The position numbers and the translations under genes were made by a program. Of a stretch of 64,000 nt of DNA, positions 1-64,000 are shown piece by piece; within the stretch, counting starts at the first letter, position 1, and every line of letters starts with the position of its first letter. This stretch comes from Lepiota brunneoincarnata (taxonomy: Eukaryota; Basidiomycota; Agaricomycetes; Agaricales; Agaricaceae). The notes under the pieces are model-generated. The model did not search any database, was not told where the DNA came from, and saw only the letters and a program-made list of their open reading frames with translations. The stretch is taken from contig JAEBUN010000007.1 in assembly GCA_023014365.1 (NCBI GenBank), positions 930,001 through 994,000 of the forward strand, read 5' to 3'.

Positions 1-2086
1 GACAAGTTTGTCGACAGCACCCTGGGACCAGAATGCTGGGGGAACGTAACTCCAAAGCTCGCCACACGTGCCGCTGGCAGTCCTCAACCAGGAGAGAACC
101 TTCGGAAGGGACCAGTTGCAGAAGCCCCATGTCCACAAAACGTCGCTAGCACTTTCAGAGTCGATCGGCCGCCGCGGAAGCTCTGAAAGAGGGGTGTTGC
201 TCAATCAAGGTCGGGTGTGTGGCCATGAACATTCTGGCCTTGAACACCAGACTCGAGGCCACTTGTAAGGCTCGCATATGACTCGAAGTCAACACCCCTC
301 AGGCCAACCAATCCTCCCACACAAAGTTGAAACCGACGGCACGAAGCGAGGGCCACGAGAAAACCAGAGAGCTGAATGGTATCGATGGATCCTAGATTTT
401 CTCTAGAGCGCTCCTGTCCCTAGTCTGTTCAAGGTTCGCTGGGAGTCGGTGGCACGATAGCCTGCCCTTGCGCGCCCCGGGATTGTTAGAACGCGGGGGC
501 CAGCTTCCCGGGAGCCCAGTGATTTGCTTTTCACATAGAAGGAACATATTAGCTCGGCAGTGCGCGGAGAACGCGCCAAGGGGGGTCCAAACTTCCACTT
601 TATATCGTGTATGCAGAAGAATCTGGCCTAAAATCCAACGAGGTGGTAGGCTGTACAGTTGAAGACGGAGGAGAGGAGGTGAGCTGGCGGCGTGCCCGAA
701 TGCTAATGGATTATAAGATGTACCCTTGTACCTCATGACAAGATGGAACAGAGCGTACTGGTTTAGACCTATGACTCGTTGGGATTTGAGCGCTGCACCT
801 GATGCAGCAATTTGCACGTTACATGGGTGCTAGGCTTCAATAGAGCAAACGACATGTTGAAGCAGGACCAGAGAGACATTGAAGAAAATATGGTCAATGT
901 CAAACTAGTTGCCAGCTCGTGACCAGACCATCACTTCAGATTCCCTCTCCCAATTCCCTAACAAATCACGGTCTCTCCATAGCGCCATACTCTTTTTACT
1001 CTTGTTTCCGAGAGCGTGGTGAGGGCAGAAGGTCGAGTCGGTTAGCAAGCCATTCATCCCGTGGCCCCCATCGTCTCCGCAGGCAGAACCCCCATTTCTT
1101 CAAGCTCAAGATCTCCTTATTCTAGCAACCAGTCCCCGCTACTCACCTTCAGCCGTACTCCGCAGGTGAATACGATGTAATACCCCTCAACGCCCCAGCT
1201 CCGTTTTCCCTGTGCCCAGTAACGACTTCCCTCTCAACCTCGCCCAGCGTCACTGTCCTTGCGAACAAACGGCCGTCACCCCCCACGTTTACTCATCGCG
1301 CGGAACAACGAGAATAAGGACCCACCTCCAGGACTACCTTCCCTGCCGCCGCCCTCAGGTCATCTCAACCAGCAATGGTACCCCCCCCCTCTCCCCCCCC
1401 CCTCTCCCTACCCCTACAGTCACGTCGGTTTACCCCGCCTATGTCGCTTCCATGGAAACAGAACACCCGAAGAACGCCCTCCCACTTCTTCTGAGACAGT
1501 GGATCTTTGTGAGGATGTGAGTATAGGGATAAAAGGCTAGTTGCTCCGGTGTCACGATCAACCCCCGCATTACTCCTTTGGTCTCACAAACAAGATGATT
1601 AACGGCGTCTCGTGAACCCCTGCCCACCACGAGTCCCGTCTGGATGAACTATGGGTGCTGGTATACTCGTAGCAAGTCTGGCACCGGGAACGATAAACTG
1701 GCATCGATGGAAGAGTCAAGTACTCGTTGGATCATCGTTTTACAAGTGCACACGTCAATGTGCAGAAGTGTTGAAGTAAGACAGAATTTCTCGCTTCCTT
1801 GATCCGCGCTGCTAGACAATATATATATGGGCCATACCCCATTGCACAAGCAAGGAATCGATGATTCTTCCATCGCTTGCATTATGCGACATTGTTCGAA
1901 CTCAGGCTATTGATTAAACCGTGTTGTCCTACTAACACTTTCCTGCCATTCGAGCCTTCCAATCCGGAGCTTTAGGAGTTCGGATATGTCCAGTAGTCGT
2001 TAATGCAGTATCAACTTCCAAACAAACCACAAGATTCCGGTTCATAATATGGTTACAAAGGTTACAGATTCTAGCACCGACCCCGC
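1..2086. other. No confident gene; possible decayed Pro/Ser-rich coding
   Basis: I cannot support a gene here. Between about 1030 and 1540 on the plus strand the sequence reads like Ser/Pro-rich protein in short stretches (for example SSSSRSPYSS, then NAPAPF, then PPPLPPP), but the stretches lie in different frames and join only through frame changes. Poly-C runs at about 1381-1405 may have slipped. It could be a decayed gene or chance low-complexity coding. The other open frames (such as 392-817 on the minus strand) have no recognisable motif. Confidence 0.3.
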
Positions 2087-5000
2087 CTAGTTGGTGGCTT
2101 GGGATTTGAGCACTCCCGCGAGGACTTTTCCTCCCGCAACAGGGCGTGAGAGACGATTCTCCCCAGTCCGAACCAAGAAAGTGGCAGTCTCGAAGCCGTC
2201 CAAGTTTCGGAAGGCTATGAAGCAGTAGCACACAAATGAGAGAAAATTACATGTTCTTATTTGGATCCAACACTCACTGACGTTCCTCATGGCGTGATAG
2301 GTCGCAGCGAGCGTCTTTGGACTGATCGTGAGCGTAAAGAACCCTCTAAAGAACCCTTCGCTCCACTGTAAGTCGATATTTGCCTTGACAAATTCATTAG
2401 ATGTTGCCGTTGATCGGTTAATGTCGCGTTGGTCGAAAAACGCGGGGAGGGAGGTCACCCCTGTTCCTGCAAATTCAACACCAATTGCACCGCGTCCAGT
2501 CTTGGGATCGTATCTGGGAGAGGTGTGAGTAAGGCTGTACTTTTACCAGAATATCGGCTGTACTCACGACCTCGTATCATTGGCATCTAATTACATTTCA
2601 TCAGTACCATGTTGGATTTTGAAGAAAGTATTACTCACGAGCAAGGTCGGACACCCAATTTGCGTGACTATCTCCTGCTAGAATCACAGTGTTGCTGATG
2701 TGGTTATTGTACAGATGATCCAAGATTCGATTTCTGTTGGAACGATAACCATCCCAAGCATCCTAGACCAGTGGCCATCAGTGTCAGCAGCCAAAACTTT
2801 TCGGTATAACATACGTAGTCGAGCGCTGCCGAAAGGTTTAACAATGTCAACCATCAGAAACAAACCCGTGAACGCCATCAACTCACATCCCTCCTCAATC
2901 AGCTGAGAGAATACGATTTGTTGTCTGCATTCAGTAACGTTTGTTATTGCCAACCAAATTACACAGTAGATTGGAGAAATACCCAATTACACGCCAAACG
3001 GCTCCACGGGATTTGGATTCTGAAAGGGTATCCCTGAGCCCTGTGATCCAACGTTTCTTCTAGCATTCCGGGTTTTAACTGGAAGGACAGACGCACATTG
3101 CTCCTGGTTGGCACCCATCAACGATCGATTGGGCTCGTCAGCGAGTGACTCCACAACTACACAACATGGATCATTAAGATGCCAGGGGGTAATACATCGA
3201 GGGTTTTGCTTACGCGCTGTCGGGACGCGTTTGAGATCGTCAATGCGTAAGCAAGGCGACTGAGCTCACCTCGGTTGTAACCAACCTATTGGGGGTAGCA
3301 TTGCGTTATTTTCTATGATCGGTAAAACACAAATACACGCACGTCCGTCACATCACGATTGTATTGACCTGCGGACTCAACTGTGGGTTCTCCGCCTCTC
3401 AAAAGACTTAGCTGATCACCTACGGGTATCAAGCATCGACAGATCCAGCAATTTTCCGATTTGGAAGTTCCTCCAGATGCGGAGCTGGTCTTTCGCATCC
3501 ACCTGCCGGATGGGCATCCATTCGTGATAAGCACGCACACCAGCAAACTTCCTATCTGTGAAACAGGCGCCAGAAGGCGAGAAGGTACATCCTGCTGCCG
3601 AGTCATTGGAGTTTGTAGTGCCCGCTTTCCAAGCATTGTCTGCAATCTAGAGCCGGGGAACAAACGTCAAACGAGAACGAATTCACAAAATCCATTTTCA
3701 AGCTGACCTCATGATCATCCTTCAAATCGTGTAATTAGTTAGCTGAGGCACAATAGGATGAAAGTCGGAACCCACCCTGTCGATCAAAGCAGAGTTTCGA
3801 TGATCAGTGCATGATTCAATCAAAGGAGGGTGACGCACCAGACGGTGATCCAGGGCCCGGATTGATGCGCAAACTGTAGGTCTGGGTCAGATCTGTATTG
3901 GCCTAAACGTTGCCGGTAATCATGGATAGTCGCCATTTCTCGCCCAAGGACCGCGCGTCCAATAGGTCCCCTTGTGAAATCATGACATACATACTCGTGG
4001 ATGTCAGGGCACATATGGAACACTCACCCGTTACCAACTGATTCATACATCTAACTCAAGTTTAGAGAAATGCCTTGATCAAAGTTATTGATACCTACAT
4101 AGTCCCCAAGGTGAACAAAGATATCTGCCGAAACATTGCGCGCCGAGTACCCGTATGCGTTGAACCACCCTGACTCTCTGAAATTAGGCTGCGATGCGGT
4201 GTTAAAAAGACACGGGAGACATCCTCACCCGCTTGGAATTGTGAGCAAGAAAAGACAGCAATTGTCAACGGCTTGCCACCATTAACTTTTTCAGCGGGTG
4301 CTATTGTGAACCAAGCATGAGACCTCTACTCTTGATGACAAAACTAGGACGAACTATTGCTGCTGGCTATGGTCCTGGTGGTCCCGAGAGGGCTAAGTGA
4401 TTTTGGATTTGTGCAATCCGCGAACTGGAAAAAGTACTTGGTGTCGGGTCGTAACTTGGTGGCCTCAACCTTGACGGTGAAGTCGACATCGTAGCTGGTG
4501 AAGGCTTCCCCTGAATCGACAGGCCTGGAGAGATCACGTGTCGTGCTAATTTTGTAAGAGACGCATACAGGGACACTTTGATCTGGTAATTGGCCAGAGC
4601 TGCTTGGGAGTGGCTCGGCACGAGTCCATAGAATCACCGAAGTATCGAATGGGTCTCCCTGTTCAAATTTCAGCTCCTGTAACAGATATCTTTGCCTAGA
4701 ACATACACTTGCAACTAAACAGCATGTTAGCTAACTGCAAAAAACGTAGATATTCTCGACTCACCGGAGTGAGTAAAGTTCACTCCCGAACTCCACACAA
4801 CAGGCGCCTTAAGCATCTCAGGGGGGGATGTAGTGTACACATTATTGGTCCCCTTACATTGCTGAAATCACTGGAGCCGAGGAACCCAGGATACACATCA
4901 TCTTTGAACCGTCCAGCGTCTACTGTATCTCTCCGAACGGGCCGTATACTCCTCCGGCTTAGCGCAGCCGTGTCATGAGCAAACTGTTTGTGTGGCTATA

Positions 5001-5143
5001 AGGACTATAGGCTCTGAAAATAGGACCTAGCTCACTTGAGGTTCGTCAAAGAACGGCGAATGAAAGACCAGATTCTTGTCAAACTTGTCGACAATGGCGG
5101 ATACGCCAAAAGTCAGGAGTAAAGGAACACACAAGAAGCGCAT
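2087..5143 (-). CDS. PhoD-like (alkaline phosphatase D family) secreted phosphatase, multi-exon
   Basis: Metallophosphoesterase of the PhoD family, which hydrolyses phosphate mono- or diesters, probably outside the cell. The start at 5143 gives a short signal peptide (MRFLCVPLLLTFGVSA). The N-terminal PhoD domain holds VILWTRAEP and ends in DTKYFFQF near 4420-4630. Metal-site motifs follow in order: HLGDY (about 4100), MYESVGNG (about 4030), WDDHE (about 3710), then AGVRAYHEWMP (about 3510), DAWDGY (about 2750) and AGDSHANWVSDL (about 2680), all diagnostic of PhoD. The C-terminal exon ends at 2087. At least ten exons are separated by introns of about 50-70 nt, many with GTAAGT- or GTGAGT-like donors. 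No break was noticed in the exons I traced, so it is probably functional. Nearest neighbours are far away; no sign of clustering. Confidence 0.88.
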
Positions 5144-8100
5144 CCTAGACGCTATCACTTGCTGACCTCGAATCAAGACGTACACTCGTATTTATAGTGA
5201 GCTCCAGCGTTTTTGCATAATGCATGCTGTGTAGCATTCTAACGCACGTTTGTACATGCTCAGCCTTTATCTTGTGAAATCGCAGCATCGAACTTAGACA
5301 CGTGAGAAAAGAAGTACTGGCGCCAGAGGGAAAAGATGTATCTATAAGTCACCGGGTCCATAAACAACTATGCGCCCAGGCAAACCATGTCCAATCTAGC
5401 AGCGATTGGCATAACTCGACATGTCATGCGGGACCCGGGTTTGTATCAACCTCTGAGCTTCATAGACCGGCGGTTGAGGCGTGTGAGCGCGCAACACATA
5501 CCTGGTGCTCCCTGCTTCTACCCGAAGGATCTTTGGGGTGGCTTGCTCCAAATGAGCATAATGACAATGAACTAGTAATTGGTCAGCAATTGTACGTCAG
5601 AACGATTGGCTTCTTCCGGATGTGGTGGTAACTCGTCTTGGGACATTTCCGCTAGCGTCGTTCTTGCGCTATTTCCGGTAAGATTGTTATTATACTATGT
5701 AAGTGTGGCAGGTTTTGTGGCATTTTGAGTACCTCTCTGCAACATTATGTGTCCAAGGATAGCCGAGGATGGACGTAAGTGTAAACGTAATGGGTAGCAT
5801 AGAAGTGGCGGATCATGATCTCGTGTTTACTCCACCAAGAAGGGCCACAAGTGTCGCGATCCAGCCCACAACTCCAACTTTAAGTGCCTTTCGCCTCTGT
5901 ATGTACGTCATATCTTTCCTCTCAGAGCCGTCCACACTCCGAACCAGGGCACACGTCCTATATGCTGGCTCCTGTTGCACACGAGGCGTTGTCGGTGCCT
6001 GGACTTCGGATTTCCCCACAACCTGCCGAAATGTGTGGCCTCAGTTGTATCTTCTAGTCATACAAATTGTTCGTAACAATTGGAAGAGGAATGATGGAAA
6101 TGGTTGAATAACTCGGGATACGATCGCGAGGTGAGTATTTGGAAGGCACCAAGTTCGTTTCTCTTGGATGTGACACGATCATTTTCAGCACACTGCGTAG
6201 TCATTTGTTCCATGCATGGGATTGTCCCGGGAAATATCTCGAGAACAGGTACATATGTGCCTTCCAAACAATTTTTGTGACCTGGGCCTGGGGCTATCCG
6301 ATTGAAATTTAATACTCTATGGCATCCTCGCGCTTTGAATCATCTGCAGAGTATGGATTCGGCAATATTCATAAGTTTGTTTGGACAGATTGGGATCAAG
6401 TCCGTGCACACGTCGGACTCAGAGTCTGAGATGAAGGTGAATTGAGGCAGTTCAAGGCGAGGGCTTACGCCGAATAACAACGTCAAAGCACACGGAGTGC
6501 CATAAACACTCAAAAGAAGTTGAGCAGGAATTTTTCTTACCAGACATCAGACAATTATTCATGGGAGATAGCAAGTACCTTTCCGGGAAGGACGACCAAC
6601 AAGGGCTTCTCGAAAACAGGGATTTCGAAGAGCGTAGGCTTTCCCTTCGTAATTCCGTCGTATCGCCTTAAGGCCGAAAAATATTTGAGTGATTCTTCAT
6701 GGGAGAACTGTGTGCACTAGACCAAGGCGTTGCACGAGCAGTGAGAGTACATTCCCCCCACCCTGTTGTGGGCTTTGTATTCTGCATGTCGGAAACCACT
6801 TGGACAGCGATTCTAGTGGCAGTCCTACCAGCCTTCGCTTCTTGATGCGTGGTCTGAAGAGCCCACCCAGGACCCCTTTTTTTTTAAAAAAAAAACAGGA
6901 AATTGGCCAATGCTTCCAAGCCTCAGCTCAGGCCAACTACCAACCCCATGCTAGGCTTCAAAGTTACATCCCACATCCAGCGTGGATGTAACTGGCCAGG
7001 TTGCGAACTGGCCTTGGCCAAAGCAAGTTCGATCTCACGGGTGACTTTTGCCACAGAGCTTGCTTTCGTGCATCATTCCTCGACCGTTCTCCATTAATGT
7101 CTGTAAGTCACTCTTCGCCTCTGGCTGTGCTTATGACATAATAGCCATGCCCCCTGAATCCCCCCAGGTCTTTCCTTGGGAATAGACTGGTGGTCCGACT
7201 CAGTCAGACTCGAAACCATTGGAAATGCCATAGTTATGACGCTACTAAATATCCCTCTGCCTCCGAAACGCAAGGATAAGTTTTGGATATTCTACAAAAC
7301 CTATCTTACTACCAGGCTGTGGAACACTAGTTTATACTGGCTTCCCGCCATCGAGGATGTCGATCTACTAAGTTCGACCAAAATGCGTCAAAGAGACTGA
7401 TAAGGTTTTTGGTATACAGTATGATTTCCTGGGCTGCCTGGGGTGGGAACCACATCCCAAACGTACCCTGTGCTTGACATGAGTTGCAGGTGTATGGGCT
7501 ATAATCGTCACCAAGGATAGTTGCCGCAGGCTCTCCGATGTTGCCGAAAGGGGTTTGATTCTGCTCTGGAGAATAAAAACAGACAACGGTCAAGTCGTAT
7601 TATATATTGTTAGGATGTTTCGGCTCAAAAATCGAGTTTATATTCGTCCATCAAACTCGAGTGTTTCAGAGCAACTTCCTTAGGCGGCCAACTTGTTAGG
7701 AGTCACTGAGGTCATGTTCTTCCCTCAAACCCACGGCAAATAGGGACAAGTCGCCCCATAACAGGGATCATAGGAACAAATCCTAGACCTCAAGGCCCTT
7801 TCGCTACCCAAAATTAAGTATTTACTTGTTCACCCTGAGACCGGCCGTGAGAGTCTAAACCTAGGCAGAATGATGGCGAGTGTCAATGCTTCGGCGTTTC
7901 ATTGCAACTACCGACTCTACCGTTAACAGGCCTGTGCCGCCCCTCATTATATTCCCATCCTCGGCGAGGACGTACTATCCAGGTTCTCCTCCGATCAAAA
8001 CGCCTTGGCCTTCTTGTGTTGATGTTTGGCAGACGGTTCAACCTGTTATGGCCACAGCAGCAAGGTAGCCCATAATCTGTGAAATGGCCCGACGTTTGGA

Positions 8101-8199
8101 CAGGAGCAGGATCACTGCAGGGTTTTAAGCCACAAAGGTTTACATTTCTTCTTGGTAAGGGTATAAATAAAACAGTTTACAGGCTGCCACAACATGGTA
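5144..8199. other. 3-kb stretch without a confident gene
   Basis: Several ORFs of 60-110 codons occur on both strands (for example 5769-6107 plus, 7327-7593 minus), but none shows a family motif or a convincing splice chain. A T9A10 run lies at 6877-6895. The minus-strand frame at 7327-7593 has a compositionally plausible stretch (SPYTCNSCQAQGTFG), and one at 5813-6019 ends in a short hydrophobic segment; I could not extend either. Confidence 0.4.
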
Positions 8200-9275
8200 T
8201 CACGTGTAGGTGATCTTGTTCGTGCAAGTACCGACGTTCTCCAATCCCACCTCGACAATGTCACCATCTACCAACCAAATGGGATTCGGGTTCCCGAGTT
8301 GGACACCGGCAGGACTGTAGTACAAATGTAAGCACAAGTGCACATATATCTATACTTTCGATGACTCACGTTCCAGTGAAGATAATGTCGCCAGGAAGGA
8401 GGGTGATACCCATAGAGAAGAAGGATACAAGTTGTTTGACGCCGAAGATCATGTTGGCCGTTGTCTCATTTTGTTTCATGACTCCGTTGACCTTTGTCCA
8501 GATGTTAAGTGTCTGTGGGTCCTCGATGATGTTGGTGGATACGAGGGCAGGACCCCATGGTGCCCAACCATCAGCACCCTTGCCCATGGAGAACTGAGGC
8601 TCGGGCTGTCCACCACGTTCAATTTGCCAGCCACGGTGGGACACGTCGTGCCCAACACTGTATCCTAGGACGTGGTCGAGTGCTTCATCTTCGCTGATGT
8701 TGAAAGCCTTCTTCTTGATGACAACGACCAGCTCGGTCTCATAGTCCATCGTTGAGGTGAAGTTGCCTTGGGTTTGGTATCCAGCAGTGACGGGGATGTC
8801 ATCACTAGGAGTGTTAAGGGCAGTGAAGGGCTTATAGAAAAGGATAGGGAAATCTGGGATGGTAATGTTCGCCTTAATCCATTTTAGTGTCATGCTTATG
8901 TTTACCCAGGACTTCACTCACCTCTTGGTCATGTGCTGCATAATTGAAACCAACACAACGGACTGTCCGGATCCGCTCGGCTGGAATGGGCGCAAGCAAT
9001 TTCCTGACTGCCTACAAAGATGGCTTATGTCAATACCCTCGACATCATGAATATCAGGCACCGATCTACAGCACCTTCACTTGGTTCGTGATTCTGAAGT
9101 CGCCAAGGATGTCGCCCGTGATGACACGTGCGCTTGTGATCTTGGAGGCATCGGTAACGCCTCTCGGCAGAATAGCATCACCAGTGTATTCTTTGCCATC
9201 CGTCGAGATGAAGCGCACGAAGCGTTGCGCATTAATGAGTAGAGGGAAAAACAGGAGTAGCGGCGAGAACCACAT
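8200..9275 (-). CDS. Fumarylacetoacetate hydrolase (FAH) family protein
   Basis: FAH-fold hydrolase or decarboxylase acting on acylpyruvate-type beta-diketo acids. I trace four exons: 9275 to about 9074 (ends DFRITNQVK), a short exon holding IRTVRCVGFNYAAHDQE, a long exon from ANITIPDFP to IIFTGT (to about 8368), and a last exon PAGVQLGNP to the stop at 8200. FAH hallmarks are visible: FYKP, the metal-ligand ETELVVVI (E-x-E), GYSVGHDVSHRGWQ (family NDVSxRxWQ) and GKGADGWAPWGPAL (family K-x-x-D-x-x-x-P-x-GP). Oddity: the chosen start gives MWFSPLLLFFPLLINAQ, a good signal-peptide candidate, whereas most FAH enzymes are cytosolic. An in-frame start at 9344 would bury this segment. Length of about 300 aa fits the family. 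Confidence 0.88.
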
Positions 9276-10729
9276 CTTGTGAATGGCTTTCTGGTATCCA
9301 ACGCCCAGTTCAACAGTCCTTAAATACGGCGAGGGTGGGACCATGGCCTGGCATTACCCATGGAGATTTCCATGTTCTGGAGTTCGGCGTGCCGAACCTC
9401 AACCTTGCTATGTGAAAACACAGCTTTTGACGAGAAGGCGTGTTAATGTTTGTGCCCAGAACCTTCCCCGCCTCACGCCACTTGACCCTCGACGTAATGG
9501 AGGGGGATCGATTTGTGACTCCAGAGTCGATCTATCCGGTATGACCGCTCAAGCCAATGGATCACCGTGGACTTGGCCGGCTTCCGCTTCGTTCCTATTC
9601 ATTGCACGGGCTTAGTTTCTCTGGCCTAACTTCTACCTTTGACGGCGGCGGGACTCCACTTTGACGATACTCATTGCATCTTTTTCGCAAGATCGTTAGT
9701 TACCATTGTGCAGGTTAAGCATCTGGTGATCAAATTGGTCCATTCGAGTACATGGATTGCCACAGAGCTTGTTCTTTACTCCTGGCCAAGGCCGAAGATC
9801 TAATAATCTAATAGGACTTGTTACTCTGCCCCAATTCACCTGACCATCCCTTGGGAAGTGAAGCCACAGATTGAGGAGTTTGGTGAACAGCTATGACGAG
9901 AGAAAAGACAGTCTTCCAGAATAATGTTTTTGTCACATACACGCGGTGCCTCTTAGGGTGTTCTGTGCCTATCAGGGTTATTAATAGATTCCTATTCTCT
10001 CAACATGAGAAAGGGGGGTTTGTTAAAGGGAACAGTTGGAGTGTTCAAGTCCCACGAGAACCGCCGGGAGGTTTGGTGTGGTAGGCGTCATGGATCATTC
10101 GGCGTTAGGGGAGGGGAGGGACCTGGAGGGATGGGTGGTGGGGACGGGTTTTCTCGGAGTTCCTGAAAGGTTGGTCTTGGTTTCGAGACAGGGCCTGGGT
10201 ATCGAGTTTGAGGCGGTCCGGATGAAGATGTGGGGTTTCAATGTGGTTGTATGAATGGTGATGGCCGTGGGGCTTGGGTGTGAAGACGCCTTTTGCGTGA
10301 TGTATTATTAAACTGTTGGGGGGCGAGGGGTATACTGGACAGGCATTATCGATTCAAAGTTGCGATGCAACGAAATAGTAGCTTAGCGAGCGGCTAGCGG
10401 CTACTCGATTAACCGCCCATTTTCACACTTGCAGGCCCGAGTGTGGCAAACAACAATGGTCATATTGCTTTGTCATCAACATCAACCCTCGGCCAGTCAC
10501 GCGTTTGATTTGATCAATTCGCAACCCCGGTCGACTGCACGGCTCGACAATGCCATTGGCCACTACTTCGTTGACTGTCCAGGTGCACGCAACACCCCTT
10601 CAACGCTCCAAGTCATTACTGCCAGGCCGTTCATCTAGGAGGGCTGCGCTTGCTCGCTAACTCATTTGGCCCCCGTCTCCTTATCTCTCACCTAACCATT
10701 TCTTGCCTTTGTAATACCCGACTATCCAT
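9276..10729. other. 1.45-kb divergent intergenic region
   Basis: Lies between the divergent FAH and NTF2-like genes and so should hold both promoters. A G-rich stretch at about 10105-10330 is low complexity on the plus strand. I see no gene, tRNA or repeat. Confidence 0.4.
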
Positions 10730-11557
10730 ATGGAAAACCCAGCAGAGGAGATAACACAGATCGTTCTACGATTGACTGCGACGTCCTCTCCGGACGTTCA
10801 GAAGAGTGTAGTGGAGGAGTACATGACACCCGACGTTGCATTCCGACATCCTTTATGTGCAGTTGAAAGTGGACCGAATTCGCGAGCAACGGTGTTGGGA
10901 ATATATCAGTGCGCTTCTTTCCAGTCTCTCACTCTTGCTGCTTTTGTGTTGATAAGACCGTGGTTAGGTGGTACCGGGTGCTAAGCCCTCATATCGAGCT
11001 CAGACTGAACAGTGCTGGTGAGCTCATCCGCATTCTCATGCAACCCATGGGCATTCCAACTGACATAGAGCCCTAGTTTGGGATCCGGAACATAATTATC
11101 TGTTCTTGGATGTCGTGCAATACTTCAAGCCCTTTTTTCTCCCGTTTAAACCGGCGCCGGCGCGGTAGGTTCATTTTGGCATTCATCCTTATTCCTGGCC
11201 TAACGACCGTCGTAGGCTTTGTGTGCGGCTAACACTGAGAAAGGGGGAGAACGACCTCTATTATATTGCTGTGCAAGAAGACTTTTATCACCCTGACGTA
11301 CGTCGGCTCAAACTTCTGTTATGCATGGATTATGGGGCCTTATCGAATTCCGTGAACAGGAACTTATGGCACTGCTGCTTCCCATCTTCGTCCCTTTCAT
11401 TCGTGTGTTCTTGCTAATTTCAGGACTTGCGTCTGCTCTATACGCCAAGCTTGCCCAGCTATTTGGATTCTGGCGAACGTTTAAGATCAACGAGGGCAGA
11501 GCCTCTGAAGGTTCAGAAGGGGACTTGTACTCAAATTTTGGTGACAAAGATGATTGA
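10730..11557 (+). CDS. SigF-like NTF2-like domain protein with C-terminal membrane helix
   Basis: Conserved fungal protein of the NTF2/SnoaL-fold type often labelled SigF-like NTF2-like; its reaction is unknown. Exon 1 starts MENPAEEITQIVLRL and runs to VLGIYQ. Exon 2 gives WYRVLSPHIELRLNSAG. Exon 3 gives VWDPEHNYLFLDVVQYFKPF. Exon 4 gives LCVRLTLRKGENDLYYIAVQ and ends FYHPD. Exon 5 carries a hydrophobic helix (LLLPIFVPFIRVFLLISGLA) followed by KLAQLFGFWRTF and an acidic tail ending GDKDD at 11557. Introns are 50-65 nt with GTGAGC, GTAGGT and GTACGT donors and keep phase. The helix suggests membrane anchoring. It converges on the 11657-12970 gene with only 99 bp between stops. Confidence 0.85.
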
Positions 11558-11656
11558 GGCCACTCCCCGCCACCTTCTCATACCCTTCTCTTACATCTTC
11601 AAACTAAATTCCCGGTTCATAGATGAACGGGCTCTATAATATTTGTTCCCAACTAA

Positions 11657-12970
11657 TTATGACGCATTCTCTGTTGTACCTAGTCGTCTCTGTTTTGCCC
11701 ATTCCTTCGCCTTCCGTCTCCGAAGCTCTTTCTTTGTCTCCTCGTCTTGCTTGCTACCTTCGTGTGCTCCTTCTGCAAGGCTTTCTTCTTCACCTTTATG
11801 ATCAGTACCTTCTCCAGAATCAGAATCATATCCAGCAAGCAAACCAAGCCCTTGGCGTTGTTTTTCCTTGTCCTTCATCTCCTTGTCCTCTTTTGCAGCC
11901 CGTGCTTTGATTTTGATGAGCCGCCACGACCTACTCCATCGACCCCTGAGAAAGGCGAATCGTTTATCCGCACCATGGTTCGCCAGGATTCGCATCTCGA
12001 GCTGAGCTGCACTGGGAGACGAGAGGAGGTGGACCGCAGTCCTACGCATGAGCTCTTTTTGGTTATCGTCAGGCTGGTGTAAAATGGGAAAACATTTCGT
12101 TCAGTGGAGTGGAAATGGGAGTTTAAGCCGTCGCCCTCACCTCTTCATCACTCCCGCCCCAGGGATCTCCGTCAATCATATCTCGGGCCATTTCCTTATC
12201 TTGTTGTAACCGCGCTTTTACTCGTTCTTCGTGTGCTTGGTCAAGTAGTCGTCGGCGCTTGTCGTTCCTATAGTCTTCAGCCTCTCCGGGTGTGAAGAAA
12301 AATGTATCTTCTGTGTCTGAGGGGAGATCGGACCATCCAGAGGGAGAGCCGGGCGCTGTCTGAGTAGGGGGAGAGTTGTACTCGGGCAAGGCATCGAGCA
12401 GGAGACGGGCGTCGTATCTGAATCGAATATTAATCAGTGCTGGTCCTAGAATAAGAGGACGGAGGAACTAAATTGACTTTGGATAGGTTGCAGAAACAAT
12501 CACAGCACGATGAGGGTTAGGGAGTGTGCGATCTTCCTGATATCAGACCGAGTGTCCTGCAAAACGACGTACCTATCCACCCATACACCAGGCCCGACCT
12601 CATTAGGACGCCTAAGCTTCGCGGTCCCCGGGGAACCAAGGCTAATGATTTCTTCCTCATCCCCAGTGAAGGAACTACCGCTCAGAACGAGCCCGCCGGC
12701 ACATTGAATCAGGGCGCTACCGATCCTCTGCTTCGTTTCCGGCTGATGTGGGTCTTTGGCGTCGAGATATTCCACTACTTCTAATGATCTTGCGAGTTCT
12801 TGAGCCTGAGATCCCCGCCGTAGTTCTGCTTCGTGGGCCTGTACGAACAGGGATGGGTCCAATTTGGGTTGTTGCGGGCTGTGAGCGACGTAACCACCTT
12901 CTGAATAGTGAGAGTGATTATCTTTTCTGCTATGGGTATCACGGTGTTTGCGTTTCTTGTGGTTATGCAT
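11657..12970 (-). CDS. Conserved hypothetical, Lys/Arg/His-rich, probably nuclear
   Basis: I do not recognise the family. The start at 12970 gives a His/Lys/Arg-rich N-terminus (MHNHKKRKHRDTHSRKDNHS). Exon 1 continues with coiled-coil-like QAHEAELRRGSQAQELARSL and an acidic patch. After an intron with donor GTATGG near 12588, a short exon reads EDRTLPNPHRAVIVSATYPK. The next exon gives YDARLLLDALPEYNS and a charged helix (RNDKRRRLLDQAHEERVKAR), ending GGSDEE at about 12140. The last exon begins PDDNQKELMRRTAVHLLSSP and has ILANHGADKRFAFLRGRWSR, then a long Lys/Glu coiled coil and the stop at 11657. Composition resembles nuclear RNA-processing proteins, but that is only an impression. It is convergent with the NTF2-like gene. 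Confidence 0.7.
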
Positions 12971-13724
12971 GGTGGATACGATATTGGATGGGAAGGTCGG
13001 AACTGTAGGGAAGCCTGAACTTTGAAGGTGATAGCTTCAGAAATAAATAAATATAATCACCGTGGTAGCGGCCGAACTAAACATGTCACAATTCCCTGCT
13101 ATTATATCCTCTCTGGCTTAAAACTCGCTTACTTTCCTTGATGATTGTCCTGTTTGATTCAGGAGCGTTCTCCTAACCACCGATGATTATCAGAAGGACC
13201 TGGGTGACGGATACGACTTCCTACCTTATGGGATCCATCCCCACCACCACGCAAATCCCAGCCAAGCCAGAATCATATAAACGGGTAACCTGATTGTTTT
13301 ATCTTGAAGGTTTGAACATCGGGCCATATTTAACCGAAAAGAAAAACAACGATGGATTCTTTTTACTTTTAGATCACCGGGCGGGCTGGCAGAGCCTGGA
13401 AGGTCCGCTGAATTATCAAGCTTCTTAGGGTCGCTTGCAATTGACCACGCACGAACAACATCCGCAACAATAAAATAATGCCCGTGCATTAGTGTTACCG
13501 GGAATCGATGGCCTGGTTCTGGCTGGCTAGAGCAATGTCACCCCCATAGGACCTATATTTATCCCCCCCCCCCAGTGCCAACAGGAGATGTGTACCAAAC
13601 CAAAGATGACGTTGGTGACGAGCAGGCTCGAAGAAACTTGAACCGGATGAGGCGGTGGGTAGTGTTATCATTTCAGTCAATATATGTGGTGACTCGCCAC
13701 CAGGAGCCAAGCGTCGGCTAGTGA
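12971..13724. other. Intergenic, no gene seen
   Basis: The upstream region of the minus-strand hypothetical gene. It holds a C10 run near 13564-13573. ORFs at 13226-13489 and 13495-13710 (minus) have no motif or splice support. Confidence 0.4.
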
Positions 13725-14961
13725 CGCGAAACCTTCATGACGGTACATTCCGATCGACTTGATCGACTCGAGGCATGCCTATGTGGGGATACTTCACCAA
13801 CTCGCACCCTGACACGCCTTCTCTATGATGCCGACTGTCAGACAACCGTACGACGGTTGCACCTATGGATGCTGTCCTGCTTCAGAACGTGGCATGACCT
13901 GGAGTCATGGCAAACAAGCGCAGAATCTTTCTACCGTTTTTCAGCATTTCGGTCTTACCCCAGCTTCATCACCTATTATAAAATATACAACACCAAGGAC
14001 ACCGGTGGACCCCAGAAATGTTTCGGTAACTTCCGGTATCTGATCCGTGCAAATCACCAGCTGCGGAGGGTGGTGTGGGACAAGCCCAAGTTTCGGTGTT
14101 GGGTACGCACGAGTTGAAGGACGTACGGCTCCCGAAATACTTTTCTATACTTCTAATATGACCACAGCTGACATGTGGGCCCCATCCACTTCCCAACAAT
14201 ATCTGTGAGGATTCCGAGGCTCATATAACGCCTGGAACTAATTCAACGGTAGTGGTTCTACGTCACACCCCCTCCCCTCCAATCTTCCGCAATTGTTTTG
14301 TTTTTGCCGATTGGTGCTTCTTCCTTTCTTCTTTCGAATATCTTCTACGGGAGCACTAGCAGCAACATGTCCGGTAAAAGCGTTAGACCATTCCCCGCCG
14401 ATCTCCCATATGACGTCGAGCGTGCAATTATCGAATGCGCTGCATACCATGATCAGAAGTTGGCAAAGAAACTCGTTAGATTGACAAAGGAAGTACGGAC
14501 ATGGTGAGTAACCGAGGGACCTCGACGATTTCCTCCTCCTTCCTTTACACTGTTCGATTTCAGAACTCATCCCAAGTTATCAGGGTTGACCCATTACTCT
14601 ACCGTCATGTCAAAATCGAATATCCTTCCCAAGCCGATGCTTTTATACGCACACTTGAATCCTCATTCAAAGGGTCCGAGTTTTACTCGCAACATGTCCG
14701 GATTCTGTGCTTCGCCTATGGCGTCAGCCTCGACCAAGTTGCCAAAATTCTATCCAGATGCCAGAATGTCAGGAGTCTTGCGTCATGGATCGAGTTCTCA
14801 CAGAACTCCGAGGTCGCTAACAATGGCGCTCCTTCCAAAGCGCCTCATCCACAAGAACTTCAGCAATTCGTCATGAACGAGTCCCCTCGGCTTCGTCGGC
14901 TCTCGATTATCCTGCAGGATTTCTTTGGCACACCTGACCCAGATTTCACCCTGCCTCTCAT
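13725..14961 (+). repeat. Segmental duplication, arm A (parent copy)
   Basis: This 1.24-kb block recurs in inverted orientation at 26764-27998. The shared block begins at GCGAAACCTTCATGACGG and ends at CTGCCTCTCAT inside exon 2 of the 14367-15525 gene. By eye identity is about 90-95%, with small indels (for example near 13790 and 13975). It includes about 640 bp of upstream DNA, so the copied piece took the promoter and the 5' half of the gene. Confidence 0.9.
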
Positions 14962-15525
14962 CCGAAACCTCACCCATCTCGATATTTATCAAAGCTCCGA
15001 GCACTTCAAAACGTGGTCATGGGTCGGTTTCCAGGACCTCATCTGCCTCACACATCTCTCCTTTGATCTCAGTATTGCTTCTCCCCTCGGCACTATCGCC
15101 AACCTCGTTCCCAAGTTTCCCCAAAATCTCCAAGTTTGCCTTGTGTTGATGTCCACGCGGGATGCCACGACGACACTGGAGAACTTTTTCTCAGAAAATG
15201 AGGAGTTGGAGAATTACATCACTGGCGAGACAGATCGTCGGGTGGTGATTGGCACGACGGAGGAGCTGGGGGATGTTCATCAACATGACGGTCTCGTGGT
15301 GGTTCATCTCTACGAGGAAGTTATCAAAGATTGGACGTATACCCCCGACGGACAGGATGATATATGGGATAAGGCGACGAGGGTTGTGCTCGAAAGAGAT
15401 GCTGTGAGAAAAGCTGTGGTACGTTCCTCTGGTACATGTTCGCAGCAACCTGGTCCTAATATAAGGTTCCGACTCAGACGGAAGAAAAAGCTCATCAGGA
15501 ACAGGCCAACAATGTGCACTCATGA
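14367..15525 (+). CDS. F-box/LRR-like family protein (basidiomycete-type)
   Basis: Predicted protein of about 339 aa. The start chosen is ATG 14367 (MSGKSVRPFPADLPYDVERA); an in-frame ATG at 14298 would add 23 residues. Exon 1 (14367-14503) ends LTKEVRTW. Exon 2 (14584-15418) continues VDPLLYRHVKIEYPSQADAF and has leucine-rich stretches (LRRLSIILQDFF, LIRNLTHLDIYQ, FQDLICLTHLSFDL). Exon 3 (15478-15525) ends in HSTGA. The opening LPADLPYDVE-IIECAA and the RTWVDPLLYRHV block are the F-box-like start seen in large agaricomycete families; later leucine periodicity suggests LRRs. A role as substrate receptor of an SCF ligase is inference. The 5' half is duplicated as a dead inverted copy at 26789-27360. 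Confidence 0.8.
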
Positions 15526-15869
15526 ATTCTCCATCAAGCGAACGGGCAATTACCCCTTGACTAGAACCGGAGCTCACCATTTATGTCCTCTCGTTCCTAA
15601 CACACGCCAAGCCGAAAGGAGGTACTGTCGCTTGTTTGTATTGCGTGCATAGTATCAGGGACAGGTTTCGGGCACATACATTTGTGTTTGGCTTCATGCT
15701 GTCTTTCGCATTTTGGCTCATTTGCTCCTGCTTCTGACTGCAATAATTCATCGCTATCCGGTGATCCGGTACCTATCTTATTACCCTCTCTGTCGGTGTA
15801 GGCTCCGGAAATTTTCCCAATCGATTTGGTGCTCGACAATCAACACAACACGCAGTATGTGGTCACTAC

Positions 15870-16683
15870 TTAAAACGCCCTCCATTTGTCAAATTGGTGC
15901 CAGTTAAATGATCTCCACTGGACAATTTGCTGGCCAATACGACATTCTATTTTATGTCTTAGATTCCAATCAGCCACTTGGCACTCCTGAGAATTTAATA
16001 GCCTTATTAGCTTCGCCTCAAGCTTGTGACTAGACCGTTACGGGATTACCTTGGAGCAATATCTCATTGTACACCTTGTACAACGAGATGTCCCGGGGTT
16101 ATCACAAGCACGGCACTGGGGAGCCGAGCTGGCGATCTGGGCATGCATCATATCACCAACGCTCACAAAGGTGGCGAGACTGCAGTGGGACACCTGAGGG
16201 GGGGTTTCTTTAGAGTAGGAAACAGCGTTAGTGCCTGGGACCCGAAATACCTTGATAACCTCATCGTCCTCCGCACGAACCCCAACTTGGCCATCCGCGA
16301 ACACATGACTATGTGCGTACATGATAGCCATAGTGTCTCCAATCCGACATTCGCGAACGATCTCAGGAGACTTATCGTCTGTATAGAAAGCAACCAGGAG
16401 CTGCTTCCCAATGAAATCCTTGACACGATACATCGGCCTGAACCAAGTAATTTTTTCAACCACCTCAACAAGGAAGCACCAATGCCATTGAGGGTAGAGA
16501 ATTCCATCATATTCCAAAGTCATAAAACCTAACATCATAGTCCGAATCGCTGTGGCATGGCAGTTCTTCGAAGGTTGGGAATCGATTCTGCAAACAGGAT
16601 TAGGACCGGAAATGTTTCCTCTGACATGTGAAGAATACCCCGTCCTTTAGGTCAACCTCAAACTCATGAGCTGACGATGACAT
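15870..16683 (-). CDS. MYND-type zinc-finger protein
   Basis: Protein-protein interaction zinc finger at the C-terminus: CRAC, SRCTRC, RYCSK, then after an intron (about 15970-16035) ECQVADWNLRHKIEC. All eight zinc ligands fit C-x2-C-x7-C-x2-C-x5-C-x3-C, ending in H-x3-C as in MYND. The body (HWCFLVEVVEKITWFRPMYR, VKDFIGKQLLVAFYTDD, RIGDTMAIMYAHSH) matches the N-terminal domain common in agaricomycete MYND proteins. The stop TAA is at 15870-15872. The N-terminal exon probably starts at ATG 16683 (MSSSAHEFEVDLKDG); how it joins the long exon near 16590 is unsure because two donors and two frames are possible. The partner is unknown. The gene lies tail-to-tail with the F-box/LRR-like gene. Confidence 0.8.
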
Positions 16684-17491
16684 GGCAGGGAGATGGTGTT
16701 CCCTGGGGACTACACATCCTTCAGTTTTATACTAACGGACCAGGAGTCACGTACACCTTTCCGAATCCCGTCTGAAGCGTAGTTACCGCAAGGTTAAGTC
16801 TTCAAAATTCAGCGCTATGTGGATGAGTTTCTGAATTTGTTGAATATCCACCGTGTAGGAGTGTCCCTTCTGCACAAAGCTCTTGATTGCTATGTGGGTC
16901 CACAGTGTCAGGGACAAGTCACTCCTGACTCAAATTATTCCCACATCATCAGTGTTGCCTAGAATGGTAAGGTTGTGCCGATGACTGTTCACGCACACAA
17001 TTTGGGTCAGTGTGCTCGGACCCATAGATAAATTTCTCCGAACAACTGCCCTAGACTAGGAGGCGCCGCTTTAACGCGCCCAGCTCAGACACAGATACTT
17101 TCTCTTGTTTCTTTCTTGTTTCGAGCATCGACGCCGTACATATAAAACCCCTCTCCGAATATCATCCGTTCGTAGTCGCTCGTACATACTCTCTTAGTAA
17201 CACACGCATACCCGCAGCTGTGTTGAATGTAAAATTTCTTACATACACAACTGACCTAGAAGATGGGTTAACCCTGAAACAAACGCAGATGAAAGGATGC
17301 CCACTTGGGATAAAGAAATTAGTTACATCTGTATCCAGACGGTCCAATCAACTTGGGTTGCATAACTTCCAATGTCACACAAGGCTGTGATCATCCGGCA
17401 ATCAAAAAAGTGGTATTTGAGGGATAAAATGTCCAGTTTCCGTAGAAATACATGAATATCAATGGAGAACAGACGAAAAGACTGGCGCCTT
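16684..17491. other. Intergenic, no gene seen
   Basis: An 0.8-kb stretch between the MYND gene's start and the DyP gene's stop. The only long ORF (17162-17347 minus) has no motif. I see no repeat or RNA gene. Confidence 0.4.
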
Positions 17492-19388
17492 TTACGCGGT
17501 GGTGGCAGGGGCTACTAGAGTACCAAACTCCTTCAAGGTCTTCAAGGATGGCGAGAAGTAGTACCCTCCGCCTCGTGGAATAATGAAATTAGGCATATCC
17601 AATGGCTTCTGGTCAGCATCGTTTGCCGTGACTGGGTCGTAGCCAGTCATCTGCCGCGTACCAAATCCGGGCGCCTCACCGATAAGCGGGTCAAGTCTAA
17701 AGAGTGCCAGAGTCAGCGATGCATATGTACGGGGTGTCTTATTACGCACCCAGGGACATGAGCCGGTGGTTGAGCTTGGTCCTGAGGAAGGACAAATGGG
17801 AACCTGGCATTATTGGACCAGCCTAGGGATTCCTATGTCAGGGTTGAAGATCAAAGTCTCTGAGCATAGCGTGCCTACTTGATTGAATAAATCTGAACCC
17901 ATTCTCGATGCTAGCTTGGTAACAAAGGAAGAGCAATCCTCGGTCGCGCTTGGTTGTTTGAGAGGCGCGTTCTTCTCGGGTCACTTCCGGCCCAAAGGGT
18001 ATACCACGCCTGGCGATTCTGCGATTATCAACTGCGTGGGCTCCAGCACGAGCGGGATCGGTCAAATCAGCCCTTGGGTTCGTCCTCCGAAGATGGGCGG
18101 CCCATGGACACTCTCTGTTGTCTCGAAGCTCTCCAGTGTAGTCAAAGTCATTGACCCTGAGATAACAAGTCAGTGTCTTTCCAACCAAGGGAGGTATTCC
18201 TCTCACCTGTTGGGGTCGTTGGCTATCGCCTTATCATCTTTGAAGGGAGATTTGATAACCGGTGTACCTGGAGACGACCCCATTCAGCATCACTCATCTA
18301 GCCCATTATGATGGCAAAGGGTACCAACCGCTCTTCCAGCGACCAATGAGCCTCGCACCAAGGAGCTCACTACCTTCTTCAACTGATAGATCCCCGCCCG
18401 TTTCAGGGTTTTTCTTCAAAGCATTTTTCTTGAGGAAGCTGTCGAACTCGGGTCTCTTCTGGAAGAGATATCTGAAGGCAGCGAGACTGCCATCGGTAGT
18501 CCAGTCTGGGGTGGAGCCCGGGTTACGGCCTGTGAGGATGTTGCTGGCATCAATGGGCATAGGGCCTGGTACGGGAGCGTCAAATCCAGCGATCTGAGGA
18601 TTAGAAATGCCATCCAAGAAACCAAAACTGTATTGCGTGCAACTCAGAATGACTCCAGAAAGGTCAGAAATGTAGGAACATACTGTTCATGTCCGTCTTC
18701 TTCATCGGGCCTCACATCACCAACAATGGTCTTGACAATCTTGATCGACGAATGGTTATGGCCATGGTCAAAGACATGCTCGACCTTTTCGAGCTTCTCC
18801 TTGACGGTGTCGTGGGAATCGCCAGCAACTAGGATGACACCGTCAATTCGACCTAGGAACTCTTTCTCCCAGTCGGGGTGGTTAGGGTCTCCTCCTACTA
18901 TGGGGTCATTGAGGCTATGGGCATCTGCTACTGCTCCGTTCTTGAAAAGCAGATCAGTTTCCGATGTCATAAGAGCGGTGCCGAGGAGCTTTTCATCTGG
19001 AATACCCATCTAGTACTTGGTTAGCCAACCGCTACCTAATGAGAAGAGGACGGTGCTGTACTGACTGCATGAAGGCCGGTGTACGAGAGAGCGATATTCA
19101 CGCCAACCAGCTTGATTAGTCCGGGCTTCTTCTCTTTCTTGTGCTTGTTAATGGCCTCCCTATCATGAAGGATCTGTTCCACTGTCTTGATTAAGGGTGC
19201 CAACTTCACAAGGTCCTTGACAAATTTCGGGCCATCGGTGACTTGGAAGAAGACAAAGGTCTCAGTCTTCTTTGGGAGTCCTCCAGCCCTGTAAAAGGTT
19301 GTCAGCCTGGGTCCTTATTAGAAAAGTAGCAGGACGCTTACAGGATATCACCTTGGATGTTGCTTGCGTTGACGGGCGTCACGGACAT
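17492..19388 (-). CDS. DyP-type (dye-decolorizing) heme peroxidase
   Basis: Heme peroxidase oxidising phenols and dyes with hydrogen peroxide. The start at 19388 gives MSVTPVNASNIQGDIL, the usual DyP opening. The next exon has LPKKTETFVFFQVTDG, VEQILHDREAINKHKKEKKP and GLIKLVGVNIALSYTGL. Then come the DGVILVAGDSHDTVKEKLE stretch and the catalytic GFLDG motif (GFLDGISNPQIAGFD near 18600), ARLIGRWKSG near 18330 with the distal Arg, and DNRECPWAAHLRRTNPRAD near 18080 with the proximal heme His. The C-terminus has GFGTRQMTGYDPV and PRGGGYYFSPSLKTL, ending at 17492. All key residues are present. Unlike many basidiomycete DyPs, I see no signal peptide, so it may act inside the cell or use a propeptide I cannot recognise. 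Confidence 0.92.
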
Positions 19389-22226
19389 GATTGTCTTGCT
19401 GTAGTATTTGCAGTTTAGGTTGGTTTGGTGTTCGTTATATACCCTTCGATTGCCCTAAACCCGTACGTGGCCAGCTTTGGTTTCCTGAGATAATCCCCGT
19501 TTACTGTGGCCGGTGTCACCGTCTTCCGCGGATGTCATCCGATGCAGTATCCCCAGTTCTCCATCATCAAATGGAGAGGGCGGAGCTGCAGTGGAATGAC
19601 ACGCCAGTCAGAGGCTCGTATTAATTAAGCGCACAGAAACCAAGGGTGTGGAAAACGACCGCTCCGGAGTGTAAGAATAGAACAGGCGGCGACACATATG
19701 CATCATTCCCTATGATCACTGGCAGGCAGTAGATGCCGTGCGGATAGAGGCTGTTATTTTGTTGTTTCGGAGTATCTCGGTGCTCAATAAACGGGGAGAG
19801 AACGTCGAGATGATTTATGCTGCCTCCGGTGGGCATCAAAGGTCATACATGCTACGCCACAGCAACACATGCATCTCACCTGCGCTGCGCAAAGATAAGT
19901 ATGTTGATCAGATCGGGCTTTGAAGGTACGGCCGGCATCATCGGAAAGCGTTCGGGAGCCAGGCTGGGTTCTGTGGCTTGCGCTTCCGAGTCTCAGATGG
20001 AAAGACGGTGGAATGCGAAGGAGATTGCTACTATTGGTCTTCTCGTCCCAAACTCGGCCTGTCGGGAAAGAGAACACTGCGTTAACGTCGTGGATTCAAG
20101 GCTCACATGTCCCCAACTTATCATAGACTTACGGACATCGATTTCCTTCAACAGCCCCAAGCGGACTGTTGGTGTGCTTGTCAGGGGCAGCAGCATGTGT
20201 AATGCCTATTTTCTGATTCGCTGACCCACATTCCCAATTCCGGTGTGACTCCACGGCGGGGTTCTTTGCCCAAAGTTGCCTTCCATCCCGAGCTTGAGGG
20301 AGTGTTTGAATGACCCTAGGATGTCGGATCGTCCGGTGTCCATGGCCAGGGACTCTGACTTGCTGGACAAATTCTAGGATGCGTTCCACTGTGCACAATG
20401 AGAAGTAGCAGTAGCTTCCCTTTCACATCATCAACAACGAAGCTGTGTAGCTCCATTTGGCTTGCTTCTCCAACTAATACCCCGCGCGTCGTTTCCTCCT
20501 GGCGGGTATCGCCTCCAAGACTACACGCACTGTTACAGCTACGGAATATGCAACTTGAATGCTGCCCGCCCATTTACATCTCCTTGGAGATACCCCTCAA
20601 TGACACAGCTATGAAGTAATAATGACTTCAGAAGTGACCTAGATCACGAGGGGCTATTTTCTTTTCGCCCCCACATCCCCACGATCCAGGTACGAGAACG
20701 AGGGTTCCTTAAAGCAGTCGGCGCGGCAAGCCCAGAGATGAGGGGCCATTGTGCGTCAAGAGAAGACAAAAACCATCGAAATATGTCCAAGTTGTTTGCT
20801 TCTTCACGGGGCGGTTTGTCTAGAGGGGCCTGGATATGTGATGGCTATATGGGGTGTTGGGAAAGCCGAGCAAAGATAGCGATCACGCTCGCAATGCGGA
20901 CGAGAAGGGGACCATAATTTCTAGTAGGGTGACTAGCGGTGAGTTGCCAATTCACGAATCTAATGGTCATTGGAGCAAATACAAGATGCTCACGTCCCGT
21001 TGGGGTATCTGGTCTTCTTCGGGCAGAAGGGTATTCCATTAGTATGTTCGATGAAGCTTCGTACCACGAACAAATCCCTTCACCGGGCTCAGCAAGAGTT
21101 TGACCTCGAGATCCACTTCATGCTGGTCCTAGTGTTTCATCGAGGACCACACAAAAAGGACATCATTGGATGAGGCTCGACTCATCGAGAACCGCTAGTG
21201 ATCATCTATGCCCAGAGGGATATTGGGATTCCACAACACTCCCTGGAGACATACCCCTCCAGCCCGCTGGTGGCGCTCAGGATCTTACCTGGCCCCGCAG
21301 TGGACCCATCCACTTGTCATCGCCCGAGTTTACTCAACTGTTGACTTGCCGTGAAAGCACAAACCCCGCGGTCCCAGGTCCTTGGGTTGTGGGGCAACAC
21401 TTCGTAGTTGGGTTATAATCTAGGGTCTGGGCCTGAGCGATGTGGCTCACCGTCTTGGAACGAAAAACTCGCGATTGGTCCCGGTTTCTACTGTGGTTGG
21501 GCGCTCCCTTTTGAACGTCTGGGGGAGTCACAAGGTCATTTTTGACCATAACCACTCCTCAGTGCATGTCATGAACGTGTTGGAGATCATCGAGCGAGGC
21601 CGCCCGGGATTATTTCTCGGTTCCGGCATGATCTCCTCCATCAACTATCCAGGTTGCTGGTTAAATCTGCCCATCATATCGTGTATTGCAACGCGCGGAG
21701 CGCACTCCCGAAAACTTTGTTGTGACTATGCTCGGGTTCTCAGAACATAGAACAATTACGAAAGCTGCAGGGATATCTGTGTGCGGAACCAGCAGACAAG
21801 AGTCCGATCCTGCATTTAACCGAACCAACGAGTTGGTTAGGGGACTCGCAAGTTATCGAAAGCTGTTTAGGCGGTTAAGCCGAATAATTTCGAGTTCATG
21901 AGAGGAACATCCGTAGATTTCGGCGAAAGAAGTGCGAAATTCCCATAGCAATTTTTAAGATAATCGCGGATATTTAAAAGACTGATGGCATCAAACACCT
22001 AGCTCAAAACGAGGCACGAGGGAGGGAGGGCGTTCAACGGGGTACCAGATGGCTCAGCGTCTTATAAATTTGAACGATCTTGCCGGTTTAGCGGGCTTGG
22101 CGGATGTAAAATAGCACAAAGCAGCCCGATGAACCTGTTTAGAATACGAGAGTAGGAGCAAGGAAAGTTCTATCGCAGCAAGAGGAGGGTGCTACATGCA
22201 GACAAGGGCAGCGACATGGTACAAGA
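19389..22226. other. 2.8-kb stretch without a confident gene
   Basis: Weak hints only. On the minus strand between about 19784 and 20573 there are ORF pieces with plausible donors and acceptors (a GTAAGT donor near 20127, GACAG acceptor near 20066), giving SKSESLAMDTGRSD-like and AAAPDKHTNSPLGAVEG-like pieces, but I could not build one continuous frame. On the plus strand at 21442-21750 there is a 102-codon frame without motifs. No repeat or RNA gene seen. Confidence 0.35.
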
Positions 22227-23700
22227 TCATCGGCCATGTCCGTTCATGTAAGGAGGCGCCGAAGCAGAAGATAGACTATAGCTGAGTTCAGGGGCACCTG
22301 GGGGTGGAGGCGCATTCTGACCCTCAACAGGTTGCGCTCCGGGTGGTGGCGGTATAGGGGCTATGACATGTTCTGCTTGGTGTCTGCACGAGATGTACGT
22401 ATGAATAAAGGCAATAGAAATTCAGAGAGAAAAACTTGCCCAAAACATGATATCAAAACCTCGTTTAGTGCCGTCTCCTTCTCATCCCTGGCTCTCTGCA
22501 GCTCCGTCCTCGCAACCCCCAGCTCCTCCATTAGAGCGTCATGTTGCTCCAACGCATAGCGATGTTTCGCTTTCATCAGCAGGTACAAAACCATCGCTGG
22601 TGTCCTGCCCATCACCAAACCCGTCTTAGGGTCAAATTGTTGTGCCAGATAATCTGGTAGTAAATCCCCGGACGCATGTTCATCGCCTTCATCGTTCCCA
22701 TTAGAATCGTCTTGGCCATGACTACTAGGGGGGCAGGGTGCTGATGGGGGTAAACGCTCATGCGGGCTTAGCGATCTTCGTTGTTGTCGGCCATTCGCGT
22801 AACCGGCACCGCCGAAATAATCTCTCTCTCGTTGACTGATGCCAGTGAGGTCATCGATGAGTTCTGAGGGGGTGCGTGGTTCAACTTTGAATGTGTTAAA
22901 CCCTGATGGTCCTGCAACGCCCGAAGCCGGTGGGTATGCAGATGGTTGGTTGCTACCTTGGACTTGCATGGTTGCTGAGGAGCTCGGCGGGTCCTCAGGT
23001 CCCCTCTTGCGCTTCCTATTTCCTCCTCTTCCGGGGGCGGGTGGCTCGATATTGTGTTGTAGCCGCATGTGCTTGGCGAGGGCGTCCGAGCGGGTGAACG
23101 ACTTGTCACATTCTAGAGAACGCGGTATAAAAGGGTAGGTTGTAAAAATAATTAATACTTCTTTTTTCGAAGTCTCGACACGTAAGGGAGCTAACTTACC
23201 GGGCTTAGGGCATGTAAAGGGTTTCTCGCCGGTATGCGACCGGATATGGGATATCAGAGCAAACCTCGATGTCTGCGGTAGCCCACGTCGTTGACACGTT
23301 GCCCACTCGCACGTATAGCTTGACTTGTGCACCCCAATGTGTTCTGCAACATGATTTTCATCTCGTTATTTGGCAATTCACTGTCCAAAGTTGCTCAATA
23401 CCCACCGTTGTGTATGTGATCAATCAAAGTCGGCAAATGGGTAAACACGATACCGCAGTCCTCCCATTGACAAGTAACGCTGTCCTCCGGTATTGCTTCC
23501 GGGTCACCATCCTCAGGGTTTAGCGACCCCGCACGGGAGTGAGGTGCGGAACTGTTTTCTGCGAGGTTTTCGCTGGTTGATCCACTGTCCTCTGGAGGGC
23601 CTTGAACCGGCGAAGGTGATCTCGAGGTCGAAGCCGGAGATTGAGGAGCGGGTTCAACATTTTTGCGTTGGGAGGTGTTCGCCGACTTTGTCCGTGCCAT
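22227..23700 (-). CDS. C2H2 zinc-finger protein, Iec1-like INO80-complex subunit
   Basis: Three C2H2 fingers arranged as in the fission-yeast INO80 subunit Iec1. Finger 1 is VTCQWEDCGIVFTHLPTLID (about 23420). Finger 2 is HKSSYTCEWATCQRRGLPQT, followed by SRFALISHIRSHTGEKPFTC. Finger 3 is ECDKSFTRSDALAKHMRLQH, split from its linker by an intron at about 23113-23200. A basic stretch (GRGGNRKRKRGPED) follows, then a conserved C-terminal helix (AMVLYLLMKAKHRYALEQHD, then ELGVARTELQRARDEKETAL) and a Pro-rich tail ending HGR at 22227. The start at 23700 gives MARTKSANTSQRKN; an upstream in-frame codon at 23796 is possible. The last intron (about 22350-22450) is unsure. A role in chromatin remodelling follows from the family, not from this sequence alone. 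Confidence 0.85.
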
Positions 23701-24391
23701 TATATGTCCAGGGAGCAGATATGTTATGTTGCGAACGCGAGACTTGGGAGGGTTGTCATCAGATTGTTGTGCTCTATTTGGTATCAGCGTCCACAAACCT
23801 CCGATAGGGCGTTCTGCCCAGTGACTACACTAAACCAAGAATGCCGCCGCCGTTCACAGTCCCCGTTATGATATTCCAAGATCGGGAGAATATTTATGTG
23901 ATAAGGGGTACTCCAAACTGATGGGGTCGACGTGCAACACCGGGTTATATACGCCCGGATGTACTGTATGATTTTATTTTCAATGGTGAGTACTTGAGGA
24001 TACGTATCTCGATCATGCTGTAGAACTTGGATAGGCCTAGTGCTCGACAAGACAGGTTCTCCCCTTCGCTGCAATTGGCGAATGAGGGATATATCTATTG
24101 AAATGAAGAACTTTCCAGTGCATTCTGCCAGGCGTCGGGTCCTATTTCATTAATAACGCCTATGTTCTTGTGGCGGTGCCCTTTACCTTGATATGGAACT
24201 ATTCTTCCACGAACATTGCACCGCCACATAGTGATTGACTTCTTGATCGACCAGCCTAATTTGACTCACCACGTCCAACTACAAAGTGGCAAATAGCTAC
24301 ATGGCTATGGAACGACTGTACGTTGCCCAGACTCCCTCCAGCCAGGAAAGGCTTGATCATTCTTTATCCTCCCGCCAGCCGTGCCCAAATT

Positions 24392-25422
24392 ATGCAGCAG
24401 GATCAAACTGGGCAATACCGTGTTCTCGGAGGAAATCCCGCATTGGGCCACTCTGATAACAGTTCTATGCCGCACTCGGGTGAACAGTCAATGGCAAGAC
24501 CAACGTTAGGGATAAACGAGTTGTCCGCGCAGGATCATTATGGCCACCCGGATTCTTATGCTGTCGGAACGATTTTTGCCAGCCGGTACGAGTGGCTATC
24601 CTCCTTCATGCCTCGTTCATTGATCATTTACTGGGCTTCAGCCAAGAATGTTATGATGCCAAGGTCCATCGTGAGCCCGTGCGAGGCATCGCCGGGGGTA
24701 TGCACGGGGCTTTCTCGGTCGTGATCAATGGCGGATATGAGGATGATATTGACGAGGGCGATGTCATGTAAGTCCATGACACCTCTTTCTAACTAGCTCA
24801 GCTTTAAATGTTGGCAGATGGTATACGGGTGCGGGAGGGCAGGATTCAGAGGACAATCGGTTCGGGGGTGTGCGTGCCACCGAATTCGCGTTGAGCTGTG
24901 CTTTCTGGTTGACAATGTATATGGTTTTCAGTCGGGACCGCAGGACCGCGATCAGACCTTTGAGCATCCTGACAATATCAAGCTGCGGGTACGCTCTCAG
25001 CTCGGTTACGTGATAAATCATTGCCTCATTGTTTCTTTTTGTAGAGGAATATTGATACGCGACACCCTGTCCGAGTTATTCGTGGAAGCAAGCGCTCGGA
25101 ATGGGGCCCTGAGCGAGGGTGAGTTGCTTTGTTCACTTGTTCTCTTTTGCAAGTTCAGTGGAAGTGTTTCTGTAGCTATCGTTACGATGGGCTATATGAT
25201 GTTATCAGTGTAATTTTCTGGCTTTGTTTGACATCTCATTGCACTTGCTCACCTTCGCCTGACTGCTAGGCCGAGAACGTGAAAGGTAAGAGCGGGCATA
25301 TGATCTGTAGGTTCAAATTACAGGTGTGGTTCTTATCTATGAGTGGGTCAACGTTTCTTTGACGTGTCACCCGGCAGCGCCGTGCTGGTCAAACTCCCTT
25401 ACAGCACCTGCCGCGCAAATAA
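24392..25422 (+). CDS. SRA-YDG domain protein (methyl-DNA-binding type)
   Basis: SRA-YDG domains bind methylated or hemimethylated cytosine. Spliced reading: MQQDQTGQYRVLGGNPALGH..., then YGHPDSYAVGTIFASR, QECYDAKVHREPVRGIAGGM, HGAFSVVINGGYEDDIDEGD (to about 24768), WYTGAGGQDSEDNRFGG, SGPQDRDQTFEHPDNIKLR, RNIDTRHPVRVIRGSKRSEW, then GYRYDGLYDVIS (the YDG signature near 25185) and AENVKGKSGHMICRFKLQ, ending HLPRK at 25422. Introns are 50-65 nt with GTAAGT, GTGCGT, GTACGC and GTGAGT donors. The domain is complete but there is no RING or PHD, so this is a stand-alone SRA protein, unlike UHRF1. The first exon's start is uncertain. SUMO lies 204 bp downstream on the same strand. Confidence 0.9.
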
Positions 25423-25626
25423 TCTCTCCAACGTGGTTTTAATCTTCGTTACATCTTGAATATTTCTGTCGTGTTTTGCTGTTCTTCTATGTCATTGAAA
25501 TCATGTGAATTTGTACCAATGTATATGATGACGGTCACGTGGACGCGTCGACAACGAATTTATATTGCTGTTGTGACTCGTCCATCTCGCCTTCATTCCA
25601 CAACTCACGGACTTCAAAGGAACGCT

Positions 25627-26279
25627 ATGTCGCAAGAGCCGGAAGAGACATTAGAAAAACAAGAGGAGAAGCCAAAGCTCAATCTGGCTATCACACATCT
25701 AGAGACCAGTAAGTCGCCCATCCTCTTTCAGCACTAAACACGCTGGAAATGGGCGTCGGGCTGATGATGGATTCTTCTTTCTTGGAATCCATTCTATTGG
25801 TATCGTGGACCCTACATCCGTGACTGCTCGACATTGAAACGTGTAGCATTCACAGTGAAAGTGAGAGCGAATACGAAACTGGCGAAGATCTTCGAAGCCG
25901 CCGAGGTGAGTGGTTCTCTTCCCTCGTTATCAGGGTTCAGAAACTGATAAACGCATCTCACTTGCCTACTTAGAAAAAACTTAAAAAAGAACCCGGTTCG
26001 TGACTTCAGGTTACTCCACGTATCTTTTGAATATCTTGATCAATCTCCTCCTGGTTCTGCAACCGTATCGGTGGGGTGCTTTGAATGTTGTAGGCACTCT
26101 CAGATTCACGTGGGAAGGACAGCGGCTAGACGACAAAGAAGAAACACCTGCTGGAGTAAGTTCCTTAATGAATCTCCTGGCGTCCCCGCGTGACTGATCC
26201 GGGTTGTACACAGCTGGGCATGGAGGATGGAGATCAAATCGATGCTTTCCTTGAACAGATTGGTGGGGCATGTTCATAG
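25627..26279 (+). CDS. SMT3: SUMO, ubiquitin-like modifier (Smt3 type)
   Basis: Small ubiquitin-like modifier attached to lysines of target proteins. Exon 1 starts MSQEPEETLEKQEEKPKLNL and ends ITHLET at about 25709. Exon 2 reads FTVKVRANTKLAKIFEAAE, followed by a tiny exon KKLKKEPG. The next exon is TLRFTWEGQRLDDKEETPAG. The last is LGMEDGDQIDAFLEQIGGACS with TAG at 26277-26279. The beta-grasp order and the final GMEDGD-E-Q-GG motif are diagnostic; the Gly-Gly is followed by three residues (ACS) that the SUMO protease must remove. At about 100 aa, length fits. The five short exons are spaced by introns with GTAAGT, GTGAGT, GTTCGT and GTAAGT donors. No break seen, so it is probably the functional gene. 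Confidence 0.95.
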
Positions 26280-26763
26280 CTGCTGAAACTCCGAGTGCCT
26301 ACCCCAAACGCCGGGTTTCGCCCGTTTATTCGTGTCCTTGGCATCGTTGTTAAAGTATTACGTCTTGCATAATGGATGTGTATTGCGAATGAGCATGTAG
26401 AGATCAGTGTCGCAGGATGGTTCTAGCCACAGCAGAAAGCAGTGTCAGAATGGAAAATCATGAACATCATACACATCATTGTTGCCTGTTAAGCGTCTCA
26501 CGGGCGCTTTGTAGTAGGACCTCCGAGAGTACCTATTACGGTCGGAGGTCGGACGAATCTGGATTTTTGGGCCGTCAGGTTGGGGGTCGGGGCCGGACGA
26601 AAACCTAGACCAGATTTATAATGCTATTTAGCCGAACATGCCGAAATGATCATATCAAAACAATAATGTCATTACAGTCGCCTCTGTAATAATCCATAGC
26701 AGTTGGGAGAAGGTCTGGGCTATGGGTTTCGACAGAGTATGTGTTATGGGGGAGATCGAAAAA
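26280..26763. other. Intergenic, no gene seen
   Basis: The 3' flank of SUMO up to the inverted duplication. A 63-codon ORF (26417-26608) has no support. Confidence 0.4.
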
Positions 26764-27998
26764 AATGAGAGGCAGGGTGAAATCTGGGTCAGGGTGTGCC
26801 AAAGAAATCCTGCAGGATAATCGAGAGCCGACGAAGCCGAGAGGACTCGTTCATGACGAATTGCTGAAGTTCTTGTGGATGAGGCGCTTTGGAAGGAGCG
26901 CTATTGTCAGCGACCTCGGAGTTCTGTGAGAACTCGATCCATGACGCAAGACTCCTGACATTCTGGCATCTGGATAGAATTTTGGCAACTTGGTCGAGGC
27001 TGACGCCATAGGCGAAGCACAGAATCCGGACATGTTGCGAGTAAAACTCGGACCCTTTGAATGAGGATTCAAGTGTGCGTATAAAAGCATCGGCTTGGGA
27101 AGGATATTCGATTTTGACATGACAGTAGAGTAATGGGTCAACCCTGATAACTAGAGGTGAGTTCTGAAATCGAACAGTGTAAAGGAAGGAGGAGGAAATC
27201 GTCGAGGTCCCTCGGTTACTCACCATGTTCGCACTTCTTTTGTCAATCCAACGAGTTTCTTTGCCAACTTCTGATCATGGTATGCAGCGCATTCGATAAT
27301 TGCGCGCTCGATGTCATATGGGAGATCGGCGGGGAGTGGTCTAAGACTTGTGCCGGACATGTTGCTGCTAGTGCTCCCGTAGAAGATATTCGAAAGAAGA
27401 AAGGAAGAAGCACCAATCGGCAAAACAAAACAATTGCGGAAGATTGGAGGGGAGGGGGATGTGACGTAGAATCACTACCGTTGAATTGGTTCCAGGCGTT
27501 ATATGAGCCTCGGAATCCTCACAGATATTGTTGGGAAGTGGATGGGGCCCACATGTCAGCTGCGGTCATATTAGGAGTATATAAAGGTATTTCGGGAGCC
27601 GCACGTCCTTCAATCCGTGCGTACCCAACACCGAAACTTGGGCTTGTCCCACACCACCCTCCGCAGCTGGTGATTTGCACGGATCAGATACCGGAAGTTA
27701 CCGAAACATTTCTGGGGTCCACCGGTATCCTTGAGGTTGAATATCAAACAATTTGAGGGGTGATGAAGCTGGGGTAAGACCGAGGTGCTGAAAAACGGTA
27801 GAAAGGTTCTGCGCTCGTCTGCCATGACTCCGGGTCACGCACGTTCTGAAGCAGGACAGCATCCACAGGTGCAACCATCGTACGGTTGTCTGACAGTCGG
27901 CATCATAGAGAAGGCGTGCCAGGGTGCGAGTTGGTGAGCGCATGGGCATGCCTCGAGTCGATCAAGTCGATCGGAATGTACCGTCATGAAGGTTTCGC
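26764..27998 (-). repeat. Segmental duplication, arm B (inverted copy)
   Basis: Inverted copy of 13725-14961. The match stops at 26764 where exon 2 of the parent gene is cut, and at 27998 where GCGAAACC gives way to unrelated DNA. The spacer between arms is about 11.8 kb and holds the MYND, DyP, Iec1-like, SRA and SUMO genes. Confidence 0.9.
26789..27360 (-). pseudogene. Truncated, frameshifted copy of the F-box/LRR-like gene
   Basis: The copy keeps exon 1 (start at 27360, MSGTSLRPLPADLPYDIERA), the intron and the first part of exon 2. It differs from the parent by a few substitutions (for example LLYCHV for LLYRHV). One extra C (GGCACACCCTGACC versus GGCACACCTGACC in the parent) puts TGA in frame at 26789-26791, right after DFFGTP. 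Shared DNA ends about 25 bp later, so the LRR-like 3' half is missing. It is therefore a 5' fragment that could still be transcribed from its copied promoter. Confidence 0.88.
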
Positions 27999-28338
27999 GC
28001 CACCATATTCCGAGCGGAGTAACACAACCAAACTCCACGCAAGAAAATTGGCGTATTTGACTTGCCCGAGAAGGTTGTGCTGACTCGCGTGCAAAATCCT
28101 ACCTATTATTCACTTCTTTTCCTTCATCCATCCAGAAGCATGTGCAGATTCTCAATTTCTGGAAGAAATAGGAGCATGTCCCACAAAGAATAGGAGCAAA
28201 TGCCAAAAAGGGGAAATACCCCCTAATGAGTGACTCTCCCCATACTCGTCATTCCATACATCATCGAAGGGAGCCACTGAGACAATCCTGGCATTAATTA
28301 ACAACAGATGGACATCTTGCCCCAGACTCTCATCAGCC

Positions 28339-28888
28339 ATGTCTGCACCCATCCGTGTATTTGATCGCATTCGAGCTGCATTCAGGTTGCCATGCTATAG
28401 GTCGGATGCATGGGAATTGCTATGCCATCGTCAGGTGCTGTGGAGAGATGAAATTTTATGCCGCAACACAAACATTAATCATGTATGTCTTACTGTGACC
28501 TCAGGTAGCCCACTTCCCATCTAATCCTATTTTATGACAGATTATTTCGGACTTCAGGGAGCATTGGAATATGCATGATGGCCAAGCCCAGATCAAGTCT
28601 CAAAAAAAACCTGTAATTCCCAACTTTCCTCAATCCAACTCAACTGAATCTTGCCCTAGAAAACCATTGTTGTCTCCAAACTTGCAGTGGAAGACTTGAA
28701 GCAGATCATGTCTATGTTGTCATCTTGTCCTCCATTGCTGCTTGCAGAGCTCAGGAAATGGCAACATGTCTGTTTTTCTTTATCCCCAATATCCATGCCT
28801 TCTACTCACAAATCCACTTTTCTTCCTAGGCTCAACATGTAATAGGCAGGCATAGTGTTTTTCTTAACTACAAGCACCAGATTTACCT
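28339..28888 (+). other. Possible exons of an unrecognised gene
   Basis: Coding-like reading begins at ATG 28339 (MSAPIRVFDRIRAAFRLPCY, to NTNINH), followed by a good intron (GTATGT donor at about 28482, ACAG acceptor near 28540) and IISDFREHWNMHDGQAQIKS. Farther on, the frame LKQIMSMLSSCPPLLLAELR also looks like protein. I could not join these to the 28889 ORF with confidence. CpG is scarce here compared with 1-28 kb, as in nearby mobile DNA. Confidence 0.35.
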
Positions 28889-29063
28889 TTGGATCCATCA
28901 GTTTGCATTGATATTGCCTTTCGCACATTATCCAACAATGCCCCTGCTGAAGGAGTAGATCCATGGGCTGACAAAATTTGTGATGCCTTAGTTGCCACTG
29001 TTATCAACTTCTCTATTCCACAAACTGGACCAGCACAACCAAAACCTGATGACTATGAACATA

Positions 29064-30669
29064 CAGTGACCCACAAAACCGTTCCAATGTTTTGTACTTT
29101 TGACTTAAAGTAGTAATAGCTCAGTAAATAAAATAGCCAAATTTGTGAATATATTTATAAACATAGCCAAATATGTCATATCTGACTCTGCAAAGTTGCG
29201 TCATGTAATACTTCCAAATTAGGCAATTATGAATTTTGTAATTATTTTAAGTCATTGGAACGGTTTTGTCAATGACATATTATACTAGGCTATCCTATTA
29301 TTTCTAGTACTTAGAGTAGCCCCTCCTGGCTTTGAGTACAGCTGCTACTCTTCTAGGCATACTTTCAATTAACTTCTGACACTCAGAAGCTGGAATAGCA
29401 TCCCACTCCTTTTCTACCCTCTGCCACAACTCCTCCATACCCTTGGGAGGAGATTCATACTCTCCCAACTTTCTCTTCACATATTCTCATAAGTGTTCAA
29501 TGGGATTGAGGTCAGGTGACTGTGCTGGCCAGGTTAGGAGCCTAAAATGATTTTTTTGAAACCATTCTTTGGCCAGTGTACTCTTGTGTTTGGGGTCATT
29601 ATCTTGCTGGAAGATAATATCTTGGGGTTTAAGCTTGTACCACCAGAGACTCTTCTTCAAATCTTCCTCCAAAATTTGCACAAACAATTCTGCATCCATC
29701 TTTCCATCAATCCTCACTGCATAGCCTGGGCCATCCCACAGCATACAGCCCCAAACCATTACTGATCCTCCTCCATACTTCAGAGTTCCCTTGACCAATC
29801 TTTCACTAAGCCCCTCTCCCTTCTTTTTCCATCCCCACTTCCTCCCATCTGACCCCAAACAATTAATTTTGGTCTCATCAGACCATACAACCAGCTTCCA
29901 GTCCTCCACAGTCTAATGCTGGTGTGTCAGAGCAAAATTCAGCCTAGCCCTCCTATGCTTGTCAGAGAGTAAAGGCTTTTTTTGCTTGACTACAGCCTTC
30001 ATTCCTGCCTGTTTGAGATGCCTTGCTACATTCTGTGAAGAGACTGATGTCCCAATGATGGGAGCAAGAGATTTGGCTATATCTACAGCAGTTTCAGCCT
30101 TGCCAGCAGAGATAAGATGGATAGCATGCCGAATATTAGTGGTAGAGAGTTTTGAAGGATGTCCTCCAAGTGATTTAGTAAGGCTGGAACAATTTTTAGA
30201 GGCTAGCCTGGATATGGTACTGCGCCCAACACCAGTAATTGCCTCAATTTTAGTATAGGAATGATGAGAATTTAGCAAAGAGAGGATGGTTTGCTTTAGA
30301 GTAGAAGATAATGGCTTCATGGTAGGTAAGGGGGTTGAGAATGATGGGACATGGCTGTCAGCACATCTATTTATATGTCAAAGACACATGGTCACATGAT
30401 CTTGTTGATTGACAATCAATGGAGCCATGTGATTGCTTGGATTAGTATTAAAAATTACCATTGACAAAACTGTTCCAATGACTTAAAATGCTTACAAAAT
30501 TCATAATTGCCTCATTTAGAGGTATTACATAACGCGACTTTGCAGGGTCAGATATGACATATTTGGCTATGTTTATAAATATATTCACAAATTTAGCTAT
30601 TTTATTTACTGAGCTATTACTACTTTAAGTTAAAAGTACAAAACATTGGAACGGTTTTGTGGGTCACTG
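29064..30669 (-). mobile_element. Tc1/mariner-type element, copy 1 (dead)
   Basis: A 1606-bp element bounded by the TA target duplication (29062-29063 and 30670-30671), starting CAGTGACCCACAAAACCG and ending in its complement. The terminal inverted repeats are about 210 bp long (29064 to about 29277 and about 30456 to 30669), with scattered mismatches. Each repeat carries a second, inverted copy of the tip motif at its inner end (CATTGGAACGGTTTTGTCAATG at about 29253-29274). It has the same length and nearly the same sequence as copy 2 at 37865-39470, so both moved recently. Confidence 0.95.
29304..30320 (-). pseudogene. Tc1 transposase, two nonsense mutations
   Basis: Homologous along its length to the 338-aa transposase of copy 2. 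It starts MKPLSSTLKQTILSLLNSHH, with helix-turn-helix DNA-binding segments, then the DDE domain. Two tryptophan codons are now stops: TAG at 29913-29915 (THQHW position) and TGA at 29487-29489 (HLWEYV position). Both are G-to-A changes in TGG on the coding strand. Otherwise the catalytic residues (WSDET, QQDNDPKHKS, SPDLNPIEHL) are kept. It cannot make a full enzyme but its ends could be moved by copy 2's product. Confidence 0.93.
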
Positions 30670-30956
30670 TATTATGGACCAGCGAATTCTGCTTGATGAG
30701 CTGGGCATGCAGGCTTATTATCTGTCACTTGATCCTCATTGGCGCCAATATCTGGACATTGATGCTGAAAGGGGGCGACTCAGTCTTCCACTGTTTCCTG
30801 GCCCAGTTCAAGACTTAGCTTGTGACTGGTTTCTTGGGGAAATTAAAGGATGAAGTGATGGATGCAAGGAGAAAGAGGGTGTATTAATGTGTCAAGAGAT
30901 AGAAATATACATATGTATGTATGTATGTCTGCCCCCCACCCCAAGTAGTCAAGGGT

Positions 30957-31182
30957 GAAGAACTGTACAAGGTCAAAGCAATCCTAAACCACTGAAAATG
31001 ATGAAACTGTCTTGAATACCTTGTCAAATGGCTTGGATGGCCTGAATCCAAAAACACTTGGGAACCTGAATCCCATTTCAAGTCATTCCCTGATGGGACT
31101 AGACCCAAAACACCTGATGGAACTGTCATGCCAGAAATAACTGAAGAAGGAGACACCATAGAACTCCTGATGGAATACAAGT
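30957..31182 (+). pseudogene. Decayed integrase chromodomain of relic Gypsy
   Basis: One frame reads EELYKVKAILNH, then stop-K-stop-stop-NCL, then [28 protein letters not shown] and on to ELLMEYK with TGA at 31180-31182. EYLVKW-GW-x-NTWEP is the chromodomain signature. Three TGA codons (30993, 30999, 31002) sit in the basic linker where the family has Arg residues, consistent with CGA to TGA decay. Confidence 0.85.
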
Positions 31183-31255
31183 GACTTCACAACCTTAACC
31201 AGAATGATGAAAACATGCCTGTTGTTCATTCTTCTCTTAAAACTATGAACAAACC

Positions 31256-31824
31256 ATGCCATTTCCATCAACACCCCTACCAAAAATAAACTGTATTGCC
31301 CCATTTAACAGCAAAATGCCCTCTTCTACCTGCTCACTCCCTTCAGATTCCATTCTTATTTCTATCCTGCCCCCCTCTTCAGATAGGATTACCATGTCCT
31401 TGTCCACCCAATCCAACCCCAACCATATCATCTACCAATTCCTCATCGAAAGCATGCTTAATACCACTGAAAACACCCCAAGCAATGTACCATGACAGAC
31501 CACTCCCCCCAGTCCTATTCCATCCATTGCTGAAATGCCAACCACCATCCCCACTCCCCCATCTATTGCTTCTATTAGTGACTACATTAATGAAATTGAC
31601 AGTGCCTCTGCCCTCATCTTTTCACTTTTTATTGCACCAATGCTGCCAATATCTTTGGAAGTTCATAATAGCTTCTTCCAACTCCACAAAAACCTTCTCT
31701 GCCTGCAAGGTCTCAAGCAAAGTGTCAAAAAGGTCAAAACTGCCAACCAGAATATGTTCAACCACTTATGGGCTGACCCCACCTTCCATCAAATCTTCAC
31801 CAAACATTGTAGCTCCACAACTGG
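31256..31824 (+). pseudogene. Post-integrase ORF of relic Gypsy (part 1)
   Basis: Ser/Thr/Pro-rich then helical coding-like sequence (for example PTTIPTPPSIASISDYINEI and NQNMFNHLWADPTFHQIFTK), broken by stops and frame changes. It is cut at 31824 by the inserted LTR A and its second part probably resumes after 33812 (zinc knuckle). The equivalent place in Gypsy-2 is 58417-58917. It is probably a gag-like or accessory product; function unproven. Confidence 0.5.
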
Positions 31825-33812
31825 TGAAAAGGTAGAAATGTTCATGGGTTTTAATATAGATAAAGGGCTTGTTTTCACTAAGCTTAGCCAAAATTTGATA
31901 AGCTTAAGTTAATACAAGTAGTGTGAGATAGATAATGAACAGTTTCATCTTTTAGGGTGTTCTGGGGGTGCGTTCTGCCAGTGAAATTCAAGAGAGTAGT
32001 GTTTTTAGAGGTTAATGAACAGCCATTGAAATTATCTTAGCCATACGGTGCAACAGTGAAAGGACAATCCCTGTCAATTCAAAGCATGGGGTCTCTAGTC
32101 TCTGGTCTCTGGTCTCTGTCTCTGTCTCTAGCACTCTGGAACTCTAAACTCTGGACTCTATTCTCTGTCTCTGTCTCTGGGTTGGTTGACGACTGATGAA
32201 ATCACACTTAACAATGCACACTAAATAGTCCTCTGAAACCATTCTGGATCATGGCTTGCAGACTTGCATGTGGAAGCAGGAGTGAGACCTCTTGCTTCTC
32301 CATGAACAAGTGTGACTGTATTTATATTGTTTAGATACATATGAGAGATAGTAAATATGAAATAGAAAACAATAAGCTTAATTGTTACAGGTACTGCAGA
32401 ATACTTTGGAAGGTTTGGCAGCATTTCTACCTTGCCCTGGGTTATGGGTTTTTCTCTGATTGATGAATGGCAATCCAGCCAGACATGTTCTGTAAGGGGA
32501 CACCTCAGAGGCCTCAAAGACACTCCTAACATGTCCCACACCCCCAAAACCCCTCAAAGCGTCCCCTTACCCTCCAGCACACTATACCTTCCTCCCTTCA
32601 AATGCCAGAAGCCCCAGGATACCCAGAACAACCCAAGCACCCCATGAAGGTCCTCACAAGCCCTCCCTCTCCCCCTCCAGACTCCCCCTGACACCTCTCC
32701 TACATTCTCCTATTACCTGACACTCCCTTGTCACCATATTCACTCCCTCCTTTCATCCTTCCTTATTCCTGCATTAGCAGTGTTGGGACAGTTTGCTTCA
32801 CCCCCCTATTCATTAATATTGCTTATATAAGTCATGTATATACACAGTTTTCACCTGCAGGGGTCTCTTCATCCTACGAGCTTACGCTCGTGTGCCTTCG
32901 GCACACATATTTGGGTGACTTTGGCATTGTTTGACAAAGCACGCTGGACCTTCGGCCCGCACGTCAGAACGAAGGGAACAACTGCTGACATAATTACAAA
33001 AGCTGACCAATTCTGACTAAGCTGACTAATTCAGGGTCCACGTCCCATTCTTTATAGATTCTCTTAGGATTCCCCTGCAGGTAAGCCCTCCATATGTACA
33101 TACCTGGCCAATGACACTTAGGATTCCCCTGCAGGTTCGCCTCTGCTCCCCTCAGTTCCCCTGAGTTGCCTGGGCCCCCAGGTTGCCCTAACATGTTCCA
33201 TGCTCATCTGCATTATTCTGCATCCACGCGAGTGCATTAAGCCTCCAGATCAGTTATGATTGGAATGTATAGCAGATGGACAATCCCTTGATCTGTTGTA
33301 ATTAATCTCAGTTAGGCAGTATGCTGAGGTGCTGGGACCCACAAAGCACTTGTTAATTATGAGTCTTTGATATTTCTAGGGTTTTAGGCATCGGGTATCA
33401 TCTCCTGAATGTTGGACGTTCTGTTCCATGGTCCAGTCATCATTATTGGGCTCACTATAGGTGTAGTACACCTGTGACAGCTGCTATGTACATTCTTTAG
33501 GTTCAAACAAATCCAAGTTCATCAGAAAACTGCTTGTAAGGTCCCTTGATGCAACCAGAGTATACTCAATAGGCTATGTAGAGTCCTGAATTCCTCTGTA
33601 GAGCGTTCTGATAGCTTGGTTCACTAAGCTTAGTGATAATGAGCTGGTTTGAACACTTCCAAGGCTCAAATATCCTCAATTTGGTCAAACTGGCTACTAC
33701 AAGACATAGTACCAATCCTCTATAGAGTTCTTTAATGATATAGCCAGTGATTCTATGTAGAGAATTGTTCCAGAGTATGGAATTCATGTATAGGCATGAA
33801 ATTTGCATGTCA
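31825..33812 (-). mobile_element. LTR A: solo LTR of the Gypsy-1 family, interrupted by another solo LTR
   Basis: Homologous to the two LTRs of Gypsy-1 (42809-44152 and 53306-54611). It starts TGAAAAGG, ends in TCA, and without its 703-bp insertion is about 1.28 kb. No internal Gypsy-1 sequence adjoins it, so it is a solo LTR. It carries four TAAGCTTA sites at the same places as the other LTRs. Many CpGs of the Gypsy-1 LTRs are TpG or CpA here (for example GAAATGTTCATGGG for GAAACGTTCGTGGG), so it is older or more methylated. I see no clear target duplication (ACTGG on the left, CCTAG on the right). Confidence 0.88.
32491..33193. mobile_element. Solo LTR (703 bp) nested in LTR A, 5-bp TSD TGTTC
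   Basis: Begins TGTAAGGGGACACC, ends GTTGCCCTAACA (TGT...ACA), and is flanked by TGTTC at 32486-32490 and 33194-33198. Removing it restores LTR A compared with its two relatives. It holds a TATA-like TTATATAA near 32822 and a cluster of small hairpins at about 32876-32965 (ACGAGCTTACGCTCGT, GTGTGCCTTCGGCACAC). The internal region of this element family is not in the window. Confidence 0.85.
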
Positions 33813-34012
33813 CCTAGTATATGGATTGCACCCATGATCCCTGATCAAATATAGCAACCTCAGCCTGACAGACAACCCTGACAGGTTCAACCTGAACAAC
33901 CTCCAAGCCCTCCTACCCTGCCTGTTGTTGTTCCCCTACCTCCACACCACCACCCCAAACTCAACAACAAACCATGAACACTCTCAACAGATGACTGGAA
34001 GCCTGTACAGCA

Positions 34013-34390
34013 GTGAATCCTCATCCCTTACCCCCAAGACCTCATCCTGACCCTGCCCCCATATCCCAAGCCAACACAACCTGCTTGTATGATGTTGGAC
34101 AAAATTGTTGCTTCAAATGCCACCAAATTGGCCATTGGGTGAAACTCTGTCCCCAATATACCTGCCACCACTACAATCATCTGCACCTGGTCATTACATG
34201 TGAGAATGCCCCATTTACCACCAAAACTGCTGCAATGCCACACTTGAAAGGACAGTGCAATGCTATCCCCAAACCTATGGATGAATATATAATATCATTG
34301 ACAATGGTCAATACAATAACTACAACTATGCCTATGACAGTTATGTCAACTACTAGAAGAGATCCCTATCCCACACCCATTCTCCATTGA
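34013..34390 (+). pseudogene. Zinc-knuckle protein fragment of relic Gypsy
   Basis: Frame with PPRPHPDPAPIS, then CFKCHQIGHWVKLC, a perfect CX2CX4HX4C knuckle, followed by PQYTCHHYNHLH. The same order (CxxC-GHW-C-PQ-C) is seen in Gypsy-2 at about 59190. It lies just upstream of the polypurine tract and LTR, so in this family the nucleocapsid-like knuckle is 3' of integrase. Preceding sequence is cut by LTR A. Confidence 0.7.
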
Positions 34391-34432
34391 CTTTTGGCTT
34401 TGAAACAGAGTTCAAAGACTAGAAGGGGGTAA

Positions 34433-34775
34433 TGTTACTGTTATACCATTTTTCCCCTATCATTTTCCCTTTAGTGCCACTGCCCATCTATTTTTGTTTA
34501 TCACATGTCACCACCTGCTCTTTATTTAGTTTTCACATATCACCACCTGTTCTATAGTTAGCTTTCTTTTAGCTTGTGATTCTCACCTTTATCACATGCT
34601 AGTAGCCACAGTAGTATATAGAGACCTAGCTAGCTACCATGTTCCTTAGCTTTGTCTTATTATACATCATATTTGTTCTTGCTCTTTAGCATTGCCTTAG
34701 ACTTGCTCGCACTACTCAACAGTCTTGCTAACACTTGATTGCATTGAGCCTTGCAGACACCTAACCCACATAACA
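34433..34775 (+). mobile_element. 3' LTR of the relic Gypsy element
   Basis: Starts TGTTACTG right after a polypurine tract and ends in CATAACA, with TGTTA/TAACA ends. The right edge is inferred from the inverted end only. A partner LTR was not found in the window. Confidence 0.6.
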
Positions 34776-35237
34776 GGCTGGAGTACAGAGAAATTATCAT
34801 AGAGACATTTTTCTCAGCTATGGATGGAAGGATTTGACCCTAAGGATACTGTTATGATCCTTACTCCTTCTGTATCCAAAGATAATTGGAGAAGGCCTTC
34901 AATCACTCTACAAGGTATCCAAGACAGTTGGCCTTGCAGAGCTTAGTGGATTGTACTCAATGAGATAACAAGGGAGCATGCCAAGTTAAGGCAGAGAATG
35001 GTTAATGACTGCTGTTAACAAGATTAAAGCTTAAGGCTTTAATCTCTACTTATACAAGCCTTTATATACCTATAAGATGCTATATACTCATTATAGGTTG
35101 TAGGGCTATTCTACTATCCTGAGCAGCCTTGACCATGATACACATCCTAGCTGATGGCATCCTGCTACTATACTTATCTTACAATGAGTCACTGTTCTCA
35201 TTCTCCATTCCACTGCTGTACAATGTTCTATTGCTTT
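34776..35237. other. AT-rich repeat debris, no gene
   Basis: CpG-poor sequence with LTR-like short motifs (CTGTTATGATCC near 34850), between two LTR relics. No coding signal. Confidence 0.4.
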
Positions 35238-35627
35238 TGTTACCCAGGTTAGGGGTTCACTCTTGAGTAGCACAGAGTTTGACACAGGGTGTCTATACAG
35301 ACTTGGTCCTGTCCTACTAAGCATGACTTGGAGATGACAGAGCACTATAAGTCCAGCTGGTTTAGGGGCAAAGAAGTATAGGAGGCAAGAACTGTATAAC
35401 ACTAAGATAAGGATACAAGGTATGGTACAGTATCCTTATATATACTACTATGTGTGGCTGTGCTCCTACTATATATATCTGGACCCAGGTAAGATGAGTC
35501 ATACTGAGTCAGAGTCTTATCTATCTTATTATAGATTGTTCTGATGTGTACTTCTAATTGTTTCAGAGTGACAGTTCTTCTATCTATTTGTATACTTGGT
35601 GCTTCTGATAAGGGAATTCTGATAACA
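35238..35627 (-). mobile_element. Solo LTR related to the Gypsy-2 LTR
   Basis: The reverse complement matches 59812-60198 over most of its length (shared GACCAAGTCTGTATAGACA, GATAAGGATAC and CTACTCAAGAG stretches, with CpG losses). Ends are TGTTA and TAACA. No pol sequence adjoins it and no target duplication is clear. Confidence 0.8.
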
Positions 35628-35903
35628 TTACCCTGTTTTTAAGGTTATATTCCATTATAACCATTATGTCTTTTTTCTTCTGTTGTGTTTGAGTAGGGTT
35701 TTAGAATTCTCCTACTGGTTCTCCACATATGTTGAACATAGCAACATTGTCGTATCCATTGTCATAGTGATCTTCTTCAGGGTATTTGAGTCCTGAGTAT
35801 TGGTAGTGAAGGGATGGGGTAGTTTGAGGTCAGGCATGATGAATTTGCTGCCACCACTACTGCACTACCGCACATGTGTGTCACAGTAGTGTCACAGTAA
35901 TTT

Positions 35904-36026
35904 GGTGGTAATGTGTGGTAATGTGTGGTAATGTGTGGTAATGTGTGGTAATGTGCGGTAATATGTGGTAATGTGCGGTAATATGTGGTAATGTGCGGCA
36001 GTGTGCAATCATGTGCAGTAATGTGG
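35904..36026. repeat. 10-bp tandem repeat (GGTAATGTGT)n
   Basis: About ten units of GGTAATGTGT or GGTAATATGT/GGTAATGTGC, with drift at the right edge. Confidence 0.9.
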
Positions 36027-36380
36027 CAAAAATTGAGCCTGGGCCCAAGCTGGCCAGGGCCTGCCCTAAAAGACTTTGATTTCTGGTAAGGTGCCAAGTG
36101 ACACATCAAATTTGAGGTTGCCCAATCCCTAGTCAACATAGTTTACTGTTAAGACAACAATGGTAACTGATCATTTTCAATCCCCTAACCTTCATTCTTA
36201 ATTAATGAAAAGATCATTGGCAAATGCTTTCGCAATAGTCAGTCTTGAGTCAATCCAAGAATTTCACCTCTAGTGACTCAATACCACATCCCCCAACTAT
36301 TCCATTAATCATAAGAGGAGCATCAATGACTAGGTTTAGGACATGCCAGTCTTCCCCCAGCTATCTATCAAGAAGTATAC
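36027..36380. other. No feature seen
   Basis: Non-coding AT-rich spacer between the 10-bp repeat and the 291-bp tandem repeat. Confidence 0.4.
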
Positions 36381-37230
36381 TAGACAGGGTCACATATGGT
36401 CCCAGCATTCAACCTCCCTAATTCCTAAAATGATGGTACTCACTTACTTGACCAGCCAGTACACTTGGCCTGACTGCCCGTTAATGCTTCCCCTTCATAG
36501 AGTAGGAAAGCTGACTTGCTTGGTCCCATTATATCAAATTGGACACAAGGCGTGAAAGCTGGTGTCCACCAATTGACATCCCCTAGGGAAGGGTGTACTC
36601 TCAGTCCACCTGTAGTGACAATGGGGTGGAACTCTAATAAATGGCAGTGGCTCAACCATTGGGAGGCATATTAGACAGGGTCACAAACGGTCCCAGCTTT
36701 CAACCTTCCTAATTCCCAAAATGAAGGTACTCACCTACTTGACTAGTCAGTGCACTTGGCCTGACCGCCCATTCATGCTTCCCCTTCATATAGTAGGAAA
36801 GCTGACTTGCTTGGTCCCATTATATCAAATTGGATGCAAGGTGTGAAAGTTGGTGTCCACCAATTGACATTCCCTAGGGAAGAGTGTACTCTCAGTCCAC
36901 CCGTAGTGACAATGGGGTGGAACTCTAATAAATGGCAGTGGCTCAACCATTGGGAGGCATATTAGACAGGGTCACAAATGGTCCCAGCTTTCAACCTTCC
37001 TAATTCCCAAAATGAAGGTACTCGCCTACTTGACCAGTCAGTGTGCTTGGACTGGCTGCCTGTTCATGTCCCCCCTTCATATAGTAGGAAAGCTGACTTG
37101 CTTGGTCCTGTTATATCAAATTGGATGCAAGGTGTGAAAGTTGGTGTCCACCAATTGACATCCCCTAGGGAAGGGTGTACAACAACTGGGTGGCACTCTG
37201 GTAAGTGGCAGTGGTTCAACCAGAGACATA
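36381..37230. repeat. 291-bp tandem repeat, almost three units
   Basis: TAGACAGGGTCACA recurs at 36381, 36672 and 36963, exactly 291 bp apart. Units differ by a few percent, often C/T or G/A. The third unit lacks about 20 bp near 37180 and degenerates after 37215. Confidence 0.92.
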
Positions 37231-37864
37231 GATAAACTAAAGAAATTACTACAAAATTCAAGAGCCCCAACCAATGCACAAAAATAAAGGTGGCAGCTCA
37301 ATCAGTAGCACAGGAAAACTAGAAAAAAAGGCTACAAAATCTCATGAGCTCTAACTAACTTGGGTCTATTTGTGAAGTCATGCAGTGGCTTAATTGAATG
37401 AATAGTAGTTGAATAGTCACAAAAGGTCAGCAGCAGCTCAACCAGGCAAACGGTGGCTGCAACAGTAGAGAATTCAAGTATACATATGCTACTATTCAGA
37501 CAACTTGAATTTCTTGACCATTCCAGCTGCTGCTGACCTTTCATGACTATTCAGCTGCCGTTCGGTCAGTCAAGCAGCTGGATGGCTTGACACATACACG
37601 TATAGATATATTCTGCTAGTCAGATGACGTGAATTTCCTGAGTGTTCTAGCCACCATTCACCCGGTTGAGCCGCCACAGACCTTTCTTGACTATTCAGCT
37701 GTTGTTCAGTCAGTCAAGTAGCTAGACAACTTCAGACATGCACGTATAGATATATTCTACTAGTCTAATGACTTGAATCTCTTGAGTGCTCCAGCTGCCC
37801 TTCACCCAGTTGAGCCACCGCAGACCTTTCTTGACTATTCAGCTGTCGTTCAGTCAGTCAAGTA

Positions 37865-39470
37865 CAGTGACCCACAAAACCGTTCCAATGTTTTGTACTT
37901 TTGACTTAAAGTAGTAATAGCTCAGTAAATAAAATAGCCATATTTGTGAATATATTTATAAACATAGCCAAATATGTCATATCTGACTCTGCAAAGTTGC
38001 GTTATGTAATACTTCCAAATTAGGCAATTATGAATTTTGTAATCATTTTAAGTCATTGGAACGGTTTTGTCAATGACATATTATACTAGGCTATCCTATT
38101 ATTTCTAGTACTTCGAGTAGCCCCCCCTGGCTTTGAGTACAGCTGCTACTCTTCTAGGCATACTTTCAATTAACTTCTGACACTCAGAAGCTGGAATAGC
38201 ATCCCACTCCTTTTCTACCCTCTGCCACAACTCCTCCATACCCTTGGGAGGAGATTCATACTCTCCCAACTTTCTCTTCACATATTCCCATAAGTGTTCA
38301 ATGGGATTGAGGTCAGGTGACTGTGCTGGCCAGGTTAGGAGCCTAAAATGATTTTTTTGAAACCATTCTTTGGCCAGTGTACTCTTGTGTTTGGGGTCAT
38401 TATCTTGCTGAAAGATAATATCTTGGGGTTTAAGCTTGTACCACTGGAGACTCTTCTTCAAATCTTCCTCCAAAATTTGCACAAACAACTCTGCATCCAT
38501 CCTTCCATCAATCCTCACTGCATAGCCTGGGCCATCCCACAGCATACAGCCCCAAACCATCACTGATCCTCCTCCATACTTCAGAGTTCCCTTGACCAAT
38601 CTTTCACTAAGCCCCTCTCCCTTCTTTTTCCATCCCCACTTCCTCCCATCTGACCCCAAACAATTAATTTTGGTCTCATCAGACCATACAACCAGCTTCC
38701 AGTCCTCCATAGTCCAATGCTGGTGTGTCAGAGCAAAATCCAGCCTAGCCCTCCTATGCTTGTCAGAGAGTAAAGGCTTTTTTTGCTTGACTACAGCCTT
38801 CATTCCTGCCTGTTTGAGATGCCTTGCTACAGTCTGTGAAGAGACTGATGTCCCAATGATGGGAGCAAGAGATTTGGCTATATCTACAGCAGTTTCAGCC
38901 TTGCCAGCAGAGATAAGATGGATAGCATGCCAAATATTAGTGGTAGAGAGTTGTGAAGGATGTCCTCCAAGTGATTTAGTAAGGCTGGAACAATTTTTAG
39001 AGGCTAGCCTGGATATGGTACTGCGCCCAACACCAGTAATTGCCTCAATTTTAGTATAGGAATGATGAGAATTTAGCAAAGAGAGGATGGTTTGCTTTAG
39101 AGTAGAAGATAATGGCTTCATGGTAGGTAGGGGGGTTGAGAATGATGGGACATGGCTGTCAGCACATCTATTTATATGTCAAAGACACGTGGTCACATGA
39201 TCTTGTTGATTCACAATCAACAGAGTCATGTGATTGCTTGGATTAGTATTAAAAATTACTATTGACAAAACCGTTCCAATGACTTAAAATGCTTACAAAA
39301 TTCATAATTGCCTCATTTAGAAGTATTACATAACGCGACTTTGCAGGGTCAGATATGACATATTTGGCTATGTTTATAAATATATTCACAAATTTAGCTA
39401 TTTTATTTACTGAGCTATTACCACTTTAAGTCAAAAGTACAAAACATTGGAACAGTTTTGTGGGTCACTG
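37865..39470 (-). mobile_element. Tc1/mariner-type element, copy 2 (intact)
   Basis: A 1606-bp element with TA duplication at 37863-37864 and 39471-39472, inserted in AAG-TA-GCTAG of the 144-bp satellite; the uninterrupted version is visible in the neighbouring unit. Terminal inverted repeats of about 210 bp contain inverted inner copies of the tip motif as in copy 1. The transposase is open. By sequence it could be an autonomous element. Confidence 0.96.
38105..39121 (-). CDS. Tc1 transposase, DD34E, intact
   Basis: 338-aa cut-and-paste transposase. The N-terminal half (KPLSSTLKQTILSLLNSHHS; TKIEAITGVGRSTISRLASK) is a paired-like helix-turn-helix for binding the terminal repeats. The catalytic triad is D in VVWSDETKIN, D in IIFQQDNDPKHKS and E in SPDLNPIEHLW, with 34 residues between the second D and the E. 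It includes the GGGSVMVWGC block typical of Tc1. No stop or frameshift, in contrast to copy 1. There is no obvious intron. It probably can mobilise both copies. Confidence 0.96.
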   Translation of the reverse strand: MKPLSSTLKQTILSLLNSHHSYTKIEAITGVGRSTISRLASKNCSSLTKSLGGHPSQLSTTNIWHAIHLISAGKAETAVDIAKSLAPIIGTSVSSQTVARHLKQAGMKAVVKQKKPLLSDKHRRARLDFALTHQHWTMEDWKLVVWSDETKINCLGSDGRKWGWKKKGEGLSERLVKGTLKYGGGSVMVWGCMLWDGPGYAVRIDGRMDAELFVQILEEDLKKSLQWYKLKPQDIIFQQDNDPKHKSTLAKEWFQKNHFRLLTWPAQSPDLNPIEHLWEYVKRKLGEYESPPKGMEELWQRVEKEWDAIPASECQKLIESMPRRVAAVLKARGGYSKY

Positions 39471-39832
39471 TAGCTAGATGACTTCAGACATGCACATATA
39501 GATATATTCTACTAGTCCAATGACTTGAATCCCTTGAGTGTTCCAGCCGCCATTCACCTGGTTGAGCTGCCGCTGACCTTTCTTGACTATTCTAGCTAGA
39601 TGACTTCAGACATGCACATATAGATATATTCTACTAGTCTAATGACTTGAATCTCTTGAGTGCTCCAGCCACCATTCACCTGGTTGAGCCGCCGCTGATC
39701 TTTTGTGACTATTCAGCTGCCGTTCAGTCAGTCAAGCAGCTGGATGACTTTTTTTTTTTTTTTTTTTTTTTAATTCTGCATTTAACGTGGTGCCTGGTAG
39801 CAGTCCACGCTAGTCTACCTAATACAGAGAGA

Positions 39833-40957
39833 CTAGATTACAAGTTCAAAAGGAATGGGGCTGGAGGCCCCATTTAAACTATGACTACCAGTAGCTACTA
39901 AAGGTAGACAAGTGTTTGCACTAGAAGTTGGTTCCACACTCCTGGCTGGGGAAGGCATGGCTGAGGGAATTGGAGTATTCCTGGGCTGTGGTGTGAACGC
40001 AAAGGCTAATGGGTTGTCCTGAAGAAATCCCACTAAGTTTTCCAAGGTGAGTGGCACTGTAGGGGAAATGGAGCTGATATCCCGGGTAAATTGGGGGCAG
40101 TGGAATAAAATGTGCTCTCTGGTCTCCAAGAGCTCACCACAGGCACAGGATAGATCTTCATCAGGAAAGAACCAGAGGCGATATTCCCCAATGGGTGCAT
40201 GTGCAGTGATACAGCGGGTGAGGCGAGAAGTGAGTGAGGGAGGATCTTTCACAGAGAATTTGAGCCAAGTCCCATGGTGTAGAGAGGAGGGCTGGAGAGG
40301 ATGCTCAGACCCATTAAGGAGGTCCAGGAATTGACTACCACGGAAGGTCCTATTGGTAAAGAGAAGATGCCATTCAACTGATGCAAACTTGGCAGCCTGG
40401 GAGCGGAGGTATGCTGAAGTTGTAGGGGATGCCTCATCCAGGGGAAAGCGTTGGGCACAAGCCTCATCATGTGCATGGAGATGGAGAGGCCACTTCCAGC
40501 GGGATGGGACTTGGACAAAGGTAACCATAGAGCCTGCAGATGCCTCCAGCCAAGGGAAGAGAGCCCAGATAACAGCAAGTGAGTGAGCCTGTCCAGAGTG
40601 GAGAGAGGGATCCAAGACTATCCTACAAGAGTGCAAGGAGTCTGTGAAAACTACAATACGAGAAGGGACATGGAAAAGGGAAAGAGCAGAGATAATACCA
40701 GAGCGAATACCTAGAAGCTCAGAACAAGAGGAGAGAGCTCTCCCAGCAGAAACAGAGAACCTATGTACAAGAGAAGAAGAGACATAAATGAAGGCAGAAG
40801 CAGAGGCACAAAGGAGTGGGTCCTTTGGGACTGCTGCATCGGTAACCACATATGTGGCACCAGGGTCGCTCCTCACAGTATCTAGTATAGAGTCAACCTG
40901 GCAGGCGATATGCGGCCTCCTCTTCAGGCTCCAGATGCCCAGAGGGTGGAGAGACAA
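39833..40957 (-). pseudogene. LINE RNase H and C-terminal zinc motif, frame-shifted from RT
   Basis: RNase H-like segment TYVVTDAAVPKDPLLCASAS, SCSELLGIRSGIISALSLFH, RIVVFTDSLHSCRIV, with the D-E-D order of the fold, then CACGELLETREHILFHCPQF, a C-x-C-x-H-x-C motif common at LINE C-termini. It overlaps the RT frame by about 60 bp in another frame, so a frameshift separates them near 40930. The nearby stop at 39833 precedes the poly(A) by about 60 bp. Confidence 0.85.
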
Positions 40958-42806
40958 ATGAGAACTGGTCAGAGAACAAGTCTAATATGCAGTGGCCAGG
41001 CCTGGCTTCAGCACACAAGGCCTCAAAGCATTCGGTAGAATTGGCCATGAGAGAGTCCATCTCATCAAGAGGGCCCCTGGTCCTCTTCTGGATCCTAGGA
41101 GGGAGTAAAGCAAGGGACAGGGGATGTCTGACTGTAGACAAGCTTCCCTTATCAAGAAGAGAGTGGAGAGCATGAGTGTGGTGGAGAGTTTTAAGCCGAA
41201 GTGCAGCACGGTCTGCAAGCTTGCGAAGCTGAAGATGAATAGGGGTTAAATCTGCAATGGCTTCTGTACCACCTAAGGGGGATGTTCTGAAGGCACCAGT
41301 AATCCAGAGGGCAGCCTTGCGCTGGGCCTTCCTAAGCAAATCCAGCAGAGCCTTAATACGAGCACCCTGGAAGAACCAGAGCCGGTACCCATAAGTCATA
41401 ATGGGAACAATACAGGATTGGTAGAGCAGGCGCTTCTGGTTAGAGGAGAGGCCACGGATGGAGTTTCCAAGCATACCCATGGAGCGAACTGTGGTGAAAG
41501 CCTTAGTGGAGTAGAACTTCACATGGGCCTTGAAGGAGAGTCGGTGGTCAAACCAAAAACCCAGATATCTCCAGGTGGGGCGAGAGCGGAGGGGAGAGTT
41601 GCCAGTAAAAGGTGCAAAGCCAAGGTCCAGTGGAGGTGGCTCATCATGCCACCAGCGGGTGAAGTGGAAGACCTCAGTCTTACTATGCTCAAGCTCTAAG
41701 CCCATAGCAGTCATAATCCTGAAAATAGCAGAGTAACCCCTGCGCAGATGCTTGTGGCAGTACTCCCAATTATTACCCTGAACAACCAGAAGTCCATCAT
41801 CCACATAGGAGAGTACAGTAGCATCAATGCCCTCAGAGCAGGCCTCCTCATCAAATAGATAGAGAACAGGGGATACCATGAGAGCAGACAAGACAGGGGA
41901 AGCAACAGAGCCCTATCCCACACCAACACTGGAAGGGAATCACTCAGACTCCTCAGAGCCCCATACAAAGTGGGTATGTCGTCCTTGGAGATAGCTTTGG
42001 AAGAAATGGACCAGAGGGGCAGAGAAGCCTATCTTGCGCATGACCTCAAGCAGGACTGGATGACTGATACTGGGAAAGAACTGTGCAATATCAAAGGCAA
42101 GCACAGCAGTGACTTGACCCTTGGCCCACCCAGCATGGACAAGATGTGTGAGAAAGAGTCCTGCATCCTCAGTAGAGTGCTGGATGATTCCTCCAAGCTG
42201 GTTGGAGTGAAAGACAGCATTGCCAACAGCATCAAATTGCATGCGAGTAGCAATCATCTTCTCAAAGAGCTTCCCAAGTGTATTAAGAAGAGCAATAGGT
42301 CGGAAGGACTTGGGGGTGGAGTAGTCAGCCTTGCCAGGCTTGGGAATGACAACAGACCTAGAGCCCTTGAAGTACTCAGGCCACCTTCCAGAAGAGACAC
42401 AAGCATTGGCCAAGGAAAGAAAGAGGGAAGAGCAGGTCTCATTCCCTACAATGTGGCATAGATGGGCCCAGGTAATGTGGTCAGGACCTGGAGCAGAGCA
42501 GTTGGAGCAACCCCTCAGGGCATCTTGGAGCTCAAGGGCAGTGAAAGGAGCCCAAGATCTGGGCTGGCAATCCCAGAGAGGAGAGAGGATGTTCAGATCT
42601 ACAGGCCGGCCCTCAGTGGAGTTGAAGGAAGAGTGAAGAGCACCAAAAAGCTCATCCACATCATAAATAGCTTGGCCATTGAACTTCATGGCCTCGCAGG
42701 GGGGGAGGTTCCTAGGGCCAGTCCATTTCATAAGATCCCAAGGTCTCTGATTAGTAGATGCAATCTCATAGATATGAGCATCCATGTACTCCCTGCGTGC
42801 TACCCA
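40893..42806 (-). pseudogene. LINE reverse transcriptase, two stops
   Basis: The RT order is clear: GSRSVVIPKPGKADYS, KSFRPIALLNTLGKLFEKMI (motif 2), NQLGGIIQHSTEDA, VLAFDIAQFFPSISH (motif A), then VGVG-stop-GSVASPVLSAL (motif B) and TVLSYVDDGLLVV (motif C, YVDD), then the thumb. Two stops interrupt one frame: TGA at 41940-41942 and TAG at 41913-41915, the latter in place of the Gln of GQGS (CAG to TAG). Motif C is kept, but the protein is dead. Confidence 0.9.
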
Positions 42807-42808
42807 GG

Positions 42809-44152
42809 TGAAAAGGTGGTAACGTTTGTGGGTTTTAATATAGATAAATGGCTTGTTTTCACTAAGCTTAGTCGAAATTCGATAAGCTTAAGTTAATACA
42901 AGTAGTATGAGATAGATAATGAACAGTTTTGTCTTTTAGGGTATTCTGGGGGTGCGTTCTGACAGCAAAATTCAAGAGAATAGTGTTTTTAGAGGTTAAC
43001 GAACAGCCGTTGAAGTTATCTTAGCCATACGGTGCAACAGTGAAAGGACAATCCCTGTCAATTCAAAGCACGGGGTCTCTGGTCTCTGGTCTCTGGTCTC
43101 TGAACTCTGTTCTCTGTCTCTGTCTCTGTCTCTAGCACTCTAGAACTCTAAACTCTGGACTCTGTTCTCTGTCTCTAGCACTCTGGAACTCTAAACTCTG
43201 GACTCTGTTCTCTGTCTCTGTCTCTGGGTTGGTCAACGACCGAAGAAATCACACTTAACGACGCACACTAAATAGTCCTCTGAAACTGTTCTTGATCATG
43301 GCTCGCAGACTTGCGTGTGGAAGCGGGGGTGAGACCTCTTGCTTCTCCACAAACAAGCGCGACCGTATTTATATTGTTTAGATACATGCGAGAGATAGTA
43401 AATATGAAATAGAAAACAATAAGCTTAATTGTTACAGGTACTGCAGAATATTTTGGAAGGTTCGGCAGCATTTCTACCTTGCCCTGGGTTATGGGTTTTT
43501 CTCTGATTGACGAATGGCAATCCAGCCAGACGTGTTCTGTGCTCGTCTGCATTATTCTGCATCCACGCGAGCACAGTTAAGCCTCCGGATCAATTATGAT
43601 CAGAATGTATGGCGTATGTACAATCCCTTGATCCGTTGTAATTAATCTCAGTCAGGCAGTATGCCGAGGTGCCGGGACCCACAAAGCACTCGTTAATTAT
43701 GAGTCTTTGATATGTCTAGGGTTTTGGGCATTGGGTGTCACCTCCCGAACATTGGACATTCCGTTCCGTGGTCCGGTCATCATTATTGGGCTCGCTATGG
43801 GCATAATACACCTGCGACAGCTGCTATGTACATTCTTTAGGTTCCAACAAATCCGAGTTCATCAGAAAACTGCTTGTAAGGTCCCTTGATGCGACCGGAG
43901 TATACTTGATAGGCTATGTAAAGTCCGGAATCCCTCTGGAGAGTGTTCTGATAGCTCGGTTCACTAAGCTTAGTGATAATGAGCTGGTTTGAACACTTCT
44001 GAGGCTCGAATATCCTCAGTTCGGTCAAACTGGCTACTACGGGACATAGTACCAATCCTCTATAGGGTTCTTTAATGATATAGCCAATGATTCTATGTAG
44101 AGAATCGTTCCGGAGTACGGAATTCATGTATAGGCGTGAAATCGGCGTATCA
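42809..44152 (-). repeat. LTR B (3' LTR of Gypsy-1)
   Basis: 1344 bp, TGAAAAGG... to ...GGCGTATCA on the plus strand. TAAGCTTA at 42863, 42883, 43420 and 43965. It is about 38 bp longer than LTR C, mostly from an extra copy of the CTCTGTCTCT/GGACTCTGTT microsatellite at about 43080-43230. Confidence 0.93.
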
Positions 44153-44161
44153 TCTCCCCCT
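44153..44161 (-). other. Polypurine tract of Gypsy-1
   Basis: On the minus strand AGGGGGAGA directly precedes the LTR start TGATACGCC, the expected place for plus-strand DNA priming. Confidence 0.75.
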
Positions 44162-44492
44162 AACCAATTGCTGACTGTCCTCAGTCATTATCTCCTTCAA
44201 ATTCGCAGTATCTGAGTCTCTCTGATGCGCTCTATGTTCTAGAACATTCACCAGCTTCGAGAGTAGCATACTTTCGCTAAGCTTATTCCAAGATGATGTC
44301 ATGTCACTGAGTTTAAATGTATAGATCAACTTCTTGTTGCTATAGCCTAAATTTTTATCTCGTTATTGGGTCTTTTAAAAGTCCCAAGGTCTCGTTTCCT
44401 CTCTTTCGTTCTCCCTCTCACTTCTCACTCATCTATTTTCATCTCAACTTCCAGTCTTCTACACTCATCAGATATTTCTCTGATACTTCTGT

Positions 44493-46312
44493 GATGCCTA
44501 TTGACCCCTCCACACGCCGTGATCCGCAACATGTAGTGACCCAGCTCATCCGCTCCGGTTTACTTACAAGCCCAAACCAGCCTGTCCACGATGTTCAAAA
44601 AAGCTCTTTGCGAACGAAAAAGCTCGCGTCAAACTGTCAAACTGAAGCACCCCTTGGGACCCATCTCCCCCTAGCCAAATTGAAATCGGTGCCCTCACCG
44701 TTCCATCAGAATCCCTGTGCACACTGATAACCTGCAAGACCCTGGCGACATGTTACCTAATAAGGCAACTGTGGTTCAGCAAGTCTGTCGAAGGCTGGCT
44801 ACTCAAGATTACAGGTTTCCTATGCCTCTCAGGTCATAAGCTTAGGGTGGAGGGTGCTCTTCATCCACTTGTTATGATTTGTCATCACTGCCAATGGCCT
44901 TTTCTTATAAAAGCGAGGGAGCAACATCTCATTCTAGCAGACACCCTTCACAAGAAAATGGCTTCTTCTATCCCCCATCTCCAGGTCGAGCTCAACAATC
45001 TCATCAGCAACGCCAAAGGTCATCTTCAGCGCCTGCAAAACAGTCAAGTCGCTCATCCCCTTGTCGAGAAGGCTCTCCTTGCGTTCGACTGCTCCTGGGG
45101 TATGTCTATTCAGTTCCATGCTTCTCTCACCATTTCTAAATCATTTCTAGTCTGCTTATATTGAAGCAGTTATTGGAGGATAATGAGGCTATCAAGCTTC
45201 ATGTCAACCAGGACTACGTCTTCCATATCTGCAAGCTCTACGAAATTTACCAAAACAACTACCATTCGTCTTATGAGATGCCTGCAATCTATAAGGCTGC
45301 TCTCTGAATGCTGTAGCCGCATTAATCACATTTGCTCTGAGGAATCCCACAAAACCAGAACTGAAGAGGCTCAGAACCCATCATCCATGACTGGCTCTAC
45401 TTCCTCCAATGTTGCTGAAGGCTCTGCTGTCCCCAAATGTGTAAGCTTAGCGTTCTTTTGGCTCCAATCGTCTTCTCATGTATAAGCTTAGCCTCGCAAA
45501 GGTTGCAAGGCCCCTGTCTCTGCTGCTGTTGTGGTAGACGCCGATACCTGAGCTTGCTGAGAGTATGACCAGTGCTTCCAACTCCTGAGCAACCAGGTGC
45601 TGACACGGTAATATAGCGGCTTCTCAACCTATTACATCAGGCTGAGATAATCGCTCATCTTCAGGACATGATGGTCAATGAGGAGGTCTCTCAAGCTATC
45701 GTCGAAGAGGTTCATGTAGTCTCGCCTTATCGCAAGCGTCGTTTGTCTACCTCCGACATGGTGCGCCAGCTCTACTCCCCCTAACCACTGATTCTGACTT
45801 CATCCTTTGCTAGGAGGCTGTCAAAAAGGCCTCCTCGTCTAAAGGCACCGTCTGTCTTCTTCCCTATTGTCAAGTTCCCAATATGAACACTAAACACTGC
45901 TGTTATGCCCAGGCTGAACAGATTCTAGCCAAAGCCAATGCCAATACTGCCAAGCGTGCCCGTACCGAGTTTACTTCCGATGAGCAGCACCTTTGCAGGC
46001 TTATCTGGTGGGCAATTTCTCACTTCTATTTGCTAAGCTTAATGGTTCTGACACTTCTCCCGGGCAGCTCGTTTGCTCCAGAAACTCCAAAACCTCCTGT
46101 CTCACTCTTGCAACAAGTACGAGTCTGAATCTTGCAGTGGCGATGCTCGGTCAGTCAAATGTGACCTCAATTCGCTCAGCCGGGACTTCATCGATGCTAT
46201 TCCCTTGCTCGAAGCCAACTTAAAGAGGTTCCAATTCCTCATTCAAGAGCGCATCCATCTCAAAAGCCTTTTGCGCAACCTCTCCGACTTGGACAAGTCC
46301 TCCCCTGCTTAA
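44493..46312 (+). CDS. Antisense spliced-looking region inside Gypsy-1, unknown product
   Basis: On the strand opposite to pol, several coding-like pieces join by standard introns. ATG 44493 opens MPIDPSTRRDPQHVVTQLIR. Later pieces are LNNLISNAKGHLQRLQNSQV, DNEAIKLHVNQDYVFHICKL and TGSTSSNVAEGSAVPKC. A 51-nt intron (45441-45491) then keeps phase into PRKGCKAPVSAAVVVDADT. AEIIAHLQDMMVNEEVSQAI ... RRLSTSDM joins by a 53-nt intron (45761-45813) to EAVKKASSSKGTVCLLPYCQ ... NANTAKRARTEF. The last piece (LQKLQNLLSHSCNKYESESC ... LRNLSDLDKSSPA) ends at TAA 46310, itself part of a TAAGCTTA. Several joins are unresolved, so the full protein is not established. I recognise no domain; helices look coiled-coil-like. 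Antisense accessory ORFs are known in some LTR elements, but I cannot link this to one. Confidence 0.5.
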
Positions 46313-46388
46313 GCTTAACGCTTTTACAGTCCCCAGGATAGTTTTCCTTCGATAAGTAGATAGTTCTGTCCACAATATCAGGTTTTTT

Positions 46389-47714
46389 CTATCCCTCCAA
46401 CTCTTCTGGCTCCCATCTGTCACTAGGCTCATCCTCAGTAGTCTCCTCCAGGGTCTTCAGTCCCTCTGGCAACAGATCTAACAACTCTTGTAACTCCAGC
46501 GGCAACGGCATATGTTTTCTGGCTAAGTAGGGAATTACTCTGAACGCCACCACTTTATTCTGCCATACAGAACCATCCAACTCTGCCAGGATATAAGATC
46601 CTCCCTTTGATCTAGATATGACCACCATGGGTCCTAGATACCTGGGTTTCATCTTCCTGTCTGCTGAGCTCTCTATAGCTGTGTTTCTCACTAATACTAA
46701 ATCTCCCGGGCCGAAGCGATAATCTTTTATCTTATGTGCTGCTTGTCATTCCATCTCCCAAGCCTTGCTAAGCTTAGTGTCTGAAACACGCTGACGCACC
46801 TCCTCAACATGCCGAACATGTTTTGCCAAAGCCTGAGCTCAGTATCCTATCAACTCGGCCGTGGTTAAGTACTTATTCGGTAGTTGTACTAGCCAAGTGG
46901 CCTCTTTGACATCCAGAGGTAGCGTTGGGTGTGCTCCAGTTACCAGAAAGTATGGGGAACACCCCATTCCTTTTCTAATGGTTATCCGATCTGCCCACAT
47001 AATGTGCGGTAGGTGCCAATACCACTTTTTGACATCTCCATCTGTAGCTTTGTACAACATTTGCCACACATCCCAGTGGGCTCTTTCAATAATCCCGTTC
47101 ACTTTGGAATTGTAAGGAGATATCGTTACTCCTTTTATCCCATATTTTTCTTCCAGCCATCAAACAGCTTTCTTAAATGGAGAACTGTTGTCCATGACAA
47201 TCTTCACTATACAGCCCCATCGGCAAATGATATCTTCAAATAACCACTGCACAATTGAACTAGCATTCTCTTTTCTCAAAGCTTTTGCCTCCATCCAGGA
47301 TGACAGTCCACACCTTCCATGCACAATGTAGCTACACCCATTAGAACTTGGTGTCATATGTAGTGTGTCCACATGTAGCACTTGGAATATTCGATGGCGT
47401 GGGCAGTTACTATTGGCAGGTGTCTCGATGATCGCCTTTTGCCATTGCTGGCATAGATGGCACGATTGCACATACCAAGCTATGTCTCCTTCAACTTCCG
47501 GCCACCAGAACCTCTGTGTTATAAGCTTAGTGGTTGTGTATATTCCTCTGTGTCCTAGGAAGTCATGGCTGGCTTGCAACATATACATACACTGCTCCTT
47601 ATCCACTACTAGCTGATGTTGACCGCTAGGACTTGTCCTATACAGTCTCCCCTCTTCATCCAAGAAGAAATGCTCCACCATATACTTAAGCTTATGCAGA
47701 TCTGGCTCATCCAA
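46389..47714 (-). pseudogene. Gypsy-1 integrase, three stops
   Basis: HHCC zinc finger: SHDFLGHRGIYTTTKLITQ and VQSCHLCQQWQ. Catalytic D in FQVLHVDTLHM, D in IVKIVMDNSSPF and E in NGIIERAHWD. C-terminal SH3-like part: [40 protein letters not shown]. In-frame TGA at 47160-47162, 46839-46841 and 46746-46748, each where an Arg would fit (before WLEEKYG, in GY-AQALAKH and in ME-QAAHKI). No chromodomain is seen. Confidence 0.9.
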
Positions 47715-47783
47715 GCCTTCAGCTGCGCTACTGCCCCCTGTTTTCAGGAATTCCCTGACTTTGGGTATTCTTCTGTCTTGTAT

Positions 47784-48609
47784 TCACGCTGTATCTGTCC
47801 TACACGATTCATCATACGCTTCCTCTATCTTGGTCAACTTTTCCTCTTCGAAATCTGGCACTAGCCTGACATCTGTCATTAAGCTTAGTACTTGTCGGTA
47901 GTTTTCTGGGCACGCTGGGTCTTCTATAACCCTAAGCTTAGCCTGTTGTTCATCCAAGTACTCTTCCTGAGCCTGATCCAGCTCATACTCAAAATCATAC
48001 ACATCACGTGCCAGACCCTGGTTGAAGCCAGAGCGACTGTCGATCTCATCACAGAAGGCTTCCAAGGGTAATGGATCTGCAGCCCCCGGATCTTCTTTGA
48101 TCAACTCAAACTCCTCTCCCTCGTCCTCGGATCCGTTGTCAAAACGATGGGCTGTCTCATCACCGGGATAGTAACGTTGTCTGGACAGTCCATCCAGCCC
48201 AAATGTCTTCCCTTCTTTGTGTACTAGCGTGAAGTGGAATGATCTAATGAAGTCCACCCAATGGTTTACAGTAGCGTTCGGGAGTTTTCCTGGGTTGTTT
48301 AACATCCCAAAGAGAAACTTCGCATCTGTTTCCACTACTAGATTTCTCGATCCCCACAATAAATATTTCTCCTGTTCCAACACCATTCTTAATGCCGCAT
48401 AGCTCTCGCTTGGGCTGAGAATACCTCTGCTGTCTCTCGTCCAATAATATTGACCCAAACTTTGCATAATGTATAAGCTTAGCGTCTTCTACATCTCTCT
48501 GATATATATAGTATCCCACCGCCCTCCATGAGGTATCCATGGCTACTACTATGGGTTGTTTACTCAGAAATTCGGGGTTCCTGGTCGGGAAAACAGCGCT
48601 GAATCGCAT
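47784..48609 (-). pseudogene. Gypsy-1 RNase H region, frame change
   Basis: IVVAMDTSWRAVGYYIYQRD opens the RNase H fold, DERQQRYSQPKRELCGI follows, then after a frame change near 48400 ESYAALRMVLEQEKYLLWGS, LVVETDAKFLFGMLNNPGKL and VHKEGKTFGLDGLSRQRYYP. The last motif marks the end of RNase H. An acidic linker to integrase follows. Confidence 0.85.
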
Positions 48610-48677
48610 CTTTCAGCTCCTGCTGCGCTTTCTGTTCATTTTCTCCCCATTCAAACTCTTGTCCCTTCTTAAGCTTT

Positions 48678-50146
48678 TCATATAGAGGTGCAGCAATGGC
48701 TATGAACTTCGGGATATGATTCCTGCAGCGCGTTAGCTGTTCCTAGAAAACCCCTTAGCTCTGAGACATTCTTGCAATCCCCCCATCTTAAAATTTTTCT
48801 GATGGTGTCTGTGGTGGGCAACCATCCTTTATAGGAGCATTCAAAACCCACTATGGTGATTTCATCAGCGCAGATAGTCGTCTTGGGCCCAGAGAAGGTT
48901 CCCCCTACGTATTTCATCCTCTGTAGAATCCTATTGACCGTCTGCATGTGTTCCCATACAAATCGTCGGATCCCTGGGTTCTTTTTCAACATCTCTTCAG
49001 TGCCATCTGGCAACTCAGTATCTGGTTTTCAGGTTCTCTGATAGGTACATCATCTATGTACGGCATTGTGTATTCTGGTATCTCACTGGCTAGGATCGCT
49101 GTTACATTCTCATGAAATATAGGCACTGAATTGGTCCATCCCATAGGTAGCGTCACTAAGTGTAGCGCTCCAAAAGGCATCTGGAACGTTGTTAAGTCCC
49201 GAGACGACTCAGCTAACAATCGCTTGTCATATCCAACATACAGATCCAGGATGCCTCCACAAGCCCTGCCTGCAAAGTGCATTGCCAAATCTTCCATTGC
49301 TGGCGGCAGCCCTGAATGCGCTATTGTTACTCTGTTCAGCGGTTCCAAGCTGTGTACCAGTCTCAAACTTTTTCCATCTTTCTTTACCACACAGAACCAT
49401 CTGGATCTATAGGATGAGTTTGACGGCTCGTATACACCAGCACTAATCTTTCTTTTTATAATGGCACAGACTTCATCATAGATTGCTGGTGGAATCGGAA
49501 TGGGCTTTTCAACCCACGGAGTATGTTCTACCATCGGTATCTCGATCAGCGGGAAGAAATCTTCCCTAAAACATCCCTTTTCCTCATCTATCCAGGCGAA
49601 TGCCTTCTCTTGAAGCATCATGATGTGGTGCATCAGCTTTCTTTCCTCTGGCCACAAGAAATCCCCTGCATGGGCTTCGTCCAGCTTAAGCTTACGCTCC
49701 TCAGTATATCTGCCTGTAGGGACAAACTCTGGAGGATGCATGCTAAGCTCAGGCATTTCTGCCAGCGGTTCCCCTTTTATTTCTCGTTTTATCCTGAATC
49801 TCTCTGGTAAATCACCCAACATTGGCCTCACTTTTAAGGCTACTGGTTTATATTTCTTCCCAGCCAGGCATTGTACCGTATCTTCGTCATCTTCTTCTGT
49901 TTCGAAGATAGTTATTCCCTGGTCCTCTGTGCCCTGCGCATTAGCTATGCATCCTAGGCACAATAACGCCGTCGCTTTATCTTCTTGTGGACAGTCCTCA
50001 TCGCGTATGACTCGGTCAATGAACATTAGCTGTAGCTTGGCCTCTGAGAAGCTTCCTTTCGCTAAGCTTAGTGTCTGTGCGACAACAGGGCCCTTCTCAT
50101 CATCATAGTCTATTATACAAGCCACCTCTCCTTGTCCCTTAGTCAA
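48678..50146 (-). pseudogene. Gypsy-1 reverse transcriptase, frame-shifted
   Basis: The first frame (50146-48986) holds RWFCVVKKDGKSLRLVHSLE, GGILDLYVGYDKRLLAESSR, FGALHLVTLPMGWTNSVPIF and the catalytic YIDDV of MPYIDDVPIREPE. A frameshift near 49000 continues in the 49013-48678 frame with MKYVGGTFSGPKTTICADEI and ISELRGFLG-like thumb motif (NVSELRGFLGTANAL). TAAGCTTA at 50063 encodes TLSLA and at 49687 encodes RKLKL. Confidence 0.9.
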
Positions 50147-50315
50147 CTCATCGAGGTTTCTTGAAAAATTTGACTGTTTTCTCTAAGCTTAAGAGGATTA
50201 CACTCTCCTCGAGCATAAGTTGGCAACACAGCCCTTTCTCTGGTATTTGGGTCCTGTAATAACCAAGGTTTGCTCGCCACTGACACTATTCCTGACTTCG
50301 CTAGCTGTCATTACA

Positions 50316-51705
50316 TCAAACGGTCATCCCAGCAGTACTCGATATGTGGGGTTGCGAAACTATGTGAACTTGCAAATAGATTGTGACTCCCCTGCAGGTA
50401 AAGCCTACATTCTTTGCCAACCCACAAGTCTTTTCAACCTGCCCATTCGCACTCTGCAAATTAATCGTAGTGTCTGGGTCCCAAGAAACTTGACATGCAA
50501 TCGCCGCTTCCTGACTCATGGATACGATCTGTGACCCACTATCTAGCAAGGCCTCTTCCTGCCGAATCCCATTTATCAGAGTCAGAACTACTCTCAACTG
50601 GTTCGCATTCTTTAGCAATAAACACTTGCCGTCCCCTGTCTCTTCTGGGAAGTGACTCCAAGTACTGCATGATTGGATCCTGAGCTACCCAGGCTTGTGT
50701 TGCCAAGCCTTCTCGGAGCACTGTATCATACTTCTGAGAGCCATCTGCCAACTCCAGTTATCATAACCTGTACTGGTCCCACTATTAATTTCCATATCTT
50801 CTGTATCATCTTCCAAGGGCCCAACTCCTGCTATTAAGCTTTGATTTGTGGGTACCCGTTTTCTCATAATTCGCTCTCTATAAGTGTTCCTGTATAAAGG
50901 TGACAATGCCAAGAGTTCTCCATGCGATACTGAGGCTTCTCGCTTCAATACCCTGCTGAGTACTTCCTCAACATCGACATTCCTCTCTATAGGGGCCTGG
51001 TGCTTATACACAGGCTCCTTCTTAGATGATTCCATCCTTCTGACAGGCAGTGGTGGTACCTCAACGACCGGGCGCAGTGGTTTCACATTCCTATATGGTA
51101 ATTCCCCTGCTGCTGCACAGCAGTGGTTTCTCCGTTGTCTGCCCTATTTCCTCATTTTCTGATTCTTCTGATCGCTTGGAATCCAACGCAGTCCTCAGGA
51201 GTCTGTCCTCTGGCGAAGGCAACCTTCTTCTTCAGAGCCGGCTCCTTCCTTGAACCCTTTAGAAACCCGACTCCGAGTTCCAAGTCTTTGCGCCACTCCT
51301 GGTGTCCAAATACTGGCTTGCCGAGGGCGTACCATCTGTCAAACCACTAAGCTTAGCCTGTATCTGGGCCAATTGCTTGGCCAAAGACTGTATCTCAACA
51401 TTATCATCCTTTCTGGTCATAAGCTTAACCTTTGGGGCACTCCCAGCATGGATGGCAGCTGTTTCCAACATTTCCATGCGCTGCTTCAGATGGCGGATTT
51501 CTTCTTCTGCTGGCGACCTTTGGTTTTCTGACCTCGGGAATGCTTTCTGTGCAAACACTGCTGCCGCTGGCACTTGTGGTAACTCAGGCTCAACCTCCGG
51601 CAGTTCTGGTACCTGAACGAAGAGTTGTCCCTTTGTCGCATAGTACTTTGCCACTTTCTCTTTAATAGGCCCTTCTCCTCGAGGGATACTCGAGCTGTCT
51701 CCCAT
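50316..51705 (-). pseudogene. Gypsy-1 gag-pro region in several frames
   Basis: Three pieces: 51705-51259 (opens MGDSSSIPRGEGPIKEKVAK; coiled-coil EEEIRHLKQRMEMLETAAIH), 51086-50685 (KRVPTNQSLIAGVGPLEDDT) and 50618-50316 with the aspartic protease motif EALLDSGSQIVSMS. The first is in the same frame as gag behind a single TGA at 51733-51735. A shift lies between 51259 and 51086. Whether the TGA is a mutation or a programmed readthrough cannot be told here. Confidence 0.75.
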
Positions 51706-51732
51706 ATATATTTTGTTCCCTTCGACTCTAAT

Positions 51733-53220
51733 TCAGCCGGCTTGTTTATCCGCCTCCATGTCTGGGCAGAATAACCAACTATGCCCCAATAACCAACAGT
51801 AGAAACACTTGCGATCGGAAAGCGACCCTGCCGGCCCACTTCCGGTATTCCTCTGAGTGTGATTATAGCCAGCATGATTATGTCTGTCCTTCGCCAAACT
51901 CTCTAAGTATGATTTTAAAGTATGCCCCTGGATATTCATGAGGTCCTTAAGCTCAGCGAGACTGCCTGCCATCTGCAAGACTTCATCCTGAAACTTCTGC
52001 TTTAAGCTTTGCAGCTCACACTTTACTACAGGGTCATAAGTCCCTGTTCCGGATGTTGCAGGTGGATGGCTCATCGATGCCGAGTTCACCAGCCTTGAAT
52101 CCTGATGAAGGGATCGCATAAGTGTTTTGCCAATCGAAATTTCGACGGCTTTATCCACGACAACCCTCCAATCATAGGGGTCCTCTTCGCATAAATCCTT
52201 CGCAGTTAGTGCCAACCCATCGCTCGCAGTTCTATGCGCCCCGGTGATCGCTAATCTTGCATTGAGTACGTCCTGGAACACAGAGTCCAGTGCACTTGTA
52301 AATAACTTGACTAGCTCTCGGTTCGAGACTACCGCTGGCAACTTCAGGCACTTCTCTGCTTCTAGAATGAATCGCCTTTTGAAGTCCAAGACTCTATGCT
52401 CCTCATTCATCGCAATGCCTCTACTCTCTGCGCAGAGTTCCCTCAATTGTCGCACTGAGCCCTGCTCGGCTGCCACAGTCTCGGGATACTCTTTCTTCAA
52501 TCTCTCTACGAAGCCTGTCCAGCTTCCTGCTGGGAACTCCGCAAAACTCATCCACTCTTCACAGATATCCTGGTCCACATATGACACTGCCCAATTTATC
52601 CTTTCTGCATCGTCCGTCATCTTTGTTATCGTGAAGAGCTGTTCAAGCATCCAGAGATAATTTCTCAATGTCTGTGGTTTTGATGCATCCCATCTGGGCG
52701 CATTATTGCTAAAGGGAATTGGCATATGCTTGTGTCCCATTTTACTAGCTGTAGTCGTCGTAGATGGCGTAGTTTGGTTTGTCTGTACAGTCGGAGTTGA
52801 CTGTGATATCTGTGGTACCATAGAGGCACCAGGAGGGTTCGTATGAAACGAGTTTTGGTTTGTAAATGCTAAGCTTAGCGTAGGAATGGTCTGACCATCC
52901 TGGCTTTTGGTGTGCAGAATATGCGCTATGTTGCGAGCTGAGGCTGGAAGCCTTATAGTAATTCTGGGAGCAGTAGAGATCGGCAGTGCGACCTCTCTCG
53001 ATACTGCAACTACTAAACCGCTCGCTGTGCTCACAGTTATAGAACTAGTAGGATCTTTTTGCTTTCGAGAGGTACTAGCGGCGACGAGGCCTTCAGAACC
53101 TTCCAGACGATTAGAATTCCGAGTAGTTCTCTGTTTTGGGGGGTCGACCTTCCTGAGACTGCTCTCAAAGGATGTTTTGGGTGACTTTACAGTCTTTGCT
53201 TGAACCTTTTTCTGCTTCAC
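51733..53220 (-). CDS. Gypsy-1 gag, with zinc knuckle
   Basis: 495 codons from MKQKKVQAKTVKSPKTSFES. A Ser/Thr-rich N-terminus leads to the capsid-like segment RWDASKPQTLRNYLWMLEQL, ERINWAVSYVDQDICEEWMS and TGFVERLKKEYPETVAAEQG, typical of agaricomycete Gypsy gag. It ends in CFYCWLLGHSWLFC, a CX2CX4HX4C nucleocapsid knuckle, just before TGA at 51733. This is the only long undamaged Gypsy-1 ORF. TAAGCTTA at 52870 encodes TLSLA. Confidence 0.9.
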   Translation of the reverse strand: MKQKKVQAKTVKSPKTSFESSLRKVDPPKQRTTRNSNRLEGSEGLVAASTSRKQKDPTSSITVSTASGLVVAVSREVALPISTAPRITIRLPASARNIAHILHTKSQDGQTIPTLSLAFTNQNSFHTNPPGASMVPQISQSTPTVQTNQTTPSTTTTASKMGHKHMPIPFSNNAPRWDASKPQTLRNYLWMLEQLFTITKMTDDAERINWAVSYVDQDICEEWMSFAEFPAGSWTGFVERLKKEYPETVAAEQGSVRQLRELCAESRGIAMNEEHRVLDFKRRFILEAEKCLKLPAVVSNRELVKLFTSALDSVFQDVLNARLAITGAHRTASDGLALTAKDLCEEDPYDWRVVVDKAVEISIGKTLMRSLHQDSRLVNSASMSHPPATSGTGTYDPVVKCELQSLKQKFQDEVLQMAGSLAELKDLMNIQGHTLKSYLESLAKDRHNHAGYNHTQRNTGSGPAGSLSDRKCFYCWLLGHSWLFCPDMEADKQAG

Positions 53221-53290
53221 AGGTGAAAGGCAGGCCAGTGTTCAAGTCTTTTGGTGTTTGTCTTGTGAAATTCAACTGAAAACCCCCCTT

Positions 53291-53303
53291 GCGGTGGGCT
53301 CCA
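53291..53303 (-). other. Primer binding site of Gypsy-1
   Basis: Minus strand TGGAGCCCACCGC, two bases inside LTR C. It starts TGG as complement of a tRNA CCA end and would pair with a tRNA 3' end GCGGTGGGCTCCA. Which tRNA is not known to me. Confidence 0.7.
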
Positions 53304-53305
53304 GA

Positions 53306-54611
53306 TGAAAAGGTGGAAACGTTCGTGGGTTTTAATATAGATAAATGGCTTGTTCTCACTAAGCTTAGTCGAAATTCGATAAGCTTAAGTTAATACAAGT
53401 AGTATGAGATAGATAATGAACAGTTTTGTCTTTTAGGGTGTTCTGGGGGTGCGTTCTGACAGTGAAATTCAAGAGAATAGTGTTTTTAGAGGTTAACAAA
53501 CAGCCGTTGAAGTTATCTTAGCCATATGGTGCAACAGTGAAAGGACAATCCCTGTCAATTCAAAGCACAGGGTCTCTAGTCTCTGGTCTCTGGTCTCTGA
53601 ACTCTGTTCTCTGTCTCTGTCTCTGTCTCTGTCTCTAGCACTCTGGAACTCTAAACTCTGGACTCTGTTCTCTGTCTCTGTCTCTGGGTTGGTCGACAAC
53701 CGAAGAAATCACACTTAACGACGCACACTAAATAGTCCTCTGAAACTGTTCTTGATCATGGCTCGCAGACTTGCGTGTGGAAGCGGGGGTGAGACCTCTT
53801 GCTTCTCCACAAACAAGCGCGACCGTATTTATATTGTTTAGATACATGCGAGAGATAGTAAATATGAAATAGAAAACAATAAGCTTAATTGTTACAGGTA
53901 CTGCAGAATATTTTGGAAGGTTCGGCAGCATTTCTACCTTGCCCTGGGTTATGGGTTTTTCTCTGATTGACGAATGGCAATCCAGCCAGACGTGTTCTGT
54001 GCTCATCTGCATTATTCTGCATCCACGCGAGCACGTTAAGCCTCCGGATCAATTATGATCAGAATGTATGGCGTATGTACAATCCCTTGATCCGTTGTAA
54101 TTAATCTCAGTCAGGCAGTATGCCGAGGTGCCGGGACCCACAAAGCACTTGTTAATTATGAGTCTTTGATATGTCTAGGGTTTTGGGCATTGGGTGTCAC
54201 CTCCCGAACGTTGGACATTCCGTTCCGTGGTCCGGTCATCATTATTGGGCTCGCTATGGGCATAATACACCTGCGACAGCTGCTATGTACATTCTTTAGG
54301 TTCCAACAAATCTGAGTTCATCAGAAAACTGCTTGTAAGGTCCCTTGATGCGACCGGAGTATACTTGATAGGCTATGTAAAGTCCGGAATCCCTCCAGAG
54401 AGCATTCTGATAGCTTGGTTCACTAAGCTTAGTGATAATGAGCTGGTTTGAACACTTCCGAGGCTCAAATATCCTCAGTTCGGTCAAACTGGCTACTACG
54501 GGACATAGTACCAATCCTCTATAGGGTTCTTTAATGATATAGCCAATGATTCTATGTAGAGAATCGTTCCGGAGTATGGAATTCATGTATAGGCGTGAAA
54601 TTGGCGTATCA
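53306..54611 (-). repeat. LTR C (5' LTR of Gypsy-1)
   Basis: 1306 bp with the same ends as LTR B and only a few differences apart from the microsatellite. TAAGCTTA at 53360, 53380, 53880 and 54424; the last lies in the 14-bp palindrome CACTAAGCTTAGTG. Confidence 0.93.
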
Positions 54612-54750
54612 ACGTTCCAGAACTCAGAAGGACATTTCGTACTCCCAGAAGGACATTTTCTCGATAAACTCTGTACAATTATGACTATCCCTGAATAAAC
54701 GATCCCTTTACCTACCCATCAAGATTTGGAGTGAACGGACATCAAAACCC

Positions 54751-57700
54751 ATGGCCATCACTGCCCTGATAGACTCAGGAGCCCAAGGGAACTTTATCTC
54801 CCACAAAGTCATTGAACGACATGGTTATCAAACCAAACGGCTGGACCAACCAATCCCTCTCAGTAACATTGATGGAACTGACAATCAACATGGCAAGATC
54901 CATGGATACATCAAAATTAGAACCATCATTGATGGAAGAGATTGCACACTAGAAGCATACATCACAAACACTGGTGAGAAGAACCTCATCATCAGATTTC
55001 CCTGGTTGGAACAATACAATCCCAATATCAACTGGAAGACCAAGACATTCTCTTGGAAACCCCAAATCAATCACCAAGACTTTTCCAAACTCCTCAGAAT
55101 CCTACGACGACCTGTCAAACTTAACTCCATTGCCATGGACATAATGGCTGGAAAAACCTCCCAACCTGAGGAAAACCCTGAAGAATACGTCAACCTGTCA
55201 AATGTTGACCTTGACACCTTCTCTTTAGAAAGAGAAATGAACCCGATACTTCTAACCCCACTAGAAGTAAATGCCAAAGCAACACATGCCACAACGCTCC
55301 ACAATGAGCAACACAACCTGACAAAATCGGCAAATCAAAAAGGAAAACTACCGGAATCAAATAAAGAACCACCCGAGATCCCTCGGAGATTTACCTGATG
55401 GGCTAAAATATTCAACAAAAAAGCATCCGAACAATTCCCACCATCAAGGACGTTTGATCACGAAATCAAACTAAAACCGACATTCAAAGCAAAATCAATG
55501 AAACCTTATCAAGTGGCACCTGCCGAAGAAAAAGCATTAAAAGAATTTATAGATGAAAACCTCTGAAAAGGGTACATCTGCCCCTCAAAATCCCCTATGG
55601 CATCACCTTTCTTCTTCGTTGCTAAGAAAGGAGGAGACCTCTGACCCTGCCAAGATTATCGTTACCTAAACGATCACACCGTCAAAAACGCCTACCCAAT
55701 CCCCATGATTTCCTCTATCATGGATAAACTCAAAGGAGCTAAGTACATACTTCACTAAGCTCGACATCCGCCTAGGATACAATAATGTCAGAATCAAAGA
55801 TGGCGATCAATGGAAAGCAGCGTTCAAGACTCTTATGGGTCTTTTCGAACTGACTGTAATGTTTTTTGGACTTTGCAATAGTCCTGCGACGTTCCAACAC
55901 ATGATGGACACATTATTCTCTGAAATAATGGAGAAAGGAGGAATCATCATTTACATGGATGATATCCTAATCTACGGTAAAACCCAAGAGGAAACCAACC
56001 AACTTACGGAAAAAGTACTGCAAATCCTGCAGGAAAACAACCTCTACCTCAAAACGGAGAAATGCGAGTTCAACACACAACGACTCAAATATCTCGGCAT
56101 GATCATCACACCAGACGAAATAAAAATGGACCCTGGAAAACTCAAGGGAATAGAAGACTGGCCAGTGCCGAAAACAGTCCGACACATTCGGAAATTCATC
56201 AGATTCTGTAACTTCTACTGGAAGTTCATCCGCAACTACTCCCACCACACCAAACCCCTTAACCAACTCCTATCCAAATCGAACAAATTTGAATGGAAAG
56301 AAGAACAACAAAAAGTGTTCAAAATGCTCAAGAACGAATTCTTAAAGGAACTGGTACTCCTCATGCCTGACTCCACAAAACCCTTCGAAATAGAAGCCGA
56401 TGCTTCCAAATTCGCATCAGGAGCTGTCCTGTATCAACATGACATCAACAGAATACGGAAACCCATATCATTCTATTCAAAAATGTTCGGACCAGCGGAA
56501 CACAACTACGACATATACGACAGGGAACTCCTTGCTATTATCCAAGCCCTCGAAGAATGGCGCCACTACCTCCTTGGCAGCCCCCATACTGTCCGCATCA
56601 GAATGGACCACCAGAACCTCACATACTGGCGTAAACCCCAGAAAATCAACCGCCGACAAGCACGATGGGTCCAGACCCTCGCCAACTACAACTTCAAATT
56701 AGAACACGTCCCAGGATCAAAGATCCCCACACCAGATGCTCTATCAAGACATCCAGACCACATCCCTGATGAGGATAACGATAATGAAGATGTCACCATG
56801 CTTCCAGACAAACTCTTTGTCGCCGCAGCTGACATAGAAGATCAAAATCTGATCACAGTACTCCCAGAACACCTTTTTATCACCACCGTCGATATGGAAC
56901 TCCAAGAAAGAATCACGGAATCACCCAAATATGATGCTAGAACCACCGAAGCGTTCAAACTTCTAAAAGAGGTCCACCCTATCGCCACCGATAAGGACTT
57001 CGGAACAGTTCTGACCCCAAATGGTCCACTCCTCATGTTTCAAGAACGTGTCATTATCCCAGAAGACCTCCAACTCAGATGCAATGTCATCACAAGATAC
57101 CACGACCACCCCACACGTGGCCACCCTGGAGAACAGGAAACATACTGCCTCACCAAAAAAGAAGTATATTGGCCAGGAATGTCGACATTCATAAAGAACT
57201 ACGTCAAAGGCTGTCCAGAGTGTCAGCAACACAAAATCATATGCAGACCGGATCGCACACCGACTCAACCGATCCCACCCTCATCTTCCAGATGCCCATT
57301 TTCCCAGATCTCATGGGATCTTATCACCAGTCTACTGCCTAGCGCTGGCCATAATGCGATATTGTCCGTGGTGGACCATGGCCTTATGAAGGGGGTAATT
57401 TTCATCCCAACCTCAGATCAATCAAACGCCAATGACATTGGACAACTACTAATAGAAAAAGTCTTCACTAGGTTTGGACTACCCAACAAGATCATATCAG
57501 ATCGAGACCCCAGATTCGCCGCCAACTCCCTCCGAGAGCTAGCCAAACGCCTAAACATCCAACAAGCATTCTCAACCGCATACCATCCCCAGACAGATGG
57601 TTCCACCGAACGATACAACCAAGAAATCGAGACCTATCTCGCCATATACTGTACCAGGAATCCCCTTGACTGGTCAGAAACCCTCCCTATCGCCGAGTTT

Positions 57701-58414
57701 GCACACAACTCCAAAATACATGCCTCAAGGCAGAAATCCCCATTTGAACTAATCATGGGATACAACCCTCTGCCGATACCCACAGTAATGGAAACATCAA
57801 ACTTCCCATCAGTAGACGAACGCATCAGACTCCTTGATGATGCCAGAAAAGAAGCACACACGGCATACCAACTTTCCGCTGATAGTATGAAACAAAGAAC
57901 CAGAAGAACTGTCAAACCCCTTGAAACACATCAAAAAGTATAGCTAGAAGCCAAGAACCTCAAACTCCCCTTCATCTCCAACAAAATATCCCCAAAATGA
58001 CTAGGACCTTTCCTTATCTCGGAAGTCTTATTGCCACTAACATACAAATTAAAACTCCCAATCAAATGGAAGATACACCCAGTATTCCACCAAAATCTTC
58101 TAACCCCATATACCAAAACAGAAGCATACGGATCTTATCCGACTCCACCACCACCAGACATCATCAATGAAGAAGAAGAATATGAAATAGAAACTATTCT
58201 TAATCACCACCGATGCCGTGGAAAACTCCAATACTACGTCAAATGGAAAGGATACTCCCACACAGAGAACAAGTGGATCACCGATGAAACACTCTGTGCA
58301 AACGCTGAAGAATACCTAACCAAGTATAAAGAAGCTCATGGAATTCCTCAGAAAGACCAAGAACCCACCAGAACTTACCAAAGACAACTCCGCTCCCACA
58401 CCAAACGTACTTAA
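54751..58414 (+). pseudogene. Gypsy-2 pol: protease, RT, RNase H, integrase, chromodomain
   Basis: Protease ALIDSGAQGNFISH at 54760. RT starts LKPTFKAKSMKPYQVAPAEE, then [53 protein letters not shown], and IYMDDILIYGK (motif C). RNase H has EIEADASKFASGAVLYQ and VPGSKIPTPDALSRHPDH. Integrase shows the HHCC finger (YHDHPTRGHPG; GCPECQQHK), QISWDLITSLLP, IISDRDPRF and DGSTERYNQEIETY, then EEEYEIETILNHHRCRGKLQ with YYVKWKGYSHTENKWI, the chromodomain. Stops: TGA 55396, 55564, 55642 and 57998, TAG 57941. A 4-bp insertion (TACATAC for TAC) near 55745 shifts the frame; the main open frame then runs 55835-57943. The TGA codons at 55564 and 55642 replace Arg of the RT core (family KGYIRPS, GLRPC). Confidence 0.93.
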
Positions 58415-58416
58415 AG

Positions 58417-58839
58417 ATGCCCATGAACCTCGACCTTACTCACCCCCAAACCACTCCCCCTTACTCCACAACACCTTCCCCAACTTCCTCATCGTCCTCT
58501 ATCATCATTGTTAACAATGCAAGCGTTGAACATACAACACTTCAGACAACTCCCATTCCGGCCCCATCTCCCAACACCCCCTCTCACACCTTCACCGCCA
58601 CTTATGCCTCCCTTAGAGATGAGACCCCCGACCCCAACACCACCCCAGAACTGACAGTTGCCCCAGCCACCTCCCTTAGATACCATACAGCTGGAGTACG
58701 ACCACATGGACCAGATCACCCTTCTGACAGAGATCTGCACAAGGCTGCCACCGATGGAGCCCTTACGAATAAACTGGAACACTCTTCAATTTTGGAATAT
58801 GACCGACAACTTTGGTACGACTACACCCACCACGTATGA
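58417..58839 (+). CDS. Gypsy-2 post-integrase Ser/Thr/Pro-rich ORF
   Basis: 140 codons immediately after pol (MPMNLDLTHPQTTPPYSTTP; TPSPTSSSSSIIIVNNASVE). It matches in place, not clearly in sequence, the region at 31256-31824 of the relic element. It may be the start of the zinc-knuckle protein, joined by a frame change near 58840-58920 (LLHSRLSLMSEVSKN lies between). Role unknown. Confidence 0.5.
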   Translation: MPMNLDLTHPQTTPPYSTTPSPTSSSSSIIIVNNASVEHTTLQTTPIPAPSPNTPSHTFTATYASLRDETPDPNTTPELTVAPATSLRYHTAGVRPHGPDHPSDRDLHKAATDGALTNKLEHSSILEYDRQLWYDYTHHV

Positions 58840-58917
58840 CAAACTAAGGCTCTTGCTACTGCGTACAATACGCAACGGGCCTGGGCAGAGTCACTCAAGC
58901 GACTTCTCCACTCAAGA

Positions 58918-59529
58918 TTGAGCCTCATGTCTGAGGTGTCAAAGAACTTACCCAAACGAAATGAGGTACATACCTCGCAGCCCCCCACCACAACCATCGC
59001 CTCCACTGCCACGACAAAACCTACCACTATCACCAATAAGGAAAAGAAGCCCACCAATTTCAGAAACCCTTTCAGACATCTCACCCCCAATGGGAACACC
59101 ACCCACACCATCACCAATAACCATGTCCCAGTTCGGAACTCCCCCAATCCCATTCACTCAACAACCAACCCCCAAACCACCGACAGATCAGTCTGCATCC
59201 AATGCAGATGCACAGGACACTGGGCCATGGACTGCCCCCAATTTGCCTGCCTCGGATGCAAACAATATGCCCCAGGGCACTACTCTTATGACTGCATCAA
59301 GTACCGATGTCCCCACTGTGCAGTTTTCCAACCCCGACACAAACGGACCAAATGTCCAACTTGGAAGACCCGACACACCCCCTATGCCAGAAATTCAACA
59401 ACCCATCCCTCGACCACTCCTACAACTCATCACCAATACATCAATCTCACCAACGATGACTACTACGAGGAATGCTACAATGATGTGGCCAAATCAAATA
59501 TTACAGGAGAACCATGTGGTTCCTTCTGA
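58918..59529 (+). CDS. Gypsy-2 zinc-knuckle protein downstream of integrase
   Basis: 203-codon frame with a Thr/Pro-rich start and CIQCRCTGHWAMDCPQFACL, where C-x2-C-x4-H-x4-C forms a nucleocapsid-type knuckle, followed by further Cys/His (GCKQYAPGHYSYDC, KYRCPHCAVFQPRHKRTKC). Gag of agaricomycete elements often has C-x2-C-GHW-x3-C-PQ with such extra pairs. Here the knuckle is 3' of pol, as in the relic at 34013-34390. A second long frame overlaps it. Confidence 0.65.
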   Translation: MSLMSEVSKNLPKRNEVHTSQPPTTTIASTATTKPTTITNKEKKPTNFRNPFRHLTPNGNTTHTITNNHVPVRNSPNPIHSTTNPQTTDRSVCIQCRCTGHWAMDCPQFACLGCKQYAPGHYSYDCIKYRCPHCAVFQPRHKRTKCPTWKTRHTPYARNSTTHPSTTPTTHHQYINLTNDDYYEECYNDVAKSNITGEPCGSF

Positions 59530-59773
59530 AGAAAACCCAAACACCCCACCAGAAGAAAGGATAGAAAGCCCTCATTTCAGACGCCTCCTATATGACATCT
59601 TCTATCCAGGACAACCCCCTTCCCCAGAAACCACCACCGTACTCGACCTCCACAGAACTCCTACCCCCACCTTTTCCCCCGTTATTCCCCCTCGACCAGA
59701 CTCCACTGACCAACCTCAAGTCAATTATTACAAACCCAATTACCTAGCCGAATACCCGGAAGAAGGAAACTAA
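58961..59773 (+). CDS. Pro-rich ORF overlapping the zinc-knuckle frame
   Basis: 270 codons in another frame over the same DNA, ending at 59773 close to the LTR. It opens MRYIPRSPPPQPSPPLPRQN and ends NYYKPNYLAEYPEEGN. After 59529 it is the only open frame and looks like protein (ESPHFRRLLYDIFYPGQPPS), so the last part is probably real; in the overlap, Pro/Thr bias may come from the C-rich DNA. The two frames may be one protein joined by a frameshift. Confidence 0.45.
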   Translation: MRYIPRSPPPQPSPPLPRQNLPLSPIRKRSPPISETLSDISPPMGTPPTPSPITMSQFGTPPIPFTQQPTPKPPTDQSASNADAQDTGPWTAPNLPASDANNMPQGTTLMTASSTDVPTVQFSNPDTNGPNVQLGRPDTPPMPEIQQPIPRPLLQLITNTSISPTMTTTRNATMMWPNQILQENHVVPSEENPNTPPEERIESPHFRRLLYDIFYPGQPPSPETTTVLDLHRTPTPTFSPVIPPRPDSTDQPQVNYYKPNYLAEYPEEGN

Positions 59774-59811
59774 CAAGTTGTAATGGAAAACAACTCTAGA
59801 AATGGACCTAA

Positions 59812-60198
59812 TGTTATCAGAAGTCTTACCAGAAGGACGGTTATTTTAGTCTATATTCCCATGTCACTATGAAACCATCAGTAGTGTACATCAGAAGGAC
59901 TATTCTTAGTATATGCCTCATGTTCCTTATCTCTGACTCATAGTTACTCTGGTCCGGACTATTATAGTAGGGGTATAGCCACACTTAGAAGTATGTATAT
60001 AAGGATACGGTACAATACCTTGTATCCTTATCTTAGTGTTATACATTCTTGCCTCCTATATCTCTTTGCCCCTAAACCGGCTGGACTATAGTGCTACGTC
60101 ATCTCTAAGTCACGTTTAGTAGGACAGGACCAAGTCTGTATAGACATCCTGTGTCAAACTTTGTGCTACTCAAGAGCGAACCCCTAACCCGGGTAACA
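59812..60198 (+). repeat. 3' LTR of Gypsy-2
   Basis: 387 bp, TGTTATCAG to GGGTAACA, with TGTTA/TAACA ends. Matched in reverse by 35238-35627, which is how the edges were set. Contains ATGTATATAAGG at about 59993 as a TATA-like site. Confidence 0.8.
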
Positions 60199-60426
60199 AA
60201 ACTCAAGTTCAAAATGTTTTATAACTTAAACTCAACCAGTATACAGCAACTGAAAACATAGCAACAAGGTGGGATTCACAGAATAAGCTAAGCTCAAGTT
60301 CAAAAAGTTTAGTTATGACTCTGAGGGCAGGATTACAATGCCACAACCCACTTCCCACAGGGAGGAAAACATAATAAAAAGTGCAAAATCCTCAATCTCA
60401 ATCCCCAACATCACACCCTACACATC
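60199..60426. other. Upstream region of the Cys-rich gene
   Basis: Non-coding; the AACTCAAGTTCAAAA motif occurs twice (60200-60216 and about 60290-60306, as GCTCAAGTTCAAAA), a short direct repeat of unknown meaning. Confidence 0.4.
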
Positions 60427-61908
60427 ATGTCATCCCCTCGCAAAATGAACTCCCGTGCCACCTCAAAGAGCAAGCTGGCCAGCGCCAGGACGGCCAGAGG
60501 ACAAACTAGCACCCCTATCCCGGGTCCTTCGCGCCCAACCTACCAGCCACCTCCCACTCTGGGCCCCTCGCGCCAAACCTATCACTGACCTGCCACCCCG
60601 GGCCCCTCCCACCCAACACTCCAACCACCCACCATTGCTGCCACTGCCACTTGCAGCCCATCAAAGTGCCCAGCACCTGAGCACAACGACGATGATGATG
60701 ATAGCACCAGGGCTCAAATGGAGGAGCAGATAATGGTGAGGTGGGAGAAACAATTGAAGAGGAGAGTGGATGAACATGCTGCAAGCATAAGGATAGAAGC
60801 ATTGGAGAGGGAGAGAGAGCAGGGGCAGGCAGGGCCCACCATTGAACAAAGAAGGGTGGACGATCAGTCTGCACAGATGAAGTTGGAGGAGTCGGAGGGG
60901 TTGGTATGGGGGCAGGGGCAAACAGGGCCCTTCATTGAACAAAGGAGAGCAGATGAACCATCTGCAAGGATGAGGTTGGAGCAGTCAGGGTGGGAGCAGG
61001 GGTGGCAGCTGGGAGAACAACAGCCACATAAAATAGGGGAGCATAACCCCTGTGTGCGATGCCTCACCAAGCGGTTGGCATGTCAAGAGTCCTCAGGTGA
61101 GTAGTACTAATATTACACTTTTGATTGAACTATTTTGCTAATAAGTCGCTATAGCTCCCACTATCACAAAGTGTGCCCCTTGTGTGAAGGCAAAGGCCAG
61201 GTGTGAAGCTGCTGGCTTGCCAATGGGGGGCACAGAGGCCTTGCCACAACTCTTTCGGTGGCCATTGATAGAGGCCACCCAGGTGGCAGAACTAAGGCCA
61301 GAAACAGCGACCAGGATTTCTAGTGCAATGCAAGACAATATAAGTTTTGAGATGTGATGATTATCATAGCAGCTAACAAGAGATATACATAGGTTCAAGA
61401 TCATGGGTCATTTAATCCCCATTGCATTGTGTACTTCACCACCCTGGTGCAAACACCAATGCAGGCTATCCAGGAGAACAGCAAGAGGATAGTCAACCTG
61501 ACTGAAGAACTAGTCAGGTTGTGTACGGCCCTGGAGATGCAGACCAGGAGCAACTACAGGCTTGTGGAGTCATTCGCACCAGGATGGGTAAAGAAGTGGC
61601 AGGAGGAGGACAGGAAGAGATGGATAGAAATGTTGGAGAAAGCAGAGGACAGAAGGATAGCCTCTGAAAAGCGGGCAAGGACAGGGAATGCAATCCTAGA
61701 TGTGGGATTCACAGACAATGAGGATGTGGAGGAGGAGGAGAGTGATGAGGAGGAGGAGGAGGAGAAAGAGGAGAAAGAGGAGGATGAGGACGAGGATGAG
61801 GAAGAGAAAGAGGAGGAGGAGGAGGAGGAGGAGGAGGAGGAGGAGGATGATGATGATGATGACGATGACGATGATGATGACGATGAGGATGGGAGGCCAG
61901 ACGAGTAG
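60427..61908 (+). CDS. Cys-rich (CxxC...C) protein with long acidic tail, possible pseudogene
   Basis: A family frequent in agaricomycetes; function unknown to me. Start ATG 60427 (MSSPRKMNSRATSKSKLASA). Repeats of TYQPPPTLGPSRQTYH type are followed by an in-frame TGA at 60586-60588, then a charged coiled coil from MEEQIMVRWEKQLKRRVDEH. Two Cys clusters follow: CVRCLTKRLAC at the end of exon 1 (about 61075) and, after an intron (GTGAGT donor at about 61097), TKCAPCVKAKARCEAAGLPM (C-x2-C-x6-C). The last exon (about 61460-61908) gives AIQENSKRIVNLTEELVRLC, ESFAPGWVKKWQEEDRKRWI and an uninterrupted Glu/Asp tail (about 60 residues) from GAG/GAT repeats. If the TGA is an Arg codon mutated from CGA the gene is dead, unless translation starts at 60718. 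Confidence 0.6.
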
Positions 61909-61965
61909 AATATGTACAAACTAATGTTAAATAATCATATTCTTGAGTCTTGTTCCATTTGAAAT

Positions 61966-62739
61966 CCATGTGTGAAGTCATGCAGTGGTTTAAATGGCTA
62001 AACAACAGCTGAAATAGTCAAGAAAGATAAGTGGTGGCTCAGCTTAGTGAACAGCAGCTAGAACAGCCAAGAAATCCAAGCCATCCAGCCGCCTGACCAA
62101 CTGAACAGCAGCTGAATAGTCACAAAAGATCAGCAGCGGCTCAACTGGGTGAACGGCGGCTGGAGCACTCAAGAGATTCAAGTCATTAGACTAGTAGAAT
62201 ATATCTATACATGCATGTCTGAAGTCATCTAGCTACTTGAGTAGTCAAGAAAGGTCAGCGGTGGCTCAACTGGATGAACAGCGGCTGGAGCACTCAAGAG
62301 ATTCAAGTCATTAGACTAGTAGAATATATCTATACATGCATGTCTGAAGTCATCTAGCTAGAATAGTCAAGAAAGGTCAGCGGCGGCTCAACTGGGTGAA
62401 CGGTGGCTGGAACACTCAAGAGATTCAAGTCATTGGACTAGTAGAATATAGATAATCTATACGTGCATGTGAAGTCATCCGGCTGCTTGACTGAAGATGA
62501 ATAGTCAATACTTGAGTGCTCCAGCCGCCGCTGACCTTTCTTGACTATTCTAGCTAGATGACTCCAGACATGCACATATAGATATATTCTACTAGTCCAA
62601 TGACTTGAATCTCTTGAGTGTTCCAGCTGCCGTTCACCCAGTTGAGCTGCCACTGACCTTTCTTGACTACCCAGCTGCCACCATGTCAGTCAAGTAGCTG
62701 GACAATTTCACACATGCATATATAGATATATTCTAAGTC
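61966..62739. repeat. 144-bp satellite array 2
   Basis: Starts GTGAAGTCATGCAGTGG like array 1, has reverse units (TATATCTATA at 62200, 62325) of about 122-125 bp, switches orientation at about 62505, then forward units with TATAGATATA near 62577 and 62721, 144 bp apart. It ends at the stop codon of the TET/JBP-like gene. Confidence 0.85.
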
Positions 62740-63399
62740 TTAATCATCTATGAGCATTCCATCTACCTCCTTCAACTCCATTTTCTCAACAAAGTCTGAC
62801 TGCTTTGACCAGCCAGGAATTTCCACACCTAACTTCTTGTATATTGCCTCTTTCATGTAGAAGGCATATACCACCCTGTCCCCATGTTCCCAATGCCCAA
62901 CCCCATGTTTTAGCAAACATCCACATAGGAAAACACCAGTACCAGAGGGGTACGAAAGTGTTATCTTTAACTCTGGTAGTGACAAATGAGTGTCATCACC
63001 ATGGGTCCCAAGGCTTACTAGGAGGTCATAACATGTCCAGTGTGCTCCCCTATCCTTATGGCTTTCAGTGATTCTGTTAAGGATTACTGTTATCCCTGAG
63101 AAGCAGGAATGCCACTCATCGGCATACTCCTTTGTTTCAGGTAATGTGCACAGTTTTGACAAGGATGCTTGACCTGATTCATAGAGAGTGGGGTGTGTGA
63201 GCGCGAGTGCCTTGTTGAGAAGCTCAGTTGAAGGCCAAATCATCTTGAGCCATTCCTTGCTACTGGTGTTTTTTTTTAATGTACTAGAGGTTACCAGTCT
63301 CGCCTTGGAACTATTCTGGTAATTCAAGCATAGAGCATGAGTTGGGTGTGTAGTATCAGTAATGAGAGGATACACACTGCATGTCCAGCAGGAATCCAA
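62740..63399 (-). CDS. TET/JBP-type 2-oxoglutarate/Fe(II) dioxygenase (5' end incomplete)
   Basis: Fungal TET/JBP oxygenases can oxidise 5-methylcytosine. The reading frame of about 219 residues carries the full active site: GITVILNRITESHKDRGAHW with H-x-D (SHKD, residues 114 and 116), YDLLVSLGTHGDDTHLSLPE, LSYPSGTGVFLCGCLLKHGV with the distal His (165), and GDRVVYAFYMKEAIYKKLGV with the 2OG-binding Arg (175), then PGW. This layout (HxD, strand, LxHxV, GDRV) fits agaricomycete TET/JBP proteins. The N-terminal part (HPTLYESGQASLSKL; WPSTELLNKAL) also fits. The frame is closed upstream by a stop near 63424, so the first exons are missing or spliced in; an acceptor at CATGCAG (about 63382) is possible. 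The stop is at 62740, touching the satellite. Such genes are often linked to DNA transposons in fungi; none is visible here. Confidence 0.8.
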   Translation of the reverse strand: MDSCWTCSVYPLITDTTHPTHALCLNYQNSSKARLVTSSTLKKNTSSKEWLKMIWPSTELLNKALALTHPTLYESGQASLSKLCTLPETKEYADEWHSCFSGITVILNRITESHKDRGAHWTCYDLLVSLGTHGDDTHLSLPELKITLSYPSGTGVFLCGCLLKHGVGHWEHGDRVVYAFYMKEAIYKKLGVEIPGWSKQSDFVEKMELKEVDGMLIDD

Positions 63400-63689
63400 C
63401 CCGGTGAAATGCGGATTACTTTATGAGATCGAAAACAAAGTTCGTTAACAGGTTCGCTAATTCCAACTTTATAAGTTTGTGGGGGAGAGGTTGTCACAGA
63501 TCTCCAGAAATATATTCAATTCTAGTGTTTTTAGGGTCTTGGTAAGTTATTCTCTTAGTCTCCAACTAGACAGACAGTTGTTCTATCTGAATACAATGGG
63601 AACTTTGACAGTTGTTATGATATAATATGTTAACTAATATCTTCACGATTCAATAAGTCAGGCAAAACGCAAGCTTTCGCAATCAGTGA
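63400..63689. other. No feature seen
   Basis: AT-rich upstream region of the TET/JBP-like frame; could hold its first exon, which I cannot define. Confidence 0.35.
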
Positions 63690-64000
63690 ACCTCCGTAGA
63701 CCTAGCAGACAACGTGTTCTAATGGGCCCTAGCGTACTATGTCCTTTTCTCTTGACAATACTGTAAATTTACACTACCCAGCAAGACAGGCTTTTGACAA
63801 GCTCCTGCAGTAAGTGTCTTTAAGCTAGTAGGCCTAGTGGACGGCGTTATCTAACAGGCCCTAGCGCACTACAGCTTCTGAACAAGGCAATAAAACTTTT
63901 ATACTACTCAGCGAGACAGGCTTCTAGCGAGCTCCTGCAGTAAGTATCTTTAAACTAGATAGACCTAGTGGACAGCATTTTCAATGGGCCCTAGCGTACT
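63690..64000. repeat. About 131-bp tandem repeat running off the window
   Basis: The landmark GGCCCTAGCG(T/C)ACTA recurs at about 63726, 63857 and 63988. Between them are shared blocks GACAGGCTTTTGACAAGCTCC-type and TAGACCTAGTGGAC. Divergence is moderate. The right limit is outside the window. Confidence 0.85.

Follow-up and report, generated by a model that had tools for sequence, protein, structure and literature searches.

Introduction

VANDAL elements are DNA transposons of plants. In Arabidopsis, the VANC/VANDAL system combines sequence-specific anti-silencing with a binding protein carried by the element itself, and sequence-specific self-recognition by a transposable element has been described for these plant elements (PMC5735166, PMC10398659). 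VANC motifs appear non-palindromic and share one orientation within tandem repeats of noncoding DNA (PMC5735166, PMC10398659). Retand Gypsy elements of plants carry antisense ORFs between pol and the 3' LTR (PMC11963269).

The element analysed here lies in a 64,000-nucleotide window (contig JAEBUN010000007.1, positions 930,001 to 994,000), the whole stretch of DNA that was studied. It resembles VANC/VANDAL in several respects: a short word, TAAGCTTA, is enriched in one transposable element family and rare elsewhere, an accessory gene of the element is the binder (shown there, a candidate here), sites lie in introns of accessory genes, and a related family is without the word (PMC5735166, PMC10398659). 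It differs in being an LTR retrotransposon with a dispersed palindrome that also occurs in coding sequence. With Retand, it shares a long region between pol and the 3' LTR holding antisense genes, one product of which has predicted DNA-binding ability (PMC11963269). Retand proteins carry TRP28, whereas a six-cysteine cluster is found here, and the dispersed TAAGCTTA has no counterpart in the available part of that report (PMC11963269). The TRP28 domain (PF04195) was not matched by any of eight antisense ORF pieces.

Structure of the element

The element is a Ty3/Gypsy LTR retrotransposon with TG...CA LTRs, gag, reverse transcriptase (RT), RNase H and integrase in order; the integrase was assigned through Pfam, and RT and RNase H through relatives and position. 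Its sense strand is the minus strand. The 3' LTR (LTR B, 42809..44152, minus strand) has TG...CA ends and a purine tract just inside, and is 95.3% identical to the 5' LTR (LTR C, 53306..54611, minus strand), which was delimited by similarity to LTR B and by reading its ends. Another LTR belonging to this family (LTR A, 31823..33815, minus strand), identified by LTR comparison, is interrupted by about 0.7 kb. The gag-like stop-to-stop ORF (51733..53241, minus strand, 502 aa) had no Pfam match; by eye, a zinc knuckle lies near its end. The RT part of pol (48986..50182, minus strand), defined by its ORF and relatives, gave no Pfam match itself at E 0.1. Of its 1072 homologues, several carried PF00078, PF17919 or PF17917, and viral contigs contained no relatives. 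The RNase H part (47784..48488, minus strand), placed by position and relatives, likewise had no Pfam match itself and at least 151 matches in its own genome. The N part of the integrase (47160..47783, minus strand) matched Integrase_H2C2 (PF17921, E 2.2e-15). The window copy is defective: its frames are interrupted and no target-site duplication was found, the flanks being unmatched (CCAGG before 42809, ACGTT after 54611).

Abundance and arrangement of the word

All 26 copies of TAAGCTTA listed in the preliminary description were exact at their coordinates, and no further copy was found within 42809..54611. Four lie in LTR B (42863..42870, 42883..42890, 43420..43427 and 43965..43972) and four in LTR C (53360..53367, 53380..53387, 53880..53887 and 54424..54431), all exact matches; the four additional exact copies reported for LTR A were located at 31879..31886, 31899..31906, 32373..32380 and 33625..33632. 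Among the internal sites, 44278..44285 lies between LTR B and the place where gene X (see below) starts in longer copies, 46769..46776 in the 3' part of pol, and 50184..50191 in gag-pol just upstream of the RT stop-to-stop ORF. Ten of the 18 internal copies are in sense ORFs. Four of these are in codon phase 1, at 47880..47887 (LSLM), 48474..48481 (LSLY), 50063..50070 (LSLA) and, within gag, 52870..52877 (LSLA), and six in phase 2, at 47522..47529 (TKLI), 47687..47694 (HKLK), 47933..47940 (AKLR), 49687..49694 (RKLK), 51348..51355 (AKLS) and 51420..51427 (VKLM). The earlier statement that all three frames are used was therefore wrong; the third phase is free of sites because TAA there would read as a stop.

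TAAGCTTA was the commonest 8-mer of the element, with 26 copies against 15 for the next word once shifted forms were set aside. Chance gave a mean of 0.62 and at most 3 copies per whole window (100 dinucleotide shuffles). When six stretches of sense ORF (4968 bp) were shuffled 5000 times with codons preserved, the mean was 0.147 and the maximum 3, compared with the ten copies observed. The near matches TAAGCTTT, first given approximate positions, proved to be at 48670, 50835 and 52003, a difference of one or two bases. One-mismatch forms numbered 5 in the element interior against 18 exact copies, close to the 4 or so given by about 0.3 per word.

The sites are dispersed over 11.8 kb and both LTRs and do not form tandem repeats. 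Their spacing was irregular, as had been described, with a coefficient of variation of 0.80 versus 0.95 for random placement; 18.5% of random sets had an equal or lower value. Regular or nucleosome-like spacing was considered, as gaps near 540-560 bp looked striking, yet these were not beyond random: 4 site pairs lay 530-562 bp apart versus 1.4 expected (P 0.054, for a distance window picked after data inspection), and 86% of random sets reached the same level in their best distance window anywhere.

Arms extending the palindrome, which the preliminary description had pointed out, were not above chance at the 22 sites compared with shuffles: flank positions ±1 to ±5 were complementary at 8, 8, 4, 5 and 4 sites, and the shuffled means were 7.7, 5.6, 7.0, 4.1 and 5.8. 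Every other 8-bp palindrome was present at most twice in the interior. Since these are so few and the flanks are asymmetric, the exact word counts more than palindromy. The same observations bear on an RNA-level role, in which UAAGCUUA in the genomic RNA drives RNA-RNA contacts or particle packaging. The word is self-complementary in RNA, its copies in the LTRs and interior would mostly lie within the genomic RNA, and other 8-bp palindromes slightly exceed expectation in the interior (47 in total vs about 36, 9148/256). Those other palindromes would nevertheless pair equally well, yet each is scarce, pairing is not extended by the flanks, and near matches are few, so that an RNA role seems distinctly unlikely.

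Conservation and genome distribution

Conservation was measured in the 29 best-scoring other copies of at least 151, which were 91.7-95.8% identical to the window copy over the main match. These copies are related by recent descent. The sites are retained in the other members examined: those at 46769, 47522, 47687, 47880 and 48474 were intact in 29/29 copies and that at 47933 in 28/29. Neither this comparison nor the codon-preserving shuffle thus gave the refuting outcome named in the preliminary description. Seven of the eight pol sites were 96-100% intact (mean 99%), against 63% for the average 8-mer and 60% for 8-mers of the same composition in the same best-scoring copies. Conservation of the seven sites was matched by 5 of 3591 rotations, and by 19 of 3591 when all eight sites were included. 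A conserved site is unremarkable singly, as 25.8% of 8-mers were intact in all copies.

The eighth site (49687) was present in 16/27 copies and lost in one subfamily, which has a full TAAGCTTA 57 bp away at 49744..49751; the window copy reads TAAGCTCA there (sense strand TGAGCTTA). The swap between the subfamilies takes one transition at each place, and the dispersed sites were probably gained by point changes. That selection keeps the word exact while the rest of the element drifts is well supported. The sites might instead persist mainly through recent common descent, hitchhiking in the expansion of the family, with a function that is past or absent now. The high identity of the 29 copies, which implies much shared sequence, and the quarter or so of 8-mers intact in all of them agree with such persistence, but 8-mers of equal composition in those copies are less often intact than the sites taken together, and common descent leaves the origin of 18 exact interior words unexplained. 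We consider it very unlikely.

Genome-wide, 5370 sites were found, against 842 for the reversed word. In the first 876 kb of contig C1, 94 of 100 TAAGCTTA places lay within 2 kb of another, and lone copies occurred at 6.8 per Mb versus 15.1 for a control word. The array is family-specific, enriched in one transposable element family and rare in the rest of the genome, for which the rate comes from these 876 kb of one contig.

These counts also weigh on whether a host DNA-binding protein reads the array, the element using its sites as an insulator, enhancer or tether. Host proteins are known on retroelement sites, and Su(Hw) reads the Drosophila gypsy insulator, which resembles the present case in having repeated protein-binding sites (putative here) in a Gypsy element; the conservation of TAAGCTTA is also like that of a protein site. 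The gypsy insulator is, however, one cluster for a host zinc-finger protein, whereas the sites here run across the whole element and its LTRs and are not confined to one control-region cluster. Outside clusters, the 876 kb contain TAAGCTTA no more often than chance would give, which would leave a host regulator few other sites of exactly this sequence. A host reader is rather unlikely on this evidence, though it keeps some weight.

Antisense genes X and Y

Two antisense genes lie in the 3' region, between pol and the 3' LTR, of two longer copies (L069 and L070). An extra segment of about 2.2 kb with gene X is present in both at the place corresponding to 44422..44448 and absent from the window copy, so the zinc-cluster-like gene was invisible in the preliminary description. 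Gene Y (44958..46312, plus strand) is damaged in the window copy; its start is at 44958, its end is approximate and its 3' exons are tentative. It was defined by ORFs in L070, a splice model, and purifying selection between L070 and L034. Both genes exist and are under purifying selection.

The X protein has six cysteines, C-x2-C-x6-C-x8-C-x2-C-x6-C, which fit the zinc-cluster pattern C-x2-C-x6-C-x5-12-C-x2-C-x6-9-C and are invariant in L070, L069 and the paralogue L077. Its two best-conserved exons had dN/dS values of 0.04 (zinc exon) and 0.05 (C-terminal exon), and the zinc exon had 133 genome matches. The cysteine number and spacing match fungal Zn2Cys6 regulators (Zn_clus, PF00172). Unlike those, X scored below the Pfam gathering score of 21 bits (17.2 in L069, 13.3 in L070), and its proposed target is without CGG. 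Its only match of solved structure was the zinc-cluster protein RSC30 (E 6.3), and a large protein collection gave no homologue at E <= 1e-3. By eye, a possible helical region follows the cysteine cluster.

TAAGCTTA occurs about 115 bp upstream of the start of gene Y (44837..44844) and near its 3' end (46310..46317, kept in 27/28 copies). It also coincides with splice sites predicted for introns of X and Y, three sites being donors or acceptors under a predictor that favours GTAAGT-like donors. In one gene Y intron, it forms both the predicted 5' splice site (45442..45449, GTAAGCTTAG) and the predicted 3' splice site (45483..45490, TATAAGCTTAG); the site at 46034..46041 is, by eye, perhaps within an intron of the same gene. 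On these grounds the word could have spread together with the antisense genes as a signal for splicing or transcript processing, with GTAAG as donor and YTTAG as acceptor. Such a role is highly improbable, as sense ORFs and LTRs, in which introns are not expected, contain 10 and 8 of the window element's 26 sites, and open frames of up to 1261 residues run across the RNase H region in other copies.

Proposed role of the word

The word occurs in the LTRs, in predicted introns, ahead of gene Y and, within coding sequence, in two codon phases, which supports the first proposal that selection acts on DNA or RNA and not on protein. Among the roles suggested earlier, a protein-binding array and a self-recognition site fit best, and a pairing or packaging signal is disfavoured by the scarcity of other palindromes and the asymmetric flanks. 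Our main reading, to which we give roughly even odds (about 0.5), is that TAAGCTTA is a dispersed recognition site for a dimeric protein, most likely X, marking the copies of one Gypsy family. A dimeric DNA-binding protein would read the sites in LTRs, coding sequence and introns, and selection on propagating copies would keep them exact. The most likely binder would be the antisense-encoded, zinc-cluster-like X, alone or with protein Y. By acting solely on DNA with many sites, X could distinguish copies of the element from other genomic DNA and maintain them in a transcribable or unsilenced state, as VANC does on VANDAL transposons. From sequence features, we infer protein binding, X as the binder and dimer action; activation or anti-silencing as the outcome, rather than repression or another use, is suggested by analogy. 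The sites would form a dispersed array bound by a protein, probably one that the element itself encodes, and the system may work like Arabidopsis VANC/VANDAL self-recognition.

If this is true, it would suggest that the self-recognition strategy arose independently in a fungal retrotransposon, whose word lies even in protein-coding sequence, and experiments on how mobile elements tell their own copies from host DNA would gain a short target specific to one family. No open paper was found with both TAAGCTTA and 'retrotransposon', and the literature matches listed included neither element-encoded anti-silencing in LTR elements nor antisense zinc-cluster genes in fungal Gypsy elements.

Recognition of CGG-type triplets is classical for zinc-cluster proteins, and the absence of CGG from TAAGCTTA counts against a zinc-cluster protein as its reader.

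Related families and the X paralogue

A paralogue of X on C35 and C60 has the loop ATRKLE, nearly the same as AARKLE between the second and third cysteines of X. Its surroundings held no TAAGCTTA in 9.7 and 6.0 kb, which also counts against X as the reader. A bolder version of the main reading is possible, though on balance doubtful: point mutations in its LTRs, genes and introns may have given an LTR element a palindromic code, specific to the family, that is read by a zinc-cluster protein encoded antisense in the element itself, and this protein would then act on its own family alone. The paralogue, with no array in the stretch examined around it, could be a captured host regulator of the family.

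A sister Gypsy family has no TAAGCTTA array, and its X has diverged, ISVGSVT or ISVGLVT replacing AARKLE. No word of comparable strength was found in this family, so the proposed pairing of one protein with one word concerns one family. The best sister word, GTTAACTA, occurred 8 times (p 10^-6.3, uncorrected for the roughly 33,000 words) and was set aside as a weak candidate for a cognate word; a stronger signal, GGGCCCTA, was mostly repeats about 130 bp apart in the sister LTR. Copies with RNase H matches at 58-75% identity were considered as intermediate families. Of the five fetched, L075 was sister-like; the other four belonged to the family of the window copy in degenerate form, with main matches at 91-94% DNA identity and one short piece at 87%.

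Distribution of the palindrome in the element and the genome

The Gypsy LTR retrotransposon at 42809–54611 (minus strand) was delimited by comparing its LTRs and reading its ends. It is bounded by LTR B (42809–44152) and LTR C (53306–54611), which are 95.3% identical. The 26 positions listed for the 8-bp palindrome TAAGCTTA in the preliminary description were all exact and complete for this element, and LTR A, a further LTR of the same family (31823–33815), held four more. Dinucleotide shuffles gave 0.62 expected occurrences for the whole window. The claimed excess also withstood codon-preserving shuffling: 10 copies were observed in 4968 coding bases, against a mean of 0.147 and a maximum of 3 in 5000 runs. 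The next commonest 8-mers of 42809–54611 were CTGTCTCT and its shifted forms (15 copies); CTGTCTCT was not among the top 8-mers of the interior, and is therefore probably LTR-borne.

The window copy is defective. Its reading frames are broken, no target-site duplication matching at both ends was found in the flanks read, and approximately 2.2 kb of the 3' region present in two longer copies (L069 and L070) is absent. One 14-mer containing an LTR site occurred 565 times genome-wide.

The array belongs to one Gypsy family. In the 55.6 Mb genome, TAAGCTTA was counted 5370 times and the control word, the same letters read backwards, 842 times. In the first 876 kb of contig C1, where part of the clusters were checked for the element, 94 of 100 listed places had another copy less than 2 kb away, and the six lone places amounted to 6.8 per Mb, a lower rate than that of the control word (15.1 per Mb). 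The closest other Gypsy family (sister family; 50–53% identity in RNase H, 66–71% DNA identity where alignable) had one TAAGCTTA in the 10.3 kb common to two copies read, and one in a 15.6-kb stretch reaching further into the 3' side. The stretch at 63405–64000 matches sister-family sequence from the LTR region at 95–96%.

Conservation of the sites

Comparison between copies indicates that TAAGCTTA is under selection. From at least 151 RNase H matches, the 29 best-scoring other copies that cover pol were mapped onto the window; they share descent and are non-independent. Seven of the eight pol sites were intact in 27–29 of 28–29 copies, while mean intactness in the same copies was 62.6% for all 8-mers, 59.8% for 8-mers of the same composition (n = 71), and 64.6% for CpG-free 8-mers. 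Among 3591 rotations of the site pattern, 19 reached the mean of all eight sites and 5 the mean of seven, the eighth site being left out of the latter by a choice made after its variability was seen. Single pol sites are unremarkable (25.8% of 8-mers were fully intact); the joint pattern is remarkable.

The eighth site, at 49687, was intact in 16 of 27 copies. The 11 copies of another subfamily had a site 57 bp from this position instead, and each of the two sites is one transition away from the word in the opposite subfamily. Both were present in a degenerate copy (L073). LTR sites were intact in 45 of 46 scored cells, and in 34 of 35 when the reference LTR and the loci repeating another (L022, L065) were excluded. 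Mean intactness of all LTR 8-mers was 61%, duplicate loci included, and 21–31% of them were as intact as single LTR sites, which are thus unremarkable individually.

For the six coding sites with a displayed alignment, the residues in the sister family differ, e.g., RKEQ for RKLK and VKEQ for AKLR. The coding sites were therefore probably gained in the window family by substitutions, some of them protein-changing; their loss in the sister family instead is the less probable alternative.

Form of the site and proposed binding

Palindromy in general is only slightly enriched in the 9148-bp interior: 47 other 8-bp palindromes were found, against approximately 36 expected, each at most twice. Flank symmetry of the TAAGCTTA sites did not exceed chance, and their spacing was indistinguishable from random. 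The first position beyond the core shows a base preference: of 44 half-sites, 23 have G there when read on the 3' flank (C when read on the 5' flank), and two have the opposite base. The palindrome counts, chance-level flank symmetry and random-like spacing argue against a generic fold-back, RNA kissing or a periodic structure and favour a protein reading the exact word. Letter-for-letter retention of a palindrome is best explained by recognition by a dimeric DNA-binding protein, for which the element itself supplies a conserved candidate. We place the probability that TAAGCTTA forms a selected, putative protein-binding array at roughly 0.8. That gene X or gene Y (see below) encodes the binder is an evenly balanced proposal, and anti-silencing or activation as the outcome is more tentative again.

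Antisense genes X and Y

In the two longer 3' regions read (L070 and L069), antisense ORFs lie between pol and the 3' LTR. Gene X is predicted from an ATG at 4511 to a stop at 2481 of L070 (antisense). It carries CPSCAARKLECEPLGKGKKCRSCDLYNYPC, with cysteines spaced as in fungal zinc clusters, and the cluster scores below the Pfam cut-off. The zinc-cluster type, the short introns and the size of the genome suggest that the host is probably a fungus. Between L070 and L069, dS and dN were 0.345 and 0.015 in the zinc exon and 0.706 and 0.036 in the C-terminal exon; dN/dS was 0.16 in the middle and 0.21 in the N-terminal exon. The zinc and C-terminal exons had 133 and 143 genome matches, some being fragments of one copy. 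Gene Y starts at L070 1795 (antisense). Its two exons gave a dN/dS of 0.07 between L070 and another locus (L034), and exon 1 gave 0.67 against the damaged window copy, whose broken frame makes the exon 2 ratio uninformative.

In both genes, TAAGCTTA is placed where the protein is least disturbed. It occurs at the donor of an X intron and at the donor and acceptor of one Y intron, these splice sites being predictions from a scorer biased to GTAAGT-like donors and not from transcripts. It also lies upstream of the Y start, close to a TATAAAA. Synonymous divergence between L070 and L069 was higher in X (0.34–0.91) than in the Y exons (0.14–0.27), which suggests that subfamilies recombined in the 3' region.

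Comparison with known systems

Among known systems, VANC/VANDAL of Arabidopsis is most alike in working: PMC5735166 and PMC10398659 describe an enriched private word, an element-encoded binder, and sites in accessory-gene introns. The window family is not classed with it, because its word is palindromic and dispersed and has coding sites. The antisense layout resembles that of plant Retand elements, as described in PMC11963269, but their TRP28 domain is absent from the antisense ORFs examined. A published description of such a system was not found among the matches listed from open-licence papers.

Relatives of X and other repeats

X is also present in the sister family, with 10 matches at ≥75% identity. 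In two copies compared by eye, six cysteines are in the corresponding place, and the second loop reads CISVGSVTC or CISVGLVTC versus CAARKLEC. No X homologue beyond this genome was found in the protein collection searched. A paralogue with approximately 60% identity lies on contigs C35 (L077, 2798–3375) and C60 (L078). It is stop-free in both exons and keeps CATRKLEC; synonymous sites are near saturation and pN is 0.22–0.24. No TAAGCTTA was found around it in the stretches examined. It is possibly a captured host gene or a non-autonomous element. Old direct repeats, approximately 76% alike, flank it, and a histidine-kinase-like ORF, recognized by eye, lies some kilobases away. Two distant X matches (33–36%) are on contigs C5 and C6.

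In the window, an ORF at 41940–42887 (minus strand), resembling by eye a non-LTR reverse transcriptase, extends into LTR B and was perhaps interrupted by the insertion of the element. Complex direct and inverted repeats, approximately 73–94% identical, are common to 37375–39750 and 61967–62740.
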